Below the pieces are notes generated by a model, which was given only the letters and a program-made list of their open reading frames with translations, made no database searches and was not told the DNA's origin. A program made the position numbers and the translations under genes. A DNA stretch of 64,000 bases from Rosa chinensis (Eukaryota; Streptophyta; Magnoliopsida; Rosales; Rosaceae). The first letter of the stretch is position 1; every line of letters begins with the position of its first letter. This document shows, one piece after another, positions 1 to 64,000 of the stretch. The stretch spans positions 11,777,501 through 11,841,500 of the forward strand of contig NC_037090.1 of assembly GCF_002994745.2 (NCBI RefSeq), read 5' to 3'.

Positions 1-2
1 AC

Positions 3-3000
3 GCTCAGGCCCAACCAAAATCCTCATTGGTTGCTTCTAAGGCCCCTCGCTCATTTTGCAAAGCCTGTTCCTTCGGGAAATTAGGACCGAGACCGTCCTA
101 CGCAAAGGATCCTAAAATACTCATTCCGTTCTTACAGAGAATCCAAGGGGATATCTGTGGACCAATTCAACCATCATGCGGACCTTTCAAATACTTTATG
201 GTATTGGTTGATGCGTCGACACGCTGGTCACATGTCGCGCTATTGTCCACTCGAAATGCTGCTTATGCTAAACTCCTCGCCCAGATTATCCGTCTACGGG
301 CTCACTACCCTGACCATCCAATTAAGTCAATTCGACTTGATAATGCTGGGGAGTTTACATCGAAAACATTCGATGACTATTGCATGTCACTGGGGATTGA
401 TGTAGAACATCCAGTTCCCCATGTTCATACCCAAAATGGTCTCGCAGAAGCTGCTATCAAAAGACTACAAATGATAGCACGGACATTAGTAATGCACACT
501 AATCTTCCTGTTTCTGCTTGGGGATATGCAATATTACATGCAGCGACGCTAATTCGTCTACGACCCACTGCAACCCAATCTTACTCTGCGTTACAGCTAG
601 TGACTGGGTACGAGCCTAATATCTCGCACTTACGCATTTTTGGGTGTACTATTTATGTGCCTATTACGCCGCCACAGCGTACTAAGATGGGTCCACAACG
701 ACGAATGAGCATTTATGTTGGATATGAATCTCCAACTATCGTCCGCTACCTTGAACCCTTGACAGGCGATCTCTTTACCGCTAGATTTGCGGATTGTCAC
801 TTTGATGAGACAGACTTCCCATCATTAGGGGGAGATAAGAACACAAATGTTCAACAGGAACGACAGGAATTGTCGTGGTCTGTCCCCACTATGTCTCATC
901 TCGATCCCCATACCGCACAGTCCGAACTTGAAGTGCGAAGAATAATCGAGCTCCAGAACGTAGCAGACACTCTGCCTGATGCGTTTTCTGATGTTGCTAA
1001 AGTGACGAGATCACACATACCTGCTGCAAACGTGCCTGCAAGGATTGATGTCCCGAATAATGGACATAACGCCACTCCTATAACGCCAGGAGATGGCACC
1101 ATTGCTCAACATGGCAATAATGTGGCATCTATGGCTGCAGGTCCCGCAAGGAAGCGCGGTAGACCGATTGGTTCGAAGGATACTCGCCCTAGAAAAAGAG
1201 CGAATGAGGCACAAATAAATCCTTTGATCATCGATACTCAAAATCCGTCCCATGAGAATGTTCCGGATTATGGTTATGTCCAAGAGACATCATTGGGGGA
1301 CGCCTCAGTGTCAGAACCTATCCATGAGAACATAGAGATCTCTGTAAATTACACTAGTGTACATGGGACGTGGGAAAGAAACTCCATCATCATTGATGAT
1401 GTATTCGCGTATTCAGTGGCGCGTGAGATTATTGAGACCGATGACATCGAACCACGCTCCGTTGATGAATGTCAACGTAGAGCTGATTGGCCAAAATGGA
1501 AAGATGCGATCCAGGCAGAACTTGATTCTCTAACGAAAAGAAAGGTATTTGGCAAAATTGTACCAATACCACCCAACACCAAACCAGTTGGTCACAAATG
1601 GGTATTCGTTAGAAAGCGTAATGAGAAAAACGAGATTGTAAGATACAAAGCTCGTCTTGTGGCGCAAGGCTTCTCACAACGCCCTGGAATCGACTACGAG
1701 GAGACATACTCTCCCGTAATGGACGTTATTACGTTCCGCTACCTTGTCAGTTTGGTAGTTTCCGAAAAACTGAACATGCAGCTTATGGATGTGGTTACTG
1801 CATATCTATATGGGGATCTAGATACAGAGATATACATGAATATTCCAGATGGAATTCAACTACCCAAATCAAGTGGCTCTAATCCACGGAGCACGTTTGC
1901 AATTAGATTGAAACGCTCACTATATGGATTAAAACAATCCGGACGGATGTGGTATAACCGTCTAAGTGACTACTTGATTGGTAAGGGATATGTCAATAAC
2001 GAACTATGCCCATGTGTGTTCATAAAAAGGACAAGTTCCGGATTTTCAATAGTAGCGGTTTATGTCGATGACATGAACATAATTGGCACCCTTAAAGAGT
2101 TAAGGGAAACCGCTGAACACTTGAAATCCGAGTTTGAGATGAAAGATCTTGGGAAAACACGGTTTTGTCTCGGTTTAGAACTTGAACACCGTAGAGATGG
2201 TATCCTGATTCATCAATCAGCTTATACCCAAAAGATGCTTAGGCGTTTCAACACTGACAAAATCAAGCCTTCAAGCACCCCAATGGTCGTCCGTAGTCTT
2301 GATCCAAAGAAGGATCCATTTCGTCCAAAAGATGACGATGAAGAAGTGCTAGAGGCAGAAGTGCCCTACCTAAGTGCAATAGGTGCATTATTGTACTTAG
2401 CACAATGCACGAGACCAGACATCTCATTCGCTGTGAACTTGCTAGCTAGATATAGCTCTGCGCCAACACGACGCCATTGGACTGGTGTTAAAGATATCTT
2501 TCGATACCTAAGTAGTACGATCGATATGGGCTTGTTCTATCCCTACAGAAAGAAGATGGATTCGGACCCATCAAGTGTCAGGAACGCCACACATGGTGGA
2601 TTGCGTTCCCTCTCCCCATCCCAAAACGATATAAGTGTTTTGGAAGGTTTTGCTGATGCTGGGTACCTCTCTGACCCACACAAAGGTCGCTCCCAAACTG
2701 GTTATGTTTTCACCATGGGAAAAACCGCGATATCTTGGAGGTCTACAAAGCAGACCCTAGTCGCTACCTCTTCAAATCATGCAGAGATTATTGCTCTTCA
2801 CGAAGCAGTTCGTGAATGTATATGGCTTCGATCCATAGTTACGCATGTTCGAAGCAATTGTGGTTTGAAGTCTACCACAGATGAGCCTACGAGCATTTAT
2901 GAAGATAATGCTGCTTGCATTGAACAAATGAAGCAAGGTTACATCAAAGGCGACAACACCAAACACATATCGCCCAAATTCTTCTACAATCAGCAACAAC

Positions 3001-3140
3001 AGAAGCTCCTCAAGATCAAGGTGAACCAGGTTCGATCTGAGGACAATGTGGCAGACTTGTTCACTAAGTCATTGCCCAAATCCACGTTCGAGAAACATGT
3101 GGCAAGAATTGGCTTGCGGAAATTATCTGAACTCCCATGA
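3..3140 (+). CDS. Ty1/copia Pol polyprotein, copy A (5' part outside window)
   Basis: The reading frame is open from base 3 to the TGA at 3138-3140, so the 5' end lies outside the window. Domain order is integrase zinc-finger end (CKACSFGK), integrase core with the D (GDICGP), D (LDNAGEF) and E (LAEAA) positions, a hydrophilic linker, reverse transcriptase from about residue 485 with the YVDD box near residue 677, and RNase H from about residue 872 (FADAGYLSD; AE in SSNHAE). Integrase before RT is the Ty1/copia order. The product would make cDNA and integrate it. No stop or frameshift is seen in the visible part, unlike copy B at 58988-64000, which is about 95% alike by eye. Confidence 0.95.
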   Translation, partial: AQAQPKSSLVASKAPRSFCKACSFGKLGPRPSYAKDPKILIPFLQRIQGDICGPIQPSCGPFKYFMVLVDASTRWSHVALLSTRNAAYAKLLAQIIRLRAHYPDHPIKSIRLDNAGEFTSKTFDDYCMSLGIDVEHPVPHVHTQNGLAEAAIKRLQMIARTLVMHTNLPVSAWGYAILHAATLIRLRPTATQSYSALQLVTGYEPNISHLRIFGCTIYVPITPPQRTKMGPQRRMSIYVGYESPTIVRYLEPLTGDLFTARFADCHFDETDFPSLGGDKNTNVQQERQELSWSVPTMSHLDPHTAQSELEVRRIIELQNVADTLPDAFSDVAKVTRSHIPAANVPARIDVPNNGHNATPITPGDGTIAQHGNNVASMAAGPARKRGRPIGSKDTRPRKRANEAQINPLIIDTQNPSHENVPDYGYVQETSLGDASVSEPIHENIEISVNYTSVHGTWERNSIIIDDVFAYSVAREIIETDDIEPRSVDECQRRADWPKWKDAIQAELDSLTKRKVFGKIVPIPPNTKPVGHKWVFVRKRNEKNEIVRYKARLVAQGFSQRPGIDYEETYSPVMDVITFRYLVSLVVSEKLNMQLMDVVTAYLYGDLDTEIYMNIPDGIQLPKSSGSNPRSTFAIRLKRSLYGLKQSGRMWYNRLSDYLIGKGYVNNELCPCVFIKRTSSGFSIVAVYVDDMNIIGTLKELRETAEHLKSEFEMKDLGKTRFCLGLELEHRRDGILIHQSAYTQKMLRRFNTDKIKPSSTPMVVRSLDPKKDPFRPKDDDEEVLEAEVPYLSAIGALLYLAQCTRPDISFAVNLLARYSSAPTRRHWTGVKDIFRYLSSTIDMGLFYPYRKKMDSDPSSVRNATHGGLRSLSPSQNDISVLEGFADAGYLSDPHKGRSQTGYVFTMGKTAISWRSTKQTLVATSSNHAEIIALHEAVRECIWLRSIVTHVRSNCGLKSTTDEPTSIYEDNAACIEQMKQGYIKGDNTKHISPKFFYNQQQQKLLKIKVNQVRSEDNVADLFTKSLPKSTFEKHVARIGLRKLSELP

Positions 3141-3476
3141 TCGTTGTCATCAGGGGGAGGCACAGACATCAGGGGGAGATGTCTACATGTTCGTCTCAAA
3201 AGCGTGAAGGGTGTGTTGTGCTCTTTTTCCCTTTCGACCGAGGTTATTTTTATCCCACTGGGTTTTTGTTACTCGGCAAGGTTTTTAATGAGGCAACAAG
3301 AGAAGCACCATGTTATCCAGAAACAAACTCCACACTCAACGCGCGTTGTGCTCTTTTTCTCCTTCGACCAAGGTTGTTTTTCCCACAGGGTTTTATTACT
3401 TGGCAAGGTTTTTAACGAGGCAAATTAGAAGCGCACCTCCAAGACAATACTACTGACATGATATATCCAAGGGGAG
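3141..3476 (+). repeat. Copia copy A 3' untranslated region with a direct repeat and polypurine tract
   Basis: Two imperfect direct repeats of about 80 bp, at 3215-3296 and 3345-3423, share a TTGTGCTCTTTTTC start and an AAGGTTTTTAA-GAGGCAA end. Similar duplicated blocks are common just upstream of the 3' LTR in plant copia elements. The purine run AAGGGGAG at 3469-3476 is the likely polypurine tract. Confidence 0.75.
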
Positions 3477-3749
3477 TGTTGTAGTAAATAGGTAAAATGT
3501 CTATATCATGGAGTATGCACTTAAGAAGTGGAGAATGTGTGGTTTGTATGGAATGCACATTGAGAGGTAGAGAAATTGTGTAGCAAATATACTAATGTAT
3601 GTAGGGCAAATTTACACTACTTTGTAACCCTATATAAACCCCCTCAATATGAGAAGAAGACTCACCAATTCACTCTTCAGTTTCTCTGAAACACTTTCTT
3701 GTTTGTTGGTTGTTTCTGAATTGTTTCAAAACAACTATTTGCTGTCAAC
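3477..3749 (+). mobile_element. Copia copy A 3' LTR (3' boundary uncertain)
   Basis: The LTR begins TGTTGTAG directly after the polypurine tract and contains a TATATAAA box at 3631-3638, followed by a CT-rich leader. The 5' LTR is outside the window, so the 3' end cannot be fixed by comparison. A possible degenerate end is GCTGTCAAC near 3749. Confidence 0.5.
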
Positions 3750-3885
3750 TTATTTCGATTTAGCAGAACTTTTGATGGTTGCTGGGTGGGTAGGTCCTAC
3801 TGATATCCATTGTATGGTGGTTTCCTTTTCGACTTTAAAGTGATCTGTAGTTCTGTACAAGAGCTTTGAATGGGGCGAGTCTTAC

Positions 3886-5980
3886 TGATAGGAGCATTTT
3901 AATGTGATATTTTAATAGTTAATTCCTCACATTTTGCTTAGTTAATTCCTTAACTGAATTGATTTTTAATTCAATTTCTATTTTTAGGTACATTGGAGTA
4001 AATAAAGGTGAAATGAGCGTTAGGTCCATAATTACCTGGAAATGATGGAGAAAAATGGAAATGTACTAAAAGATCAATTTTACACATATTCCTACTCCGG
4101 CTAGGAGAAACCAAGCCAAGCAAAGAAGAAGGAGCGGACGCCTGACCAAATGAACTTCAAATGAGCTGAAACCTTCCAGATCCATTCTAGACACCCAAAG
4201 GATCATTTCTTATGAAGAATACCAGAGAAAAATATGAGTGGAAGGCCTTCAAACAATCAGCCCAATTTTCTACAGAAGCAAAACCGGAAAACTGGACCTG
4301 TAAGAGGTCCAGCAGCATTTCCGGCCCAACCACATGGCAAAAAATTCTGAAATTTTACCACAGTAATCTACACTCATGGTGGATAATTTCATATGAAGAA
4401 GTCGAAGGCATATAATGAAGTCTTGTGGGAGAAATAATTGAAGGAATAAAGGGGCAGAAAATGACTTGAAAACAGCTCAACACCACATATTCATGTTTCC
4501 CACCCACATGAAGAAAACATTTCTTTTTCCTTGGATACATTTTTTCTACTCTAAAAGATCATCATCACTTCCACATTTCTTCACCTTCATGCTTTGCTTT
4601 CATCATTACCTCATCTTTTACATATTTTACAAACCACTCTCATACTCCACTTTCATTATTTTTCTTCATCTCATCATTTCACTCTTCTTTTTCTTCCCTA
4701 TTTAAACACCTTCTCCTCTCACTCTCAATCACATTCCTTCATCCATTCCATCTTCTTTGTCTCTCCATTTCCTTTCCATTTTCCCACACAAAATTCCTTC
4801 ATCCATTCCATCTTCTTTGTCTCTCCATTTCCTTTCCATTTTCCTTTTCCATTCTCTAGTTCTTAGTTTTGCATTTTCAAGTAAAGAGAAGAAGAAGAAG
4901 CCGTGAGGACATAGCCTCCATCGTCCACCTTGAAGACTTGCTTCCAAGATTCAAGAGTCCAACGTTCAAGCTCTCCATCTCCATCTCCCCTCACGGTGTA
5001 ATTCATTCTTTTTCCTTGTAATGATTTTTTGGTTTCCTTGTTCTATTTCGTATGAACTTGTTTCTAGTTAACAATAATGTTTAGGGTAAAGTTTAAACCC
5101 AACTTCTATGTTTAAATAAAGTTTTCGAATTCCATAATTGTGATTCTAAGTTGCTTATGTGAGTTTGTTCGATTGAATTTGCTTGATAGAAAACTTTTAT
5201 ATGTTTATCTTATTTGGGTCGACACTTATAGGATTTGCATGTAATTGGTACTAGGTTTAAGAACATGAAATTGACTTTTCGTTTTGTGTAACTTGAATCA
5301 AAAGTAGTAAAGGTTCTGGACAAGAATCGAATTTAATTGAAGAGGATTGCAATTAGGTGGACTTTTCCATAACTAAGTTGTACACTTGAGTTGATAGCCT
5401 TTCTCTATGTCTAATGCGTTGAACATGTCATGATTGACTAGCTTTCTAGGGCTTGATTGCATGTTTGATAGGATTAATCTAGGTGCTTTCGCTTAGGTTA
5501 ATTAGCATTGAAAAGTAAAATATGGGAAATCATTTGCTTTCGAATGTTTCACATGATCAACTCCTCTCTCATGACTTGGAAGAACAATTATAGGGTTTGA
5601 ATCGAATTTGATTACATAGAATTGGTTTTGATCTTTGTTCCTTGCGTTCCACCCTTGTATATATGTTTTTACGTTTTCTTTATTTTATTTATTTTAATTT
5701 TAATTTTAAGAATCCTAATCCCCCCCTTATTTGTGTTTTCTTGTATATATTTATTCTTTACTACCCTTTTGTAAATAATACTTTATTATTTTAATTCTTT
5801 ATTTGTTTATACAATTGTATATATTTTTATTCTTTATTTTATTTTTGTAAATAATACTTTTCTTTATTTGTTTCACAATTACAAGTGTACCCTCAATCCC
5901 CGGAATAGAACGATCCCTACTTCCTTATATTACTAACGACATTTTCAGGGTTAAATTGTGCGCTTGCTTTGAGCGCATCA
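3886..5980 (+). mobile_element. Solo LTR of the WUS-carrying retrotransposon family
   Basis: It begins TGATAGGAGC, ends GAGCGCATCA, and is flanked by the 5-bp target duplication CTTAC at 3881-3885 and 5981-5985. The sequence matches, in reverse complement, both LTRs at 49390-51343 and 56276-58227, with clear divergence. No internal region is present, so this is a solo LTR left by LTR-LTR recombination. It is about 140 bp longer than the full-length LTRs, partly from a 60-bp tandem duplication. A TATTTAAA box lies near 4698 and the U3/R part is rich in CTT/CAT. Confidence 0.9.
4734..4853 (+). repeat. 60-bp tandem duplication inside the solo LTR
   Basis: Two copies, 4734-4793 and 4794-4853, of a unit starting TTCCTTCATCCATTCCATC. 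The minus-strand LTR copies have only one partial unit at the corresponding place. The predicted short ORFs here are low-complexity shadows. Confidence 0.85.
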
Positions 5981-5985
5981 CTTAC

Positions 5986-7710
5986 TTGGCTATTTTAATC
6001 TCTTTTCATTTTCATCATATGAATTATGCATTTGTAGGCTTACCCTGAATAAAATTTGTCATTGGCAATTAGCATGTTGGTTGGTGCTTTGTTTTTCTTC
6101 TTTGTGCCTATATACATTACATATATGAAGGTGTGTATGAGTAAGAGTGAGCTAATATCTTGAACTTTCAACTTGCTCTAGATATTGTGTTTTTCGTTGT
6201 TATTTGATAACAGACATTCAACTGGACTGAAACTAATCCTTACTGAATCCGTTTCTTTCTCTGATTGGAGCTGGTCTAATGCTAAACATCAATCTCATAA
6301 ACTACACAAGCCTTAGGACAGGTAGGTTTCTGGTTCATTGCTCCAAGGTCAACAAGACTATAACTTCCACCATTGCGGATTTGGAAATTCACTTCTCTAC
6401 TCTAAAGAGAGATGAGAAGGTGTCAAAACAATCATGATTGTATAGGGAGGAGCTTGGAAGCTCCAACTTCATGACTTTGACTATTACTAACAACTTGCTT
6501 CTCTCTGTTCTAGAGAGGAGCTACAAAAGGATAGTCAATTAGTAAGGTAGTTTCTAATGTGGGTACGGTGAGTTTGTAGAATTGAAAACTCTGGTTACCC
6601 AAACAATTTAGGTGCTTCCTCCCCCAACATTTTTGGGGTGTACTGTTTGATCATAGCCTTTGACGCACTTGGATTCTCCACAAGGATTATCTTAGAGCAT
6701 TACCCTTCTGGAAGCAGTTAAAGAGATCGGTAGAGAAAAGATTGCAAAGTTGGAGATGGTTTTCCTCTCACGGGGCAGTCAATTGACTTTGATTCAAGCT
6801 GTATGGAGAGTCTACCAACCTACTGGTCTTTGTTTAAGAACCAAAAAGGGATGATGACTAAATTGGATTTATTACCTTGAACTATGACTTGCTTTAAGTT
6901 TATTATTGATCAAAATGACTTTTTCAAAGTGGTAAAACTGATGCTTGGTTTTCTTTTTTTCTCACAGGTAGATGCTAAATGATCTGTAGGAGATCAATCA
7001 AATAAGGCAAGAATTTGAAGTAGGGAATATGCTTTACTGGCTCAAGGTTAGATTTTATAGGCAGTGTTAGTCCTCCTCCTCTTTAATATGCCAGTGTATT
7101 TTAATGCTTTCATTAAAATGTATATCTGAATCTATTCTTTCTTATTTCAGCAGGTTCTACACTTCATCCCCCAAGTTCCTGATGCCATTTCTCTATAGGA
7201 CTGTGTTCCTCCCATGTTTCTCAATTACGACGTCTCTGCCTTCAGTGGCTATTAGTGGCAATATCAAGCATGACCAAGAATTCTAAAACCACTCCACAAA
7301 TTTTATTCTTCCAAAAAGGTATTATTAGTCTAGGATTTCTTTCATTTCACTTATGTCAATTAATTTTGCTTTGTATTATTTTACATATCTTATTAAAGAC
7401 AATATCTTCAGTTTGTTGCATCGAATTTAAATATGGGTACTTCTTTATAGTAAAATCAGTGCAGTATTTGCTATTTTCAAAGCATGAAATTAGTATTTGA
7501 CAGTAAAGTAGAAGAGACCTTTCAATTTCAGTACTAACATCCAGGATATTAAATTAGAATCAAATTTTTGTATCTCAGGGTGCGATTGCAACGTACTCTT
7601 TCTAAGTTACGAGATTGACTATGAAAACTTGTTGGAGGTGGCAGATGCAGCCACGGAGAGGGACAAGAAGATATCTAAGTTTTTTTTATGTTGTATTTTA
7701 TTTGAGATAG
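5986..7710. other. Gene-poor stretch with a decayed LINE-like reverse transcriptase piece
   Basis: No intact gene is seen. Around 6690-6850 the plus strand, read across frameshifts, gives pieces such as VEKRLQSWRW and QLTLIQAVW. These resemble the conserved segment downstream of the RT catalytic core in plant L1-type LINEs. Stops interrupt it, so it would be a dead remnant. The rest is AT-rich without recognisable features. Confidence 0.35.
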
Positions 7711-7719
7711 TATATGAAT

Positions 7720-8115
7720 GAACTAAATTCTGCTTACTACCCTGTACTTTCAAGGGTTCATCAGTTCAGTCCCTGCACTTCTAATTTAATCAGAAAAGTC
7801 CTTGCGCTCTCCAATTTCATCAAATCAATCCAATCCGTCACCACTTTGTCAATTTTCGGAGAAAATTTCCAAACTACCCATCTGCATTCACAACACTAAC
7901 ACGTCGGCGGGCTGCCTAGCGATGGGTAGTTTGAAAATTTTTCCTATGAGAAGGTCCCACGTCAGCATTTTAACAACAAAAATTGACGGAATAGTGATGG
8001 ATTGGATTGATTTGATGAAATTGGAGAGTGCAAGGACTTTTCTGATTAAATTAGAAATGTATGGACTGAACTGATGAACCCTTGAAAGTACAAGGTAGTA
8101 TGCAGAATTTAATCA
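7720..8115. mobile_element. MULE-type MITE with long terminal inverted repeats
   Basis: Inverted repeats of well over 100 bp: the left end CTAAATTCTGCTTACTACC pairs with the right end, which is read in reverse as TTAAATTCTGCATACTACC. It is flanked by a perfect 9-bp target duplication TATATGAAT (7711-7719 and 8116-8124), the length typical of Mutator-like transposons. It carries no coding capacity and lies in or next to an intron of the gene ending at 9581. Confidence 0.88.
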
Positions 8116-8159
8116 TATATGAATTGTACAATACATTTTAGAAATACATGGTTGTAGCT

Positions 8160-8447
8160 AGACCAAATTGTTATTTTTTTTTATGTATACTCCCAATTTT
8201 GCCACTGATATTGGTGGCATTGAGAATACACACTGATTCAGTAACAGTGGGAAGAAAAAGGTATCTTGCTGCATTGGGTTTTGGGATGCCACTGATGTTT
8301 TATCAGTGTAGATTGCCCCAATAGCACCTGCAATAGAGGGGACTGATCCCTCATTAGTGGCTGATACCTTTAGCCACTGTTATCAGTGTGTATTGGGACA
8401 AGGGGATTAATTTTTATTAGTGTGGAATGGGGAAATTTCTAGTAGTG
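8160..8447. mobile_element. CACTA-like transposon end, truncated
   Basis: The right end, read on the minus strand, begins CACTACTAGAAATTTCCCC, the usual form of a plant CACTA terminal inverted repeat. The adjacent 280 bp contain several CCACTGAT/ATCAGTG motifs on both strands, as in subterminal repeats of these elements. No matching left end is found, so its boundary is a guess. Confidence 0.5.
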
Positions 8448-8511
8448 GTAATATGTTTTCTGATAAATTGAGAAATTTGTACTTTATGCTTTTCGAAATC
8501 TTTTCAAGCAG

Positions 8512-9581
8512 CTTATATTGAAAAAAGTTCACCTTTATGCCCAAAATCAGCTGCTGAGGAGGTCAGTACAATGGAAGAAAAGCCTCTAGATACTGGGTTG
8601 CAAATTTCTATGTCTTCAGATGATATGGAAGAAGACTTACAATCTAATCGCCCGTTTGAAGGCTCCATTGTCAATGGTAAGTATTATGTGCTATCACTTT
8701 TATTATGTTTAGAGCTTTTAATTATTTTGTTTTTCTTTGACTTACTCTAATCCTCTATGATTGATGTTTCTGATGAATTCCTCTCATTATCGACTGAAAC
8801 TTTTGAAAATCGAGAAGACCTTTTTCTTTGATTTACTTGAAGGCCCCTCTATGGTTAGTTGGAATTTTTTGTTTACTTTCTTTCTTTTTTTTGGTTGATG
8901 CATTCTGAGGAATTGTTTTGGTAGTCATACTTTGTTATGCATATTTATAAGTGATTTAAGTATGCTGAATGTTTTTTTTTTTTATCATATCTATCCGTAG
9001 CAATGTACTCTGCAAAAGGACACTAGTACAGAGCTGAATGTCATCCAATTTCTATTTCTATTTGTTCTGAATTCTTTTAGTTTGTAGTCTTCGATCTTTT
9101 TGTTGTTTATAAGTGTGAAGTCATATCATGGAATGCAGCCGTTTTTTATTTTTCTCAACGTTAGGTTGATGCTTAGGTACTTTAGGTTTTTAACTGATGA
9201 GTAAGATAAGTGATTATTTTTCATGCTCAGGTTTATTTGATGAACAGAATCCATCAAGAAATGATTACTTGGTTGAGGTAAGCAATGCAGTAGCTTGTAG
9301 AATGCATATTTTATACATAATCAGGGTTCTGAAAAGCCTTGAGGAAGTATAATCTGCCTAAACTTGGTTGTTATTACGGCTCCAGGTCCAATTTAGGATT
9401 GTTAACCTCCTGCTACAAGTGACCGATTCTAGTAATTAATACTACTTCAAATGCTTGGACCATGTTTGTTTGAAATGTAATATTGAGTAGGTGTGCTAGA
9501 TACGTATTGTCTAATGTGTTTTTCTCATTAAACTGAAATCTGGGCTTTTATTGATGTTTGCAGGAAGTTAGCAGTGCATGA
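8512..9581 (+). CDS. Last three exons of an unidentified spliced gene
   Basis: Three exons fit GT-AG introns and one continuous frame: 8512-8676 (entered after two bases of a split codon), 9231-9277 and 9564-9581, ending EVSSA-stop. The visible protein is acidic and polar (for example SSDDMEEDLQSNRPFEG, NPSRNDYLVE), with no motif I recognise. A possible upstream exon starts after an AG near 7578 but has no convincing donor. Upstream exons may be farther off or disrupted by the MITE and the CACTA-like end in the preceding intron. It could be a real gene tail or a decaying copy. The evidence is only splice-site and frame consistency. Confidence 0.4.
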
Positions 9582-10203
9582 GAGGCTTTTGTGCAGCATG
9601 GCCAGGACTATGGTCTTTTTTTTATCTCTCACAGCATAGGAGAGTTTTGTAGATGACATATTATTAGGGGATATGAGTTATCTATTTGGTAGAACAAGTT
9701 TAGGATTTGAACTATGTATCATTTTGAAGTCAATGGATGTTGCTTCAGTAGTGCAACTTTTCATACATATTGGATTTGATTGAAGAGTTGTATTGAAATT
9801 ATGAATTTGAATTTTTTTTCATTGGCATACGAAACTGGATTTTAGAAGATGAAATTCCTATACGAATTTTGATTCCAGTGACCATCCTTATCTGGCCAAA
9901 TTTTTTTTTTGGGTCAATCTGACTAAAATTTCAAAAGGAGAGGAAGAAGACAAAAAAAGTTTTACTGAATTTCAGAAAAAAAAAAAGAGAGAGAGAGAAG
10001 AAAAAGACCAAAAAAAGAAAAGGAATCTGACTTGAGGTATTTTAGGAAGTGGAAAGAGAGATGAGATGAAATATTATTAAAAAAATAGAAGAGAGTGTGG
10101 TTTGTAATTTGGGGAGTGCAAATTTCACTCCCCTATATAAAATGCGGACGTACTGTATTATCAATATTTCTTCTCTAATTGATTTGGATGATTAAATACA
10201 TAT
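9582..10203. other. Probable 3' UTR and AT-rich spacer
   Basis: The region after the stop at 9581 is T-rich and could be the 3' UTR to about 9800. A purine-rich simple-sequence stretch (A runs and GAGAGA) lies at 9930-10030. No other feature is seen. Confidence 0.3.
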
Positions 10204-10212
10204 ATTTATTAA

Positions 10213-10918
10213 GGGTGATTCTAGTTTGATCTCCAAATTTGATATTTGGACCTCCAATTTTTTTCAATTATTAATAAACTTTGTCAAGTTATATGAAAAG
10301 ACAAATAAGGACAAAGAGAGAAAAATGAAAAAATGAAAAAATAAATAAATATTTTTCTTACCTCCTCCAATCAAATATAACATTCAATTAAATTATTATT
10401 TTTTCTTTTCAAAATGTCTTTATATTGCCTATGTAGTTTTACAATTTACCTAAAATAATTAAGTTAAAATAATAATTTCTATACATGACCCATCATTTAA
10501 TACAAAAATAAATTCAAAACAATTTGATTTGGAATTTTTTTTAACTAAATTAATTGAATATTATGATATAGTTATTACTTGTTCTTCTAACCCAAAAACC
10601 CTTGAAATCCTTCTTTTAGCAAATTCAAAGAGATTCCAACAACATATCAAAATCGAGAACCAACCATTTGATTAATTTTTGTAGAGGAGAGACTTACTCA
10701 TAAGAGAGCAATATAATGTGATTTTGATTCATTTTTCTTCTCGTGGTTGAAGAGATATAAAAAATAGAGTAACAGATTGTTATATCTCATGTTGAATGAC
10801 GTTTTGGTAAAAATAAGGAGGTCTACTTAGTTTTTCAAGTATTCTAAAAAGTAAATTAGAGGTGTACTGAGTATTGGAGGTCCAAATAACAAATTTGGAG
10901 GTCCAATTAAAACCACCA
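10213..10918. mobile_element. MULE-type MITE, about 0.7 kb
   Basis: Imperfect inverted ends are rich in CTCCAAATTTG and TTTGGACCTCCAAT. A perfect 9-bp target duplication ATTTATTAA lies at 10204-10212 and 10919-10927. The interior is AT-rich and non-coding. Confidence 0.75.
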
Positions 10919-10927
10919 ATTTATTAA

Positions 10928-12442
10928 TGATTAATCTGAATATACAATTAAATAAGTACAGCCTATGAAGATGTGATTATTGCTATGAAAGAGGCTTTAT
11001 TTAGTGGTCACTGACTCACTGGTAAGGATGCTTTTGATAATGACAGACTAGCTACCTAGGTCATCCTCCATTTGAATTCGTAAGGAGCCAATTGCTAAGT
11101 ATGTAATTAAAAGGGGATGTTCTTTTTCCCTAAACTGCATGATCGATTATATTATTCCTTACATGAACTATAGGTACGAAACTGAGGCGCAAAATCATCA
11201 TATATGCTGCTGGCACTAGTTGCAATCGTCGAATCAAAGAAAGTTAATGAGTAAGAGAAAGAATGCTTTCTATTATCGCTTTGCCAGTAAGCTTTGCACT
11301 AAGTTGGTTTGTGGATGGAATCATATTCTATTTGGTAAACTGGAGCAGCTTCTGTCTGAAGTTTTCAATCTAATAATCTCTGCCGAAAGGCCCCGAAGAG
11401 GCTAAGACATAGAATACTATTAATATAACCCGTCTGTTAGGTGAAATAATATCACAAATTAGAGTACTAAGCGAACGATTTAAAACTTACTGTTTCTGTT
11501 CCGGTGCGGCCTCGATCACCAGTCAAATGTAAAGCTATTGTCTTAGCAAAATCATAGAACACGGCCACAATAATGAAGATATGAACAGCAAGAAGATCGA
11601 ATCGGCAGAAAATACTGACCTACAGCGAGAGAAAACCCTAGGAGAGGACACATTAAAGTAAAATATTATCTGCTTCTGGATCTCTTGGCACAGCACATTG
11701 TTGGCAGATATTCGAGATCGGGGGGGATTGATATGGAGGCTTCAGTTGGGACCAATCACCATGCTAGTGCTGTCCTTTTCATCCCACTCTGTCACTCTGA
11801 TATGCATGCGTTGAAATTGAGCATCCATGAATTTTATGGGCCTGCTGTAATAATTTACAAAAAAAAAGACTAGTCTTTTGGAATAGCCCGATCAAGCAAA
11901 GCCATCCACAAATGGAAACACAAGCCCAAAATACTAGAAAGAGGCTTTTATGTAAAGAGTGTTGGACTGGTTTTTCTTGTCCTAATTTCATGTGTTTTGG
12001 AAAAACTTATTTAGATCAAAGTGCCCTCACCCTCAAGGGTTCTTCTTCAAATTTGAAAGCAAGGTCTTCAAATTTGATGCGTACATTAGCTAAAAGTAGG
12101 GTGGCACAGTAAGCGGAAGATTTTGAATCGGACCGGATTGGCTAGTTTGGTTTGGTTTTTTACTACTACAAACTTTCACACCAGAACATTGCATTCCCAT
12201 AAGGCCAGTACTAACCCTACTTGAAACAAACTGATTTCATCGCTCTTTCTCATGGATTTTCATTGACCTAGAGGGCCTGTTGCTCATAATTATGACTCTA
12301 ACAGATGCAAAGTGTTGAGACATAAAAGAGAACAAATTATTATCATTATATTGTTTTTATCTCTATAATAGAATTGTTTAGAGTAAAACGTGCTTCTCTT
12401 GGATAACAATTCGTCGTTCCTATATTATTGTATTCTCACAAT
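10928..12442. other. Intergenic stretch with one possible minus-strand exon
   Basis: On the minus strand, 11491-11619 is open for 43 codons between a consensus acceptor (CTGTAG) and a donor (GTAAGT). It would encode a hydrophobic piece containing LLAVHIFIIVAVFYDFAK. I cannot name it, and no partner exons are found. The remainder shows no supported gene; ORFs at 11220-11405 and 11685-12112 look random. Confidence 0.25.
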
Positions 12443-12540
12443 GTAATTGTTGGAATTTTAGGTGATATTTCAAAATACACAACTATATGCTGGAAAGTAT
12501 TTGCCTTATTTTCTAAATGCGTCAATTTAAGTTTTAGAGT

Positions 12541-13662
12541 AGAAAATAATTTGGAGTTGAATTCGGTTCAAAGTTTACATCTGTTGGACCAAATAGGAGG
12601 CCTCCAAGCAGTACGGAGCGACCTCGAGAGTGCGAAACCTAAGGTTTCGTGTGGCGGCAGCGACCGTGCGGTGTCCAGACCAGGGCGACGGCGAGAATAC
12701 GGAGCAGATCCTTTCTTGGCGACGTCGGATTCTGGCATGGGGATTGTTTCGAAGGCCCATTTCAAGGCGGTGCGGGTCCGATTCGAGGTGGATTTCTGCT
12801 TAAGCTTTCGAGGGCGAGGTGTGTTTCGATCCAGTGGTGACGGGCTCCATTCGCTGCGGCTTAAGGTTGTGGAGGTGAGGGTGGATCAAGGCTTCGGGTT
12901 CGATTTTCTTCTCTGATCCGTGGTGGTGCTGGGCTTATTCTCGGAGGTTCACTGATTTCCGCCAGAGGCTCGACACCACTTGTTGCTTTCAGATCGGAGG
13001 TCGAGGTCTCGGCTTTTAGGCGGAGCAGGTGCCTCTGTTGATCGCTCTTTGCTTTTGGGTTAAACTCAAGGAGGACCCAGCAATGGTGGAGGAGCGATGG
13101 AGGCCGCCAGAATGGTGAAAGGCGCGGCTGCCTTCCGAGAAGGTTGGGATGGCCTAGGCGGTGTGAGAAAGTTGGATTTTGGCAGTGGGCTTGGGCCTCC
13201 ACCTTGCTGGGTTGTGTTGTGCAGCCTAGTGAACTAGGTCTAGTTTTGGGCCCAGCTCTCCTTTTTTTTTTCACCTAGTTTGGGCTGGTCTGGGCTTTTA
13301 AGGAGGTAGTCTTTTGGGTAGTCTAACCCTATTTTGTCTCTTGGATGTTACCGTGTGACTATGTTGATTGGTTGCGACGTACACCATATGGGTCTTAGGC
13401 GTCAACATGCTCAAGACAGTGGTTCCATCTTCGGGATAGGGTGGGGTTAGGGATTTATTTTCTTGTTTTATTTTCTGCAGTTCCTTTAGGTTTTAGTTTT
13501 GTTGGCTAGTAATAATTTGGCTGCTTTGGGCAGTTTGTATTCTGCTTTGTGCAGACCTGATCATTGATTTGTATTATGAGAGTTTTTCGAATCCCTCTAG
13601 ATTGACGCTGTGACGTCGTTGAAATATATGGAGCTTGACTCCGTTTCCCTAAAAAAAAAAAA
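12541..13662 (+). mobile_element. Poly(A) retroposon inserted in the 5' LTR
   Basis: The insert has an A tail at 13651-13662 and is flanked by GTTTTAGAGT at 12531-12540 and 13663-13672. The uninterrupted sequence is seen in the 3' LTR near 20424. Its 5' half is GC-rich; its 3' half shares the motif GTACACCAT...TCTTAGGCGTCAA with the retroposon at 30156-31156. The structure is that of a LINE-mobilised, LINE-derived or chimeric sequence. ORFs within it (for example 12428-12916) run across the junction and are not gene-like. Confidence 0.82.
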
Positions 13663-13984
13663 GTTTTAGAGTTGTAAATTTCCGTTTTGCTTTTAGAGAA
13701 TTTATTGGGGATTATAAATTAAGAATTGACTCATATTAATATATAGGGGAAATGATCATTTACCCGATTTTAGGCTAAAAATTGCCCACATGCTCCACCA
13801 ACTGTTTTTTAACCCCATTTACCCAAAACATTCTTTTTTATTTTTTTTGAGACTTTTTTGCCCTCTCCTTCTTTTTCACTTAGAGGGAGAAGTCATCCTC
13901 CACCTTGCAGGCCTCCGGTGACCAGTGGCAGTGCGCCGGCGACCGAAATCAGGTGACTGTGACCTGAATCCGGCGACCGGTCCC

Positions 13985-14215
13985 TAATAATATCCAGTAA
14001 CCATATTATTGCCCCCAGTAATCATATTATTGCCCCCCAATAATCATATTATGGCCTCCCAAAAATCATATTATTGTCGTCCAGTGAATTGTATGAACTC
14101 CCAAAACCAAAATGAATACACTACAGGCACAATTGATCAATTTATAATCATATTATTGGCTCCCAATAATCATATTATTGCCTTCCAATAATCATATTAT
14201 TGCCCCCCAATACAA
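13985..14215. repeat. Repeats with a near-palindromic AATAATCATATTATT core
   Basis: At least seven copies of an ATAATCATATTATTG core separated by C-rich linkers (GCCCCCCA, GGCTCCCA and so on), in two clusters split by about 70 bp of unrelated sequence, inside the Pack-MULE. Confidence 0.8.
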
Positions 14216-14802
14216 AGTCCAATGTCTCTACTGCCTCCCAATAGACCACCAAAAATGCACTTTTTTGTAGGATTCACAGATAATTTGACTTTAATACACA
14301 GAAAACAACATGTAACTTATCAAAACACCACACTATAGTGATCCATGTCCCTCGTATCAAAGTCTACTGGGGGCCAATAATGTGTCTACTGCCCCCCAGT
14401 AGACCATCAAACAAACCCCACAGTTACATTGCAATGTCAGATTACTTACATTGTTGAACAGATAGTAGATCATTGGCCTCCAATCCAATAGACAATAAGA
14501 AAAAAAAATGTTATTCCTTGCCAAAAAAAAGAACTGAACAACAATACTTAAAAAAAAAAAAAAACGCAGCAGCCGGAGTAATCCATGTCACTCCTCCGGC
14601 GACACCAGCAGCGCCGTCGCTCGGCCGCCTGGGATATGCAAAGAGAGGTGCAATGTCTCTGCGGCCGAGCACAAGAACCGAGGTGAGGAAGAATTCTTAC
14701 AAGTCGGGGGTGGGCGCCGACGTTCCTATCCGACCCAAATTCCCACATCGGGACCAGCGCCTCCTGGAGCTTCCAGCACGAGCAGCAGCGACTGGGACGA
14801 TG

Positions 14803-15070
14803 GGCTTTGACGGTGGGCTCGAGGTTGGCGAAGATTACGCCTGGGACATGCTTGCAGGCACCGATCTCGGAGAATAAGATGGTGGGCTTTGACGGTGGGC
14901 TTGAGGTCGGCGAAGATTACGCCTGGGATATGCTTGCCGGCACCGATCTCGGAGAATAAGATGGTGGGCTCAAGTTCGGCGAAGATTACGCCTGGGACAT
15001 GCTTGCCTGCACCGATCTTGGTGAAGATGGTGCTGAAGGCGTCGTGGCTCGGCATCTGGCCGTCCGGCTG
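14803..15070 (-). pseudogene. Captured alpha-tubulin exon fragment, partly triplicated
   Basis: Read on the minus strand from 15070, the frame gives [18 protein letters not shown] followed by [18 protein letters not shown]. This corresponds to the N-terminal region of alpha-tubulin, whose conserved hallmark is TGAGKHVPR...DLEPTV. The GAGKH...LEPT segment then recurs twice more (start-to-start spacing 69 and 82 bp), with the last copy out of frame. No start codon, no GTP-binding loop and no C-terminal part are present, so it cannot make tubulin. It lies within MULE ends, as captured host exons do in Pack-MULEs. Confidence 0.8.
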
Positions 15071-15948
15071 GGGGGGAAGGGGGAGAGAGAGAGAGAGAGA
15101 AATCGGTGAAGGGGAGAGAGAGAGAGATTAAAATGAGGGTAATTATGTCAGTTGAAGTTAGATTGGGTAAATGGGGTCAAAAAACTCTTAGTGGAGCAAG
15201 TGGGCAATTTTTAGGTTAAAATTGGGTAAGTGGTCACGGCCCCAAATATATATTTATCATGATCATAACCTATCTTATATATAATTGTTTCATACATGGG
15301 GTTATATTGTTTACCAATTTTGTATCCCCCTCTATTATCATTCATTCTCTTTATGATTTGTATAATTATACTAGCTAGCAACTCCTTTATAAGCCAAAAC
15401 ACCACTTGCTCCACTGCGACGCATATTCTTTATCTTTCATCATCTCTTTCAAAATCAATCTCTCTCTCTCTTTACTGAATTATTTTCTTGTCGTAAAGTT
15501 TTGAGAGTTTTACTATTTTACGTCTTGTCAAAGGAAAGAATCAAGCAGTTCTACGATCCAAGTTTGCGAGTGTACGCTTACAAGGATTAACGGTTGTTGT
15601 ACCCTAGAGGGTAGGGCGCTACAAACCTGCTACACCGAGACATTGTCTCCGAGGAGCGAAATCTACTCTTAAGGGCAGTGATTACACGCCTCAATCTTAA
15701 ACTCTTTTCGAGTAATGTGTCATTCAGAAGAGATGAGTTCTATAATCCTTGTTATTTAATCTATCACGACAATAATATTATGATTATTATTTGTTATTAA
15801 TATATTGTATTTTTTAGATCTTGTAGGAGGTGCAATCTGGTAATGGAAGTAGCATCCATCGACCAAATTTTCCAACAATCTTAAGAGTAGATTTCCGTTG
15901 CTGGATGTTTCCTTGTGGAATGCTTAAACATGAAGATAAATCTTTTAT

Positions 15949-16362
15949 GGGCTAAATACTGGTTACTACCTTGTGGTTTAGGTCCAAGATCAATTCAGTT
16001 CCTGGACTTCTAATTTCATCAAAAACACCCATGCACTTTTAATTTTGATCTAATAGGTCCAATTCGTTAATATTTGTTATGGGTTCAAGTTATAGTTGGA
16101 TTATTTGTTGAAAAACTACATATTTTTAACAGTAGGACTCACTCATAAATTGACTAGAGGTGGTCTGCAGACACTACATCATAAAACATATGCCATATAT
16201 GAGCCACATTAACAAGTTAAATAACTCAATTATCATAAAACTAACAAATTGGACTTATTAGATCAAAATTAAAAGTGCAAAGGTGTTTTTGATGAAATTA
16301 GAAGTACAGGGACTGAATTGATTTTGGACCCAAACTATAGGGTAGTAATATGTATTTAGCCC
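15949..16362. mobile_element. MULE-type MITE inside the LTR element
   Basis: Long inverted repeats (left GGGCTAAATACTGGTTACTA; right end TAATATGTATTTAGCCC) and a perfect 9-bp target duplication ATCTTTTAT at 15940-15948 and 16363-16371. The inner repeats (AATTTCATCAAAAACACC and its reverse) are related in layout to the MITE at 7720-8115. Confidence 0.88.
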
Positions 16363-16581
16363 ATCTTTTATTCATTGAGTGAACATAATTCTATGTCATT
16401 AAATATACTACTTTTAGTTCCGAGAATTGAAAAGAACTACTGAAATTTTCATTTGAGAATGGAGGATCACTATATCTTGAATTATATTTATGAATTAGTT
16501 GTTTCTTTTTGCAATAGGAACCGTTTGATTTGGAATTATATGTGATTAGTGGGCTTTTTATTGAAGTACTGATTGCACTTT

Positions 16582-17872
16582 TTTTTTTTTAGGGGAAAGA
16601 CGACAAACTATATTAAGTGAAATTGAAAAGTACATGGATTGATGCAAAAACATCGAAAGAAAAACAATAAAGCATAACAAGATGCACAAACGCATCTATA
16701 AAGTAGGAAAATAATAAAGGATAGCAAGACGCGCAGGCGCATCTAAAATTAAAGGTAACCATGTGACTTGATGTCGAACGACATCGCTGCACTGCATATG
16801 TCACGAGAGCAGTGTAAATATAGGAGTAACCGTAACCGTAACCGGTGATATGATCACCTAGAAGAGGTGATTCGCTCACCGGGAGTTCGAAAGTAACCGA
16901 GGGTGTCAAAAATTCGAAAATTAGCAAACGAACTCCCAAGAACAAGAACAAATACCAGATCAATCTGAGCAGCTGTCTCGGATCCAAGATCCGGATTTGA
17001 ATACTACCTGGATCCCAAATGCAAATCCAAATTCGGCCCGAATCCAAAATCAAGTCTGACGGGTCAAACTTGACAAAGGCCTAAACCCAACTTAATCTGA
17101 TCTGGGCACCCAAGCATTTGGGCACCCTGGCTTCATCCCGTCGACCAACCGCCCTTCCAGATCTGCCACGCCAAGCGCCATCACCCAGGCCACCAGTCGT
17201 ACAGCCCCATCTGAGATCTTTCCACCCTTGGAGCCCCAAGCTGGCACCTGACTGCCTCACCGCTGTCCCACTCCTGAGCCGGAACATCACACCACCATCA
17301 CCCACGGACTGCTGCACAGTCGTCGGTCTCTGGCTTGAAATCTCCTGCCATGAACTCCCTCTTATCCGATCTGGGAGCCAAAAACCAGAAAAGAAATCCG
17401 ACTCCCATCCACCTGAAGGCTGAGGTGAAAGCCTTCCTATCTCGATCCCCTCCCACAGCCCTACTACCAGAGATTCCAAGAAGTGACGGCCAAGATTCCA
17501 AGAAGTCGTCAAAGTCCCTGGATCCCAGATCCGGATCCGACCCAAAACCTCAGATTTCCCATTGGAATGTTGCCAACCACCTACCCAGATCGAACGCAGC
17601 CTGGGATGCCAAGATGTAGAGATCTGAGAGAGAGGGAGCACATCGCAATCCGCCGCCTCAGCAGTAGTCAAAGACCACGCCTTTGAAACGAAAAAACTGG
17701 AAGAAAAGAATAGACGGTTTGCCCCGCACTCGAGGTATACGACACCAAAGGAGGAGCCGACATTGATCGCCATCGGAGATGGAGAAAGTTGCAGAAACGT
17801 CCCCCCATCAGGGTGGCGTTCTCTCAAACCCTAGAGAGGTCCACGGTATCATTCAACAACAAAGTGCTATAT
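16582..17872 (-). mobile_element. Poly(A) retroposon, minus orientation
   Basis: A T run at 16581-16590 is the reversed A tail. The 15-17-bp target duplication AGTACTGATTGCACTTT lies at 16565-16581 and 17873-17889. The interior is GC-rich. In the minus sense it starts with a TCTAGGGTTTGAGAGA-like leader and an open frame (17827-17081) of low-complexity protein with no known domain. It is probably a LINE-derived, non-autonomous or 3'-deleted sequence. Confidence 0.8.
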
Positions 17873-18573
17873 AGTACTGATTGCACTTTAATCATGCATT
17901 AAGTTTCAGTTATATTTTATTTGCTTATGGCTTATGATCGTTAAGTTTCTGCCTATAGATTTAAATTACTCAATTGCATTCATTCCTTTCTTTGAGGTCC
18001 TGGTTGTCCGTTGAAAAACAAAACCGTTTTACAGTCGTACAATTATTGTTTTGCTCAAGATGATTTTTTCTTTTAATACTACTCATGTTGCACAGTTATA
18101 GTTACATACTTGATCTTGTTATAATTTAACATCTTTTTTTTTTTTTGAAAGGAACATCTTTTAATATATGTTATAATGTTAAAGTATATATTTTAATTGT
18201 CAATGGGTTTTCAGTTTGCATTTGAATGTTGATCCTATAATGTGCATTTTTCAGTTAGTAATGCATGGTGTAATAATGATTTAAGTTGTGTGCTACTATT
18301 AATTTTAGTTTAATTTGCATTCACTTCATTGTTCATTGCATTATGCTGTAGCTTGAAAACTAACCGTTTTGCACATTTAGTTTTCTATGTCAATAGCTAT
18401 ATATAATATCATTTTACTATTTTCGTACCATTTATTGTGCATCATTGTTATCAATCTTATGATTTAGCAAGCGTTTTTAATTCTCTGTTATATGATTTGA
18501 ACCATAATGATTTTCTATGCATTAAAATATTTTTTTTACTGTTATAACTCAAAAAGTTGTTCTTTAATTTGTT

Positions 18574-19456
18574 GTTGCCTTTGGAATACGTCACTTCAAA
18601 ATATTTTCCTCAAAGAAAAAAAAATTGTAATGTTGCATTTGGATTATTGTTTCTTTGGAAATAATAAAGTTGTTGCCTCTCAATATTTCCATTGCCTCTT
18701 GATTCAGATGATGCCTCGGTTGCCTAAAAAAAAAAAGTGTTATCGTGAATAATTCATTGAGAAATTATTTGTCAGTTTTACATTGACGGTTGCCTTTGGT
18801 AATTTAAAGCCATGGGATATTAATCGGAAAAACGTTGCCTTATAATTTAGCTACAAGCTAGTAGGGGTTGCCTCGATATTCAAATGGTAATGAACATGGT
18901 TGCCTCGAGAATTTGGTAAATAGTTGCTTGATTATATATTATCAGTGCTTCCAGATTACTGGATATAATGTAGTCAACAAGTCTCTAAACATGGTTGCCT
19001 AGCCATGGAAGGAGTCAATATTATTACCACAATTATATATTGCTGCTTACTACGATATTTTCTTGGATGATTAGCTTAGTATGTTGCCTTAAAGGTTTTG
19101 GGTTGCCTTTCGAATTTTTGTTGCCTTTTGGTCAATGTTGCTTCAAAACAAATAAATATATGCACTTTACATTTGTTGACACCTCGATATTGTCCGTTAC
19201 ACTGATGCCCTAAAAAAATGTCTCATTGATTACTGTCTTCGGTTTATGCTTTGAGAAAATGGACATTTGATGTACCTCCATGATCAAATTTAATTTTGAT
19301 CAAGAATAAAGAGACATTTGATGGCTCCAAATGTGGGGGTGACTAAGGTATCCGAAGTCACGAAATCGGTAAATAATGTTGCCTATTAAATTCTCAAGTC
19401 CTTGACATGCGAAGATTCGTTGCCTAAATATATCTAGCTTGATATTATCTTGCCTA
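18574..19456 (+). repeat. Irregular array of GTTGCCT heptamers
   Basis: At least twelve exact GTTGCCT copies occur, for example at 18574, 18672, 18719, 18789, 18834, 18867, 18899, 18994, 19083, 19102, 19378 and 19419. Near-copies (ATTGCCT, TTTGCCT, CTTGCCT, GATGCCT) lie between them. Spacing is irregular (19 to about 270 bp) and intervening sequence is not repeated, so it is not a normal tandem repeat. It lies in the non-coding interior of the 12448-21133 element. Confidence 0.85.
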
Positions 19457-20327
19457 TATGTATGAGCTAGATAGACTAAAAAATGTGGGGGTCAAGAAAA
19501 AACAAGAAAAATAGGCTCTTATATTTAAATGAGATTGGATAACTAAAAATCCAATGAAGATTACTTATTGTTGAGATTATTCAATAAGTTTTGTAGGTCA
19601 GAGTTGATTTTGGCCAATACTCTGATAAAATCACTAGACTAAAGGCCTAAGTTAGTGGTTAATACATCGAGGGGAATAAGATTATGCCTATAACAAAGGT
19701 CAAGAGTGATGGTAACCTAACCTATGTGAATGGCGATCCCAGGAAGTAGGTTCATGTGGGTAATAACAAGTCACTTGTTGATCAATGACGCACTATCAAA
19801 TTAAAACTTTGAGTCGATCCCTATGATGCATAGATAGTGCTTTAACTGGAACGTATAAGGATGAACTTTATTTTTAATGAGTACCATAGCTAGCCCTTAA
19901 ACTTGGGTGGCGTGCTAGATTCCAGGACACTCTTGATAGACTCACCTATATGAGTGTGGAAGTGGGGCCGTTTCCTATGAAACTTGGGCAAGTTTTCTAG
20001 AGCACTCATAAATATCCAGGTAGGGCGCATGGCCTACTCATGCTCACCCGCAGAACAAGCTTGATAGAGATTCAATGTGGATAGTAGCTCTCTGATTCAC
20101 ATTAAGAAATTATGGTTTATAGAAAATTTTATTTTCACCAAATTTCTGTGAGTCATGGCTAACTTATCCTATGGCTAGTTCATAGTCCAAAAGACACTAG
20201 TTCAAATGCATTGAATTCTCACTTTCTTTTGGCATATCCATTTTTTCAGATTCATCTAGTATATTTTCATTTTCACTTTGACGCATCCCGTTATTCTTAT
20301 GTCGGTAAACTTTCTTGTATTTTGAAT

Positions 20328-20338
20328 ATGTGGGGGAT
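20328..20338 (+). other. Polypurine tract of the 12448-21133 element
   Basis: ATGTGGGGGAT directly precedes the 3' LTR start TGTTGG at 20339. This is the plus-strand priming site and fixes the orientation. Confidence 0.8.
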
Positions 20339-21138
20339 TGTTGGAATTTTAGTTGATATTTCCAAATACACAACTATATGGTGGACAGTATTTGCGTTAT
20401 TTTCTAAATGCGTCAATTTAAGTTTTAGAGTTGTGAATTTCCGTTTTGCTTTTAGAGCATTTATTGGGGATTATAAATTAAGAATTGACTCATATTAATA
20501 TATATTTATCATGATCATAACCTATCTTATATATAATTGTTTCATACATGGGTTATATTGTTTACCAATTTTGTAACCCCCTCTATTATCATTCAATCTC
20601 TTTATGATTTGTATAATTATACTAGCTAGCAACTCCTTTATAAGCCAAAACACCACTTGCTCCACCGCGACGCATATTCTTTATCTTTCATCATCTCTTT
20701 CAAAATCAGTCTCTCTCTCTCTCTACTGAATTATTTTGTTGTTGTAAAGTTTAGAGAGTTTTACTATTTTACATTTTGTCAAAGGAAAGAATCAAGCAGT
20801 TCTAGGATCCAAGTTTGCGAGTGTACGCTTACAAGGATTAAATGTTGTTGTACCCTGGAGGGTAGGGTGCCACAAACCTGCTATACCGAGACATTGTCTC
20901 CGAGAGGCGAAATATACTCTTAAGGGCAGTGATTACACTCTTCTATGTTAAACTTTTCAAGTAATATGTCATTCTATAAATCCAAGAGATGAGTTCTATA
21001 ATCCTTGTTATTTAATCTATTATGACAACAATATTATGATTATTATTTGTTATTAATATATTGTATTTTTTAGATCTTGTAGGAGGTGAAATCTGGTGAC
21101 AGAAGTAGCATCCATCGACTAAATTTTCCAACAGTAAT

Positions 21139-23475
21139 TATATTATCAATATAATAATATCTTTCATACCAAATTTTAATAGGTTACCAGATCCGAATTT
21201 GGCTCTTACCACGCATCCTTCAACAAACCCTAGCCCCATTCACAAGCTTGAAATCTTATCTTGATTCAAGCAAGTTTTCAACCATATATCAAATTACCCC
21301 ATCGTGGTGGTGATATCAAAGCCACTTTTAGAGATAACTACGAGACTTGGAGATCACTCAAGTTCCTACTACACCCAAACAACAAGTTGTTGCCAGCATA
21401 AATCAGGATTGATACAAATGTTTCAATTATGGGTTGCGACATATACGATTGATTTGTTTGATGATGGGGATAGAGCTCTGCTAAAGAACAACATGGGTGC
21501 TGCATTTCACGAATTCATGGACAAGGCTACTTGTCCCTTGATTGTGGATACACGTGGTATGAGAGATAATTTTTGCGTTGATCTGTTTCCAACTGTTTCG
21601 GAACCCCTTACCCATCTTATTGTCATGAAATTGGAAGATATGACACTCAAAGTTGTAAAGATGGTCGTCTTTCACAATTGAAGCAGCAGGTCGGGCTACA
21701 ACCAAACAATTCCTTCGTGTTACGAGCCAAAGAAATTGTAAGATATGCGTAAGAGCTTTCCAGATCTCTCTATTACCGGGAAACCAACAAAAGTAAGAAT
21801 AGGAAGAGGAAAAGGATATCTTATGGGTTGGATTGCTCGTTTGTCTACAGCATTTGAAATGGATTGTTGAAGGATCTCGAACTCTTGAAGGTGGTTGAAG
21901 ATACATTTCTTATTCTCTCTTGGGGGGTTGCTCGATCGACAACGTATGTGTGGCAATGAAAACTGTTGTTGTTTTGCTCGAGATGTAATGGAGGGGTTGG
22001 GTGGTCTTCGCAGTGCTCTTGGTGGTGTTGCATTGGATGGCTGTTATGGGCTACAAGCCTACAAGCATGCTTGGGCACGGCGATTTTGGTGGTGCTGTTT
22101 TGTGAGGAATTATTCTTTGGTCTCGGAGTATCACGTGACACTAACATATGGTGGTCATAACTAATAATAGCACTCGATTGTGGTGGGGACCATGCAGGGA
22201 GATTAAAAAAAGAAAAGAAAATTTAATTTAAGAGACCAATGAGAAATCACTACGAGTCATATGAGCCAATAATATCCACCCGGACCACCACGTGTAGTAT
22301 AGTTTGCGACCATGTTATAATTTCCCCTGTTTCGTCAGTGCTGGAGACAAGCTTTCTTGGGCCTATTGGGCTGGCGTGCTCTATTTGGGGGTGGGATGGG
22401 GTCTTTGGGCTTCATAAGGAATGGGTCAGCTAGGTAGGGTTCGGTTGTGGATCCTCACTTGGCCCGCGGATCAATGGGCTGATGGTGGGCCACTCGTCTT
22501 GACGGAAAAAATCCTGGTCCATCTCGCATCTAGGCTTCTGAAAGCCAGGCCCGTATGTGTTGAAGGTCATGCTCGGTTTAGGGCTTTGAAGCCCATGGCC
22601 AGCCAGCCAAAGACTCGAAGAAGCTCGTTCGGCCTGGCCTGTAAGCCCGCAAATTAGTCTATGTGTAGTTAATTACACACACACAGATATATGTATATAT
22701 ATTCGACAATTCATGCACACACACACATACATATAGTTCTTCCCCGAAATGAAATACACACACATACATAATTAACTTACTTAAGTAAAAAGTTAAATGT
22801 AGATTTAATTGTTTGAAACTAGTAAATATAGGCCCGGTTAAACGAGGACTACTCGACGAGTCCGGTTTATAGGGACGGGATTGGATTTTGAAATTTATAA
22901 TGAAGTCTGGCCTGACCCAGGCCGTCATTATGTAAAAATGATGTAAGGACCGACCCGTTGATGCCCCATAAGCTCGGTCTTAGCTATAATTAAGGCTTTG
23001 TTAGCCTCTCTTGCTTACATACTATATACTGAATTGAGGAGATTTTTATACCACCACTATTGAGCTCATTAGAGGAACAAAATCTCACCTAAAGTTTGAT
23101 TTAGTTTCTGAATATTTGCATGGTTTGTGAGCTTACTGAAATAATTAAGCTTTAATGTCGAATGAGTGGTACTGTATAGCTATAATGAGTTTTTTACTTG
23201 CATACAAATTATTAGTAATGGAAAAGTGCAATTTTGCTTGAGTTTGAATGAATGATATGAATCTTTACTCATAAAAAAAAAAATTTTAATAAATAAATTA
23301 ACTTTTCTAACTATTGTAATGGTTATTAATTTTTGACTGTTCTCACAATTTACTTTTCCTCCTATTAATTGAATAATAGATTTCTATATTTTTTTTCTTG
23401 TTTAAATGAACAGTCACTTGCACAGAAAAAAAAAACAAAAAACAACAACAACAACAACATTGTTTCAACAAAAAG
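21139..23475. other. Intergenic, with an unrecognised ORF remnant and a dinucleotide repeat
   Basis: A plus-strand ORF at 21304-21681 (125 codons) includes MGAAFHEFMDKATCPLIVDT. I do not recognise it, and an overlapping frame reads DNYETWRSLKFLLHPNN, so it may be a frameshifted gene relic. 22675-22770 holds CA/TA simple repeats. 22420-22660 and 22830-22980 contain GGCCCG/GCCCGC-rich text typical of decayed hAT-type elements, without clear ends. No intact gene is supported. Confidence 0.3.
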
Positions 23476-23484
23476 ATACACATT

Positions 23485-24478
23485 TTTTTTTTAAGAAAAT
23501 AAATCATCTATTAATAACCAAACATGTTACATATCATCGGATCCAACGAGAGGGACAAACATGAGCTAAAAAAGCTCAACCCCAACCCAATTTAACCTAT
23601 AACCAAACCTATGTATAAAGATACAACCCCGTCACCAGCATTTAGATGAACTGTTTCCACCAGTTCGGACACCGCGTCCCAAAACAACTAAACCACGTGT
23701 AAGGATTCACCATCACGCTGATAACCAGAAAGCACTAACAAATGCCCAGAAACACTAAACAAAGACAATGCCACTATCTAGAAACACCCAAACCCTCGCT
23801 CACAAGATGAGGGACTTATTTAAACAGTACAACAAAAAACCAAATAAGGAAAAACTAAGTAAACCGAGAGCAAAAGACCACCAGAGAGACCCAAGAACAA
23901 AAGCCCAAAAGGGTCACCAAAGAGATCATTCAGGCCCATCTTCTTGGTTTGGACCAGTCCACCACTCCTCCCAGACCCATCATGCACCACAGTATGACCA
24001 CGTTTCGGCCAACCACATCTCCGCGTCGCCACGATCTACACTGCTGCACCATCTCCGCGATCCAAACCGCCGAGCCACGCTGGCGCAACCTACATCACCA
24101 AAGAAACGCCATCCCCGAGCCAGGCCTCGCAATCCCTATCGCCTTTGAGCAAGACCCATGGCGTCGTCGATCGAAGAAGCCATCTGCGGAGATCAGTAAA
24201 TCAACCTATGCCGCACGACCATCGCCCTCGCCACCATCCCAGCCAAACCATCTAACGAACCGAAGAGAATCCCTTAGACGAAATCCTTGGGCAGTAGATC
24301 TCCCGTCCGGCAGCAACCCCAATACGACAGCGAGGTCGGAGGCCAGGCCGGACATCCTAGCGCCGCCGGACGAGAACAATAATTGCAAGCGGAGAGACCG
24401 GCCTAGGATTTCTCAGAGAGAGAGAGAGAACATCGGGTGCTTTTTTTTTTAGTACTGATTTATAGAAAAATGTGAAAA
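23485..24478 (-). mobile_element. Poly(A) retroposon, minus orientation
   Basis: It has a reversed A tail (T run after 23482) and a target duplication ATACACATT at 23476-23484 and 24479-24487. The GC-rich interior, with no known protein domain, and a GAGAGA leader near 24415-24430 resemble the retroposon at 16582-17872. The ORFs seen here are of biased composition. Confidence 0.7.
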
Positions 24479-24487
24479 ATACACATT

Positions 24488-27400
24488 GATAGTACTGATA
24501 TAAAAAAATATGAACCTCATATTTTTAGTTCGCATAAAACACCTAAAATCACAAGGCCGACCCTACTTACGCGGTTACGCCACCATTGATTTCCTTCGGT
24601 TCCAAGTTTCTCACTCTCAACGATCCACATGCTCCTCTGTCGGTTATAGAGTTACTAAGCATGTTAGATTTATTAGATTTTTGTGAATTAAAACTCGGAA
24701 AGGGAGGTCTGTTGTGCTATTGAAGAGAGGGTATGCGGATGAGGTTTGTTGTACGTTCTATATATTGGCCGAAGCACCTAGAAATAAGAGTCCCATATAC
24801 CCTCAACTTACGAACGTAAGTCACTTGAGTTTTAAGATTTGATGATGGCTCACGTGACTTGTTTCTATGTGCTTGGAGCAATATATAATAAATACATTCG
24901 ATGCCAATTCATGTATGTCTACAGTAAATATACCCTGTATTTTGTATATATGGGCAGTTGCTTTCTCATTGGCTTAGTAAAACAAAGTCGTGCATGTCTA
25001 TGCACGGCACGTCTCTAAAGACTAAACCCTAAAGATCTTGCAACTTTTCTTACGTCTATGTCTTCTCTCCATGGATTCTCACACTATATTGGCAGAGATT
25101 TCTCTGTGGATTATAGGGGTAACTTAAGACATGCCATTGGCTCGCGTTTAGTACTTGGCCTTTGTCCTGTTGTTGTAAGCAAGAATATTCAACTGAAAAA
25201 CGAAATACTATTGACATAGTGATTCTTTCACCAAAAATAGCACACCAAATATGCATCATGAAACCATCCAAATTATTACCTCTGCTCTGTATTGTCATGT
25301 CTATTTAAATTATTACAGTTCACAGAAAGCTTTTTTGAATTGACAAGAAACATTTACTAAAAGGCATATATAATTATACAATGAATTAAATGATGAAACT
25401 AGCTAGTTTTTTCTTTCTTTGATGATTAAATCATCTTCGGTCAGCTAATGGTTAGAAGCCCAGCTCCTGCGAAAATCAAGTATTGTTGAAGGATTTTCAA
25501 CAAACATCTTTAAGTGTTTAGGGTTCTTGCTATTGGCCAATCCCTACGGACGGCCCATGTGTGATCATTCAAACGCAAAGGAACATAAATTTCAAAGGAA
25601 CCAGTTGACAGCGTCTAAGAACTTTCGGCCATTAATGAAACACGAGTATGATGACTTGCCTTTATAAATAACCGTAGTATGATATGATTGATGTCTGGCA
25701 TTGAACAGCTGGTATGCATGTACATGTGAAAAGATACACGACCACGTACTCTTTTACCAAATAAAACAAGAGTTTTCCTATTTGGAAGGCGATACTGGTA
25801 ATTGATATTCGGTTATACTGGACGTTTTAATCTTTCTATTAACTCGTAATCGAACAATTCTGAATTGATCACATTATACTAGATTTTATATATAAAAAAT
25901 TTAATTAAAACTTTTAGATTCATGAACTTTGATTATGTGACGAGAGTGTTGTTGGTTTACAATAATTTTCAAAAGTAAATAAAAATGGGAGAAAAAACTC
26001 ACTTTAATTTCTTATATTATAAATTGAAGTGTTAAAATCAAATTATTTATTGAAAAAGTAACTCAACACTTATAAGATTATCTCGGCTCTTAGTATTTAT
26101 ATTTAATTTTTTTTTAATAAATAAAAAATTTATTTAATAGAATACAGCCTTCTATTCATGTTGATATAAGTGCACTTCAGCGTTCTGAATCATGCCTGTC
26201 ATTTATTTAGTTATGTATGGATGGTTACTGTATCTTTAACATTGGTGATGGAGCCACATTTGGGCATAACTTTGTTAAAAATGTACTACACCATGATTTA
26301 TTAACAAAAATATAAAAAATTTCAACGGAATAGGTATATGGACGTATGGAAGAACTAGGGATGACAATGAGGCGGGCTGGAGATGTATTGCCCCATTCTC
26401 GAGGTCATTCTTCACTCTCATCCCCGCTCCAATCCCCAATAAAAATATATTGAGGATTTCCCATCCCCATCCCCACTGAGGACTAAGCCTCCATACCCGC
26501 CCTAAATCCCCAATAAGAGTTTAATGAATACAATAACTTTTTTCTCATATTGTCTTTTTAAAAATCAAAATCTACAATAAATAAAATTAAAACATGATTA
26601 AATTCATAAATCATAATTCAGCGAGTGCAAAAGTCAAAATACCATTAAAGTAAAAATATAGTCATTAAAGTAAAGTAGTAAATGTATATATTTTTGATTT
26701 ATATTATAAAAAATAAATTTATATATTTATATAAATTAAATATATGTATATATTATTGTGGCGGATTTGGAGATGAGGATCACAATACCATCTCTGCCCT
26801 ATCCTTAATCTTAGATAGTGGGGATTAGGGATCCCCATCCCTATTCCCTATTTATCCCCAAATTCTCTCTCCATTAAGGCGGATATCCAATGAAGCTCGG
26901 GCTCGCTGGAGATTTTTGTCATCCCTAAGTTGAACTACAGAACTTCTGCATTCAGATAGAACCAACAATAAAGAGTGCATGAATTTGGCCTAATTAATAC
27001 TCCAGTTATTGGAGCAGCTTTGCATTCTCAAATCTCAACATCTACGCTACATAGCTTATAAGCTACCTACGTGGTAATTGATGTGCCTATTTCCCAGCAG
27101 TGCACACATCATCTTCCTATAATCTAGCAGTAATCCTAGCTATTAGGTACTGCAACTTGAAAGATCTATGCATCTAGGTGTTCAGTTCAATTAAGATTAG
27201 GTCTTGCAGACACTCCGCGCGCAAGGTCTCCAACACTAATTCTAAGTTAAGCTGGATCAAGCTCATAGAAGCATGACTACTAAAATCGAGGAACATCGGA
27301 CGGTCCTATATATATAATATAGGTGCGTAATCGTTAGCCTAGAGAGAAGCATACAGCAGGGGGTTAGGGTTACTCAGTAGCTTTCTTTCTTAGCGCGGTG

Positions 27401-30144
27401 ACAGTACAGTAGTGCAGTTGCTATATACGAGATCCCTCGCTTCACGCAATCTGCTGATGCCATTTACAGTCCTTTCTTTCATCACTTCTTCTTCCTCGTG
27501 AACATAAACAATTACAAAAACTGATGAACCCGATGAAAACTTGTACTCTCAACTTAGTTTAGAATATAAAATTTGGATCCATTTGAGCTCTCTGCCTAGC
27601 TCTGAGCAAGAAAATAAATGCTATAACTGAAAGTACTACTGGGGAGCTAGCCCTAGCTACTTGTAGTAGTAGTCCTAGTAGCAGTAGTAGTAAAAGGTTC
27701 ACTGTGCGTACGGAGGGAGTTTGTAAAACTATTCATGCTGCAAGTTATTGAACTCCGTTCCGTCGAGGCTGATTTAAGTAGGACGACTACTGGTGCAGAC
27801 TGAGACTCCGGCGATCTCGTCTGGGAGACGTGTCTGTATCTCTCAGATTGCTTGCTCGTCCAAGCAAAAGATTTGGTTTTGTAGTGTCGATCTGCAGTGA
27901 GCGAACGTTAGCATGACGATGTCACCTGGACGTCTCCCTATCCAATCTTTCTTAACAGTTCATGTCAGTTGTGTGTATCAGCCCACGTGGATCGATCTAC
28001 TCGAACTACTTCCCTGTTATCATTATTTCATATCGTGATGATTGTGATGGAGTTGTGGGTTAAAACTCACAGGGATCGACTTTGAGAAGGGACTGTAAAG
28101 GACCCTTTGCCAATCAATTTCAAACCAAATGCATCTGTTCCCAACAGAGATTCCTATTCTCTCTTTGGAGTACTGCTAGGGCTTTCATGTGTATGTACTA
28201 TTCCTATTTACAATCCAAGGCTTCCAAGTTCCAATCATCTTTGTTTATGTATTCAAAAATTGTTTGTGTAAAAGGGTCTAATTATACGGCGTGTTTTATG
28301 TCCAAGGATTCTTATTGTTACCAAGCTGAATAGTGGGAATCTAAATTTTTCATCCTAATGGAAACAATGGAGTAACTTTTTCACGAATTTCACTCCGCGA
28401 ATGAAACGAAGCCACCTGGACAACTTAGTTCGTAAGATACGTAACTTACCAACTTAGATACACGGTGAGTTTACGTACCGCTGAATAGTTGGAGGATAGT
28501 TGGCAACATTATGTGGAGTTGGGCCTATCGATCCGGACAGATACAAGCATAGTAAAGTTGTGTACATGAAATCATTTCGTTAGTCCACATTAAATTCACT
28601 CTTATAAAGGATGTGATCTTTGAACATCCCTAACAATTGAGGGAACATAACGTTTGTTGGTGCGATAGGACATGTGAATCAATGAATGGCGCATACACAC
28701 ATATGCTAATTATTCAACAGTATTTTTCCCTAAACAAAAGCTCGATATATAGGAGATGTCAATCAGAATAAGACATTTTCTAAAAATAAAAAAAAAGACA
28801 TATTTTCTAGACAAATGTATGCATGGTTTAATAATTTCTATTTATTTTTGGCCAAAACTTTTTCTTAATTAATTATAATGTCTGCTGAGCTTTAATAAAG
28901 TTGTTTTCCACCTAAAAGAAAAATTCAAGAAAAAGTCTATTAACTAGAAATAAATCACCTGACCAACGCTCTCTGCTCCCACCGGCCAACCATCAATTAT
29001 ATGTAGTACAATATCATCATTAACCTAGCTATACTGGTGATTATGGGACCTCTTAGTGTGGAGCCTAATCTGTTTTACCAAACCATTATGGGGCCTCCAA
29101 TATGCCTAACATATAGATCCTTGCTACATAATAAAAAGGGGTCAAAGGGTTCGGCCTTCAAAACTATAAAAAGAACATTTCAATCTCCGAGATGAGGAAG
29201 TTGGCTCCTGATTCTTTGTTTTCCTAAACGGCACACCATGCCCTAATTAGTAAGGTAACTCATATGGGGTTACGAACGTGTAATATAACTTTAATCAACA
29301 TGCAACTTTAATTAATTGCCTACCTCTTTTTGGCTTATGCTTTAGAATCCCTAGTTACACTTTTTTCCTTTAAACTCAAGTACGTAACTTATTATATAGT
29401 TTATTTACCTTTTGATTGCCTATCTGAATTCCAAAAAGTGTGTCAAAAGGAGCGTGTTTTTGTTTCAAAATTAGCGTCCACATCATTTAGAGAGAAAAAG
29501 TTACGACCATTATAGTTGGTGGGTAATTCTGCGAATCATTTACCAATTCAAATCAGCAATAACCTGTGATACTTTTACTTAATTATTTGAAACAGAAAAA
29601 TAAAAAATGAGAGTAAACGGAAGTTTGAAGATTCGATTACCTATCGGGGAGTCGGTTGTTGAGGTTAAAAATAAAAGTGGGCTCCAATTTGAGTTTGGTG
29701 GACATCTAATAATATTTATAGATGAAATGTCTATATTATTTGTAGCTCCGTTTTTGCCAATACTTCTATAACGTAATTGAATTCATGAAGAAATATGAGT
29801 ACTTGCTTACTTCTTTATGTGAGATCTAATTGCATTATGATTCTCTTTGTGTGTTAATAAATATAGATGGAGTCATATATAAAGTTTTTCCCTTTATTTT
29901 TAAACTTGATCAATTCAAATAAGTAATCGAGCAATTATCGTTATACCTTAAAGATAGATAATGATCAAATAATCGCTTATAGACGATTATGAGAGTCAAT
30001 AAGAGGACATCTGACTTATGAATGAAATATTTATGCCAAAAAAACTAAATGATCGTGGATAATCACCATTATTTTTATATTTATTTATTTATTTTATATT
30101 TTATTTAAAAGAAAACGGTATTATTTCAATACCATGACAAATTA
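24488..30144. other. Long intergenic region
   Basis: No ORF with a known domain and no convincing exon chain is found on either strand. It contains one MITE (26357-26926, listed separately) and AT-rich stretches. A less AT-rich segment at 27300-28100 could be transcribed but shows no coding signal or hairpin that I can support. Confidence 0.5.
26357..26926. mobile_element. MITE with AGGGATGACAA ends
   Basis: The inverted ends are AGGGATGACAATGAGGCGGG and, in reverse, AGGGATGACAAAAATCTCC. Subterminal regions are rich in CCCCATCCCC on both sides and the interior is AT-rich. The layout matches hAT-type MITEs common in dicots. I could not find an exact target duplication. Confidence 0.65.
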
Positions 30145-30155
30145 ATAGTATTCCA

Positions 30156-31156
30156 CAATTGGTTCTTGAAATTTAGGTTTCAACTTGCGGCGACGCTTTC
30201 CTCTAGGCAAGGCGGCGATTGTGGATGGCGACAACGCAGGAAAGGTTCTATGCGGCGATCGTGGGTGCGACGAGGGGTTTCCTGGTCTGGAGGCTTCTCA
30301 GATCGTGATGGCGGGTCTCGATCCAGGCAGTGACAGGCTCTAATCACGGCGAGGGCAGTGGCAGTTGACGATGTTGATTGCTCCAGGTGTGCTAGGCTCC
30401 GATCGCTGTTAAGGGTGTTGGGTTGAGACAGTGTTTGGATTTAGGTTCGTGTTGCAGATTTCGATTTCTCCAGCCAAGGTTGATTGTCTCAACGACGAGG
30501 AGGCGGTGGCTTGTGCAGTATCCAGGTCGGAGTACAAGTCGTGTGGATCCAGGTCGGGGTCCAGACTTGACCATGGCAATGGTGGAGGTCCACGACCGGC
30601 CGCCTGATCGGTGAATGAAGGTTATTCACTTGAACGCTGATGCGGGCGGGTCTAGGAAGGTGAGGGGTAGGAGATGGGCCTGGGCTAGTAGGCCTCTGCC
30701 TACGTGGGCCGCTTTTAATGGTTTGGCTGGGCAAGCCCATTCTCTTATTCCCTTTCTTTGATTGGATCAGGCCTGTTGTGGGCTTTTGGGGAAGTGGTAG
30801 CTTTTCAATTTTTATTGCTTTGAATAATTGAGTTTGGCTCGGCTCACATCCTATTCTGACCTTGATTGTTACTGTGTGCTGATTTGATGAGTGGCGATGT
30901 ACACCATGAAGATCTTAGGCGTCAATGCTTGTCATGTCAATTGTTTTGATTTAGGGTTGGATAGGTGTAGGGTTTATTTGCTTGTTGTATTTTCATTTTC
31001 TAGTTTGTTTATTTTTTTTGCTTTTGTTAGCCTTGCTCTTTGTAGGCTAAGTTGTGCATTGAAATGTAATATGAGGAATTTTTGAATTCCTCTAACTTGA
31101 CTGAGAGAGTTGTTATTTTAATAGAACCTGATTCCGTCCCCTAAAAAAAAAAAAGG
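30156..31156 (+). mobile_element. Poly(A) retroposon, plus orientation
   Basis: It has an A tail at 31143-31154 and an 11-bp target duplication ATAGTATTCCA at 30145-30155 and 31157-31167. The GC-rich 5' half is followed by a 3' part with GTACACCATGAAGATCTTAG and GCGTCAA, shared with the retroposon at 12541-13662. No intact protein is encoded. Confidence 0.8.
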
Positions 31157-31167
31157 ATAGTATTCCA

Positions 31168-32615
31168 TAAGAAACTCATCACTATAACTTCCAAGTACAA
31201 GTATATCTTTTTTCTTATCACAATGAAACAATTTCGTTCAAATAAAAGGAAAAGTTATAAGTAAGATTGTAGTACAACACATGAGCCATAGAAGAAGCCT
31301 ACTTCTAACTTAAAGTCAAATTTGGGATGGGAGAGCACTTTGCTCTTCCCGGCTCGTTTTAATAATTTTTTTTAATTTAAATTAATTAACATGTCTGAAC
31401 AGCTTCATAAAATTAGAAATGCATATAATGTAGCTAAATATCTATAATACACCATGAGGCAACAATAAAAGTCACTAAACTTTCTACGAGTCCTAAAATA
31501 GTGGAAGCGAAACACCAACATACCAACTAATAAAGAAAATTAGTAAACTTTAGCTTCACCTCACCTCACCTCTTGACTAATGAATACACTGGAAATTATT
31601 CTATGCACCGACGGTGCAAGTGACAAAACCCTTATAAAATAATCTCAACCCTTGATATTTATTATCACCTTTATTTTTAATAAACAAAAAATATATTTAA
31701 TGCAATCTAACCATTTATTTGTGTTGGTGCAAGTGCACGGTGGTGCTCTGAATACTCCCTGATGAATACACGTGATCAAATATGTTTCAAACTCACCACT
31801 GTACTAGTGGCCGGGTTACCAAGTATTGAAGTATATATATGGATCATGGATTCACGGGTAATGCTCTTATTATAAATTAGATAAGTAACTAATAATTGTA
31901 AAATTATAAACTGAAGAAAACCTGCTTTGCTAAGAAAAATGAAGACAGCCTCGTGAAGTGAGAACTGAGAAAAGCGAGGGAGAGAGTTTGGGCGGATGAG
32001 TGTGGAGAAGTGCAAAAAATCTTCAGCCTTTCATTCATAACACTCTGTAAAACTCTGTTCCCGCGTTCTCACGTGCGTCATCACCGCCCAATGACGGAAT
32101 AAATACAAAATCATTATTAAAACCACCAACATTTTTTTCTTTCTTTTCGATCGGAATAATAAGCAAACCAAATAAAAACCCACAGAAACAAATAAATCAT
32201 CATAAAACGACAACTCCCAAAACCTGTCAGAAATATCTCTGCGCACAGCGAGTAGTGACTTCAATTATTACCGGAAATAGCCGGTCGTCGTTCTGTTCCT
32301 CGAAACCCTATGCACTCTCTCCCCTCTCTCCCCTCTCCTACCAGAAAGAAAGCAAGCGACTGTAACTAGATTTTGTTTGCGTCCAAAATCTGTGCGTGAG
32401 CGAGAGATTTCCATACATAAAAGAAGAGCTTGTGTCTTCATCCTGACATGAGAAATTCCATACCCACAATTCTCAGTCAATTCACGTATCAGAAATCTCT
32501 CTCTGCCATACTAGCCTCTCATTTCTTTCATTTCACTGTTCATTATCTCCTTTATTACCCAACTAACTAGTCTTCAATCCATTCCCTTTTCCTTTCTACT
32601 TAAGATTTCTCATCC
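31168..32615. promoter_or_regulatory. Upstream region of the BEL1-like gene
   Basis: It lies between the retroposon and the gene start. It is AT-rich to about 32000, then has CT-rich leader-like sequence (CTCTCTCCCCTCTCTCCCC near 32310-32340; TCTTTCATTTC near 32520), consistent with a 5' UTR. No TATA box can be assigned with confidence, and no coding feature is supported. Confidence 0.35.
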
Positions 32616-35609
32616 ATGGCTGAGGGTTTTGAGCCCTACCATGTCCCTCAACAAAGCAGAAGAGATAAGCTCCGGTTCTTGCCGGGTCAACCCCACCCGG
32701 TTTGTGAAGAACCCGGACCTCACCACCTTCACGGTTGTGCTGCTGCTGCTTTCTATGATCCGACCTCAATCTCACTCATCTCCTCATCAGATTTGCTCAC
32801 GTGCGCCGGCAGCTCCGTCAAAGGAGAGGGCCACGTGAATCTGATGGGTTACATGAACACTTCTACAGCTTCCTCGTCTTTAAACAATTTTCGCCATCCC
32901 TACTTGGATCCTCAACCTTCGAATTTCGCACCGAATCCCAACTCTGTCCATGATATTAACGGTCTCAACAACATGTTTCTTTATCCGAGCCAACAGAATC
33001 ATCATCATCTGAGAGACTTCCACGATGAAGCAGCTGTACTGTTCAAACCGGAACCATTGTCCTTGTCACTATCTTCACAACCCGTTGAGGTCCATAATCT
33101 GCAGAGGTACGGCTATTCGGGCATTAACGACGGTGGTCACGGGTCTAGAAGTCCGGGCCCAACTCCGCTGGGGCCGTTTACCGGCTACGCTTCGATTTTG
33201 AAGGGATCGAGGTTCTTGAAGCCAGCTCAGCAGTTGCTAGAGGAGTTCTGTGATGTGGGTAGTTCTAGTCGTGAAATTTATGCTGCTGTTAGCAGAATTA
33301 TGACAGACGAGTCCTCATCCTTTTTGGACGATCCTCCTATTGAGAGCTTGGACGATCCGGTCAGTGTTGGCGGCGGTGACGGAAGTGAGAGTCGGAGAAA
33401 GAAGTCGAGGCTGATTTCCATGCTAGACGAGGTATGTAGGGCTCTAATTTTGATTAATTTTCTAATTCAGATTAGTTTGATTATGTTCTTTTGGTTTATA
33501 TTAATTTCGTGTTTATGGGTTTTAATTGTTGTTGCATTAGATTCTTGCATTAAAGGGTTGATGCATGTGTTTGAGAAATCAGGTCTTTTTGGAAAAGGTG
33601 ATCAGAGGGAATATATGCACCGAGATTGTTGCTTAATGCTTATAAAGCATCTGACAACTCTATAGAATGAGTTCCTTAATAGTTGACAATTTCAAAATAG
33701 TGGAGGGAATCCATGGAAAAGCATGGAAAGCATAATGGTTTCCCAAATTTGAAGATGGGGTAGATTAATGAGTTCTGTACTAGTGACATGTGATAATTCC
33801 TCCATGTGCATTGTAGATGCAATTAAATTTTGAAATGTGTACGCATAGGCCATTAACCTGCTTAGTTGGACAATGTAAAAACGTGAAATTTACTATGCCT
33901 ATGAAGGTTTATAGGTTTAAGTTCACTTGCACATGTAACCAGGTTCAAAGTTTTGCATACATCTTAGATTACTGCAGATGCTATACATTTTGAATGAGAG
34001 GAAATTGACTGTATGCTCTAAAGTCTAAACTAAGAGAGAACAGATTATAATTTGGGTTTTTGGCTTGTGACCAAAGAAGAAAAATCAAAGAAGCATTCAT
34101 TTTAACTATGGGTTGAAATCTTGGTTATGGGGATTCAAAACTCGATCTTTATATCTTGAGGGCTGATGGTACTAGCTTTGAAGTTGTATATAATAAAATC
34201 TTGTGCTTATTTCCGACATCTCAAAGCAATCAAGAGGATAAAATGAAAACTTTCATTGTTATGCAATCTCCCAAAATATATATTGTCTTTGCATTGGCAG
34301 ATTTATCTAGACAATTTTTAAATGCTTCTATTTATTGAGTACTATTAATTATTTGCCCTTTTTTTTTGTCCTTTTGTCCTAGGTTTACAGGAGGTACAAG
34401 CAATACTATCACCAGATGACAGCAGTAGTGAACTCATTTGAGTATGTTGCTGGGCTTGGAAATGCAGCTCCCTATGCAAACTTGGCAATAAAGGCCATGA
34501 GTAGACACTTTACGTGTTTGAAGAATGCGATCACTGATCAGCTTCAATATTCAAGATCAAGTAGGGATGCTACAACTTTTGTAAGCCGGGACAAAGATGA
34601 AGCTATTCCAATGCTCCGTAATACTACTCGAGGCATGTATACCCAGCACAGATCTTTCCAAAGCACGGAGTTTGGCGAGCACCAACCTGTTTGGCGACCT
34701 CAAAGGGGCCTTCCTGAGCGTGCAGTTACCGTTCTTAGGTCCTGGTTGTTCGAACACTTCTTGCATCCGTAAGTATAAAATTACTTGGGACAGAACTACA
34801 TTTACTGTAGCGTGTTATCTGGTTACAATTGTCTGATTATAATGGTGTCAATCTTGTCTGTTTATACTGCAGTTACCCTACCGATACAGATAAAATAATG
34901 CTGGCTAAACAAACTGGCCTATCACGAAGCCAGGTGTGTGCCTATATTATATGATTAGTTTCTAACATGATTTAAATGTTCATATCAGTAGAATTCAATG
35001 TTGATCAATCAAGCAATTGTTTTGATAAGTGTGATTGTAAATTAGGTTTCAAATTGGTTCATTAATGCAAGAGTAAGGCTGTGGAAACCAATGGTGGAAG
35101 AGATACACATGCTAGAAACCCGGCAAGCTCATATTGCTTCACAGAAGTCAGGGGATCAAAATGCAGATAGGTCAGATGATCATGATCATTTACCATCCGC
35201 AAACTCGGTTGCATCTGAGAATCCTTCAACATCCACTTATAGAGCTCAAGACACAGCATCTAAGCGCCCAAGAAATGAATTTCCGGATGTCACAGTTGCG
35301 CGTACGCATGAAGAGTTGAACATGTCTTACAATAACTTGCCAAGCCATCTGCATCATGTTGGTCATGTTGGTGCGAGTATGGCAGGAGGAAGTACTAATG
35401 GTGTGTCACTAACGCTTGGACTTCATCACCAAAATAATGGTATTGGTATGGCGGAGCCACCCTATGCTATCATTAACACAGCTCAACGTTTCGGACTTGG
35501 CCTCGAGGGAAATAGCGATGGTTACACAATGGGTGGCTTTGATGCACAAAATCGGCATTTTGGAAGGGACGTCATGGGGGGGCAACTTTTGCATGATTTT
35601 GTGGGATGA
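32616..35609 (+). CDS. BEL1-like (BELL/TALE) homeodomain transcription factor, 4 exons
   Basis: Exons 32616-33431, 34383-34768, 34873-34933 and 35046-35609 have GT-AG introns and join in frame to 608 codons. A SKY-type box ([15 protein letters not shown]) is near residue 200. The BELL domain (about 259-325) is split by intron 1 (SRLISMLDE | [12 protein letters not shown]). The TALE homeodomain (about 376-440) has the PYP loop and [24 protein letters not shown]-like VSLTLGLHH sits near the C-terminus. Such proteins act in the nucleus as heterodimers with KNOX proteins, binding DNA and patterning meristems and organs. [13 protein letters not shown] in the BELL domain suggests the BEL1 clade, but I do not fix the paralogue. 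The reading frame continuing into intron 1 after 33431 is a shadow. Confidence 0.93.
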
Positions 35610-38309
35610 CTTGTAAGGAATGTGAGAATCTGGACATCATGGAATTGGATATTGTTATATTAGACTAACAAAGTTGCAATCATAAGTCATTTGTCAAAAA
35701 CCAGGATTCAAATGGTGAAACAAGCTTAGAGTGATTGATTTGCCTATTCATGTTGGTGTTTTAGAGGTATGGTTAAATTCACCTATCACACCCCCTTGTG
35801 TAAATTACGGATAATATTCCGAGAATGTGAATGTTTGGGTGTTAAAATTCTTGTGTAAACAGAGGTCTATATTGAGTATATTCAAACTAGGGATTAGACA
35901 TGGCCTTTGATCAGGATATTGTGCTTGAATCCGACATGAATGATTTGCCCTAATTTTGTAGGGTTTGCCTTCATCTCATGATTATATGTTGCAGACGTAA
36001 AAGCCACAAATTCTGTTCGTCTTTAACTAGTCCAATGTCCAAATACAGAACTAAAGTTTTGTACTTTGTAGACTGACCCAGAAAAGAGAGGCAAAAGCTA
36101 GCTGCTCGGATGTAAATAGGTGATAACGATTGTGGTCAATCTGGTGAGGATAAGACTGGTCCCTTCTTCTTGCTTGGCTAAGTTTGGTAACTACCAACTA
36201 GGTATTGAAGTGTACATTGGAAAATGAGTGGGAGTGGTCCTCGTATTAATTTAACTTGCATCTTAAACTTTACGTACTCGGTAATTGCTGGCCATGCAAC
36301 TATTCAAGCCTATCTAGCTGAGTATACTATATAGTGTTCATGCTTACACGCAGAAATTCCAGGCCAGAGGAGAGTATACCAACCTCCAATAAAAATGGGT
36401 AAGGCAAGTTCCATTTTGAAGGGTTTGACCATATTTACTGCGCGCACTGCACTGCGGTAAAAATGACTATCAGGGAAAAAAAAAAGAAAAAAAATAGAGC
36501 TGCCTTGCTGGTTAAATGAGAACTAACGAGGAACTGTTTTCCATTCTTGCTAATTCATTAATGTAATGTCATTTCCTTGATGCTTCTACTTGGTTTGAGC
36601 TTAATTATTCGTTAAAGTTGAGCATGTGATTGTAAAATCCATTTATTTTTCTATCTCATTTTATAAATGAGCTGAGCTGAGGTTAAGTTTAAGAAAAAAA
36701 GGGTCGGAGCTCAACTTCGCTGCCTCGATACAAAATGTACGTTCAATTCGATAGCTTGAGCATCTCACAATTTGATTTGGCTAGGTTCATTTACATCCTA
36801 TAATGTCGCATATAGAAAAACCCGAAATGCATTTGCGATCGATCTATTATATTCATACCAGATAAGAGTCACCAACTAGTATCCAAGATACTTGCAACCA
36901 ACCAACCAACTAGTAGCATGACACAGAAAAATCACTACCATATCATTCAAGTATTTAATTACACTTGAGTATTACATGAAACCCGACACTGTCCCCTTAG
37001 TGACGAAGCCCAACAGCAAAGGAGTAAGCATTGCAATCATAACCACCACTTGGTCCGCCAACCATCAAAGTATACAAAAGCAAAGACGCATCGGTTGAAA
37101 GATACCATCAATTGTTAGGGAGTTCGATTCACATATTGGATTATTGGGTAACAAGTTCAGTTAGCTTGGGCTTCTTCTCCGCTGACGATAAAAATTGGCC
37201 GGCTCTGGGGCTTTATTCCAATCCCTTGCCCAAGAAGTCTTTTGTTTACCAAATAATCATCGTGCAACAAACGTCGATACTTTTCTTCTCATACCAGCAG
37301 AAACAAATATCTAGTGGCGGTCACTAGCTAACAGAGCAGAGAAAATTAGATTATGACTTGATAAACGTTTTAGACGAGTTCCACGGGGCCAGAAACAAAT
37401 TTCCAGGTACCTACAACGTGTTTGAAAACGGAAATGACTGTTTCAGGGAAGAAAAAAAACCTCAAGACTGGGTCCGAGCAATTATTCGTGTACACTTGCA
37501 TCTTAATCAGCTAACCATTTCCTATAGCAAAGTGGAATATGTAAGTTGTTCTAAAGTTCCAACATAATTCTCTTGCGCTTCTTGCCTCTTGTCTAACTAA
37601 AAGTAAAAATTCAACAAGTTTCATATTCAAAAAAAAATTCAATATATTTATGGTGAAGTTGTCCTGCGGTCATGCCACTGAATTTTATAATTTTCCAATG
37701 TTAAATAATATTCCACATCCCTGAGAAAGTGCCACATAAATACAATCATTATAATTGTTAATATATATAGGCTTGCTCTGCTAAGAGATTCGTTCCTTAG
37801 CTAAAAAACAGATTTTCATATTTTGACCACTTTTCAATTACATATTCATATTTTAACCGTTCAGATTTTAAGTCATAATGTATACATCATCTCTATAAAT
37901 TTTCAGTCAAATTAATATTCGTAAAAGTTATTATAAGTGATCTCTATATTAGTTACGTCTCAAAGACGCTTTTGATAAAACCCATCGTACTTATAAGAAA
38001 AAAAAAAAAAAACTAAAGAAGTAAATAAAGAGAAAAAGTGAGAAGCGCTTCACTTGGAAAGTAGTCATCATCGTCCAAAAGCACGCAGAAAATTGTTCCA
38101 CATGTGAAGCGTGTCCACACTCGGCAAAACCAGTCTAAACGCTTGCTTAGGGTTTTCGTCTCTCTTTCCCTACTCCTTGTCCCCCAGTTTCCCCCAATTC
38201 AAGCTCCTATAAGATTCTTCTACCCATGAACTCCAAACCCATATGAGATCATCAACAACCAAGCTCGCCCAGACTGAAAAGATTGAAACTTTCATACAGG
38301 GCCAGGAGT
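35610..38309. other. BEL1-like 3' UTR and intergenic spacer
   Basis: 35610 to about 36000 is probably 3' UTR. The rest is AT-rich without supported genes. Short ORFs at 37112-37567 lack domains and splice context. 38100-38300 has CT-rich leader sequence of the downstream carrier gene. Confidence 0.4.
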
Positions 38310-40921
38310 ATGGAAGCTCGGGTTGGCGTTGTAGAAGGAGGCCAGAGAGCCCTGAACTCAGCTCTGAATCAGCAACCCAAGCAGTCCCTGAATCCCCAAT
38401 CCCAGATAGGCGCCGTGAATCAGCTCTTGGCCGGTGGAATTGCCGGTGCGTTTAGCAAAACCTGTACCGCACCACTTGCTCGCCTCACCATCCTCTTTCA
38501 GGTTCAATCTTTTTTTTTTTTTTTTTTTTTTCCATTTCGTATTCGTAATCGTTTAGTTGGTATTGTAATCTGAGTTGGGTTTTTGCTGTTAAGCATTATT
38601 GACGTATCTGCCTTGCTTAATTTAATATGAATGAGTGGTGTTGGAGCCTGCAGTTATTGCTGTCTTTGTTAAAACATGGTTAAGTGCAGAATGATTGCTC
38701 TATAGTTGTTCATTGGCTTTTGTGTTTTGCAACGATGTTCATGTTTGGTGGGTGAGGTGATGTAGCATTAGTACGGACTCTTAGATATACAGAAAGATAA
38801 TTTGAAGAGTATATAAGAAGGGGGAAATGGATTAGAGAGAATAGGAAAGATAGACAGATAGAATTAGGAAGAGTGGGCAGAGAGAAACAGAGATTTATCT
38901 TTGATGAGAGACAAACTTTTATTAACACAAAGAAAGAGAATAACAAATAGGGGAAAAAACAGTAGAGTGATACAAAAAACCATAAAACACAATAAACTAA
39001 AGCAGAAGAGCTTTCCAGTTCAAAATTATAGCATGAAATAAACTCTTAGTGAGAGTGATGAGTGAAAAGCTATCTAGTGTTGATGTATTAAACTTTATGC
39101 TGGCTACCATCCTTAGGTTGGAATGATAAATGAGTAAATGACCCAAAGGGGAATCATATCATATTCTTCCTGTATGGAATTTCATTGCAATTATCTCTTT
39201 TGCTTACTGTTTCTTCTAAATGGTAGTTGGCTGACAATCATTTACTTCTATTAGGTGCAAGGAATGCATTCTGATGTTTCAGCATTGAGTAAGGCGAGCA
39301 TATGGCGAGAGGCTTCACGTATTGCCAATGAGGAAGGTTTTAGAGCATTCTGGAGAGGCAATCTCGTGACTATTGCTCATCGTCTTCCATATTCTTCAGT
39401 CAGCTTCTATGCTTATGAACGCTACAAGAAAGTCAGTAAACAAATGCTTTGGTCCAATTTTAAGCTGTTAAACTAGACTGATAACTTGGCTCTGCAGCTT
39501 GCTTTTGATTTCATCTGACCCCATTTTCATATTGCAGTTGTTGCATTCAATTATTGGTGAAGATCTTAGGGGTAATGCAACTGCCAATATGTGTGTACAC
39601 TTTCTTGGTGGTGGGATGGCAGGTATTACAGCTGCCTCAGCTACGTATCCACTAGATCTTGTGAGGACACGTCTAGCAGCTCAGGTAAATTTGGCATATG
39701 TCTTAGTGAGTTAAAAATAGGGAAAACATCTCTCTGTTCTCAATTTTCATGTAATTGTTGATTACTTTAGGTCTAGAATTTGATTTTTAACCGCCTCCCC
39801 CCCCCCCACAATAACATTTTTAGTTTGATCATTATCAGTAATCAAATTTTGTAGAGAAATGCACTATACTACAGAGGCATCGGGCATGCATTTCATACAA
39901 TTTGCAGAGAAGAAGGATTTTTGGGATTGTATAAAGGACTTGGAGCAACTCTGTTGGTATGCTTTATCTGTATCTGAGCATTCTTTTCTACCTTTTTTCT
40001 TTTCTGATACTAAATGTCATCTTTTACTTGTGGCATAGGGTGTTGGACCCAGCATAGCAATCAGTTTCTCAGTTTATGAGGCTTTGAGGTCTTTTTGGCA
40101 GTCTGAAAGGTGAAGATTCTTGATTGGACAATGCGTTAAATTGATGCTGAATTTTTTGCAGTCTTGTCTAATTTTCCTCTGCTGCGGTTTGAATTGTAAT
40201 TTTACTTTTAATTCCTTTGATATCAGGCCCAACGATTCTACAGTCATGGTGAGTCTTGCTTGCGGCAGTCTTTCAGGCATTGCCTCATCAACAGGTAATT
40301 GATCTGTGACTACCTGGTGCGAGTTTTCAATTTTATAATTAAAGTTTACGAGTTCCAAGACATTCTTGAAATAATTTTCCTATTATAATATTCCATCTAT
40401 TTATGGTCAACTTAAATCTCTAAGCAGTTGCAGTTGATTTAACTTGTGTTTAAATGCTCCTATATCCTTAACCTGTGTTTAAATGCTCCTATGTATAAAA
40501 AAAAAAGAAGAGAAAAAGCTCTCATATATGTCGCATGGTGCACTCTGCACAGTAGACAATCTGTTTTGATGAACTATACTCTGTATGGTTTGGTCTTTCA
40601 ACAGATATTTTTAGGGTATAGTGGAAATGAATCAGATTTATTCTTCTGCTTGGTTACCTTTTGCTCTTCGTTGTTTCAGCAACATTCCCTCTAGATCTGG
40701 TGAGGCGAAGGATGCAATTGGAAGGGGCTGGCGGTTGTGCCCGTGTCTATAACACTGGCTTATTAGGAACTTTTAGGCAGATAATCCAGAACGAAGGCCT
40801 GCGGGGCTTGTATAGAGGAATTCTGCCAGAATATTACAAGGTTGTTCCCAGTGTAGGCATTGTGTTCATGACGTACGAGACATTGAAAATGCTTCTGTCA
40901 CGCATGCAGACAAGTGACTAG
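38310..40921 (+). CDS. Mitochondrial carrier family (SLC25-type) protein, 7 exons
   Basis: Exons 38310-38501, 39255-39431, 39538-39684, 39855-39956, 40039-40109, 40227-40294 and 40680-40921 have GT-AG introns and join in frame to 332 residues. Three repeats of about 100 residues each begin with the carrier signature: PLARLTILF (degenerate), PLDLVRTRLAAQ and PLDLVRRRMQLEG. GFRAFWRGN, GFLGLYKGLG and GLRGLYRGI are the matching loop motifs. Length and layout fit inner-membrane carriers with six helices. It resembles plant carriers related to the CoA/adenine nucleotide group, but the substrate cannot be read from sequence. The ATG at 38310 is chosen for its fit to the family N-terminus; an in-frame ATG at 38283 would add 9 residues. 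No calcium-binding EF-hands are present. Confidence 0.93.
38511..38531 (+). repeat. Poly(T) run in carrier intron 1
   Basis: About 21 T residues directly follow the exon 1 donor site, a simple-sequence tract without further features. Confidence 0.8.
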
Positions 40922-43900
40922 TTGCCTCTAAACCTTTTGTTATCCACCATCTGTTGTGCCATGGAATGAGTTTAGTTTTCTGGTAGTAAGTTGAAGACAC
41001 ATGATAGATAGAAGACTGGGGTTTTTTGGTAGTTGAGAAATTTGATGGTGGTAAATTTTGCGGTTTCTGCCATAAGACCATATTTTCCTTGTATAGGTAG
41101 TCAGCTGCTTGAGTCGTATCATGTTTCCCCTTTTAGGTAGTAACCTTTATAAGTATTCGCAGGTGAGATCATACCATCATAACAATTTTGTTGTTGCAGG
41201 TCCTTTGTTATCTTCTAGTTTTTACTTCTAATTTATTTTGTTTGTAGACATCAACTTATTGTTTGCGGAATGACATAACTATAAGATTTGATGAGCGTCA
41301 TATTGATGCTATTTTGGAAAAGCGATGTAAAAAAACAAAGAGAAGTTTATATATTTATACCTGGAATTGCCAGGGATTTCCTCCTCATACTATGTCAATT
41401 TCCAATCTTTGGATTGCCTACGTCTTCTTGTTGCCATTACCTATTCCGAAGCTATAAGAAGTATAAACCTAAATAGTCTGCTTCAGTTTTGACATTTCTC
41501 CTTATATCATATCTGCAAAACTACGGCTTCTTTCACTTAACCAGATTTTGGTACAGACTTACGGTTGGATCTTGTTTATATTAGTATTCAGAGAGAACTT
41601 GTAGGAAATCAAAAAGGTTGAACAGTATTTCCATGCTCGATTATCATATTGAACTTTTTTGTTGTTGTCGTTTTCTGTAATCATTTCTGCAAAGAACCAG
41701 CATTTTCGATTAAACTATAAGTTAATTTTAATCAGACAGTTATTGGTGGTGGAGATCTTACTAGTATATTATTATTGGAAATTTGGAATCATGGAATGCA
41801 TATCTCATATCGAAGATATGCCATTACAGAAACTCAATTATGTTCATATAGTGTTTAACCAAGAGCTGAGAGAGAAAAGCCTTGGAACAGAGAAAGATGC
41901 TATTAGCAAAAAGAGTCTTTTTGGATTTAATTCTCCTCTGCTTTACCTTGAGGTCCCTCTGCCATTGCTCATCATGCTTATGTACAATTACTCGGAAGAA
42001 TTCTCATCATTTTTTCTTTATTGTTCTATATATTCTATGGATCTGCAATTCAAATTGGAATATGAATACTTCAGTTTTATTAAGTGTTCGATTTCGATGT
42101 CATTTTCATGGTCCTAGAGTACTAGAGTAGATGGTGATGCTGGGAATATGTTAGTACCGTAAAGTTGCATCGACAGCAATATTGCATATATGCAATTCAT
42201 AATTTCATTTATAAAACTAGTCCATACATCTCAGCAAGAGTTCCATAGAAGCTGCTAATATAAGTTACTTGTGAAAAAGTAACCAAATTGGTATCTATTC
42301 CCATGTCGGAAGAGAGATGCGATTTAGGCAATCAAAATCTCGAGGTACCATCATGACTAGTTCCCGTTTTAGCCATACACGTCCCAGAAAATATCTCAAT
42401 CCTTGCAAATTGTTTTGAGCAATCTGGGACAGAACACCATCTCCTCGGTCCTGCCAACCAATGATAGCAAATGCTAATACCAACATCGCCACTCTTGGTC
42501 AAGGAAAATCTTACTGACACTATTCCTTATATACGGTCGTGTGTTAGCTTGATATACATTGTCTAACATGACCGAGCTAACTTTCTTAATTTGAGATCTT
42601 GAATCCCCAACTTGCACTTTTTAATTGGTTGGTGTGTATCATGCTGGTGGGTTGGCGCCTCTACTTTTCTGTTTCTGTCAAAGATTTTCGTCTCCAGTGC
42701 AAGATGTGGTTGTGCACAATTGCACAAACAACTTTAAAGTTATAGGATTAATGGCCAGTTTGGCCCTACTATGATCAATAAAGCTGCTTCCAGATGGCTT
42801 AACCAGCAGCACAAGAGGTTTGATAAACTTAACATCAAAGTTCACTAAACACCCTTACAATTGCGCTGTTCACGGATTAAAATCGCCACTGATGATGCCC
42901 ACAACAGTGAAAATCACTTCAATCCCGAACTGGTCCTCGGTTGTTTTGCATACTGTGGCGCCAGTAATAATGAAGATGTTAATATTATGTTTTCTATAAA
43001 TATGGGATTTAGTTGCATTAGCTTAATAGAGTACCTAATAACCTTAGTAATCGACTACTCAAGATCTAGAAGATAAGTGCCTCTAGATCATTGTTACAAG
43101 TCACTGCAACTTAACAAGCTGCTTCTCCTCTCTGAGCTGGGGAATAATAAAACACTTCATTGAATAGCCAAGGGAATAAAATGCTGCTACTTAAAAGCTG
43201 ATTGAGACTATGAAAATCTGTTGGAACATGTAAATGTGGCACTGCTTTCCTTTTCAGTTCATCATCTTTGAAAGAGAGCTAGGTAGAACTAGAGAATCCT
43301 GATCATCATGATGAGTAGGTGTATGGAAAAAGCCTTCCTCAATTAGAATAGTAATCTTCAACTCTACTAATCCCTTAGTTTGTTGAGAATCTTTCATTAC
43401 GGCCAAGGCAAGATCTCTTAACATCCTGAAAACTTAAAAGCAGTCAAGGCAGTGACTGGTGTCTTTGAAAGTTAAATTGTCCCTACAATATCATTGATTC
43501 ATTGGTCAATCGAGAACAGAATCGATCATGTTGATTCTGGGCACCTTATCATTCTGCTTTATCCACCCTCCATTGCATTTTTTAATCATCTTCACTTTAA
43601 GAACACTATAAATACTGAATGCTCTCATAAGATTAGGCTCACTCACTCCTTGCAAAGAACCTGAGAACCTTCTCTCCACACTTATCAACACTAATCTGTT
43701 CTTCATTAGGTTGATATTATTGCGTAAGGATCGGGTAATCTGCATCCTGAGGTTTAGATCTACTCATATGTTATTATGTTTGTTGTATCTAGCCCTTGGG
43801 ATGCGGATTACCTCGTCCTCACTGGCAATGCAAGACTTGTTAGATCTCATGAAGCTAAACTACTTGATGCACCTTTTTGATTGTCTTGTGCTCTTTATTA

Positions 43901-44095
43901 TCTGTTTGTGCATTTTCAGGTCATCATTTCCTTACAATTATAACAGTAGAGGAGGGACTCTAGCATGCTGATCAACCGATCAACTTTTCGGTTTGTAAAC
44001 TCAGGTAATCAATCCAACAGTAGTTTCTCTATCATGTGACGTAACCAGCCTCTGGACTACAATCACAACATATATCACCACATGAAGAAATTGGT
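40922..44095. other. Carrier 3' UTR and intergenic region
   Basis: The first few hundred bases are probably 3' UTR. ORFs at 41659-42117, 42295-42520, 43506-43745 and 43711-43971 have no recognised domain, partner exons or start context. Nothing else can be supported. Confidence 0.4.
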
Positions 44096-44104
44096 TATAA
44101 TTTA

Positions 44105-44505
44105 GGGATATCTTCACAAATAGTGTATGAAGTTTAGGCATTTCTACACTTTAGTGTACCCACTTTCATAACTATTAGAATGGTGTATTAAGTTTGCTCC
44201 AATCTTTCATTTTGGTGTACGTCGTTAAAATTTCAGTTATCTTTACAAAAAAAAAAAAAAAACTAACAAAGCTTAAGGAAAGATAACTTTCCGTTATCTT
44301 TACAAAAAAAAAAAAAAACTAACAAAGCTAAATGAAAGATAACGGAAATATTTTTTTTTTTTTGCAAAGATAACTGAAAATTTAACGGTGTACACCAAAA
44401 TGAAAGATTGGAGCAAACTTGATACACCATTTTGATAGTTATGAAAGTTGGTACACTAAAGTGTAGAAATGCCTAAAGTTCATACACCATTTGTGATGTT
44501 TTCCC
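44105..44505. mobile_element. MULE-type MITE
   Basis: Inverted repeats run through most of both halves (TAGGCATTTCTACACTTTAG on the left, its complement on the right). A perfect 9-bp target duplication TATAATTTA lies at 44096-44104 and 44506-44514. The centre holds two tandem copies of a TTATCTTTAC-A(n)-CTAACAAAGC unit, and the whole could fold into one hairpin. Confidence 0.88.
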
Positions 44506-44514
44506 TATAATTTA

Positions 44515-45145
44515 TTTTGGCTACTTTGAAATCCAATCTGAGGCCATCTCGGATTTTTCTCTTGGTTCCTTGTGTGATTACAGATCGAATCAAAGTTGGA
44601 CAATGATCCTGAAGCTCTACAAGGCTACAAGCAACATTCTATTTCAGGAATGGGGAATGGCATGTCCTCTATTGTTGTTGTTTTCCATAAATAGAAAAAG
44701 GAATACCTGCTTTTTCATTGCTTATACAATGAGCAAGTCTTTTTGATTGTGAAGGTCACTATCAAGGGCATATTTGACATTCATGACAAGCAAACATGCT
44801 TGGTGGATGGACATATCTACTGTACCTTGATGAAAAGGAATCGCAGTATGAGAACAATTTTACAAACAAGGTTTCTGTTGGAAAGGACACTCACTCCACG
44901 ATGTTCAAGCTAAGGTAGCAGGATGTGATAGGATGATATTCCTGATTCTTTTCTTATGAGTGGATACACACACGTTGTACAATATAATCTCTTGAAGTTT
45001 ATCATCGAAAACTTAGCTTCTGTCATATTGTGTTCGTTCCTGTATGTAACATTTCTGATCGACATAAAAGAAAGAGAACTAACACTAAGGCATGATCAAT
45101 GCAGATACTAAACATAGAGAATGCTAATTCGATATGTAAAGTACA
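44515..45145. other. Spacer downstream of the dynein light chain gene
   Basis: It would include the 3' UTR of the minus-strand gene that ends at 45146. No other feature is seen. Confidence 0.3.
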
Positions 45146-46369
45146 CTAATCCGATAAGCTTCCATTTTGCAGAACCCCAATTGCCTCTTCCCTGCTTTCA
45201 CTAGACTCTCTGCCATCCTTGAATATGAGAAACTCCATCATCTCCACATGGAAGAAAATGAAACTTCCGCAGAAATGCGTGATGCAAGATCCAAAGTCTT
45301 TGCCCACAACACAGTGCCAGGCAGGACCATAAGCTTCATCAAATTTCTGCTCAAGACAATTGAAAGCTTGGTAATCATTCCTTCGAAATCTTTAGGGAAA
45401 CCATGCAACCACTTTTTATCTAATCGATTAAGCATGTGATCAAGGTAAAGATATTAAATGGTCTTTTAGTTTCATCAGTAGTTGTCTAGTTGCTTGAATC
45501 ATTGATCATATATGATTTAAAGTGAAAGATATACAATAGTTAAAGCCTTCTGCATTGCCCCTTATAGCTGATGAACAGAACCCATTTCTTCTTTGAGAAG
45601 GTGTTTTTCCAGACAAAAAGTAAGAGAATATCTACTTTTTCCAGACAGAAGCACAGGAGAGATTCAATTCTAAAGCTCAAGCTAATACTAGTCCCTGATC
45701 TTCCCTATACAAACCAAGAACTAATTATAAAAATAGCACACTAAACCCTTTTGATTAGTTTAATTACGCAGCTTTCTTGAACTAAAAGATTTAAACTTTT
45801 GTCCTAACATAAAGGAACTTGTACCACTTTAAAGTTTAAAGACTAATTTAAGCCTAAAGTGATAGCTGAAATCTGCTACTTGGGGGAGATTATCCAATTT
45901 TTTTGATATTAAATTGGTTTATTACTTTATTAGTTCCTTCCAGAATAAATGCTACCATGCCTTGCTGCAAAGTTAGCGTTTGGATCCTTGTCCCTGCATT
46001 TCTTTTCAGAAAGGAGACCCTTTTCTAATCTTGCCTTAATCCACATATTTTACCCTTTTGATCAAACTCTATCGTTTTGTGACGTTTTTATAAAATTCAG
46101 CCGACAAAAGATATGATGACAATCACAAACCAACTTTCTAATCCTTATTTTTCTCCTGTTCAGAGGAGGTGCATTCATATATACAAAGCCAACTGAAGAG
46201 TATTTAATTTCAAGGGTATAATTAAACAAACCTGCTTGATATAGTGAGCAATGGATCGACAATCAGAAACTTCATGTAGATCAAGAGCCTTGTAAGCCAA
46301 TTCCATGGCATGACTCTGCATGAGAGTTGGCATATCTGTTTCACGCACCACAGCTTTTCCTTCCAGCAT
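45146..46369 (-). CDS. LC8-type dynein light chain, 2 exons
   Basis: Minus strand: exon 1 is 46369-46232 (46 codons, MLEGKAVVRETDMP...IAHYIKQ) with donor CAG|GTTTG. Exon 2 is 45346-45146, with acceptor GAGCAG before AAATTTGATG, and encodes KFDEAYGPAWHCVVGKDFGS and then HFCGSFIFFHVEMMEFLIFK. The joined product is 112 residues, close to the LC8 family size plus a short tail. YGPAWHCVVG and the FGS...TH segment form the conserved LC8 core with its peptide-binding groove. Plants lack dynein heavy chains, so the protein probably acts as a dimerising hub. The acidic tail ESSESREEAIGVLQNGSLSD is beyond the core. ORFs on the plus strand here are shadows. Confidence 0.9.
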
Positions 46370-47250
46370 TTTAGTGACAAATACGTGAAGGATGTTCTTA
46401 CAGAAGTTAAGGTGCTGCAGAAAATTCTAATTAGCCAAACTATGAAGAATTTAGGTGGTGGAGGTTTAATGTTGTACTATGATGTCATTTTTGAGTCTCA
46501 AAAAATCTTCTTTGGGTTTAATGTGAAAGTCTGTTTGCATTAGGAAGTGTTAAAATCATAACAGTTGTATCGAAAATATCTTATGCCGGTAAAACTTGTA
46601 GAAGAGTGCAACCACAAGTGTTCATTCTTTCTTTGAAGTTTTGAAGTGGTCCTAAAATGTACTATGTTCATACACATGACCAAACTTTTCAAACAACTAA
46701 AAAACCCTTGAACAAAAGATTCATAATCTCAAGCATTAGTGGAGCACAGTGCGCTTCAGAACCCACATCAAGAAGCATCACAGCCAGTGATTACAAGCCA
46801 TTACAATAAAGTTGTGAAATTCAAAACATTAAAAGATGACCAATGATTGCAAAATTGTTCTTTACCCATGCGCTCAATTGGTATATGGTTAGTTATATAC
46901 AAAAAGCCAGAAGCAAAGACAAGTGACATTAAAATTTCATGAATCCATGAATTCCATTGTTCTGTTGTATCACCTTTTTAGTGATACCAAAATTTGTACA
47001 TTGATCTTCTTCTTCTTCTTCTTCTTCTTCTTCAGAACTAGCCCTACCCCTAATTTTGTTACAATCTACATTGCCAACCCTAGGAAAGAAACAGAATTTC
47101 TCTTAAATCCTAGAGAAAATCCAAAACCGGACCCCAATCAGGGTTTGTTTCTTTCCCAGAAAACAACTAGTTTTCCACCTTTCCAATGTTACCCCTCTGA
47201 CATTGAGAAAATCACGAAAAGACCCCATAGTAATAAATTAAAACCAGACT
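46370..47250. other. Spacer between the dynein light chain and MIZ1-like genes
   Basis: It contains a (CTT)n microsatellite at about 47004-47033 and probably the 5' UTR of the dynein light chain gene and the 3' UTR of the MIZ1-like gene. No other gene is supported. Confidence 0.5.
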
Positions 47251-47975
47251 CTACGAGTTTCTGGACCTGAGCAAGAAGACACTGAGTTCTTGACCCGGGA
47301 ACTGATCCGGGTTGATCAGATGAAACGACTCCGAGTCGGCGCTCCCAACCACGTGCTCGTAATTCGACCTCATGTACATAACCGGGCCCTCCGAGTCCGA
47401 CGACCCGGACCCGAACCCGAACCCGGCTGGCAAGGCCCCGGCTCCGACGGTCGTTGACTCCATGGCCTTCAGCATCAGGCGGACTTTGTCGCCGGCTTTC
47501 CTCCGGGCGGCGAACCCGAGCTTGCGGCCGTTGCAGTGCAGCGCCCAGACGGGGACGGACCGGAGAGGACACGTGGCGAGATCGGAGGAGCGGTCGTCGC
47601 ACTCGAGGGTGATCCGGACCAACCCGAACCGCATTTCCTTGACGAGCTGGTGGGTCAAGATGGAGAGCTCCAGGAGGAGCGCGGGTCGGGTCGAGAGGCG
47701 GTCGTGCTGGACGCAGAACCAGACGTGGCCGCGGCGGTGCCCGAAGATGGTGCCGATCACCATCGACTTCGACTGCCGGGGCTGGGCGGAGGAGGGCGCT
47801 GACGTGGAGGAGGCGGTGGGGGAGGAAGGGTCGGAGTCTTGGGCGGGTTCTTGGTCGTCGACGATGTCGTCGCGGAGGGAGGTGCTGAGGCGTTTCTTGG
47901 TGGCGGTGGCGGCGGCGGGGGAGGAGGGGCGAAGCAGGGGAGGAGGAATCGACGGAGGGAATCGATCTTGGTCAT
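47251..47975 (-). CDS. MIZU-KUSSEI 1-like (DUF617) protein, with an apparent frameshift
   Basis: The start is the ATG at 47975 (MTKIDSLRRFLLPCF), the usual N-terminus of this plant family. The conserved core is in another frame from about 47900 onward: KKRLSTSLRDDI, then MVIGTIFGHRRGHVWFCVQH, ALLLELSILTHQLVKEM, YMRSNYEHVVGSADSESFHL and the C-terminus QELSVFLLRSRNS. The frames would have to switch inside a CCG/CCA-rich proline tract near 47900-47935. The gene is intronless, about 240 codons, of normal length. Known members act in root hydrotropism and are associated with the endoplasmic reticulum; this paralogue's role is not known. The shift may be an assembly error in a GC-rich repeat, or a real null allele. 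Confidence 0.85.
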
Positions 47976-48071
47976 TTTTCTTTTGTGGGTTTGGGGGGGA
48001 ATTGAATTGGGGTTGGTTTCTTGGGATTTGAAAAAGGGGTTTTAGGGTTTAAGAGGGAAGGGAATGGGATT

Positions 48072-48109
<38 letters not shown>

Positions 48110-48285
48110 GGGAGGGGGTCCGGTAAGTACGATCTGAGGGGATTTATATATAACCTGACGAACCAGAGACAGAGCGCGGGAAAAGTGAGACAGCCGTTGC
48201 AGTTAATTTTCTTCTTTTAGCAGAGAAGCATAGCCAAATTGCGACACGTGTTTTTCCAGTCTACCCAAAATGTTCTATTACATAC

Positions 48286-48327
<42 letters not shown>

Positions 48328-48871
48328 ACCATATTAGTGCAACGCTTGCGTACATAAATTGGGGTAAGAAAAATTTAATGAAAATTTACAACACATCAAA
48401 TAATTTCTATGATCTTAATAGGTGAATTAATGTGTTAGCGAGGTAATGGTTGTATTTTGTGGACACAATGTTAAGGTGATATAATAAGTGTCCATACGAA
48501 ATACATCTAATTTTATTACTGTAGAATTTATCATTCAGTGTCAAGTGGTTTGGTATTTCGGCCAATGGAAGCATCTTATTAGCCAAAGGTTTTCACTCAA
48601 CTTTTGTGTCTAAATTTGTGCTTGTGTTTTTCTTTTTATTGTATGTTAGCATATAATTTCTTTATCCTTTTCTGGTTGCATTTATACTATTACATAGAAA
48701 GTTCCTAAAATTACTTATTTTATAAGGATTTTCTTCATTATTGGCTTCAGAGTGAGTAAGTAATTTTTGTTTAATAAACGAATGATATACGTGTTTTTTA
48801 TTTATTTTAAATATTGATGAATTTTGTATTTTTAAAAGAAACTTGTTAATGTTTAAGGATATCTCTATTTT
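47976..48871. promoter_or_regulatory. MIZ1-like promoter/leader with GA and TA repeats
   Basis: A (GA)n tract at 48073-48103 lies in the probable 5' UTR of the minus-strand gene. TATATAAA on the minus strand (48150-48143) is a likely TATA box, about 170 bp upstream of the ATG. A (TA)n microsatellite covers 48293-48325. From 48330 to 48871 the sequence is AT-rich with nothing recognised. Confidence 0.55.
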
Positions 48872-49051
48872 TGTTTGATCCAAACTCTAGGTTACTTGAC
48901 CTAGTAGTAATAGGGTTCAAATAGAAGAATCTACAGATTATCTTTCCTTGTATGATTCTGACTCTATGCATTGTAATCCTCTATATATATAGGCCCTATT
49001 ATCAATGAGAATACATAGCAAATTCCTCTCAAATTCAGTTTCTCTACAACA
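48872..49051 (+). mobile_element. 5' LTR of copia copy B (short)
   Basis: The LTR begins TGTTTGATCC and ends CTACAACA, about 180 bp. It has a TATA-type run TATATATATAGG near 48983 and a pyrimidine-rich leader. CGTTATCAACACGA follows, a sequence commonly found just inside plant copia 5' LTRs. The matching 3' LTR would lie beyond the window, so the boundaries are by inference. Confidence 0.6.
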
Positions 49052-49389
49052 CGTTATCAACACGAAGCCCTAACCAGCTGAGACCCTAAAATCCCAGAAA
49101 CCTCTGCCGCCCTCCTTGAAGCCACAGACTCCAGGAACTCGGAACCGGCGGCGCCACCCCCAGAATTGGCCGGAATCCACCTGAATCGGCCTTCGAAAGT
49201 GACTGAACTGGCCCCAAGAAGAATCCTTTGGTTCCCTGCCTGGTTCACATCCTTTCAGTCTACTTTTAACAGCCATCCTCTGTCAGAAGTTGCAGCGCCA
49301 CCCCAGTTTTCGGGAACCGGAAAAATCCTTCCCGGAACCTGCCGGAAAGTACCCGAACCGCCCACCGAATACCACTGCACCGTGAACCG

Positions 49390-51343
49390 TGATGCGCTTT
49401 GAGCAAGCGCTCGATTTAACCCTGAAATGTCGTTAGTAGTATAAGTAAGTAGGGATCGTTCTATTCCGGGGATTGAGGGTACACCTGTAATTGTGTAACA
49501 AATAAAGAAAAGAATTATTTACATAAATAAAATAAAGAATAAATATATACAAGTGAACAAAAATAAGGGGGGGGGGGGTTTTAAGAATTAAAGAATTGAA
49601 AATTAAAATAAAGAAAATATAAAAACACATATACAAGAATGAAACATAAGAAACAAAGATTAAACCCAAGTTTATCATTGAATTCGAATTAACCCTACAT
49701 TGTTCTTCCAAGTCATGTGAAAGGAGTTGATCATGTGAAACATTCGAAAGCAAATGATTTCCCATATTTTACTTTTCAATGCTAATTAACCTAAGCGAAA
49801 GCACCTAGATTAATCCTATCAAACATGCAATCAAGCCCTAGAAAGCTAGTCAATCATGACATATTCAACGCATTAGACATAGAGAAAGGCTATCAACTCA
49901 AGTGTACAACTTAGTATGGAAAAGTCCACCTAATTGCAATCCTCTTTAATTAAATTCGGTCTTTGCACAAAACCTTTACTACTTTGATTCAAGTTTACAC
50001 AAAACGAAAAGTCGATTTCATGTTCTTAAACCTAGCACCAATTATATCAAAACCCTAAGTGTTTGCAACCACATAAGATTAAAATACAAAAGTTTTCTAT
50101 CATGCAAATTTAATTAAACAAACCCACATAAGCAACATAAAAATCAACATATAGAAATCACAACTTTATCTCAAAACATATAAACGGGCTTTAAACTTTG
50201 CCCTTAACATTATTTGTTAACTAGAATTCATAGTTCTACAAATCCAAACAAAGAAAACCAAAAGAAATTACAAGGAAAAAGATAGAATTACACCGTGAGG
50301 GGAGATGGAGATGGAGAGCTTGAACGTTGGAATCTTGAATCTTGGAAGCAAGTCTTCAAGGTGGACGATGGAGGCTATGTCCTCACGGCTTCTTCTTCTT
50401 CTCTTTACTTGAAAATGCAAAACTAAGAACTAGAGAATGAAGAGAAAAATGGAAAGGAAATGGAGAGACAAAGAAGATGAGATGGATGAAGGAATTGGTG
50501 ATTGAGAGTGAGAGGAGAATGTGTTTAAATAGGGAAGAAAAAGAAGAGTGAAATGATGAGATGAAGAAAAATAATGAAAGTGGAGTATGAAAGTGGTTTG
50601 TAAAATATGTAAAAGATGAGGTAATGATGAAAGCAAAGCATGAAGGTGAAGAAATGTGGAAGTGATGATGATGTTTTAGAGTAGAAAATATGTATCCAAG
50701 GAAAAAGAAATGCTTTCTTCATATGGGTGGGAAACATGAATATGTGGTGTTGAGCTGTTTTAAGGTCAGTTTCTTCCCCTTTATTCCTTCAATTATTTCT
50801 CCATCAAAACTTCAGAATGAGCCTTCGACTTCTTCATAAAAAATGTTTCACTATGAGTGTAGATCATCCTGACAAATTTTCAGAGCTTTATTCCATGTGG
50901 TTGGGCCGGAAATGCTGCTGGACCTCTTACAGGTCCAGTTTTCCAGTTTTGCTTCTGTAGAAAATTGGGCTGATTGTTTGAAGGCCTTCCACTCATATTT
51001 TTCTCTGGCACTCTTCATAAGAAATGATCCTTTGGGTGTCTAGAATGGATCTGGAAGGTTTCAGCTCATTTGAAGTTCATTTGGTCAGGCGGCCGCTCCT
51101 TCTTCCTTGCTTGGCTCTGATTCTCCTAGCCGGAGTAAGAAAATATTCAAGGTTGACTTTTTAGTGCATTTTCATTCTTCTCCATCATTTCTAGGTAATT
51201 ATGGACCTAACGCTCATTTCACCTTCATTTACTCCAATGTACCTAAAAATAGAAATTGAATTAAAATCGATTCAGTTAAGGAATTAACTAAGCAAAATGT
51301 GAGGAATTAACTATTAAAATATCACATTAAAATGCTCCTATCA
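49390..51343 (-). repeat. 3' LTR of the WUS-carrying element
   Basis: In minus sense it runs from TGATAGGAGC (51343) to GCGCATCA (49390). TATTTAAA on the minus strand lies at 50531-50524. The transcribed part contains GA/CT-rich text that produces the low-complexity ORFs at 50430-50737. It is matched nearly base for base by 56276-58227. Confidence 0.92.
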
Positions 51344-51360
51344 AATTCCCCCACACTTAG
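51344..51360 (-). other. Polypurine tract of the WUS-carrying element
   Basis: In minus sense, CTAAGTGTGGGGGAATT directly precedes the 3' LTR start TGATAGG. The G-run core is the plus-strand primer site and confirms orientation. Confidence 0.85.
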
Positions 51361-52880
51361 ATTTTGCTAGTCCCTTAGCAAAACAAAACAAAAAAAAATC
51401 CAAAACAGAACAAAGACTTGACAAAAGGCAAGTAAATGACTCTATTGCTCCTAACTGTTGTCTCAGAGACTCCAAACTCATGGCTTTCATGTTAAACACT
51501 TAATCAAAATCACAAAGATAATTCCATGGTTAATAAACCTGTGACATTCATATGACTAAGCAAGATATGGAGAACTTAAGTTATACAGTGAATGATAGCA
51601 TGTTTCGAACAAGTCCAATCCAAACTTACAGGGCATACTCTCGATTTTTCTCTCAGAAATGGCTATGCTTAAAAGCTTCACACTCAAGTATATGCAAGAG
51701 AACAAATTGTAAGGCAACAAACAGCTTGCATATTTCATCAATAAACACATTTTGTGAAGAATTTTTAAAGACCTCATGAAATGACTAAGTGCACAAATGG
51801 ACCTAAACCATAAGCTCGACTGCGTAACTGACTCCACTAACCAAAGACTGCCCATCTCAAGGATCAAGTCAGCACTTAAAACAGGTTGTAATGGGGCTAA
51901 GCTAGGGTTTTCGAAATGAAGATTAAGGATACAAAAAAAATCCTAAGGACTTAGCAGAGCATATAAGGACCACCTTATGTCATCATTTTTGTAGACCAAA
52001 TATCATTGTTTTGGGCCAAACCTTCACTCTAACCAACATGGGAATGGACAAAGGCATAATTTTCAACTTTGAGCCTTCTACAAATTTGCAAGTCCAAAAC
52101 CACACTTCAACATTTTCCCAAGAGTTTTCTTTTCAATTTTTCTTCTCTTTTGCCGCTTTTCTTTCTTTCTTTCTTTCTTTTTTTTTTTTCAAGGCAAAAT
52201 TTTTTTTTTCTTGGATTTTTCCCACCCCATACTTGTCTTTCATCGTCACCCCTACATACTATGTCATGCTCTACTAAGTCCTTAAGACAAGGGTAGAGAT
52301 ATCCTGTACTAAGCTCATGGTAGGGTAGTGAGGTGATGAAATAAAGGTTTTCAATGTAGGCTCAAGGGGGTTCATTCTAAGGAGTCCCACGACGGGCACA
52401 ATTGGGGACACATGCTTGTTTGGCTTTGGTGGTTACCCTAATGCCTTCTATCCTATCCAGGATCAGTGCATATTATGGCATACAAGTTTTGACAGTCACA
52501 ACAGTCGAGTTCTAGTATTCTCTAGTCCATTAAAATCTATGGCACATGATCATTGGATTTCCAAAGAATGATGAGGTTTTGCAAATACAGCCACGAAATT
52601 CTAGAATTATCAATAAGCACTCGAAAAGAAAGTATTTTAGCACAAAAACTCACTTGGGTCAAATGAATCAGACTTAATCCTAGCATGCTTAATGAACCAA
52701 GTTACAATCCTATCTCAAATCTTCATACAAGCATCACAATGTCGATTAACCACAGAATTCAATTAAGTCCTATTTTGATTGTGAAAACCTTCAGCCATGA
52801 ATTCGGAGACATGTTCATCCTAGACGTTAGGAGCATCCTAAGACTCAAACACACAAACAAAAACACTCTAAAACCAACAA

Positions 52881-52911
<31 letters not shown>

Positions 52912-53123
52912 TTTAATTTAATTTCAACACTTAGGTACGGGAACAGGGAGTCTCGATGTGCAATGGGACTGAAACAGCTACCCTTTTTCAAGACTATGTT
53001 TAATCCAATATACCTTAGTGTATCACAACATCAACTAAAAACACAATAAAAACACAATCCAACATCAACTATTTTTCATTTTTTTTTTATATACTAACTA
53101 CTAAAAACACAATAAAGCAATAA
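51361..53123. other. Non-coding 3' interior of the element
   Basis: 1.76 kb with no protein domain in any frame. It includes long T runs (52170-52210 and 52879-52907). ORFs at 51552-51867 and 52011-52296 are not recognisable. Confidence 0.6.
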
Positions 53124-53385
53124 CCCTTCCCCCATACTTAATTCATGCATTGTCCTCAATGTACAAACAAATATAAATCATGCAAAGCATAAATCAAGCA
53201 TAGAAGAGAAAGTTAACACAACGAAACCTAAAACAACTTAAAATTCATGAAAATAAAATAGAAGGAAGAGTTCAAGAAAGCAAATCTGCGTTTGATGTCT
53301 CCTCTACAGCTACGGTTGAAATGGGTTGCCTCCCATGCAGCGCTTAATGTTTAAAGTCTTTCAGCCTAGACTTGTACCTCCATTT
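53124..53385 (-). repeat. Direct-repeat block 1 beside the captured cassette
   Basis: It shares CCCTTCCCCCA-ACTTA, TGCATT-TCCTCAATGTA, AGAAAGCAAATCTG and GGGTTGCCTCCCA-G-AGCGCTT with block 2 at 55250-55494, in the same order and orientation, with moderate divergence. Its start is a second polypurine-like motif (TAAGTATGGGGG in minus sense). Confidence 0.8.
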
Positions 53386-53914
53386 ACTCCTTTGGAGGAG
53401 CGGTATGCGGGCGAGTGGCAGCCCTTTTGCTGGTTTCAGCCTCCGGAGGAGAGTTCTCATGTTGTGATGCAGTAGCGTCCTTGCGAGGAAACCCAGGAGG
53501 ATAACTCTGCAAGTTATTGACTTCCTGAGCAAGCTTGTTTATTGCAGTGTGACAGCGGATCAAAGAGCAGTTCATCTCAGAGATGTAATCGATCATGCAA
53601 TTGACTCTCCAATCTGTCACCATAATACCATCGCGGAGAGAGGAGCGCAAATCATCAATCAAATCCGACAAGCTTTCCAGGGTGGCCATAGGGCGAGGAG
53701 CACGAGCAGCTGGTGAGGAAGAAGACTCTCCGGGATGCAGTCTGGGAGAGCGACGAGGCAGAGGAGGGGGACTGCGGGTACGCTCACGAATAGGACGATG
53801 GTCCCATGGACGAGTAAGCCCAGCTCTAGTGGCCGCTTGACGACCTTCTTCTTCCAAAGAGAGAACACGGCGTTGATTGACGCCCCTGCGAGGGGTAACC
53901 TTGGTTCGAGCCAT
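53384..53914 (-). CDS. Element-borne ORF of unknown function with a histone H3-like N-terminus
   Basis: 176 codons from the ATG at 53914 in element sense; an in-frame ATG at 53953 would add 13 residues. The N-terminus is MARTKVTPRRG. Then comes an Arg/Pro/Ser-rich region (for example SPPPLPRRSPRLHPG) and, from about residue 78, a more hydrophobic, helix-prone part (LESLSDLIDDLRSSLRDG, INKLAQEVNNLQ) that could form a coiled coil. The C-terminal tail is Pro/Thr-rich. I recognise no gag, protease or other domain. It is head-to-head with the homeobox gene, 602 bp apart, and its stop coincides with the edge of repeat block 1. It may be a native accessory ORF of the family or captured DNA. Confidence 0.6.
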   Translation of the reverse strand: MARTKVTPRRGVNQRRVLSLEEEGRQAATRAGLTRPWDHRPIRERTRSPPPLPRRSPRLHPGESSSSPAARAPRPMATLESLSDLIDDLRSSLRDGIMVTDWRVNCMIDYISEMNCSLIRCHTAINKLAQEVNNLQSYPPGFPRKDATASQHENSPPEAETSKRAATRPHTAPPKE

Positions 53915-54059
53915 GAGGAAGTAGAAGGAATTTGAAACTGCACGCTTAGACAAACCTTAGTAAAATTTGGAGGAGACAAAAAAGGATGTATATGTAAAGC
54001 ACAAAATAGGGTAGAAATCTCAACAGGCACACGGTTTTAACAAAGCTTCTCCGGGAAGG

Positions 54060-54300
54060 AGAAGAGTTATGATAGTTCACGGCCCAAGAAACTCCCCCAC
54101 GTGTAAATATTCCTTTCTTTTCTTGGATTTATGGCATGCTTTCGGCTATAGCTTGTCTGTCACGGATCCTCGAGATTTGTTTGATTCCCCCACGCGTCCT
54201 TTCTTTTCCTTGATTCACGGCAATTAAACCTGCTTTCTGCTGTAGCTTGTCTGTCACAGCTCCTCGAGATTCGTTTGGTTCCCCCACGTGTCCTCCACGC
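54060..54300 (+). promoter_or_regulatory. Duplicated G-box region upstream of the homeobox gene
   Basis: A unit containing TAGCTTGTCTGTCAC, TCCTCGAGATT and CCCCCACG-GTCC occurs at about 54149 and 54245, about 96 bp apart, and a partial third CCCCCACGTGT lies at 54094. CACGTG G-boxes sit at 54098-54103 and 54285-54290, and CACGCG at 54191-54196. G-boxes bind bZIP/bHLH factors in plants; function here is inferred. Confidence 0.65.
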
Positions 54301-54398
54301 GCCAACAGCTTTTCCGTGTTTTCGGGTGACTTTAATCCAACGCGTAGATTTAGTCTCAGAGATCGTCGATCCAACGGTGGAGATCTGCTCACTCGTTC

Positions 54399-54406
54399 TA
54401 TAAATA
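54399..54406 (+). promoter_or_regulatory. TATA box of the element-borne homeobox gene
   Basis: TATAAATA, 118 bp upstream of the ATG at 54517, is followed by a CT-rich leader (CTTTCTCTCTC, CCTTTCCTTC) typical of plant 5' UTRs. It is on the strand opposite to the LTR promoter. Confidence 0.65.
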
Positions 54407-54516
54407 GGTGCATTCTGAGCGACTGTTCACTCCAAAAGAAAATTCTTCCGAGTTCCAGCCTTTCTCTCTCAACCCTTCAGCCTTTCCTTCGAAACTCAAA
54501 TCCTTTCTTCATCAAC

Positions 54517-55128
54517 ATGGAACCACGAACTCTGCAACTAATGGAGTTACAAACCCAGCAACAAATGGAATTACAAGCCCAGCAACCAACCGAGGAGGGA
54601 GGAAGCATCCAAGCAGCCGGGAGTAGTAACCGGTGGGCTCCCACACCGCCTCAACTAAGAATCCTCAAGGGCCTTTACTATGATAAGGGTTTTAAGTACC
54701 CAACTCCAGAGCAGATTCAAGAGATCTGCCTTCATCTGAAACAGTATGGGCAGATCGAGGACAAAAACGTCTTCTTTTGGTTCCAGAACCTCAAGGCTCG
54801 TGAGAGGCAGAAGTTGAAGGAATTTCGGAACGTTCCGGTTGGTGGATCTCTCGATCTCAATTTTGGATCCACTGGTTCTACTAGTACTGACAGATCCATT
54901 GATCTAAACTTTGGGTCACGTGTCGTCTATGGTGCTGATGGATCGATCATGGAACAACGAGGAGAATATCACCAGGAGATTGAAACCCTTCTACTATTCC
55001 CCATGCATGGTGAGGACATCTTTGGCAACATGAAGACTACTTCCGAGGGAGGTAGCGGTTATGGCGGTGGCTCTCGTATTTCCCTTGAGCTCAGCCTCAA
55101 CTCCTACAGAGATGCAGACATGGCTTAG
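54517..55128 (+). CDS. WUSCHEL-clade homeobox (WOX) protein, intronless, carried by the retrotransposon
   Basis: 203 residues. The homeodomain spans residues 39-103 ([17 protein letters not shown]...[17 protein letters not shown]) and has the extended WOX loops. A WUS box [11 protein letters not shown] is at 157-167, and an EAR-like SLELSLN at 189-195, close to the C-terminus. All three together mark the WUS clade of nuclear transcription factors, which keep stem cells in shoot meristems by repression or activation. Two DLNFGS copies (113-118, 129-134) may add repressor-like motifs. It is shorter than Arabidopsis WUS (292 residues), mainly between homeodomain and WUS box. Plant WUS genes have introns and this ORF has none, so an mRNA-derived copy is likely. 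HD helix 3 reads WFQNLKARE where most WUS proteins have WFQNHKARE. The ATG at 54517 is chosen over the ORF start at 54247, which lies in the promoter. Confidence 0.88.
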
Positions 55129-55135
55129 TATAGAA

Positions 55136-55166
<31 letters not shown>

Positions 55167-55225
55167 TTATATAGGACTCAAAAATAAAAGACAAAAAAAA
55201 AAAATATATATATATATATAGGACT
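55136..55225 (+). repeat. (ATT)n and (TA)n tracts after the homeobox gene
   Basis: An ATT trinucleotide run from about 55136 to 55166, then a duplicated ATATAGGACTCAAAA-AAAGACAAAA around an A/TA run to about 55240. These lie in the presumed 3' UTR. Confidence 0.75.
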
Positions 55226-55249
55226 CAAAATGAAAGACAAAAATATAAA

Positions 55250-55494
55250 TCCCTTCCCCCACACTTAAATATTGCATTATCCTCAATGTAATCAATTAAA
55301 AGCATGCAATAAAATAAGTAAGCATAGATAGAAGACATTTACGAAAACAAATCCTAAAATAAAAACTAAAGAGAAAAATTGAAAAATAAAAAGAAATAGG
55401 GAAAGAGAAAGCAAATCTGAATATATTCTGAATTGGGTTGCCTCCCAAGTAGCGCTTGTATTTTACGTCTTGCAGCCAGACGGTACCTACATTA
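55250..55494 (-). repeat. Direct-repeat block 2 beside the captured cassette
   Basis: Degenerate copy of block 1 (53124-53385), same orientation. It begins with CCCTTCCCCCACACTTA, which in minus sense is the same TAAGTGTGGGGG as the true polypurine tract at 51346-51360. Together the blocks bracket the two ORFs. Confidence 0.8.
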
Positions 55495-56252
55495 AATAAA
55501 GTTAGTAACTATAATTAACAAAGAAATACAAAATAAAAACAAGTATAACTATTAATTACAAACTACAAGTAAAATTAACAAGTATATTGTACATAAGACA
55601 CAAGTTAAGTACACAAGTGAGTAAAAAAACGTGAGAAGTATTTTTACAAGTTTAAAGTGTGAAACAACAAAATAATTTACACGTATAGAGTATTCACAAG
55701 TATTTCTTTTGTTATAAACATTATTGATATCGAATTAAATTCCAAGCAGTAAATCAAGTGGACGTGCGGCCCAAGTATAGTCGCCTAGACACAAACTCCC
55801 TTTCAAATCGTTTGGGCAACCTTACTGAAATGGCCAGGTGGGGGAGGACGAACACGAGAGGAAAAATCCATTTTGGCATGAGCTACTCCCACATAGTGGT
55901 TTAGGCCCATTTGCAAGCACTTCTGGATTCAAAAACCCGTCATGAACGTTGTCCCCTTCCTAGACACCATTTCACATAGGCTTTCTTACTAAGATGAGAA
56001 AGTTCATAAGTGTGAAGACAGTTCAACAAGTATTAATAAAGGCCGCCCTCAACCTTAAGGGACCTGAGCTAGGTACCAATAAGGGGTTTAGGCCAATATT
56101 AACAAAAGAGACTTCACCTATTCCTCTCAATTTACAACCTACAATTAAAATTCGTGTTCAATAATATAAATAATATTTAAACTAAGTTTTAAACAATTTA
56201 TATACAACAAATATATACAATAAATGACACAATTTAGCAAGTGATTTTTCAA
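55495..56252. other. Non-coding 5' interior of the element
   Basis: AT-rich, with no ORF or domain. In element sense this is the leader after the PBS, where gag would start in an autonomous element. Confidence 0.6.
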
Positions 56253-56270
56253 TCCCCGGCAACGGCGCCA
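56253..56270 (-). other. Primer-binding site for tRNA-Asp
   Basis: The plus strand reads TCCCCGGCAACGGCGCCA, the 3' end of plant tRNA-Asp including CCA, so the minus-sense RNA is complementary over 18 bases. It lies 5 bases from the 5' LTR end. Tat/Athila-type elements commonly use this primer. Confidence 0.9.
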
Positions 56271-56275
56271 AAAAT

Positions 56276-58227
56276 TGATGTCGCTTTTGGGAAGCGCATA
56301 ATTTAACCCTGAAATGTCGTTAGTAGTATAAGTAAGTAGGGATCGTTCTATTCCGGGGATTGAGGGTACACCTGTAATTGTGTAACAAATAAAGAAAAGA
56401 ATTATTTACATAAATAAAATAAAGAATAAATATATACAAGTGAACAAAAATAAGGGGGGGGGTTTTAAGAATTAAAGAATTGAAAATTAAAATAAAGAAA
56501 ATATAAAAACACATATACAAGAATGAAACATAAGAAACAAAGATTAAACCCAAGTTTATCATTGAATTCGAATTAACCCTACATTGTTCTTCCAAGTCAT
56601 GTGAAAGGAGTTGATCATGTGAAACATTCGAAAGCAAATGATTTCCCATATTTTACTTTTCAATGCTAATTAACCTAAGCGAAAGCACCTAGATTAATCC
56701 TATCAAACATGCAATCAAGCCCTAGAAAGCTAGTCAATCATGACATATTCAACGCATTAGACATAGAGAAAGGCTATCAACTCAAGTGTACAACTTAGTA
56801 TGGAAAAGTCCACCTAATTGCAATCCTCTTTAATTAAATTCGGTCTTTGCACAAAACCTTTACTACTTTGATTCAAGTTTACACAAAACGAAAAGTCGAT
56901 TTCATGTTCTTAAACCTAGCACCAATTATATCAAAACCCTAAGTGTTTGCAACCACATAAGATTAAAATACAAAAGTTTTCTATCATGCAAATTTAATTA
57001 AACAAACCCACATAAGCAACATAAAAATCAACATATAGAAATCACAACTTTATCTCAAAACATATAAACGGGCTTTAAACTTTGCCCTTAACATTATTTG
57101 TTAACTAGAATTCATAGTTCTACAAATCCAAACAAAGAAAACCAAAAGAAATTACAAGGAAAAAGATAGAATTACACCGTGAGGGGAGATGGAGATGGAG
57201 AGCTTGAACGTTGGAATCTTGAATCTTGGAAGCAAGTCTTCAAGGTGGACGATGGAGGCTATGTCCTCACGGCTTCTTCTTCTTCTCTTTACTTGAAAAT
57301 GCAAAACTAAGAACTAGAGAATGAAGAGAAAAATGGAAAGGAAATGGAGAGACAAAGAAGATGAGATGGATGAAGGAATTGGTGATTGAGAGTGAGAGGA
57401 GAATGTGTTTAAATAGGGAAGAAAAAGAAGAGTGAAATGATGAGATGAAGAAAAATAATGAAAGTGGAGTATGAAAGTGGTTTGTAAAATATGTAAAAGA
57501 TGAGGTAATGATGAAAGCAAAGCATGAAGGTGAAGAAATGTGGAAGTGATGATGATGTTTTAGAGTAGAAAATATGTATCCAAGGAAAAAGAAATGCTTT
57601 CTTCATATGGGTGGGAAACATGAATATGTGGTGTTGAGCTGTTTTAAGGTCAGTTTCTTCCCCTTTATTCCTTCAATTATTTCTCCATCAAAACTTCAGA
57701 ATGAGCCTTCGACTTCTTCATAAAAAATGTTTCACTATGAGTGTAGATCATCCTGACAAATTTTCAGAGCTTTATTCCATGTGGTTGGGCCGGAAATGCT
57801 GCTGGACCTCTTACAGGTCCAGTTTTCCAGTTTTGCTTCTGTAGAAAATTGGGCTGATTGTTTGAAGGCCTTCCACTCATATTTTTCTCTGGCACTCTTC
57901 ATAAGAAATGATCCTTTGGGTGTCTAGAATGGATCTGGAAGGTTTCAGCTCATTTGAAGTTCATTTGGTCAGGCGGCCGCTCCTTCTTCCTTGCTTGGCT
58001 CTGATTCTCCTAGCCGGAGTAAGAAAATATTCAAGGTTGACTTTTTAGTGCATTTTCATTCTTCTCCATCATTTCTAGGTAATTATGGACCTAACGCTCA
58101 TTTCACCTTCATTTACTCCAATGTACCTAAAAATAGAAATTGAATTAAAATCGATTCAGTTAAGGAATTAACTAAGCAAAATGTGAGGAATTAACTATTA
58201 AAATATCACATTAAAATGCTCCTATCA
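56276..58227 (-). repeat. 5' LTR of the WUS-carrying element
   Basis: In minus sense it runs from TGATAGGAGC (58227) to the LTR end at 56276, beside the PBS. A TATTTAAA box on the minus strand lies at 57415-57408. It is near-identical to 49390-51343 apart from the last ~30 bp and the length of a G run. Confidence 0.92.
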
Positions 58228-58987
58228 AACCGCTGCCTGCAAATTCCATCTGCAAGTTCTCTCTGTCCCAAGAAGCCCAGCCCAGAAGTATACAGCCCAG
58301 AAGTAGAAGAGAAGCCTCAGCTCAGCCCAGAATCAACATATCAGCCTTCGGCCCAGAAATAGAAAGGATAGGTCTGAAGCCCAGTAACGAAGCCCACTGA
58401 CACCAGCCCAAGGTCAGCGTCCACGTCAGCATCCTGTCTGCTTGCCGCATCAGCTCCAGACAGTGCCACGTCAGCACGGACCCACTGCCACGTCAGCACC
58501 AGTCAACGTTGGTCAACCCCCGGTCAACGATTTTCCGGCGACTTTTCCTGCCATCTACAGTAACTTTTCCGGTCAAGAATTTCCGACCACTTTTCAAGGT
58601 AAATCTTTTCTAAAAGTTCCCGTTTTTGAAGTTTTACTTTCAATATCTTTTCTTTTTCTCGGGGACTTCCAACATCCCTTCTTCTACCCCCCTTTCTTCT
58701 TCATAGGGGAGACCAAAAAGCCGAACTGTGGGGGTTCGTGCTCACTCCAATCTTGGAGCTTGTAGAGTCCTCCAAACTTAGAGTTTGTTGAGAAGAAAAA
58801 CGATCGACCACATACATCGTTGTTTCGATATAATCCAAAACCCCTCTTCGAATCGGATTTTCTTGGAAGCGACTACGCTCAGAAAATCCCTAATTTCTTG
58901 GAAGCGACTACGCTCAGAAATTTAATAGTTTTTCGTGGTAGCCTTTTTCGCTCCAAAACTAACCCTAATCTTGTGTTGTTTTTCGGG

Positions 58988-60076
58988 ATGAGTTACCTGA
59001 ACAAGTTGAACTTTGTTCCACTAGAGAAAACTGGCGCGGGATACCATAGGTGGGTCCGAGATGTGCGCCAACATCTTAAGGCTGATGGACTTCTGGAAGC
59101 CATCCAAGAGCCTAGTCAGAACGTGCTCTCCATTGAGCAAGCTACTGCTTTTGAAGCAAATCAAGCTAAAGCCATCATTGTCATGACAAGGCATATGAAT
59201 GACGCGCTCCAAAGTGAATACCTCAATGAGGAAGACCCAAGAAAGCTATGGGTAGAACTTGAGCAGCGATTTGGCAACATTCGTGACTCCCTGCTTCCTA
59301 ATTTAGAAGTGCGATGACATAGCCTCCGCTTTTGTGATTTCAAGTCTGTGCTTGATTATAACTCGGAAGCCCTTCGTATCAAGTCTCTGATGGAGTTTTG
59401 TGGCCAAGCCATAACTGATACGATGTTGATCGAGAAGACTCTCTCTACCTTCCCCGTCTCTGCCCTGATGATTTCAAAGAATTATCGGATTGATGTGAAA
59501 GCAGGACGTATGACAAGGTTTCATGAGCTTATTGGCGCCATGAACGTAGCTGAAAATCACGACAACATACTTGTGAAGAACTATAACGCTAGACCCGTGG
59601 GAACTAAGTCTATTCCAGAGTCTAACTATAGTCGCGCCCCCAAGGGAGGACGCAAGGAGCGAAACCCTAAGAGTAGGGACAATTCTGGACGTTCTGGTCC
59701 ATATTCTCGCCCTAAAGAGGAAGAAAATCGCCAAGAGAGGCTTGCACGGAACTGTGGAGGTCAACGTGTAAAGAGAGAGAGAGGCAGTGCCTCCGGTTAT
59801 GGTGGTGAAGCCAGCAAGAGTAATAGTCGTCCAAATCATGCACCAAAAGCATCTCGATCAAGGGAGCCTGACCAAAAAGATGTTTGTCTTCGATGTGGAT
59901 CAAGTGGACATTGGGCAAGGAAGTGTACTGCATCCCAGAATGTTGCAAACGCATACAAGACGTATCGTGAAGCAAGGGAAGCAAATTACATGGAACAAGA
60001 AGATCAAGATGGCGATCTCGATCTAAGGGTGGAAGACTGCAAGGATCAAGACCCAGAAACTGGCGATTTTGATTAA
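58988..60076 (+). pseudogene. Copia copy B gag, with a premature stop
   Basis: The ATG at 58988 (MSYLNKLNFVPLEKTG) begins a UBN2-type copia gag, and HRWVRDVRQHLKADGL is typical of that domain. The frame is interrupted by TGA at 59315-59317 and then continues in the same frame to 60076. A CCHC zinc knuckle CLRCGSSGHWARKC lies near 59887-59928, after a basic Arg/Ser/Gly-rich region. Gag would form the virus-like particle and bind RNA. The stop would remove the nucleic-acid-binding half, so this copy is probably defective. Confidence 0.88.
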
Positions 60077-60441
60077 GTCTTTTTTTATTTTCCAAGAGAT
60101 GTAGGCAATTGCCATATTACTTTTGTAGTAGATGCCAATGATATTAGCCTTTCTTCAAAGTCGGCGTACTCAATGTAAGTGTGATGTCTAGAAAAGTTTT
60201 GAGATAAGTGGTACTTAAGCGAGCTTTGCTCCACTGACATCTCTCTACTCACCTGGTCACATTTACATTGGAATTACCGAAAGGAGTTAGACGACTACCA
60301 TTGTTTTGCATTAACTAGTTTATTGGATTCGATTTTCTTTGGTTAAAGAAACAATGATGTAATTTCATTTGGCTTATTAATAAAAGTTGAGTTCTTTTCT
60401 TTATGACTCCTTTTTTTTAATTATGAGCTTTTCTTTTAGGA
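60077..60441 (+). other. Gag-pol spacer of copia copy B
   Basis: 365 bp with no coding signal lie between the gag stop and the pol frame. It contains a donor-like GTAAGTGTG at about 60176 and an acceptor-like TTTTCTTTTAG ending at 60440, two bases before the pol frame. This suggests pol may be expressed by splicing or internal initiation. Confidence 0.5.
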
Positions 60442-63400
60442 ATGGATGAACTTCAATATTTTGCGGATAGTGCTACTACGCACACCATTCTACGACATAG
60501 GCAATTATTCTTGGAGATGTTGCCTACATATTCCTCTGTGACTATGATGGCTGGGCCATCAAGTTTAGTTCAAGGACATGGAATGGCCCAATTCCTTTTA
60601 CCCAATGGCACCTTGATTAAAGTCACTGGAGCTCTCTACGCTCCTAAGGCAAATTTAACCTTATTAAGCTTTAAAGATATAGGAGCCAACGGATTCCATG
60701 CGGAAACGCATAGTGAGAACGGAATAGAATTCCTTTGCATTACCTCTAATGATTGCGGACGGAAGCGCATCTTAGAGAAGCTTATGTGTCAATCTAGTGG
60801 ATTTTATGTCACTACAATTCGACTAATTGAATCCAATAATATCATCAGAGAAGATCTCTTGGATTCCGACACATATTGGCTTTGGCATGACCGACTAGGA
60901 CATCCTGGTCGTGACATGATGCTCCGTATACTTAAGACTTCACACGGCATCCTTTCTTCAGAGTGAGAAGAAGCAAGAATCAAAAATTGATTCCAGGACT
61001 TAGCAAGACCGCAAAAATTGTAGCTTCTGGCGCTACTGCTGTCTTGGGCCGCGAAAAGGCCGCCCCTGTCCCTAGTGATGACGCCATAAATGGCGCCAAC
61101 CATGAGCATGACGCCATGGTTGCTCCTCCTAGTGGCCATGACGCCACACAAACCTATTTCCATGGCTCTAACGCCATAATGGGAGATGTAGTCACACACT
61201 TTGCTTCTAATAGCGCTACAGACACTTCGGCCCAACCCAAATCCTCATTGGTTGCTTCTAAGGCCCCTCGCTCATTTTGCAAAGCCTGTTCCTTCGGGAA
61301 ATTAGGACCGAGATCGTCCTATGCAAAGGATCCTAAAATACTCATTCCGTTCTTACAGAGAATCCAAGGAGATATATGTGGACCAATTCAACCATCATGC
61401 GGACCTTTTAAATACTTTATGGTATTGGTTGATGCGTCGACACGCTGGTCACATGTCGCGATGTTGTCCACTCGAAATGCTGCTTATGCTAAACTCCTCG
61501 CCCAAATTATCCATCTACGGGCTCACTACCCTGACCATCCTATTAAGTCCATTCGACTTGATAATGCTGGAGAGTTTACATCGAAATTGTTCAATAACTA
61601 TTGCATGTCACTGGGGATTGATGTAGAGCATCCAGTTCCCCATGTTCATACCCAAAATGGTCTCGCAGAAGCCGCTGTCAAACGACTACAGATGATAGCA
61701 CGGACATTGGTTATGCGCACCAATCTCCCTGTTTCTGCTTGGGGATATGCAATAGTGCATGCATCGACTCTAATTCGTTTACGACCCACTGCAACCCAAT
61801 CTTACTCTGCGTTACAGCTAGTGACTGGGTACGACTGTACGAGGCTGATATCTCTCATTTACGCATTTTTGGGTGTGCCATCTATGTGCCTATTACGCCG
61901 CCACAGCGTACTAAGATGGGTCTACAACGACGAATGGGCATATACGTTGGATATGAATCTCCAACCATTGTCCGCTACCTTGAACCCTTGACAGGCGATC
62001 TCTTTACCGCTACATTTGCGGATTGTCACTTTGATGAGACAGTCTTCCCATCGTTAGGGGGAGATAAGAACACAGATGTTCAACAGGAACGACAGGAATT
62101 GTCGTGGTCTGTCCCCACTATGTCTCATCTCGATCCCCGTATCGCACAGTCCGAACTTGAAGTGCGAAGAATAATCGAGCTCCAGAACGTAGCAGACACT
62201 CTGCTTGATGCGTTTTCTGATGTTGCCAAAGTGACGAGATCACACATTCCTGCTGCAAACGTGCCTGCAAAGATCGATGTCCCAAATACTGGACATCACG
62301 CCACTCCTGTGACATCAGGAGATGGCGCCATTGCCCAGCATGGCAATGATGTGGCATCTATGGCCACAGGTCCCGCAAGGAAGCGCGGTAGACCAATTGG
62401 TTCGAAGGATACTCGCCCTAGAAAGAAAGCGAATGAGGCACAAACAAATCCTTTGATCATCGATACTCAAAATACGTCCCATGAGAATGTTCCGGATTAC
62501 GGTTATGTCCAAGAGACATCATTGGGGGACGCCTCAATGTCAGAACCTATCCATGAGAACATAGAGATCTCTGTAAATTATACTAGCGTACATGGGACGT
62601 GGGAAAGAAACTCCATCATCATTGATGATGTATTCGTGTATTCAGTGGCGGGTGAGATTATTGAGACCGATGACATCGAACCACGCTCCGTTGATGAATA
62701 CCAACGTAGAGCTGATTGGCCAAAATGGAAAGATGCGATCCAGGCAGAACTTGATTCTCTAGCGAAAAGAAAGGTATTTGGTAAAGTTGTACCAATACCG
62801 CCCAACACCAAACCAGTTGGTCACAAATGGGTATTCGTTAGAAAGCATAATGAGAAAAACGAGATTGTAAGATACAAAGCTCGCCTTGTGGCGCAAGGCT
62901 TATCACAACGCCCTGGAATCGACTACGAGGAGACCTATTCTCCCGTAATGGACGTCATTACGTTCCGCTACCTTATCAGTTTGGTAGTTTCCGAAAACCT
63001 GAACATGCAACTTATGGATATGGTTACTGCGTATCTATATGGGGATCTAGATATGGAAATATACATGAAGATTCCCGATGGAATTCAGTTACCCAAATCA
63101 AGTGGCTCTAAACCACGGAGCGCGTTTGCGATTAGATTGAAACGCTCACTATATGGATTGAAACAATCCGGACGGATGTGGTATAACCATCTAAGTGACT
63201 ACTTGATTGGAAAGGGATATGTCAACAATGAACTATGCCCATGTGTGTTCATAAAAAGGACAAGTTCTGGATTTGCAATAGTAGCGGTTTATGTTGATGA
63301 CATGAACATAATTGGCACCCTTAAAGAGTTAAGGGAAACCGCTGAACACTTGAAATCCGAGTTTGAGATGAAAGATCTTGGGAAAACACGGTTTTGGCTC

Positions 63401-64000
63401 TGTTTAGAACTTAAGCACCGTAGAGATGGTATCCTGATTCATCAGTCGGCTTATACCCAAAAGATGCTTAGGCGTTTCAACACTGACATGATTAAGCCTT
63501 CAAGCACCCCAATGGTCGTCCGTAGTCTTGATCCAAAGAAGGATCCATTCCGTCCAAAAGATGACGACGAAGAAGTGCTAGAGGCAGAAGTGCCATATCT
63601 AAGTGCAATAGGCGCATTATTGTACTTAGCACAATGCACAAGACCAGATATCTCATTCTCTGTGAACTTGCTAGCTAGATATAGCTCTGCGCCAACACGA
63701 CGCCATTGGACTGGTGTTAAAGATATCTTTCGATACCTAAGTGGTACGATCGATATGAGCTTGTTCTATGCCTACAGAGAGAAGATGGATTTGGACCCAT
63801 CTAGTGTCAGGGACGCCACATATGGTGAACCGCGTTCCCTCTCCCCACCCCAAAACGATGTAAGTGTTTTGGAAGGTTTTGCTGATGCTGGGTACCTCTC
63901 TGACCCACACAAAGGTCACTCCCAAACTGGTTATGTTTTCACCATGGGAAAGACCGCGATATCTTAGAGGTCTACAAAGCAGACCTTAGTCGCTACCTCT
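60442..64000 (+). pseudogene. Copia copy B Pol, with frameshifts and a stop (3' end outside window)
   Basis: The domains are those of copy A plus the N-terminal part that copy A lacks here: a protease-like segment (QYFADSATTHTIL; copia proteases have a similar DSGA/DSGC site, here DSATT) and the GAG-pre-integrase region LWHDRLGHPGRDMM. Breaks are a TGA at 60964-60966 with a frame change to the integrase part, an 8-bp insertion near 61832-61840 with a further frame change, and TAG at 63965-63967 within RNase H, where copy A has TGG. A hydrophilic linker with repeated TGACGCCA motifs lies at 61079-61150. It cannot make a full polyprotein. Confidence 0.9.

What the first reader, a model, noticed from the sequence alone, without database searches (positions are those of the whole stretch)
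49390..58227. LTR retrotransposon carrying an intact WUSCHEL-clade homeobox gene
Seen: a complete element with target duplication AACCG, PBS, polypurine tract and near-identical LTRs. It has no gag-pol but carries a 203-codon ORF with a WOX homeodomain, WUS box and EAR-like motif, uninterrupted. Established: WUS controls stem-cell fate, and ectopic WUS can alter meristems or induce embryos. Inference: the element has captured a master regulator and can multiply it, as a retroviral transduction would. The low LTR divergence suggests recent mobility. I have no knowledge of this exact element having been described.
Basis: partly seen in the sequence, partly recalled or inferred. Interest (0 to 1): 0.93.

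Follow-up and report, generated by a model that had tools for sequence, protein, structure and literature searches.

The report
Rose jumping gene carrying WUSCHEL gene
A family of recently active rose retrotransposons has swallowed a copy of WUSCHEL, the master switch of plant stem cells, and has multiplied it, mostly uninterrupted, probably to well over a hundred copies, which probably explains a puzzling gene-family explosion reported in roses.

Summary
Window 49390-58227 is a complete non-autonomous LTR retrotransposon in Rosa chinensis (LTRs 99.5% alike, TSD AACCG, PBS, PPT). It carries an intact 203-codon intronless WUS gene, antisense to the element, and a 176-aa sense ORF. All 20 other copies fetched have an LTR pair around the gene. 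The ORF is intact in 35 of 40 copies read; 109 of 113 near-full-length matches listed have no in-frame stop. LTR pairs are >=99.4% alike in 20 of 21 copies. Native WUS lies elsewhere, with introns. Seven divergent copies match its spliced CDS and leave it at the same base (within 1 nt); one lies antisense to Ty3/gypsy gag and protease. So a spliced WUS mRNA was captured, perhaps once, in the Rosa lineage. Purifying selection is detectable, strongest in the homeodomain. A 2024 paper counts 381 rose 'WOX genes', 364 rose-only, and suggests whole-genome duplication; this transposon probably made most of them. Function is inferred: an element-encoded regulator in the antisense slot known from Retand and Grande. 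Effects on meristems are untested; 359 of the 364 are reported nearly silent during rooting.

The parts
56276..58227 (-). 5' LTR
   Evidence: 99.5% identical to 49390-51343
49390..51343 (-). 3' LTR
   Evidence: ends TG..CA
49385..49389 (.). target site duplication AACCG, left
58228..58232 (.). target site duplication AACCG, right
56250..56270 (-). primer binding site, tRNA-Asp type (name recalled)
   Evidence: identical 17-mer in 21 of 21 copies
51344..51358 (-). polypurine tract next to 3' LTR
   Evidence: pattern in 19 of 21 copies
54517..55128 (+). captured WUS-derived ORF, 203 codons, intronless, antisense to the element
54625..54813 (+). WOX homeodomain (residues 37-99)
   Evidence: three helices, pLDDT 79-92 in blocks of ten over residues 41-100
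54985..55008 (+). WUS box, TLLLFPMH in this copy (TLPLFPMH in other copies)
55084..55098 (+). EAR motif LELSL, invariant in 22 aligned proteins
54399..54406 (+). TATAAATA 118 bp upstream of the WUS ATG (candidate antisense promoter); two CACGTG boxes further upstream
   Evidence: TATAAATA at -118/-122 in 13 of 21 copies, CACGTG at -232/-236 in 19 of 21; no transcription data
53384..53914 (-). second ORF, 176 aa, in sense with the element, no Pfam match
   Evidence: open in 21 of 21 copies; 98% identical R. chinensis protein; no Pfam match
53141..56275 (-). conserved core, segments 96.6-98.7% identical on average to 20 other copies (except 55129-55250, 86%), found with different LTR types

Best explanation
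This is a young member of a Rosa family of non-autonomous Ty3/gypsy-type LTR retrotransposons that captured a spliced WUSCHEL mRNA, most simply once, in antisense orientation. One more native-like copy seen (L057) still has gag and protease beside the gene; the present form has neither and keeps two ORFs, a sense 176-aa ORF and the antisense WUS derivative. It moves with enzymes supplied by relatives (inferred), exchanges its LTRs with other backbones (inferred from sequence), and has spread very recently, probably to well over a hundred copies. The WUS derivative is held by purifying selection, above all in its homeodomain, and has kept its repression motifs, so it most likely works for the element as an accessory transcriptional regulator (inferred), in the same antisense slot that Retand and Grande elements use for their DNA-binding or nuclear proteins.
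For: Anatomy. Family: 20 of 20 fetched copies have an LTR pair around the ORF (19 of 20 match the window's LTR on both sides, L026 only weakly on one). ORF intact in 35 of 40; of 150 matches listed (187 found), 113 cover at least 193 of 203 residues and 109 of these have no in-frame stop. Capture: native WUS with three coding exons at C2:11.71 Mb; intronless copies L048-L054 match the spliced CDS colinearly across exon junctions (L048 over nt 1-877 with no net gap; the others with indels inside exons, L049 from nt 136 on, L054 in two pieces), and 7 of 7 leave the native sequence at nt 3171-3173 of the locus, running into the same foreign sequence. L057: the gene is antisense to ORFs with Retrotrans_gag and aspartyl protease domains. 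Tree: a 100/95 branch parts native WUS of four species from the 59 other rows; with Vigna as outgroup, R. chinensis native WUS is their closest relative. Selection: 38 nonsynonymous and 25 synonymous variants in the 35 intact ORFs, 0.46-0.62 of the neutral ratio, p 0.003-0.046; homeodomain 4 and 6, 0.18-0.26, p 0.008-0.035, for transition weights 1-4; pairwise pN/pS 0.43, homeodomain 0.19, on 18 ORFs. LTR exchange: core and LTR similarity uncorrelated over 120 pairs of 16 of the 21 copies, rho 0.14, p 0.13.
Against: No expression, protein or binding data were available here; 359 of 364 rose-only WOX genes are reported almost unexpressed during rooting (PMC11405225). Youth alone explains much of the intactness. 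The selection test treats variants as independent although copies share ancestry and look recombined, uses copies picked for similarity to the window, and is weak outside the homeodomain (p 0.04-0.19). The ORF is only slightly better conserved than non-coding core (98.7% against 97.5%). WUS motifs as recalled are not enriched in the LTRs. No autonomous partner was found: the LTR search did not complete. The C-terminal tail of the window type differs from that of L048-L054, so a second capture is not excluded. RT and integrase of the lineage were not seen, so lineage placement is provisional. LTRs were checked for 21 copies only, not for the other matches.
Confidence: 0.8

Rival explanations
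1. Passive cargo: the WUS ORF is captured host sequence with no use to the element; it looks intact only because the copies are young.
For: Longest LTR matches date 20 of 21 insertions to under about 0.2 My at a recalled rate of 1.3e-8; ORF identity (98.7%) is only slightly above non-coding core (97.5%); near absence of expression in published rooting data.
Against: Homeodomain variants 4 nonsynonymous to 6 synonymous; EAR invariant and WUS box nearly so in 22 proteins, some only about half identical to this one (native WUS included); long open frames in many more diverged copies; L048-L054 differ from native WUS most at third codon positions, though part of that is constraint on the native gene.
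Confidence: 0.3
2. The rose WOX expansion comes from whole-genome or segmental duplication of host genes (hypothesis of PMC11405225).
For: Proposed in print, by analogy.
Against: The 21 copies examined are intronless and inside LTR pairs, 15 of 17 with their own TSD; the same paper found 0 collinear genes; no recent WGD in Rosa according to PMC8213826 and PMC6499834.
Confidence: 0.02
3. Misassembly or a native WUS locus flanked by chance LTRs.
For: None found.
Against: Native WUS with introns is elsewhere; 20 further copies have the same layout.
Confidence: 0.01
4. The element-borne WUS derivative changes host meristems or germline-founding stem cells and so favours its own transmission, a plant counterpart of a viral oncogene.
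For: Source gene is a stem-cell regulator (established); homeodomain, WUS box and EAR conserved; selection on the homeodomain.
Against: No expression data; homeodomain has changed in its last helix (WFQNHK to WFQNLK); 359 of 364 rose-only WOX genes almost silent during rooting.
Confidence: 0.15

Closest known systems
RcWOX clades I-V of Rosa chinensis (PMC11405225; sections 3.2, 4.1, 4.2 read whole, other passages)
   Same: Very probably the same genes: the paper prints motifs [43 protein letters not shown] and [20 protein letters not shown], which fit this ORF family; 226 of 381 on chromosome 2.
   Different: The paper treats them as host genes, suggests WGD, and its main text holds no word beginning transpos, retro or LTR. 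I did not match its gene list to my coordinates.
Antisense additional ORFs of Retand, Grande and RIRE2 elements (PMC7264820, PMC11963269; passages)
   Same: Antisense ORF in a Ty3/gypsy-type element; Retand's TRP28 domain is predicted to bind DNA and Grande's gene23 product is nuclear.
   Different: For those ORFs the review reports no clear similarity to other proteins; here the origin is a named host gene. No TRP28 domain here.
Orchid Ty3/gypsy elements with an m6A demethylase domain (PMC9289625; title and passages)
   Same: Captured domain kept in an LTR retrotransposon family through several subfamilies.
   Different: RNA demethylase, called functional in the title; here a homeodomain transcription factor in antisense.
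Maize Bs1 and other LTR elements with transduced genes (as told in PMC7264820, passages)
   Same: LTR element carrying host gene sequence.
   Different: Usually in sense with gag-pol; [quoted passage not shown]

Membership tests
LTR retrotransposon | two LTRs, TG..CA ends, TSD, PBS, PPT | tested here: met
Ty3/gypsy, OTA (Ogre/Tat/Athila) lineage | tRNA-Asp-type PBS next to the 5' LTR (link to OTA recalled) | tested here: met
   21 of 21 copies; not diagnostic alone
Ty3/gypsy, OTA (Ogre/Tat/Athila) lineage | gag and aspartyl protease of the Retrotrans_gag type | tested here: inconclusive
   present in more native-like relative L057; no such ORF in the window element
Ty3/gypsy, OTA (Ogre/Tat/Athila) lineage | RT/RH/INT phylogeny placing it in OTA | not tested
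Retand | antisense TRP28 ORF between pol and 3' LTR | tested here: not met
   no TRP28 in either ORF
WUS clade of WOX proteins | WOX homeodomain | tested here: met
WUS clade of WOX proteins | WUS box TLxLFPxx and EAR motif (recalled) | tested here: met
   WUS box altered in the window copy
WUS clade of WOX proteins | descent from WUS itself | tested here: met
Retroviral-type transduction | captured sequence in sense with the element's genes | tested here: not met
   WUS is antisense to the window element and to gag-pro in L057
Active, mobile element | observed new insertions or polymorphism | not testable with these tools
   only this one Rosa genome was at hand; LTR identity is indirect

The most novel reading that the evidence does not exclude
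A retrotransposon family in roses carries an altered stem-cell master regulator as a selected accessory gene that acts on the shoot meristem, from which the plant germline arises, to raise the element's own inheritance; its recent burst happened in only one wild parent of the hybrid 'Old Blush', and hybrid rose genomes carry it as ancestry blocks.
Probability: 0.15. Interest if true: 0.96.

Novelty: new variant of a known kind. Interest (0 to 1): 0.83.

Why it matters
It gives an antisense accessory ORF of a plant LTR retrotransposon a traceable host origin; the 2020 review PMC7264820 states that the origin of most such ORFs remains unknown (passage). It offers a transposon explanation for the reported 381 WOX genes of rose, whose authors ask for further evidence, and warns that most of these are probably not host genes. 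Because the captured gene is a stem-cell regulator, it makes the question of whether a transposon can use host developmental control for its own spread directly testable. I found no description of it in 8 searches of the open-licence PMC library, judged by titles, abstracts and the passages named in this report; subscription papers are not held.

Tried and rejected
Chance or misassembly: rejected. Whole-genome duplication: rejected for the copies examined. WUS protein acting on its own LTRs through known sites: TTAATGG 0 found against 8.5 expected, TTAATSS 27 against 25.1, TGAATGA(A) 7 against 11.8, CACGTG 0 against 1.1, over the LTRs of 16 of the 21 copies (motifs recalled; 40 shuffles each); no support, though the altered helix may read other sites. 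The sense ORF is not a recognisable piece of L057, L058 or the other native-like copies (no match better than E 1.6). A stretch of 338 bp in the native 5' leader that L048 and L049 lack looks at first like a 5'UTR intron, but it is flanked by a repeat (CCTCTCTGTCAACTT), so it may be a later insertion; left open. Autonomous partner: the LTR search never got an answer nor did one with 51345-53140. Viral contigs: no relative. A paper on the WUS homeodomain crystal: search empty.
Full report
WHERE. The window is G000:C3:11777501-11841500 of a 515-Mb assembly in 53 contigs. The best protein matches are Rosa chinensis proteins, some with RchiOBHm locus names, so this is R. chinensis, very probably an 'Old Blush' haploid assembly (inference).

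THE ELEMENT. Self-comparison gives one LTR pair, 99.5% identical over 1957 aligned columns. TG..CA ends, TSD AACCG on both sides, a PBS of the tRNA-Asp type and a PPT place the element on the minus strand. The internal 4.9 kb holds two ORFs of 150 codons or more. The WUS ORF (54517-55128) is on the plus strand, thus antisense; the 176-aa ORF (53387-53914) is in sense and has no Pfam match. The window also holds a solo LTR of the same family at 3886-5981 with TSD CTTAC.

THE PROTEIN. phmmer finds solved WUSCHEL and STENOFOLIA homeodomains (81.9 and 73.7 bits). The AlphaFold model is confident only in the homeodomain (blocks of pLDDT 79-92 over residues 41-100, helices 44-56, 64-77, 82-104); mean pLDDT is 58, pTM 0.34, and the rest looks disordered. 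In an alignment of 22 proteins SLELSL is invariant and the WUS box nearly so. Much of the native middle part is missing and short [12 protein letters not shown] units take its place in varying number; WFQNHK of native WUS is WFQNLK here. The window copy itself has a private P-to-L change in the WUS box.

THE FAMILY. A DNA search scored 40 of 654 candidates, and all 40 match at 96% or more. I fetched 10-kb stretches for 20 of the 39 outside the window. All 20 have an LTR pair around the ORF; with the window, the longest LTR match is at least 99.4% identical in 20 of 21 (in L014 it was seen over 524 bp only), has no mismatch in 6 of 21, and is 88% in L028. At a recalled rate of 1.3e-8 the 20 are younger than about 0.2 My. 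TSDs are found in 15 of 17 copies with both ends in view; in L010 and L017 there is none, and the repeat runs a few bases past the LTR into PBS-side sequence, unexplained. The PBS 17-mer is identical in 21 of 21, the PPT pattern present in 19 of 21. The WUS ORF is intact in 18 of these 21 and in 17 of 19 further ORF-only pieces, 35 of 40 in all; L018, L019, L028, L035 and L040 are broken. The sense ORF is open in 21 of 21. A protein search scored 150 of 719 candidates and found 187 matches, 150 of them listed. Of these, window included, 113 cover at least 193 of 203 residues and 109 of the 113 have no in-frame stop; of 37 partial rows 34 have none. Frameshifts are not counted there, LTRs were not checked for these rows beyond the 21 copies, and copy numbers are lower bounds.

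LTR SWAPPING. Segments of the core 53141-56275 are on average 96.6-98.7% identical between the window and 20 copies, except 55129-55250 (86%), while the LTRs align over only about three quarters of their length at 90-91%. Over 120 pairs of 16 copies, core and LTR similarity are uncorrelated (rho 0.14, p 0.13; L014, L018, L019, L026 and L028 were left out; pairs are not independent). Exchange by template switching is the simplest reading (inference). Copies were chosen by ORF similarity, which favours the core.

ORIGIN. Searching with Fragaria vesca WUS found 247 matches (132 of 822 candidates scored). One locus, C2:11711808-11713110, is the native gene: three coding exons, 299 codons. Copies L048-L054 match the spliced coding sequence colinearly: L048 over nt 1-877 with no net gap, L049-L053 with indels inside exons (L049 from nt 136 on), L054 in two pieces; 6 of these 7 have in-frame stops. 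In 7 of 7 the similarity to the native locus ends at nt 3171-3173, about 20 nt before the stop codon, and continues into the same foreign sequence. In the window and L058 it ends at 3168 and 3170, with a different tail. So one capture is simplest and two are possible. Around L051, the 9-kb locus L057 has the gene antisense to ORFs with Retrotrans_gag and aspartyl protease domains; no LTR pair was within the 9 kb. Antisense capture is unusual, since transduced genes are usually in sense (PMC7264820, passage). A tree of 63 proteins used 61 of the 67 matches, native WUS and the window protein. A 100/95 branch parts native WUS of Rosa, Fragaria, Argentina and Vigna from the other 59; rooted with Vigna, the R. 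chinensis native WUS is nearest to them. The genomic place of most of these 59 was not checked. R. rugosa proteins fall in several of the branches, so subfamilies probably predate that split, put at about 5.26 My in PMC8213826. Whether the R. rugosa genes lie in LTRs was not tested. The three proteins named from other genera (Argentina, Fragaria, Vigna) are named WUSCHEL; that search is limited to relatives sharing short exact words.

SELECTION. In the 35 intact ORFs (5 broken left out), 38 nonsynonymous and 25 synonymous variants give 0.46-0.62 of the neutral ratio (p 0.003-0.046 for transition weights 1 to 4). The homeodomain has 4 and 6 (0.18-0.26, p 0.008-0.035); the rest is weaker (0.57-0.75, p 0.04-0.19). 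The sense ORF gives 0.52-0.65 (p 0.005-0.045) in 21 copies. Pairwise pN/pS on 18 ORFs was 0.43, homeodomain 0.19. Variants are not independent because copies share ancestry and look recombined, so these p values are optimistic.

CHROMOSOME BLOCKS. All 150 listed matches lie on C2 (94; 33.96-88.15 Mb), C3 (28; 0.84-16.30), C7 (15; 2.81-19.13), C1 (12; 57.04-64.05) and contig C43 (1), none on C4, C5 or C6; 37 further matches were not listed. These blocks span 93 of 504 Mb. By contrast 55 rows of more divergent copies picked (matching only residues about 3-113 of F. vesca WUS, 64-79% identical) are spread evenly over the chromosomes (p 0.86). The published count has the same skew: 226 of 381 on chromosome 2. 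'Old Blush' is described as a hybrid with a sign of Synstylae introgression (PMC6499834, PMC9527601; passages). I suggest that the burst happened in one parental lineage; this is a hypothesis, and insertion preference is a rival.

LITERATURE. PMC11405225 (sections 3.2, 4.1, 4.2 read) reports 381 rose WOX genes, 364 in rose-only clades, 170 WOX genes in R. multiflora and 105 in R. rugosa, suggests WGD, finds 0 collinear genes, and sees almost no expression for 359 of 364 during rooting; its main text has no word beginning transpos, retro or LTR. PMC8213826 (first part of section 7) lists a WUS/WUSCHEL orthogroup with 46 members in R. rugosa and 14 in R. chinensis, and finds no recent WGD. A Rosaceae transposon survey, PMC11197308, has no word beginning WUSCHEL, WUS, WOX or homeo. 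The three papers on extra ORFs searched for homeo, WUSCHEL and WOX have none either.

FUNCTION. Shown: anatomy, copies, intact frames, selection signal. Inferred: mobilisation by a helper, an antisense promoter (TATAAATA 118-122 bp before the ATG in 13 of 21 copies, CACGTG at -232/-236 in 19 of 21), and a role as regulator. Not supported: enrichment of recalled WUS sites in the LTRs.

Noticed in passing
window 3886-5981: Solo LTR of the same family in opposite orientation, 86-93% identical, with TSD CTTAC.
   Followed up: partly
G000:C7:15790636-15805238: Three WUS matches at 7,008 and 7,010 bp spacing, as expected of a tandem LTR-internal-LTR array made by unequal recombination.
   Followed up: no
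G000 C1, C2, C3, C7: The 150 listed best matches to the window protein fall in four chromosome blocks plus contig C43, none on C4-C6; possible ancestry blocks of the hybrid cultivar.
   Followed up: partly
window 53387-53914 (-): A 176-aa sense ORF of unknown kind, open in 21 of 21 copies, also under apparent purifying selection.
   Followed up: partly
G000:C2:11711000-11714999 (L056): A 338-bp stretch in the native WUS leader, flanked by a repeat, is absent from captured copies L048 and L049; intron or later insertion.
   Followed up: no
L010 and L017, left LTR ends: No TSD; the repeat runs a few bases past the LTR into PBS-side sequence, as if the insertion kept primer-site bases.
   Followed up: no
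window 32604-35606: A POX-domain gene (PF07526) followed by an ORF that starts like a homeodomain recognition helix; looks like a host BEL1-like homeobox gene (name recalled).
   Followed up: no
window 8-2771 and 61229-64000: Two 94% identical stretches at the window ends; the first lies in an ORF with copia-type integrase and reverse transcriptase domains.
   Followed up: no
G000:C2:82.19-82.60 Mb, C5:85.35-85.73 Mb: Local clusters of more divergent WUS-like sequences.
   Followed up: no
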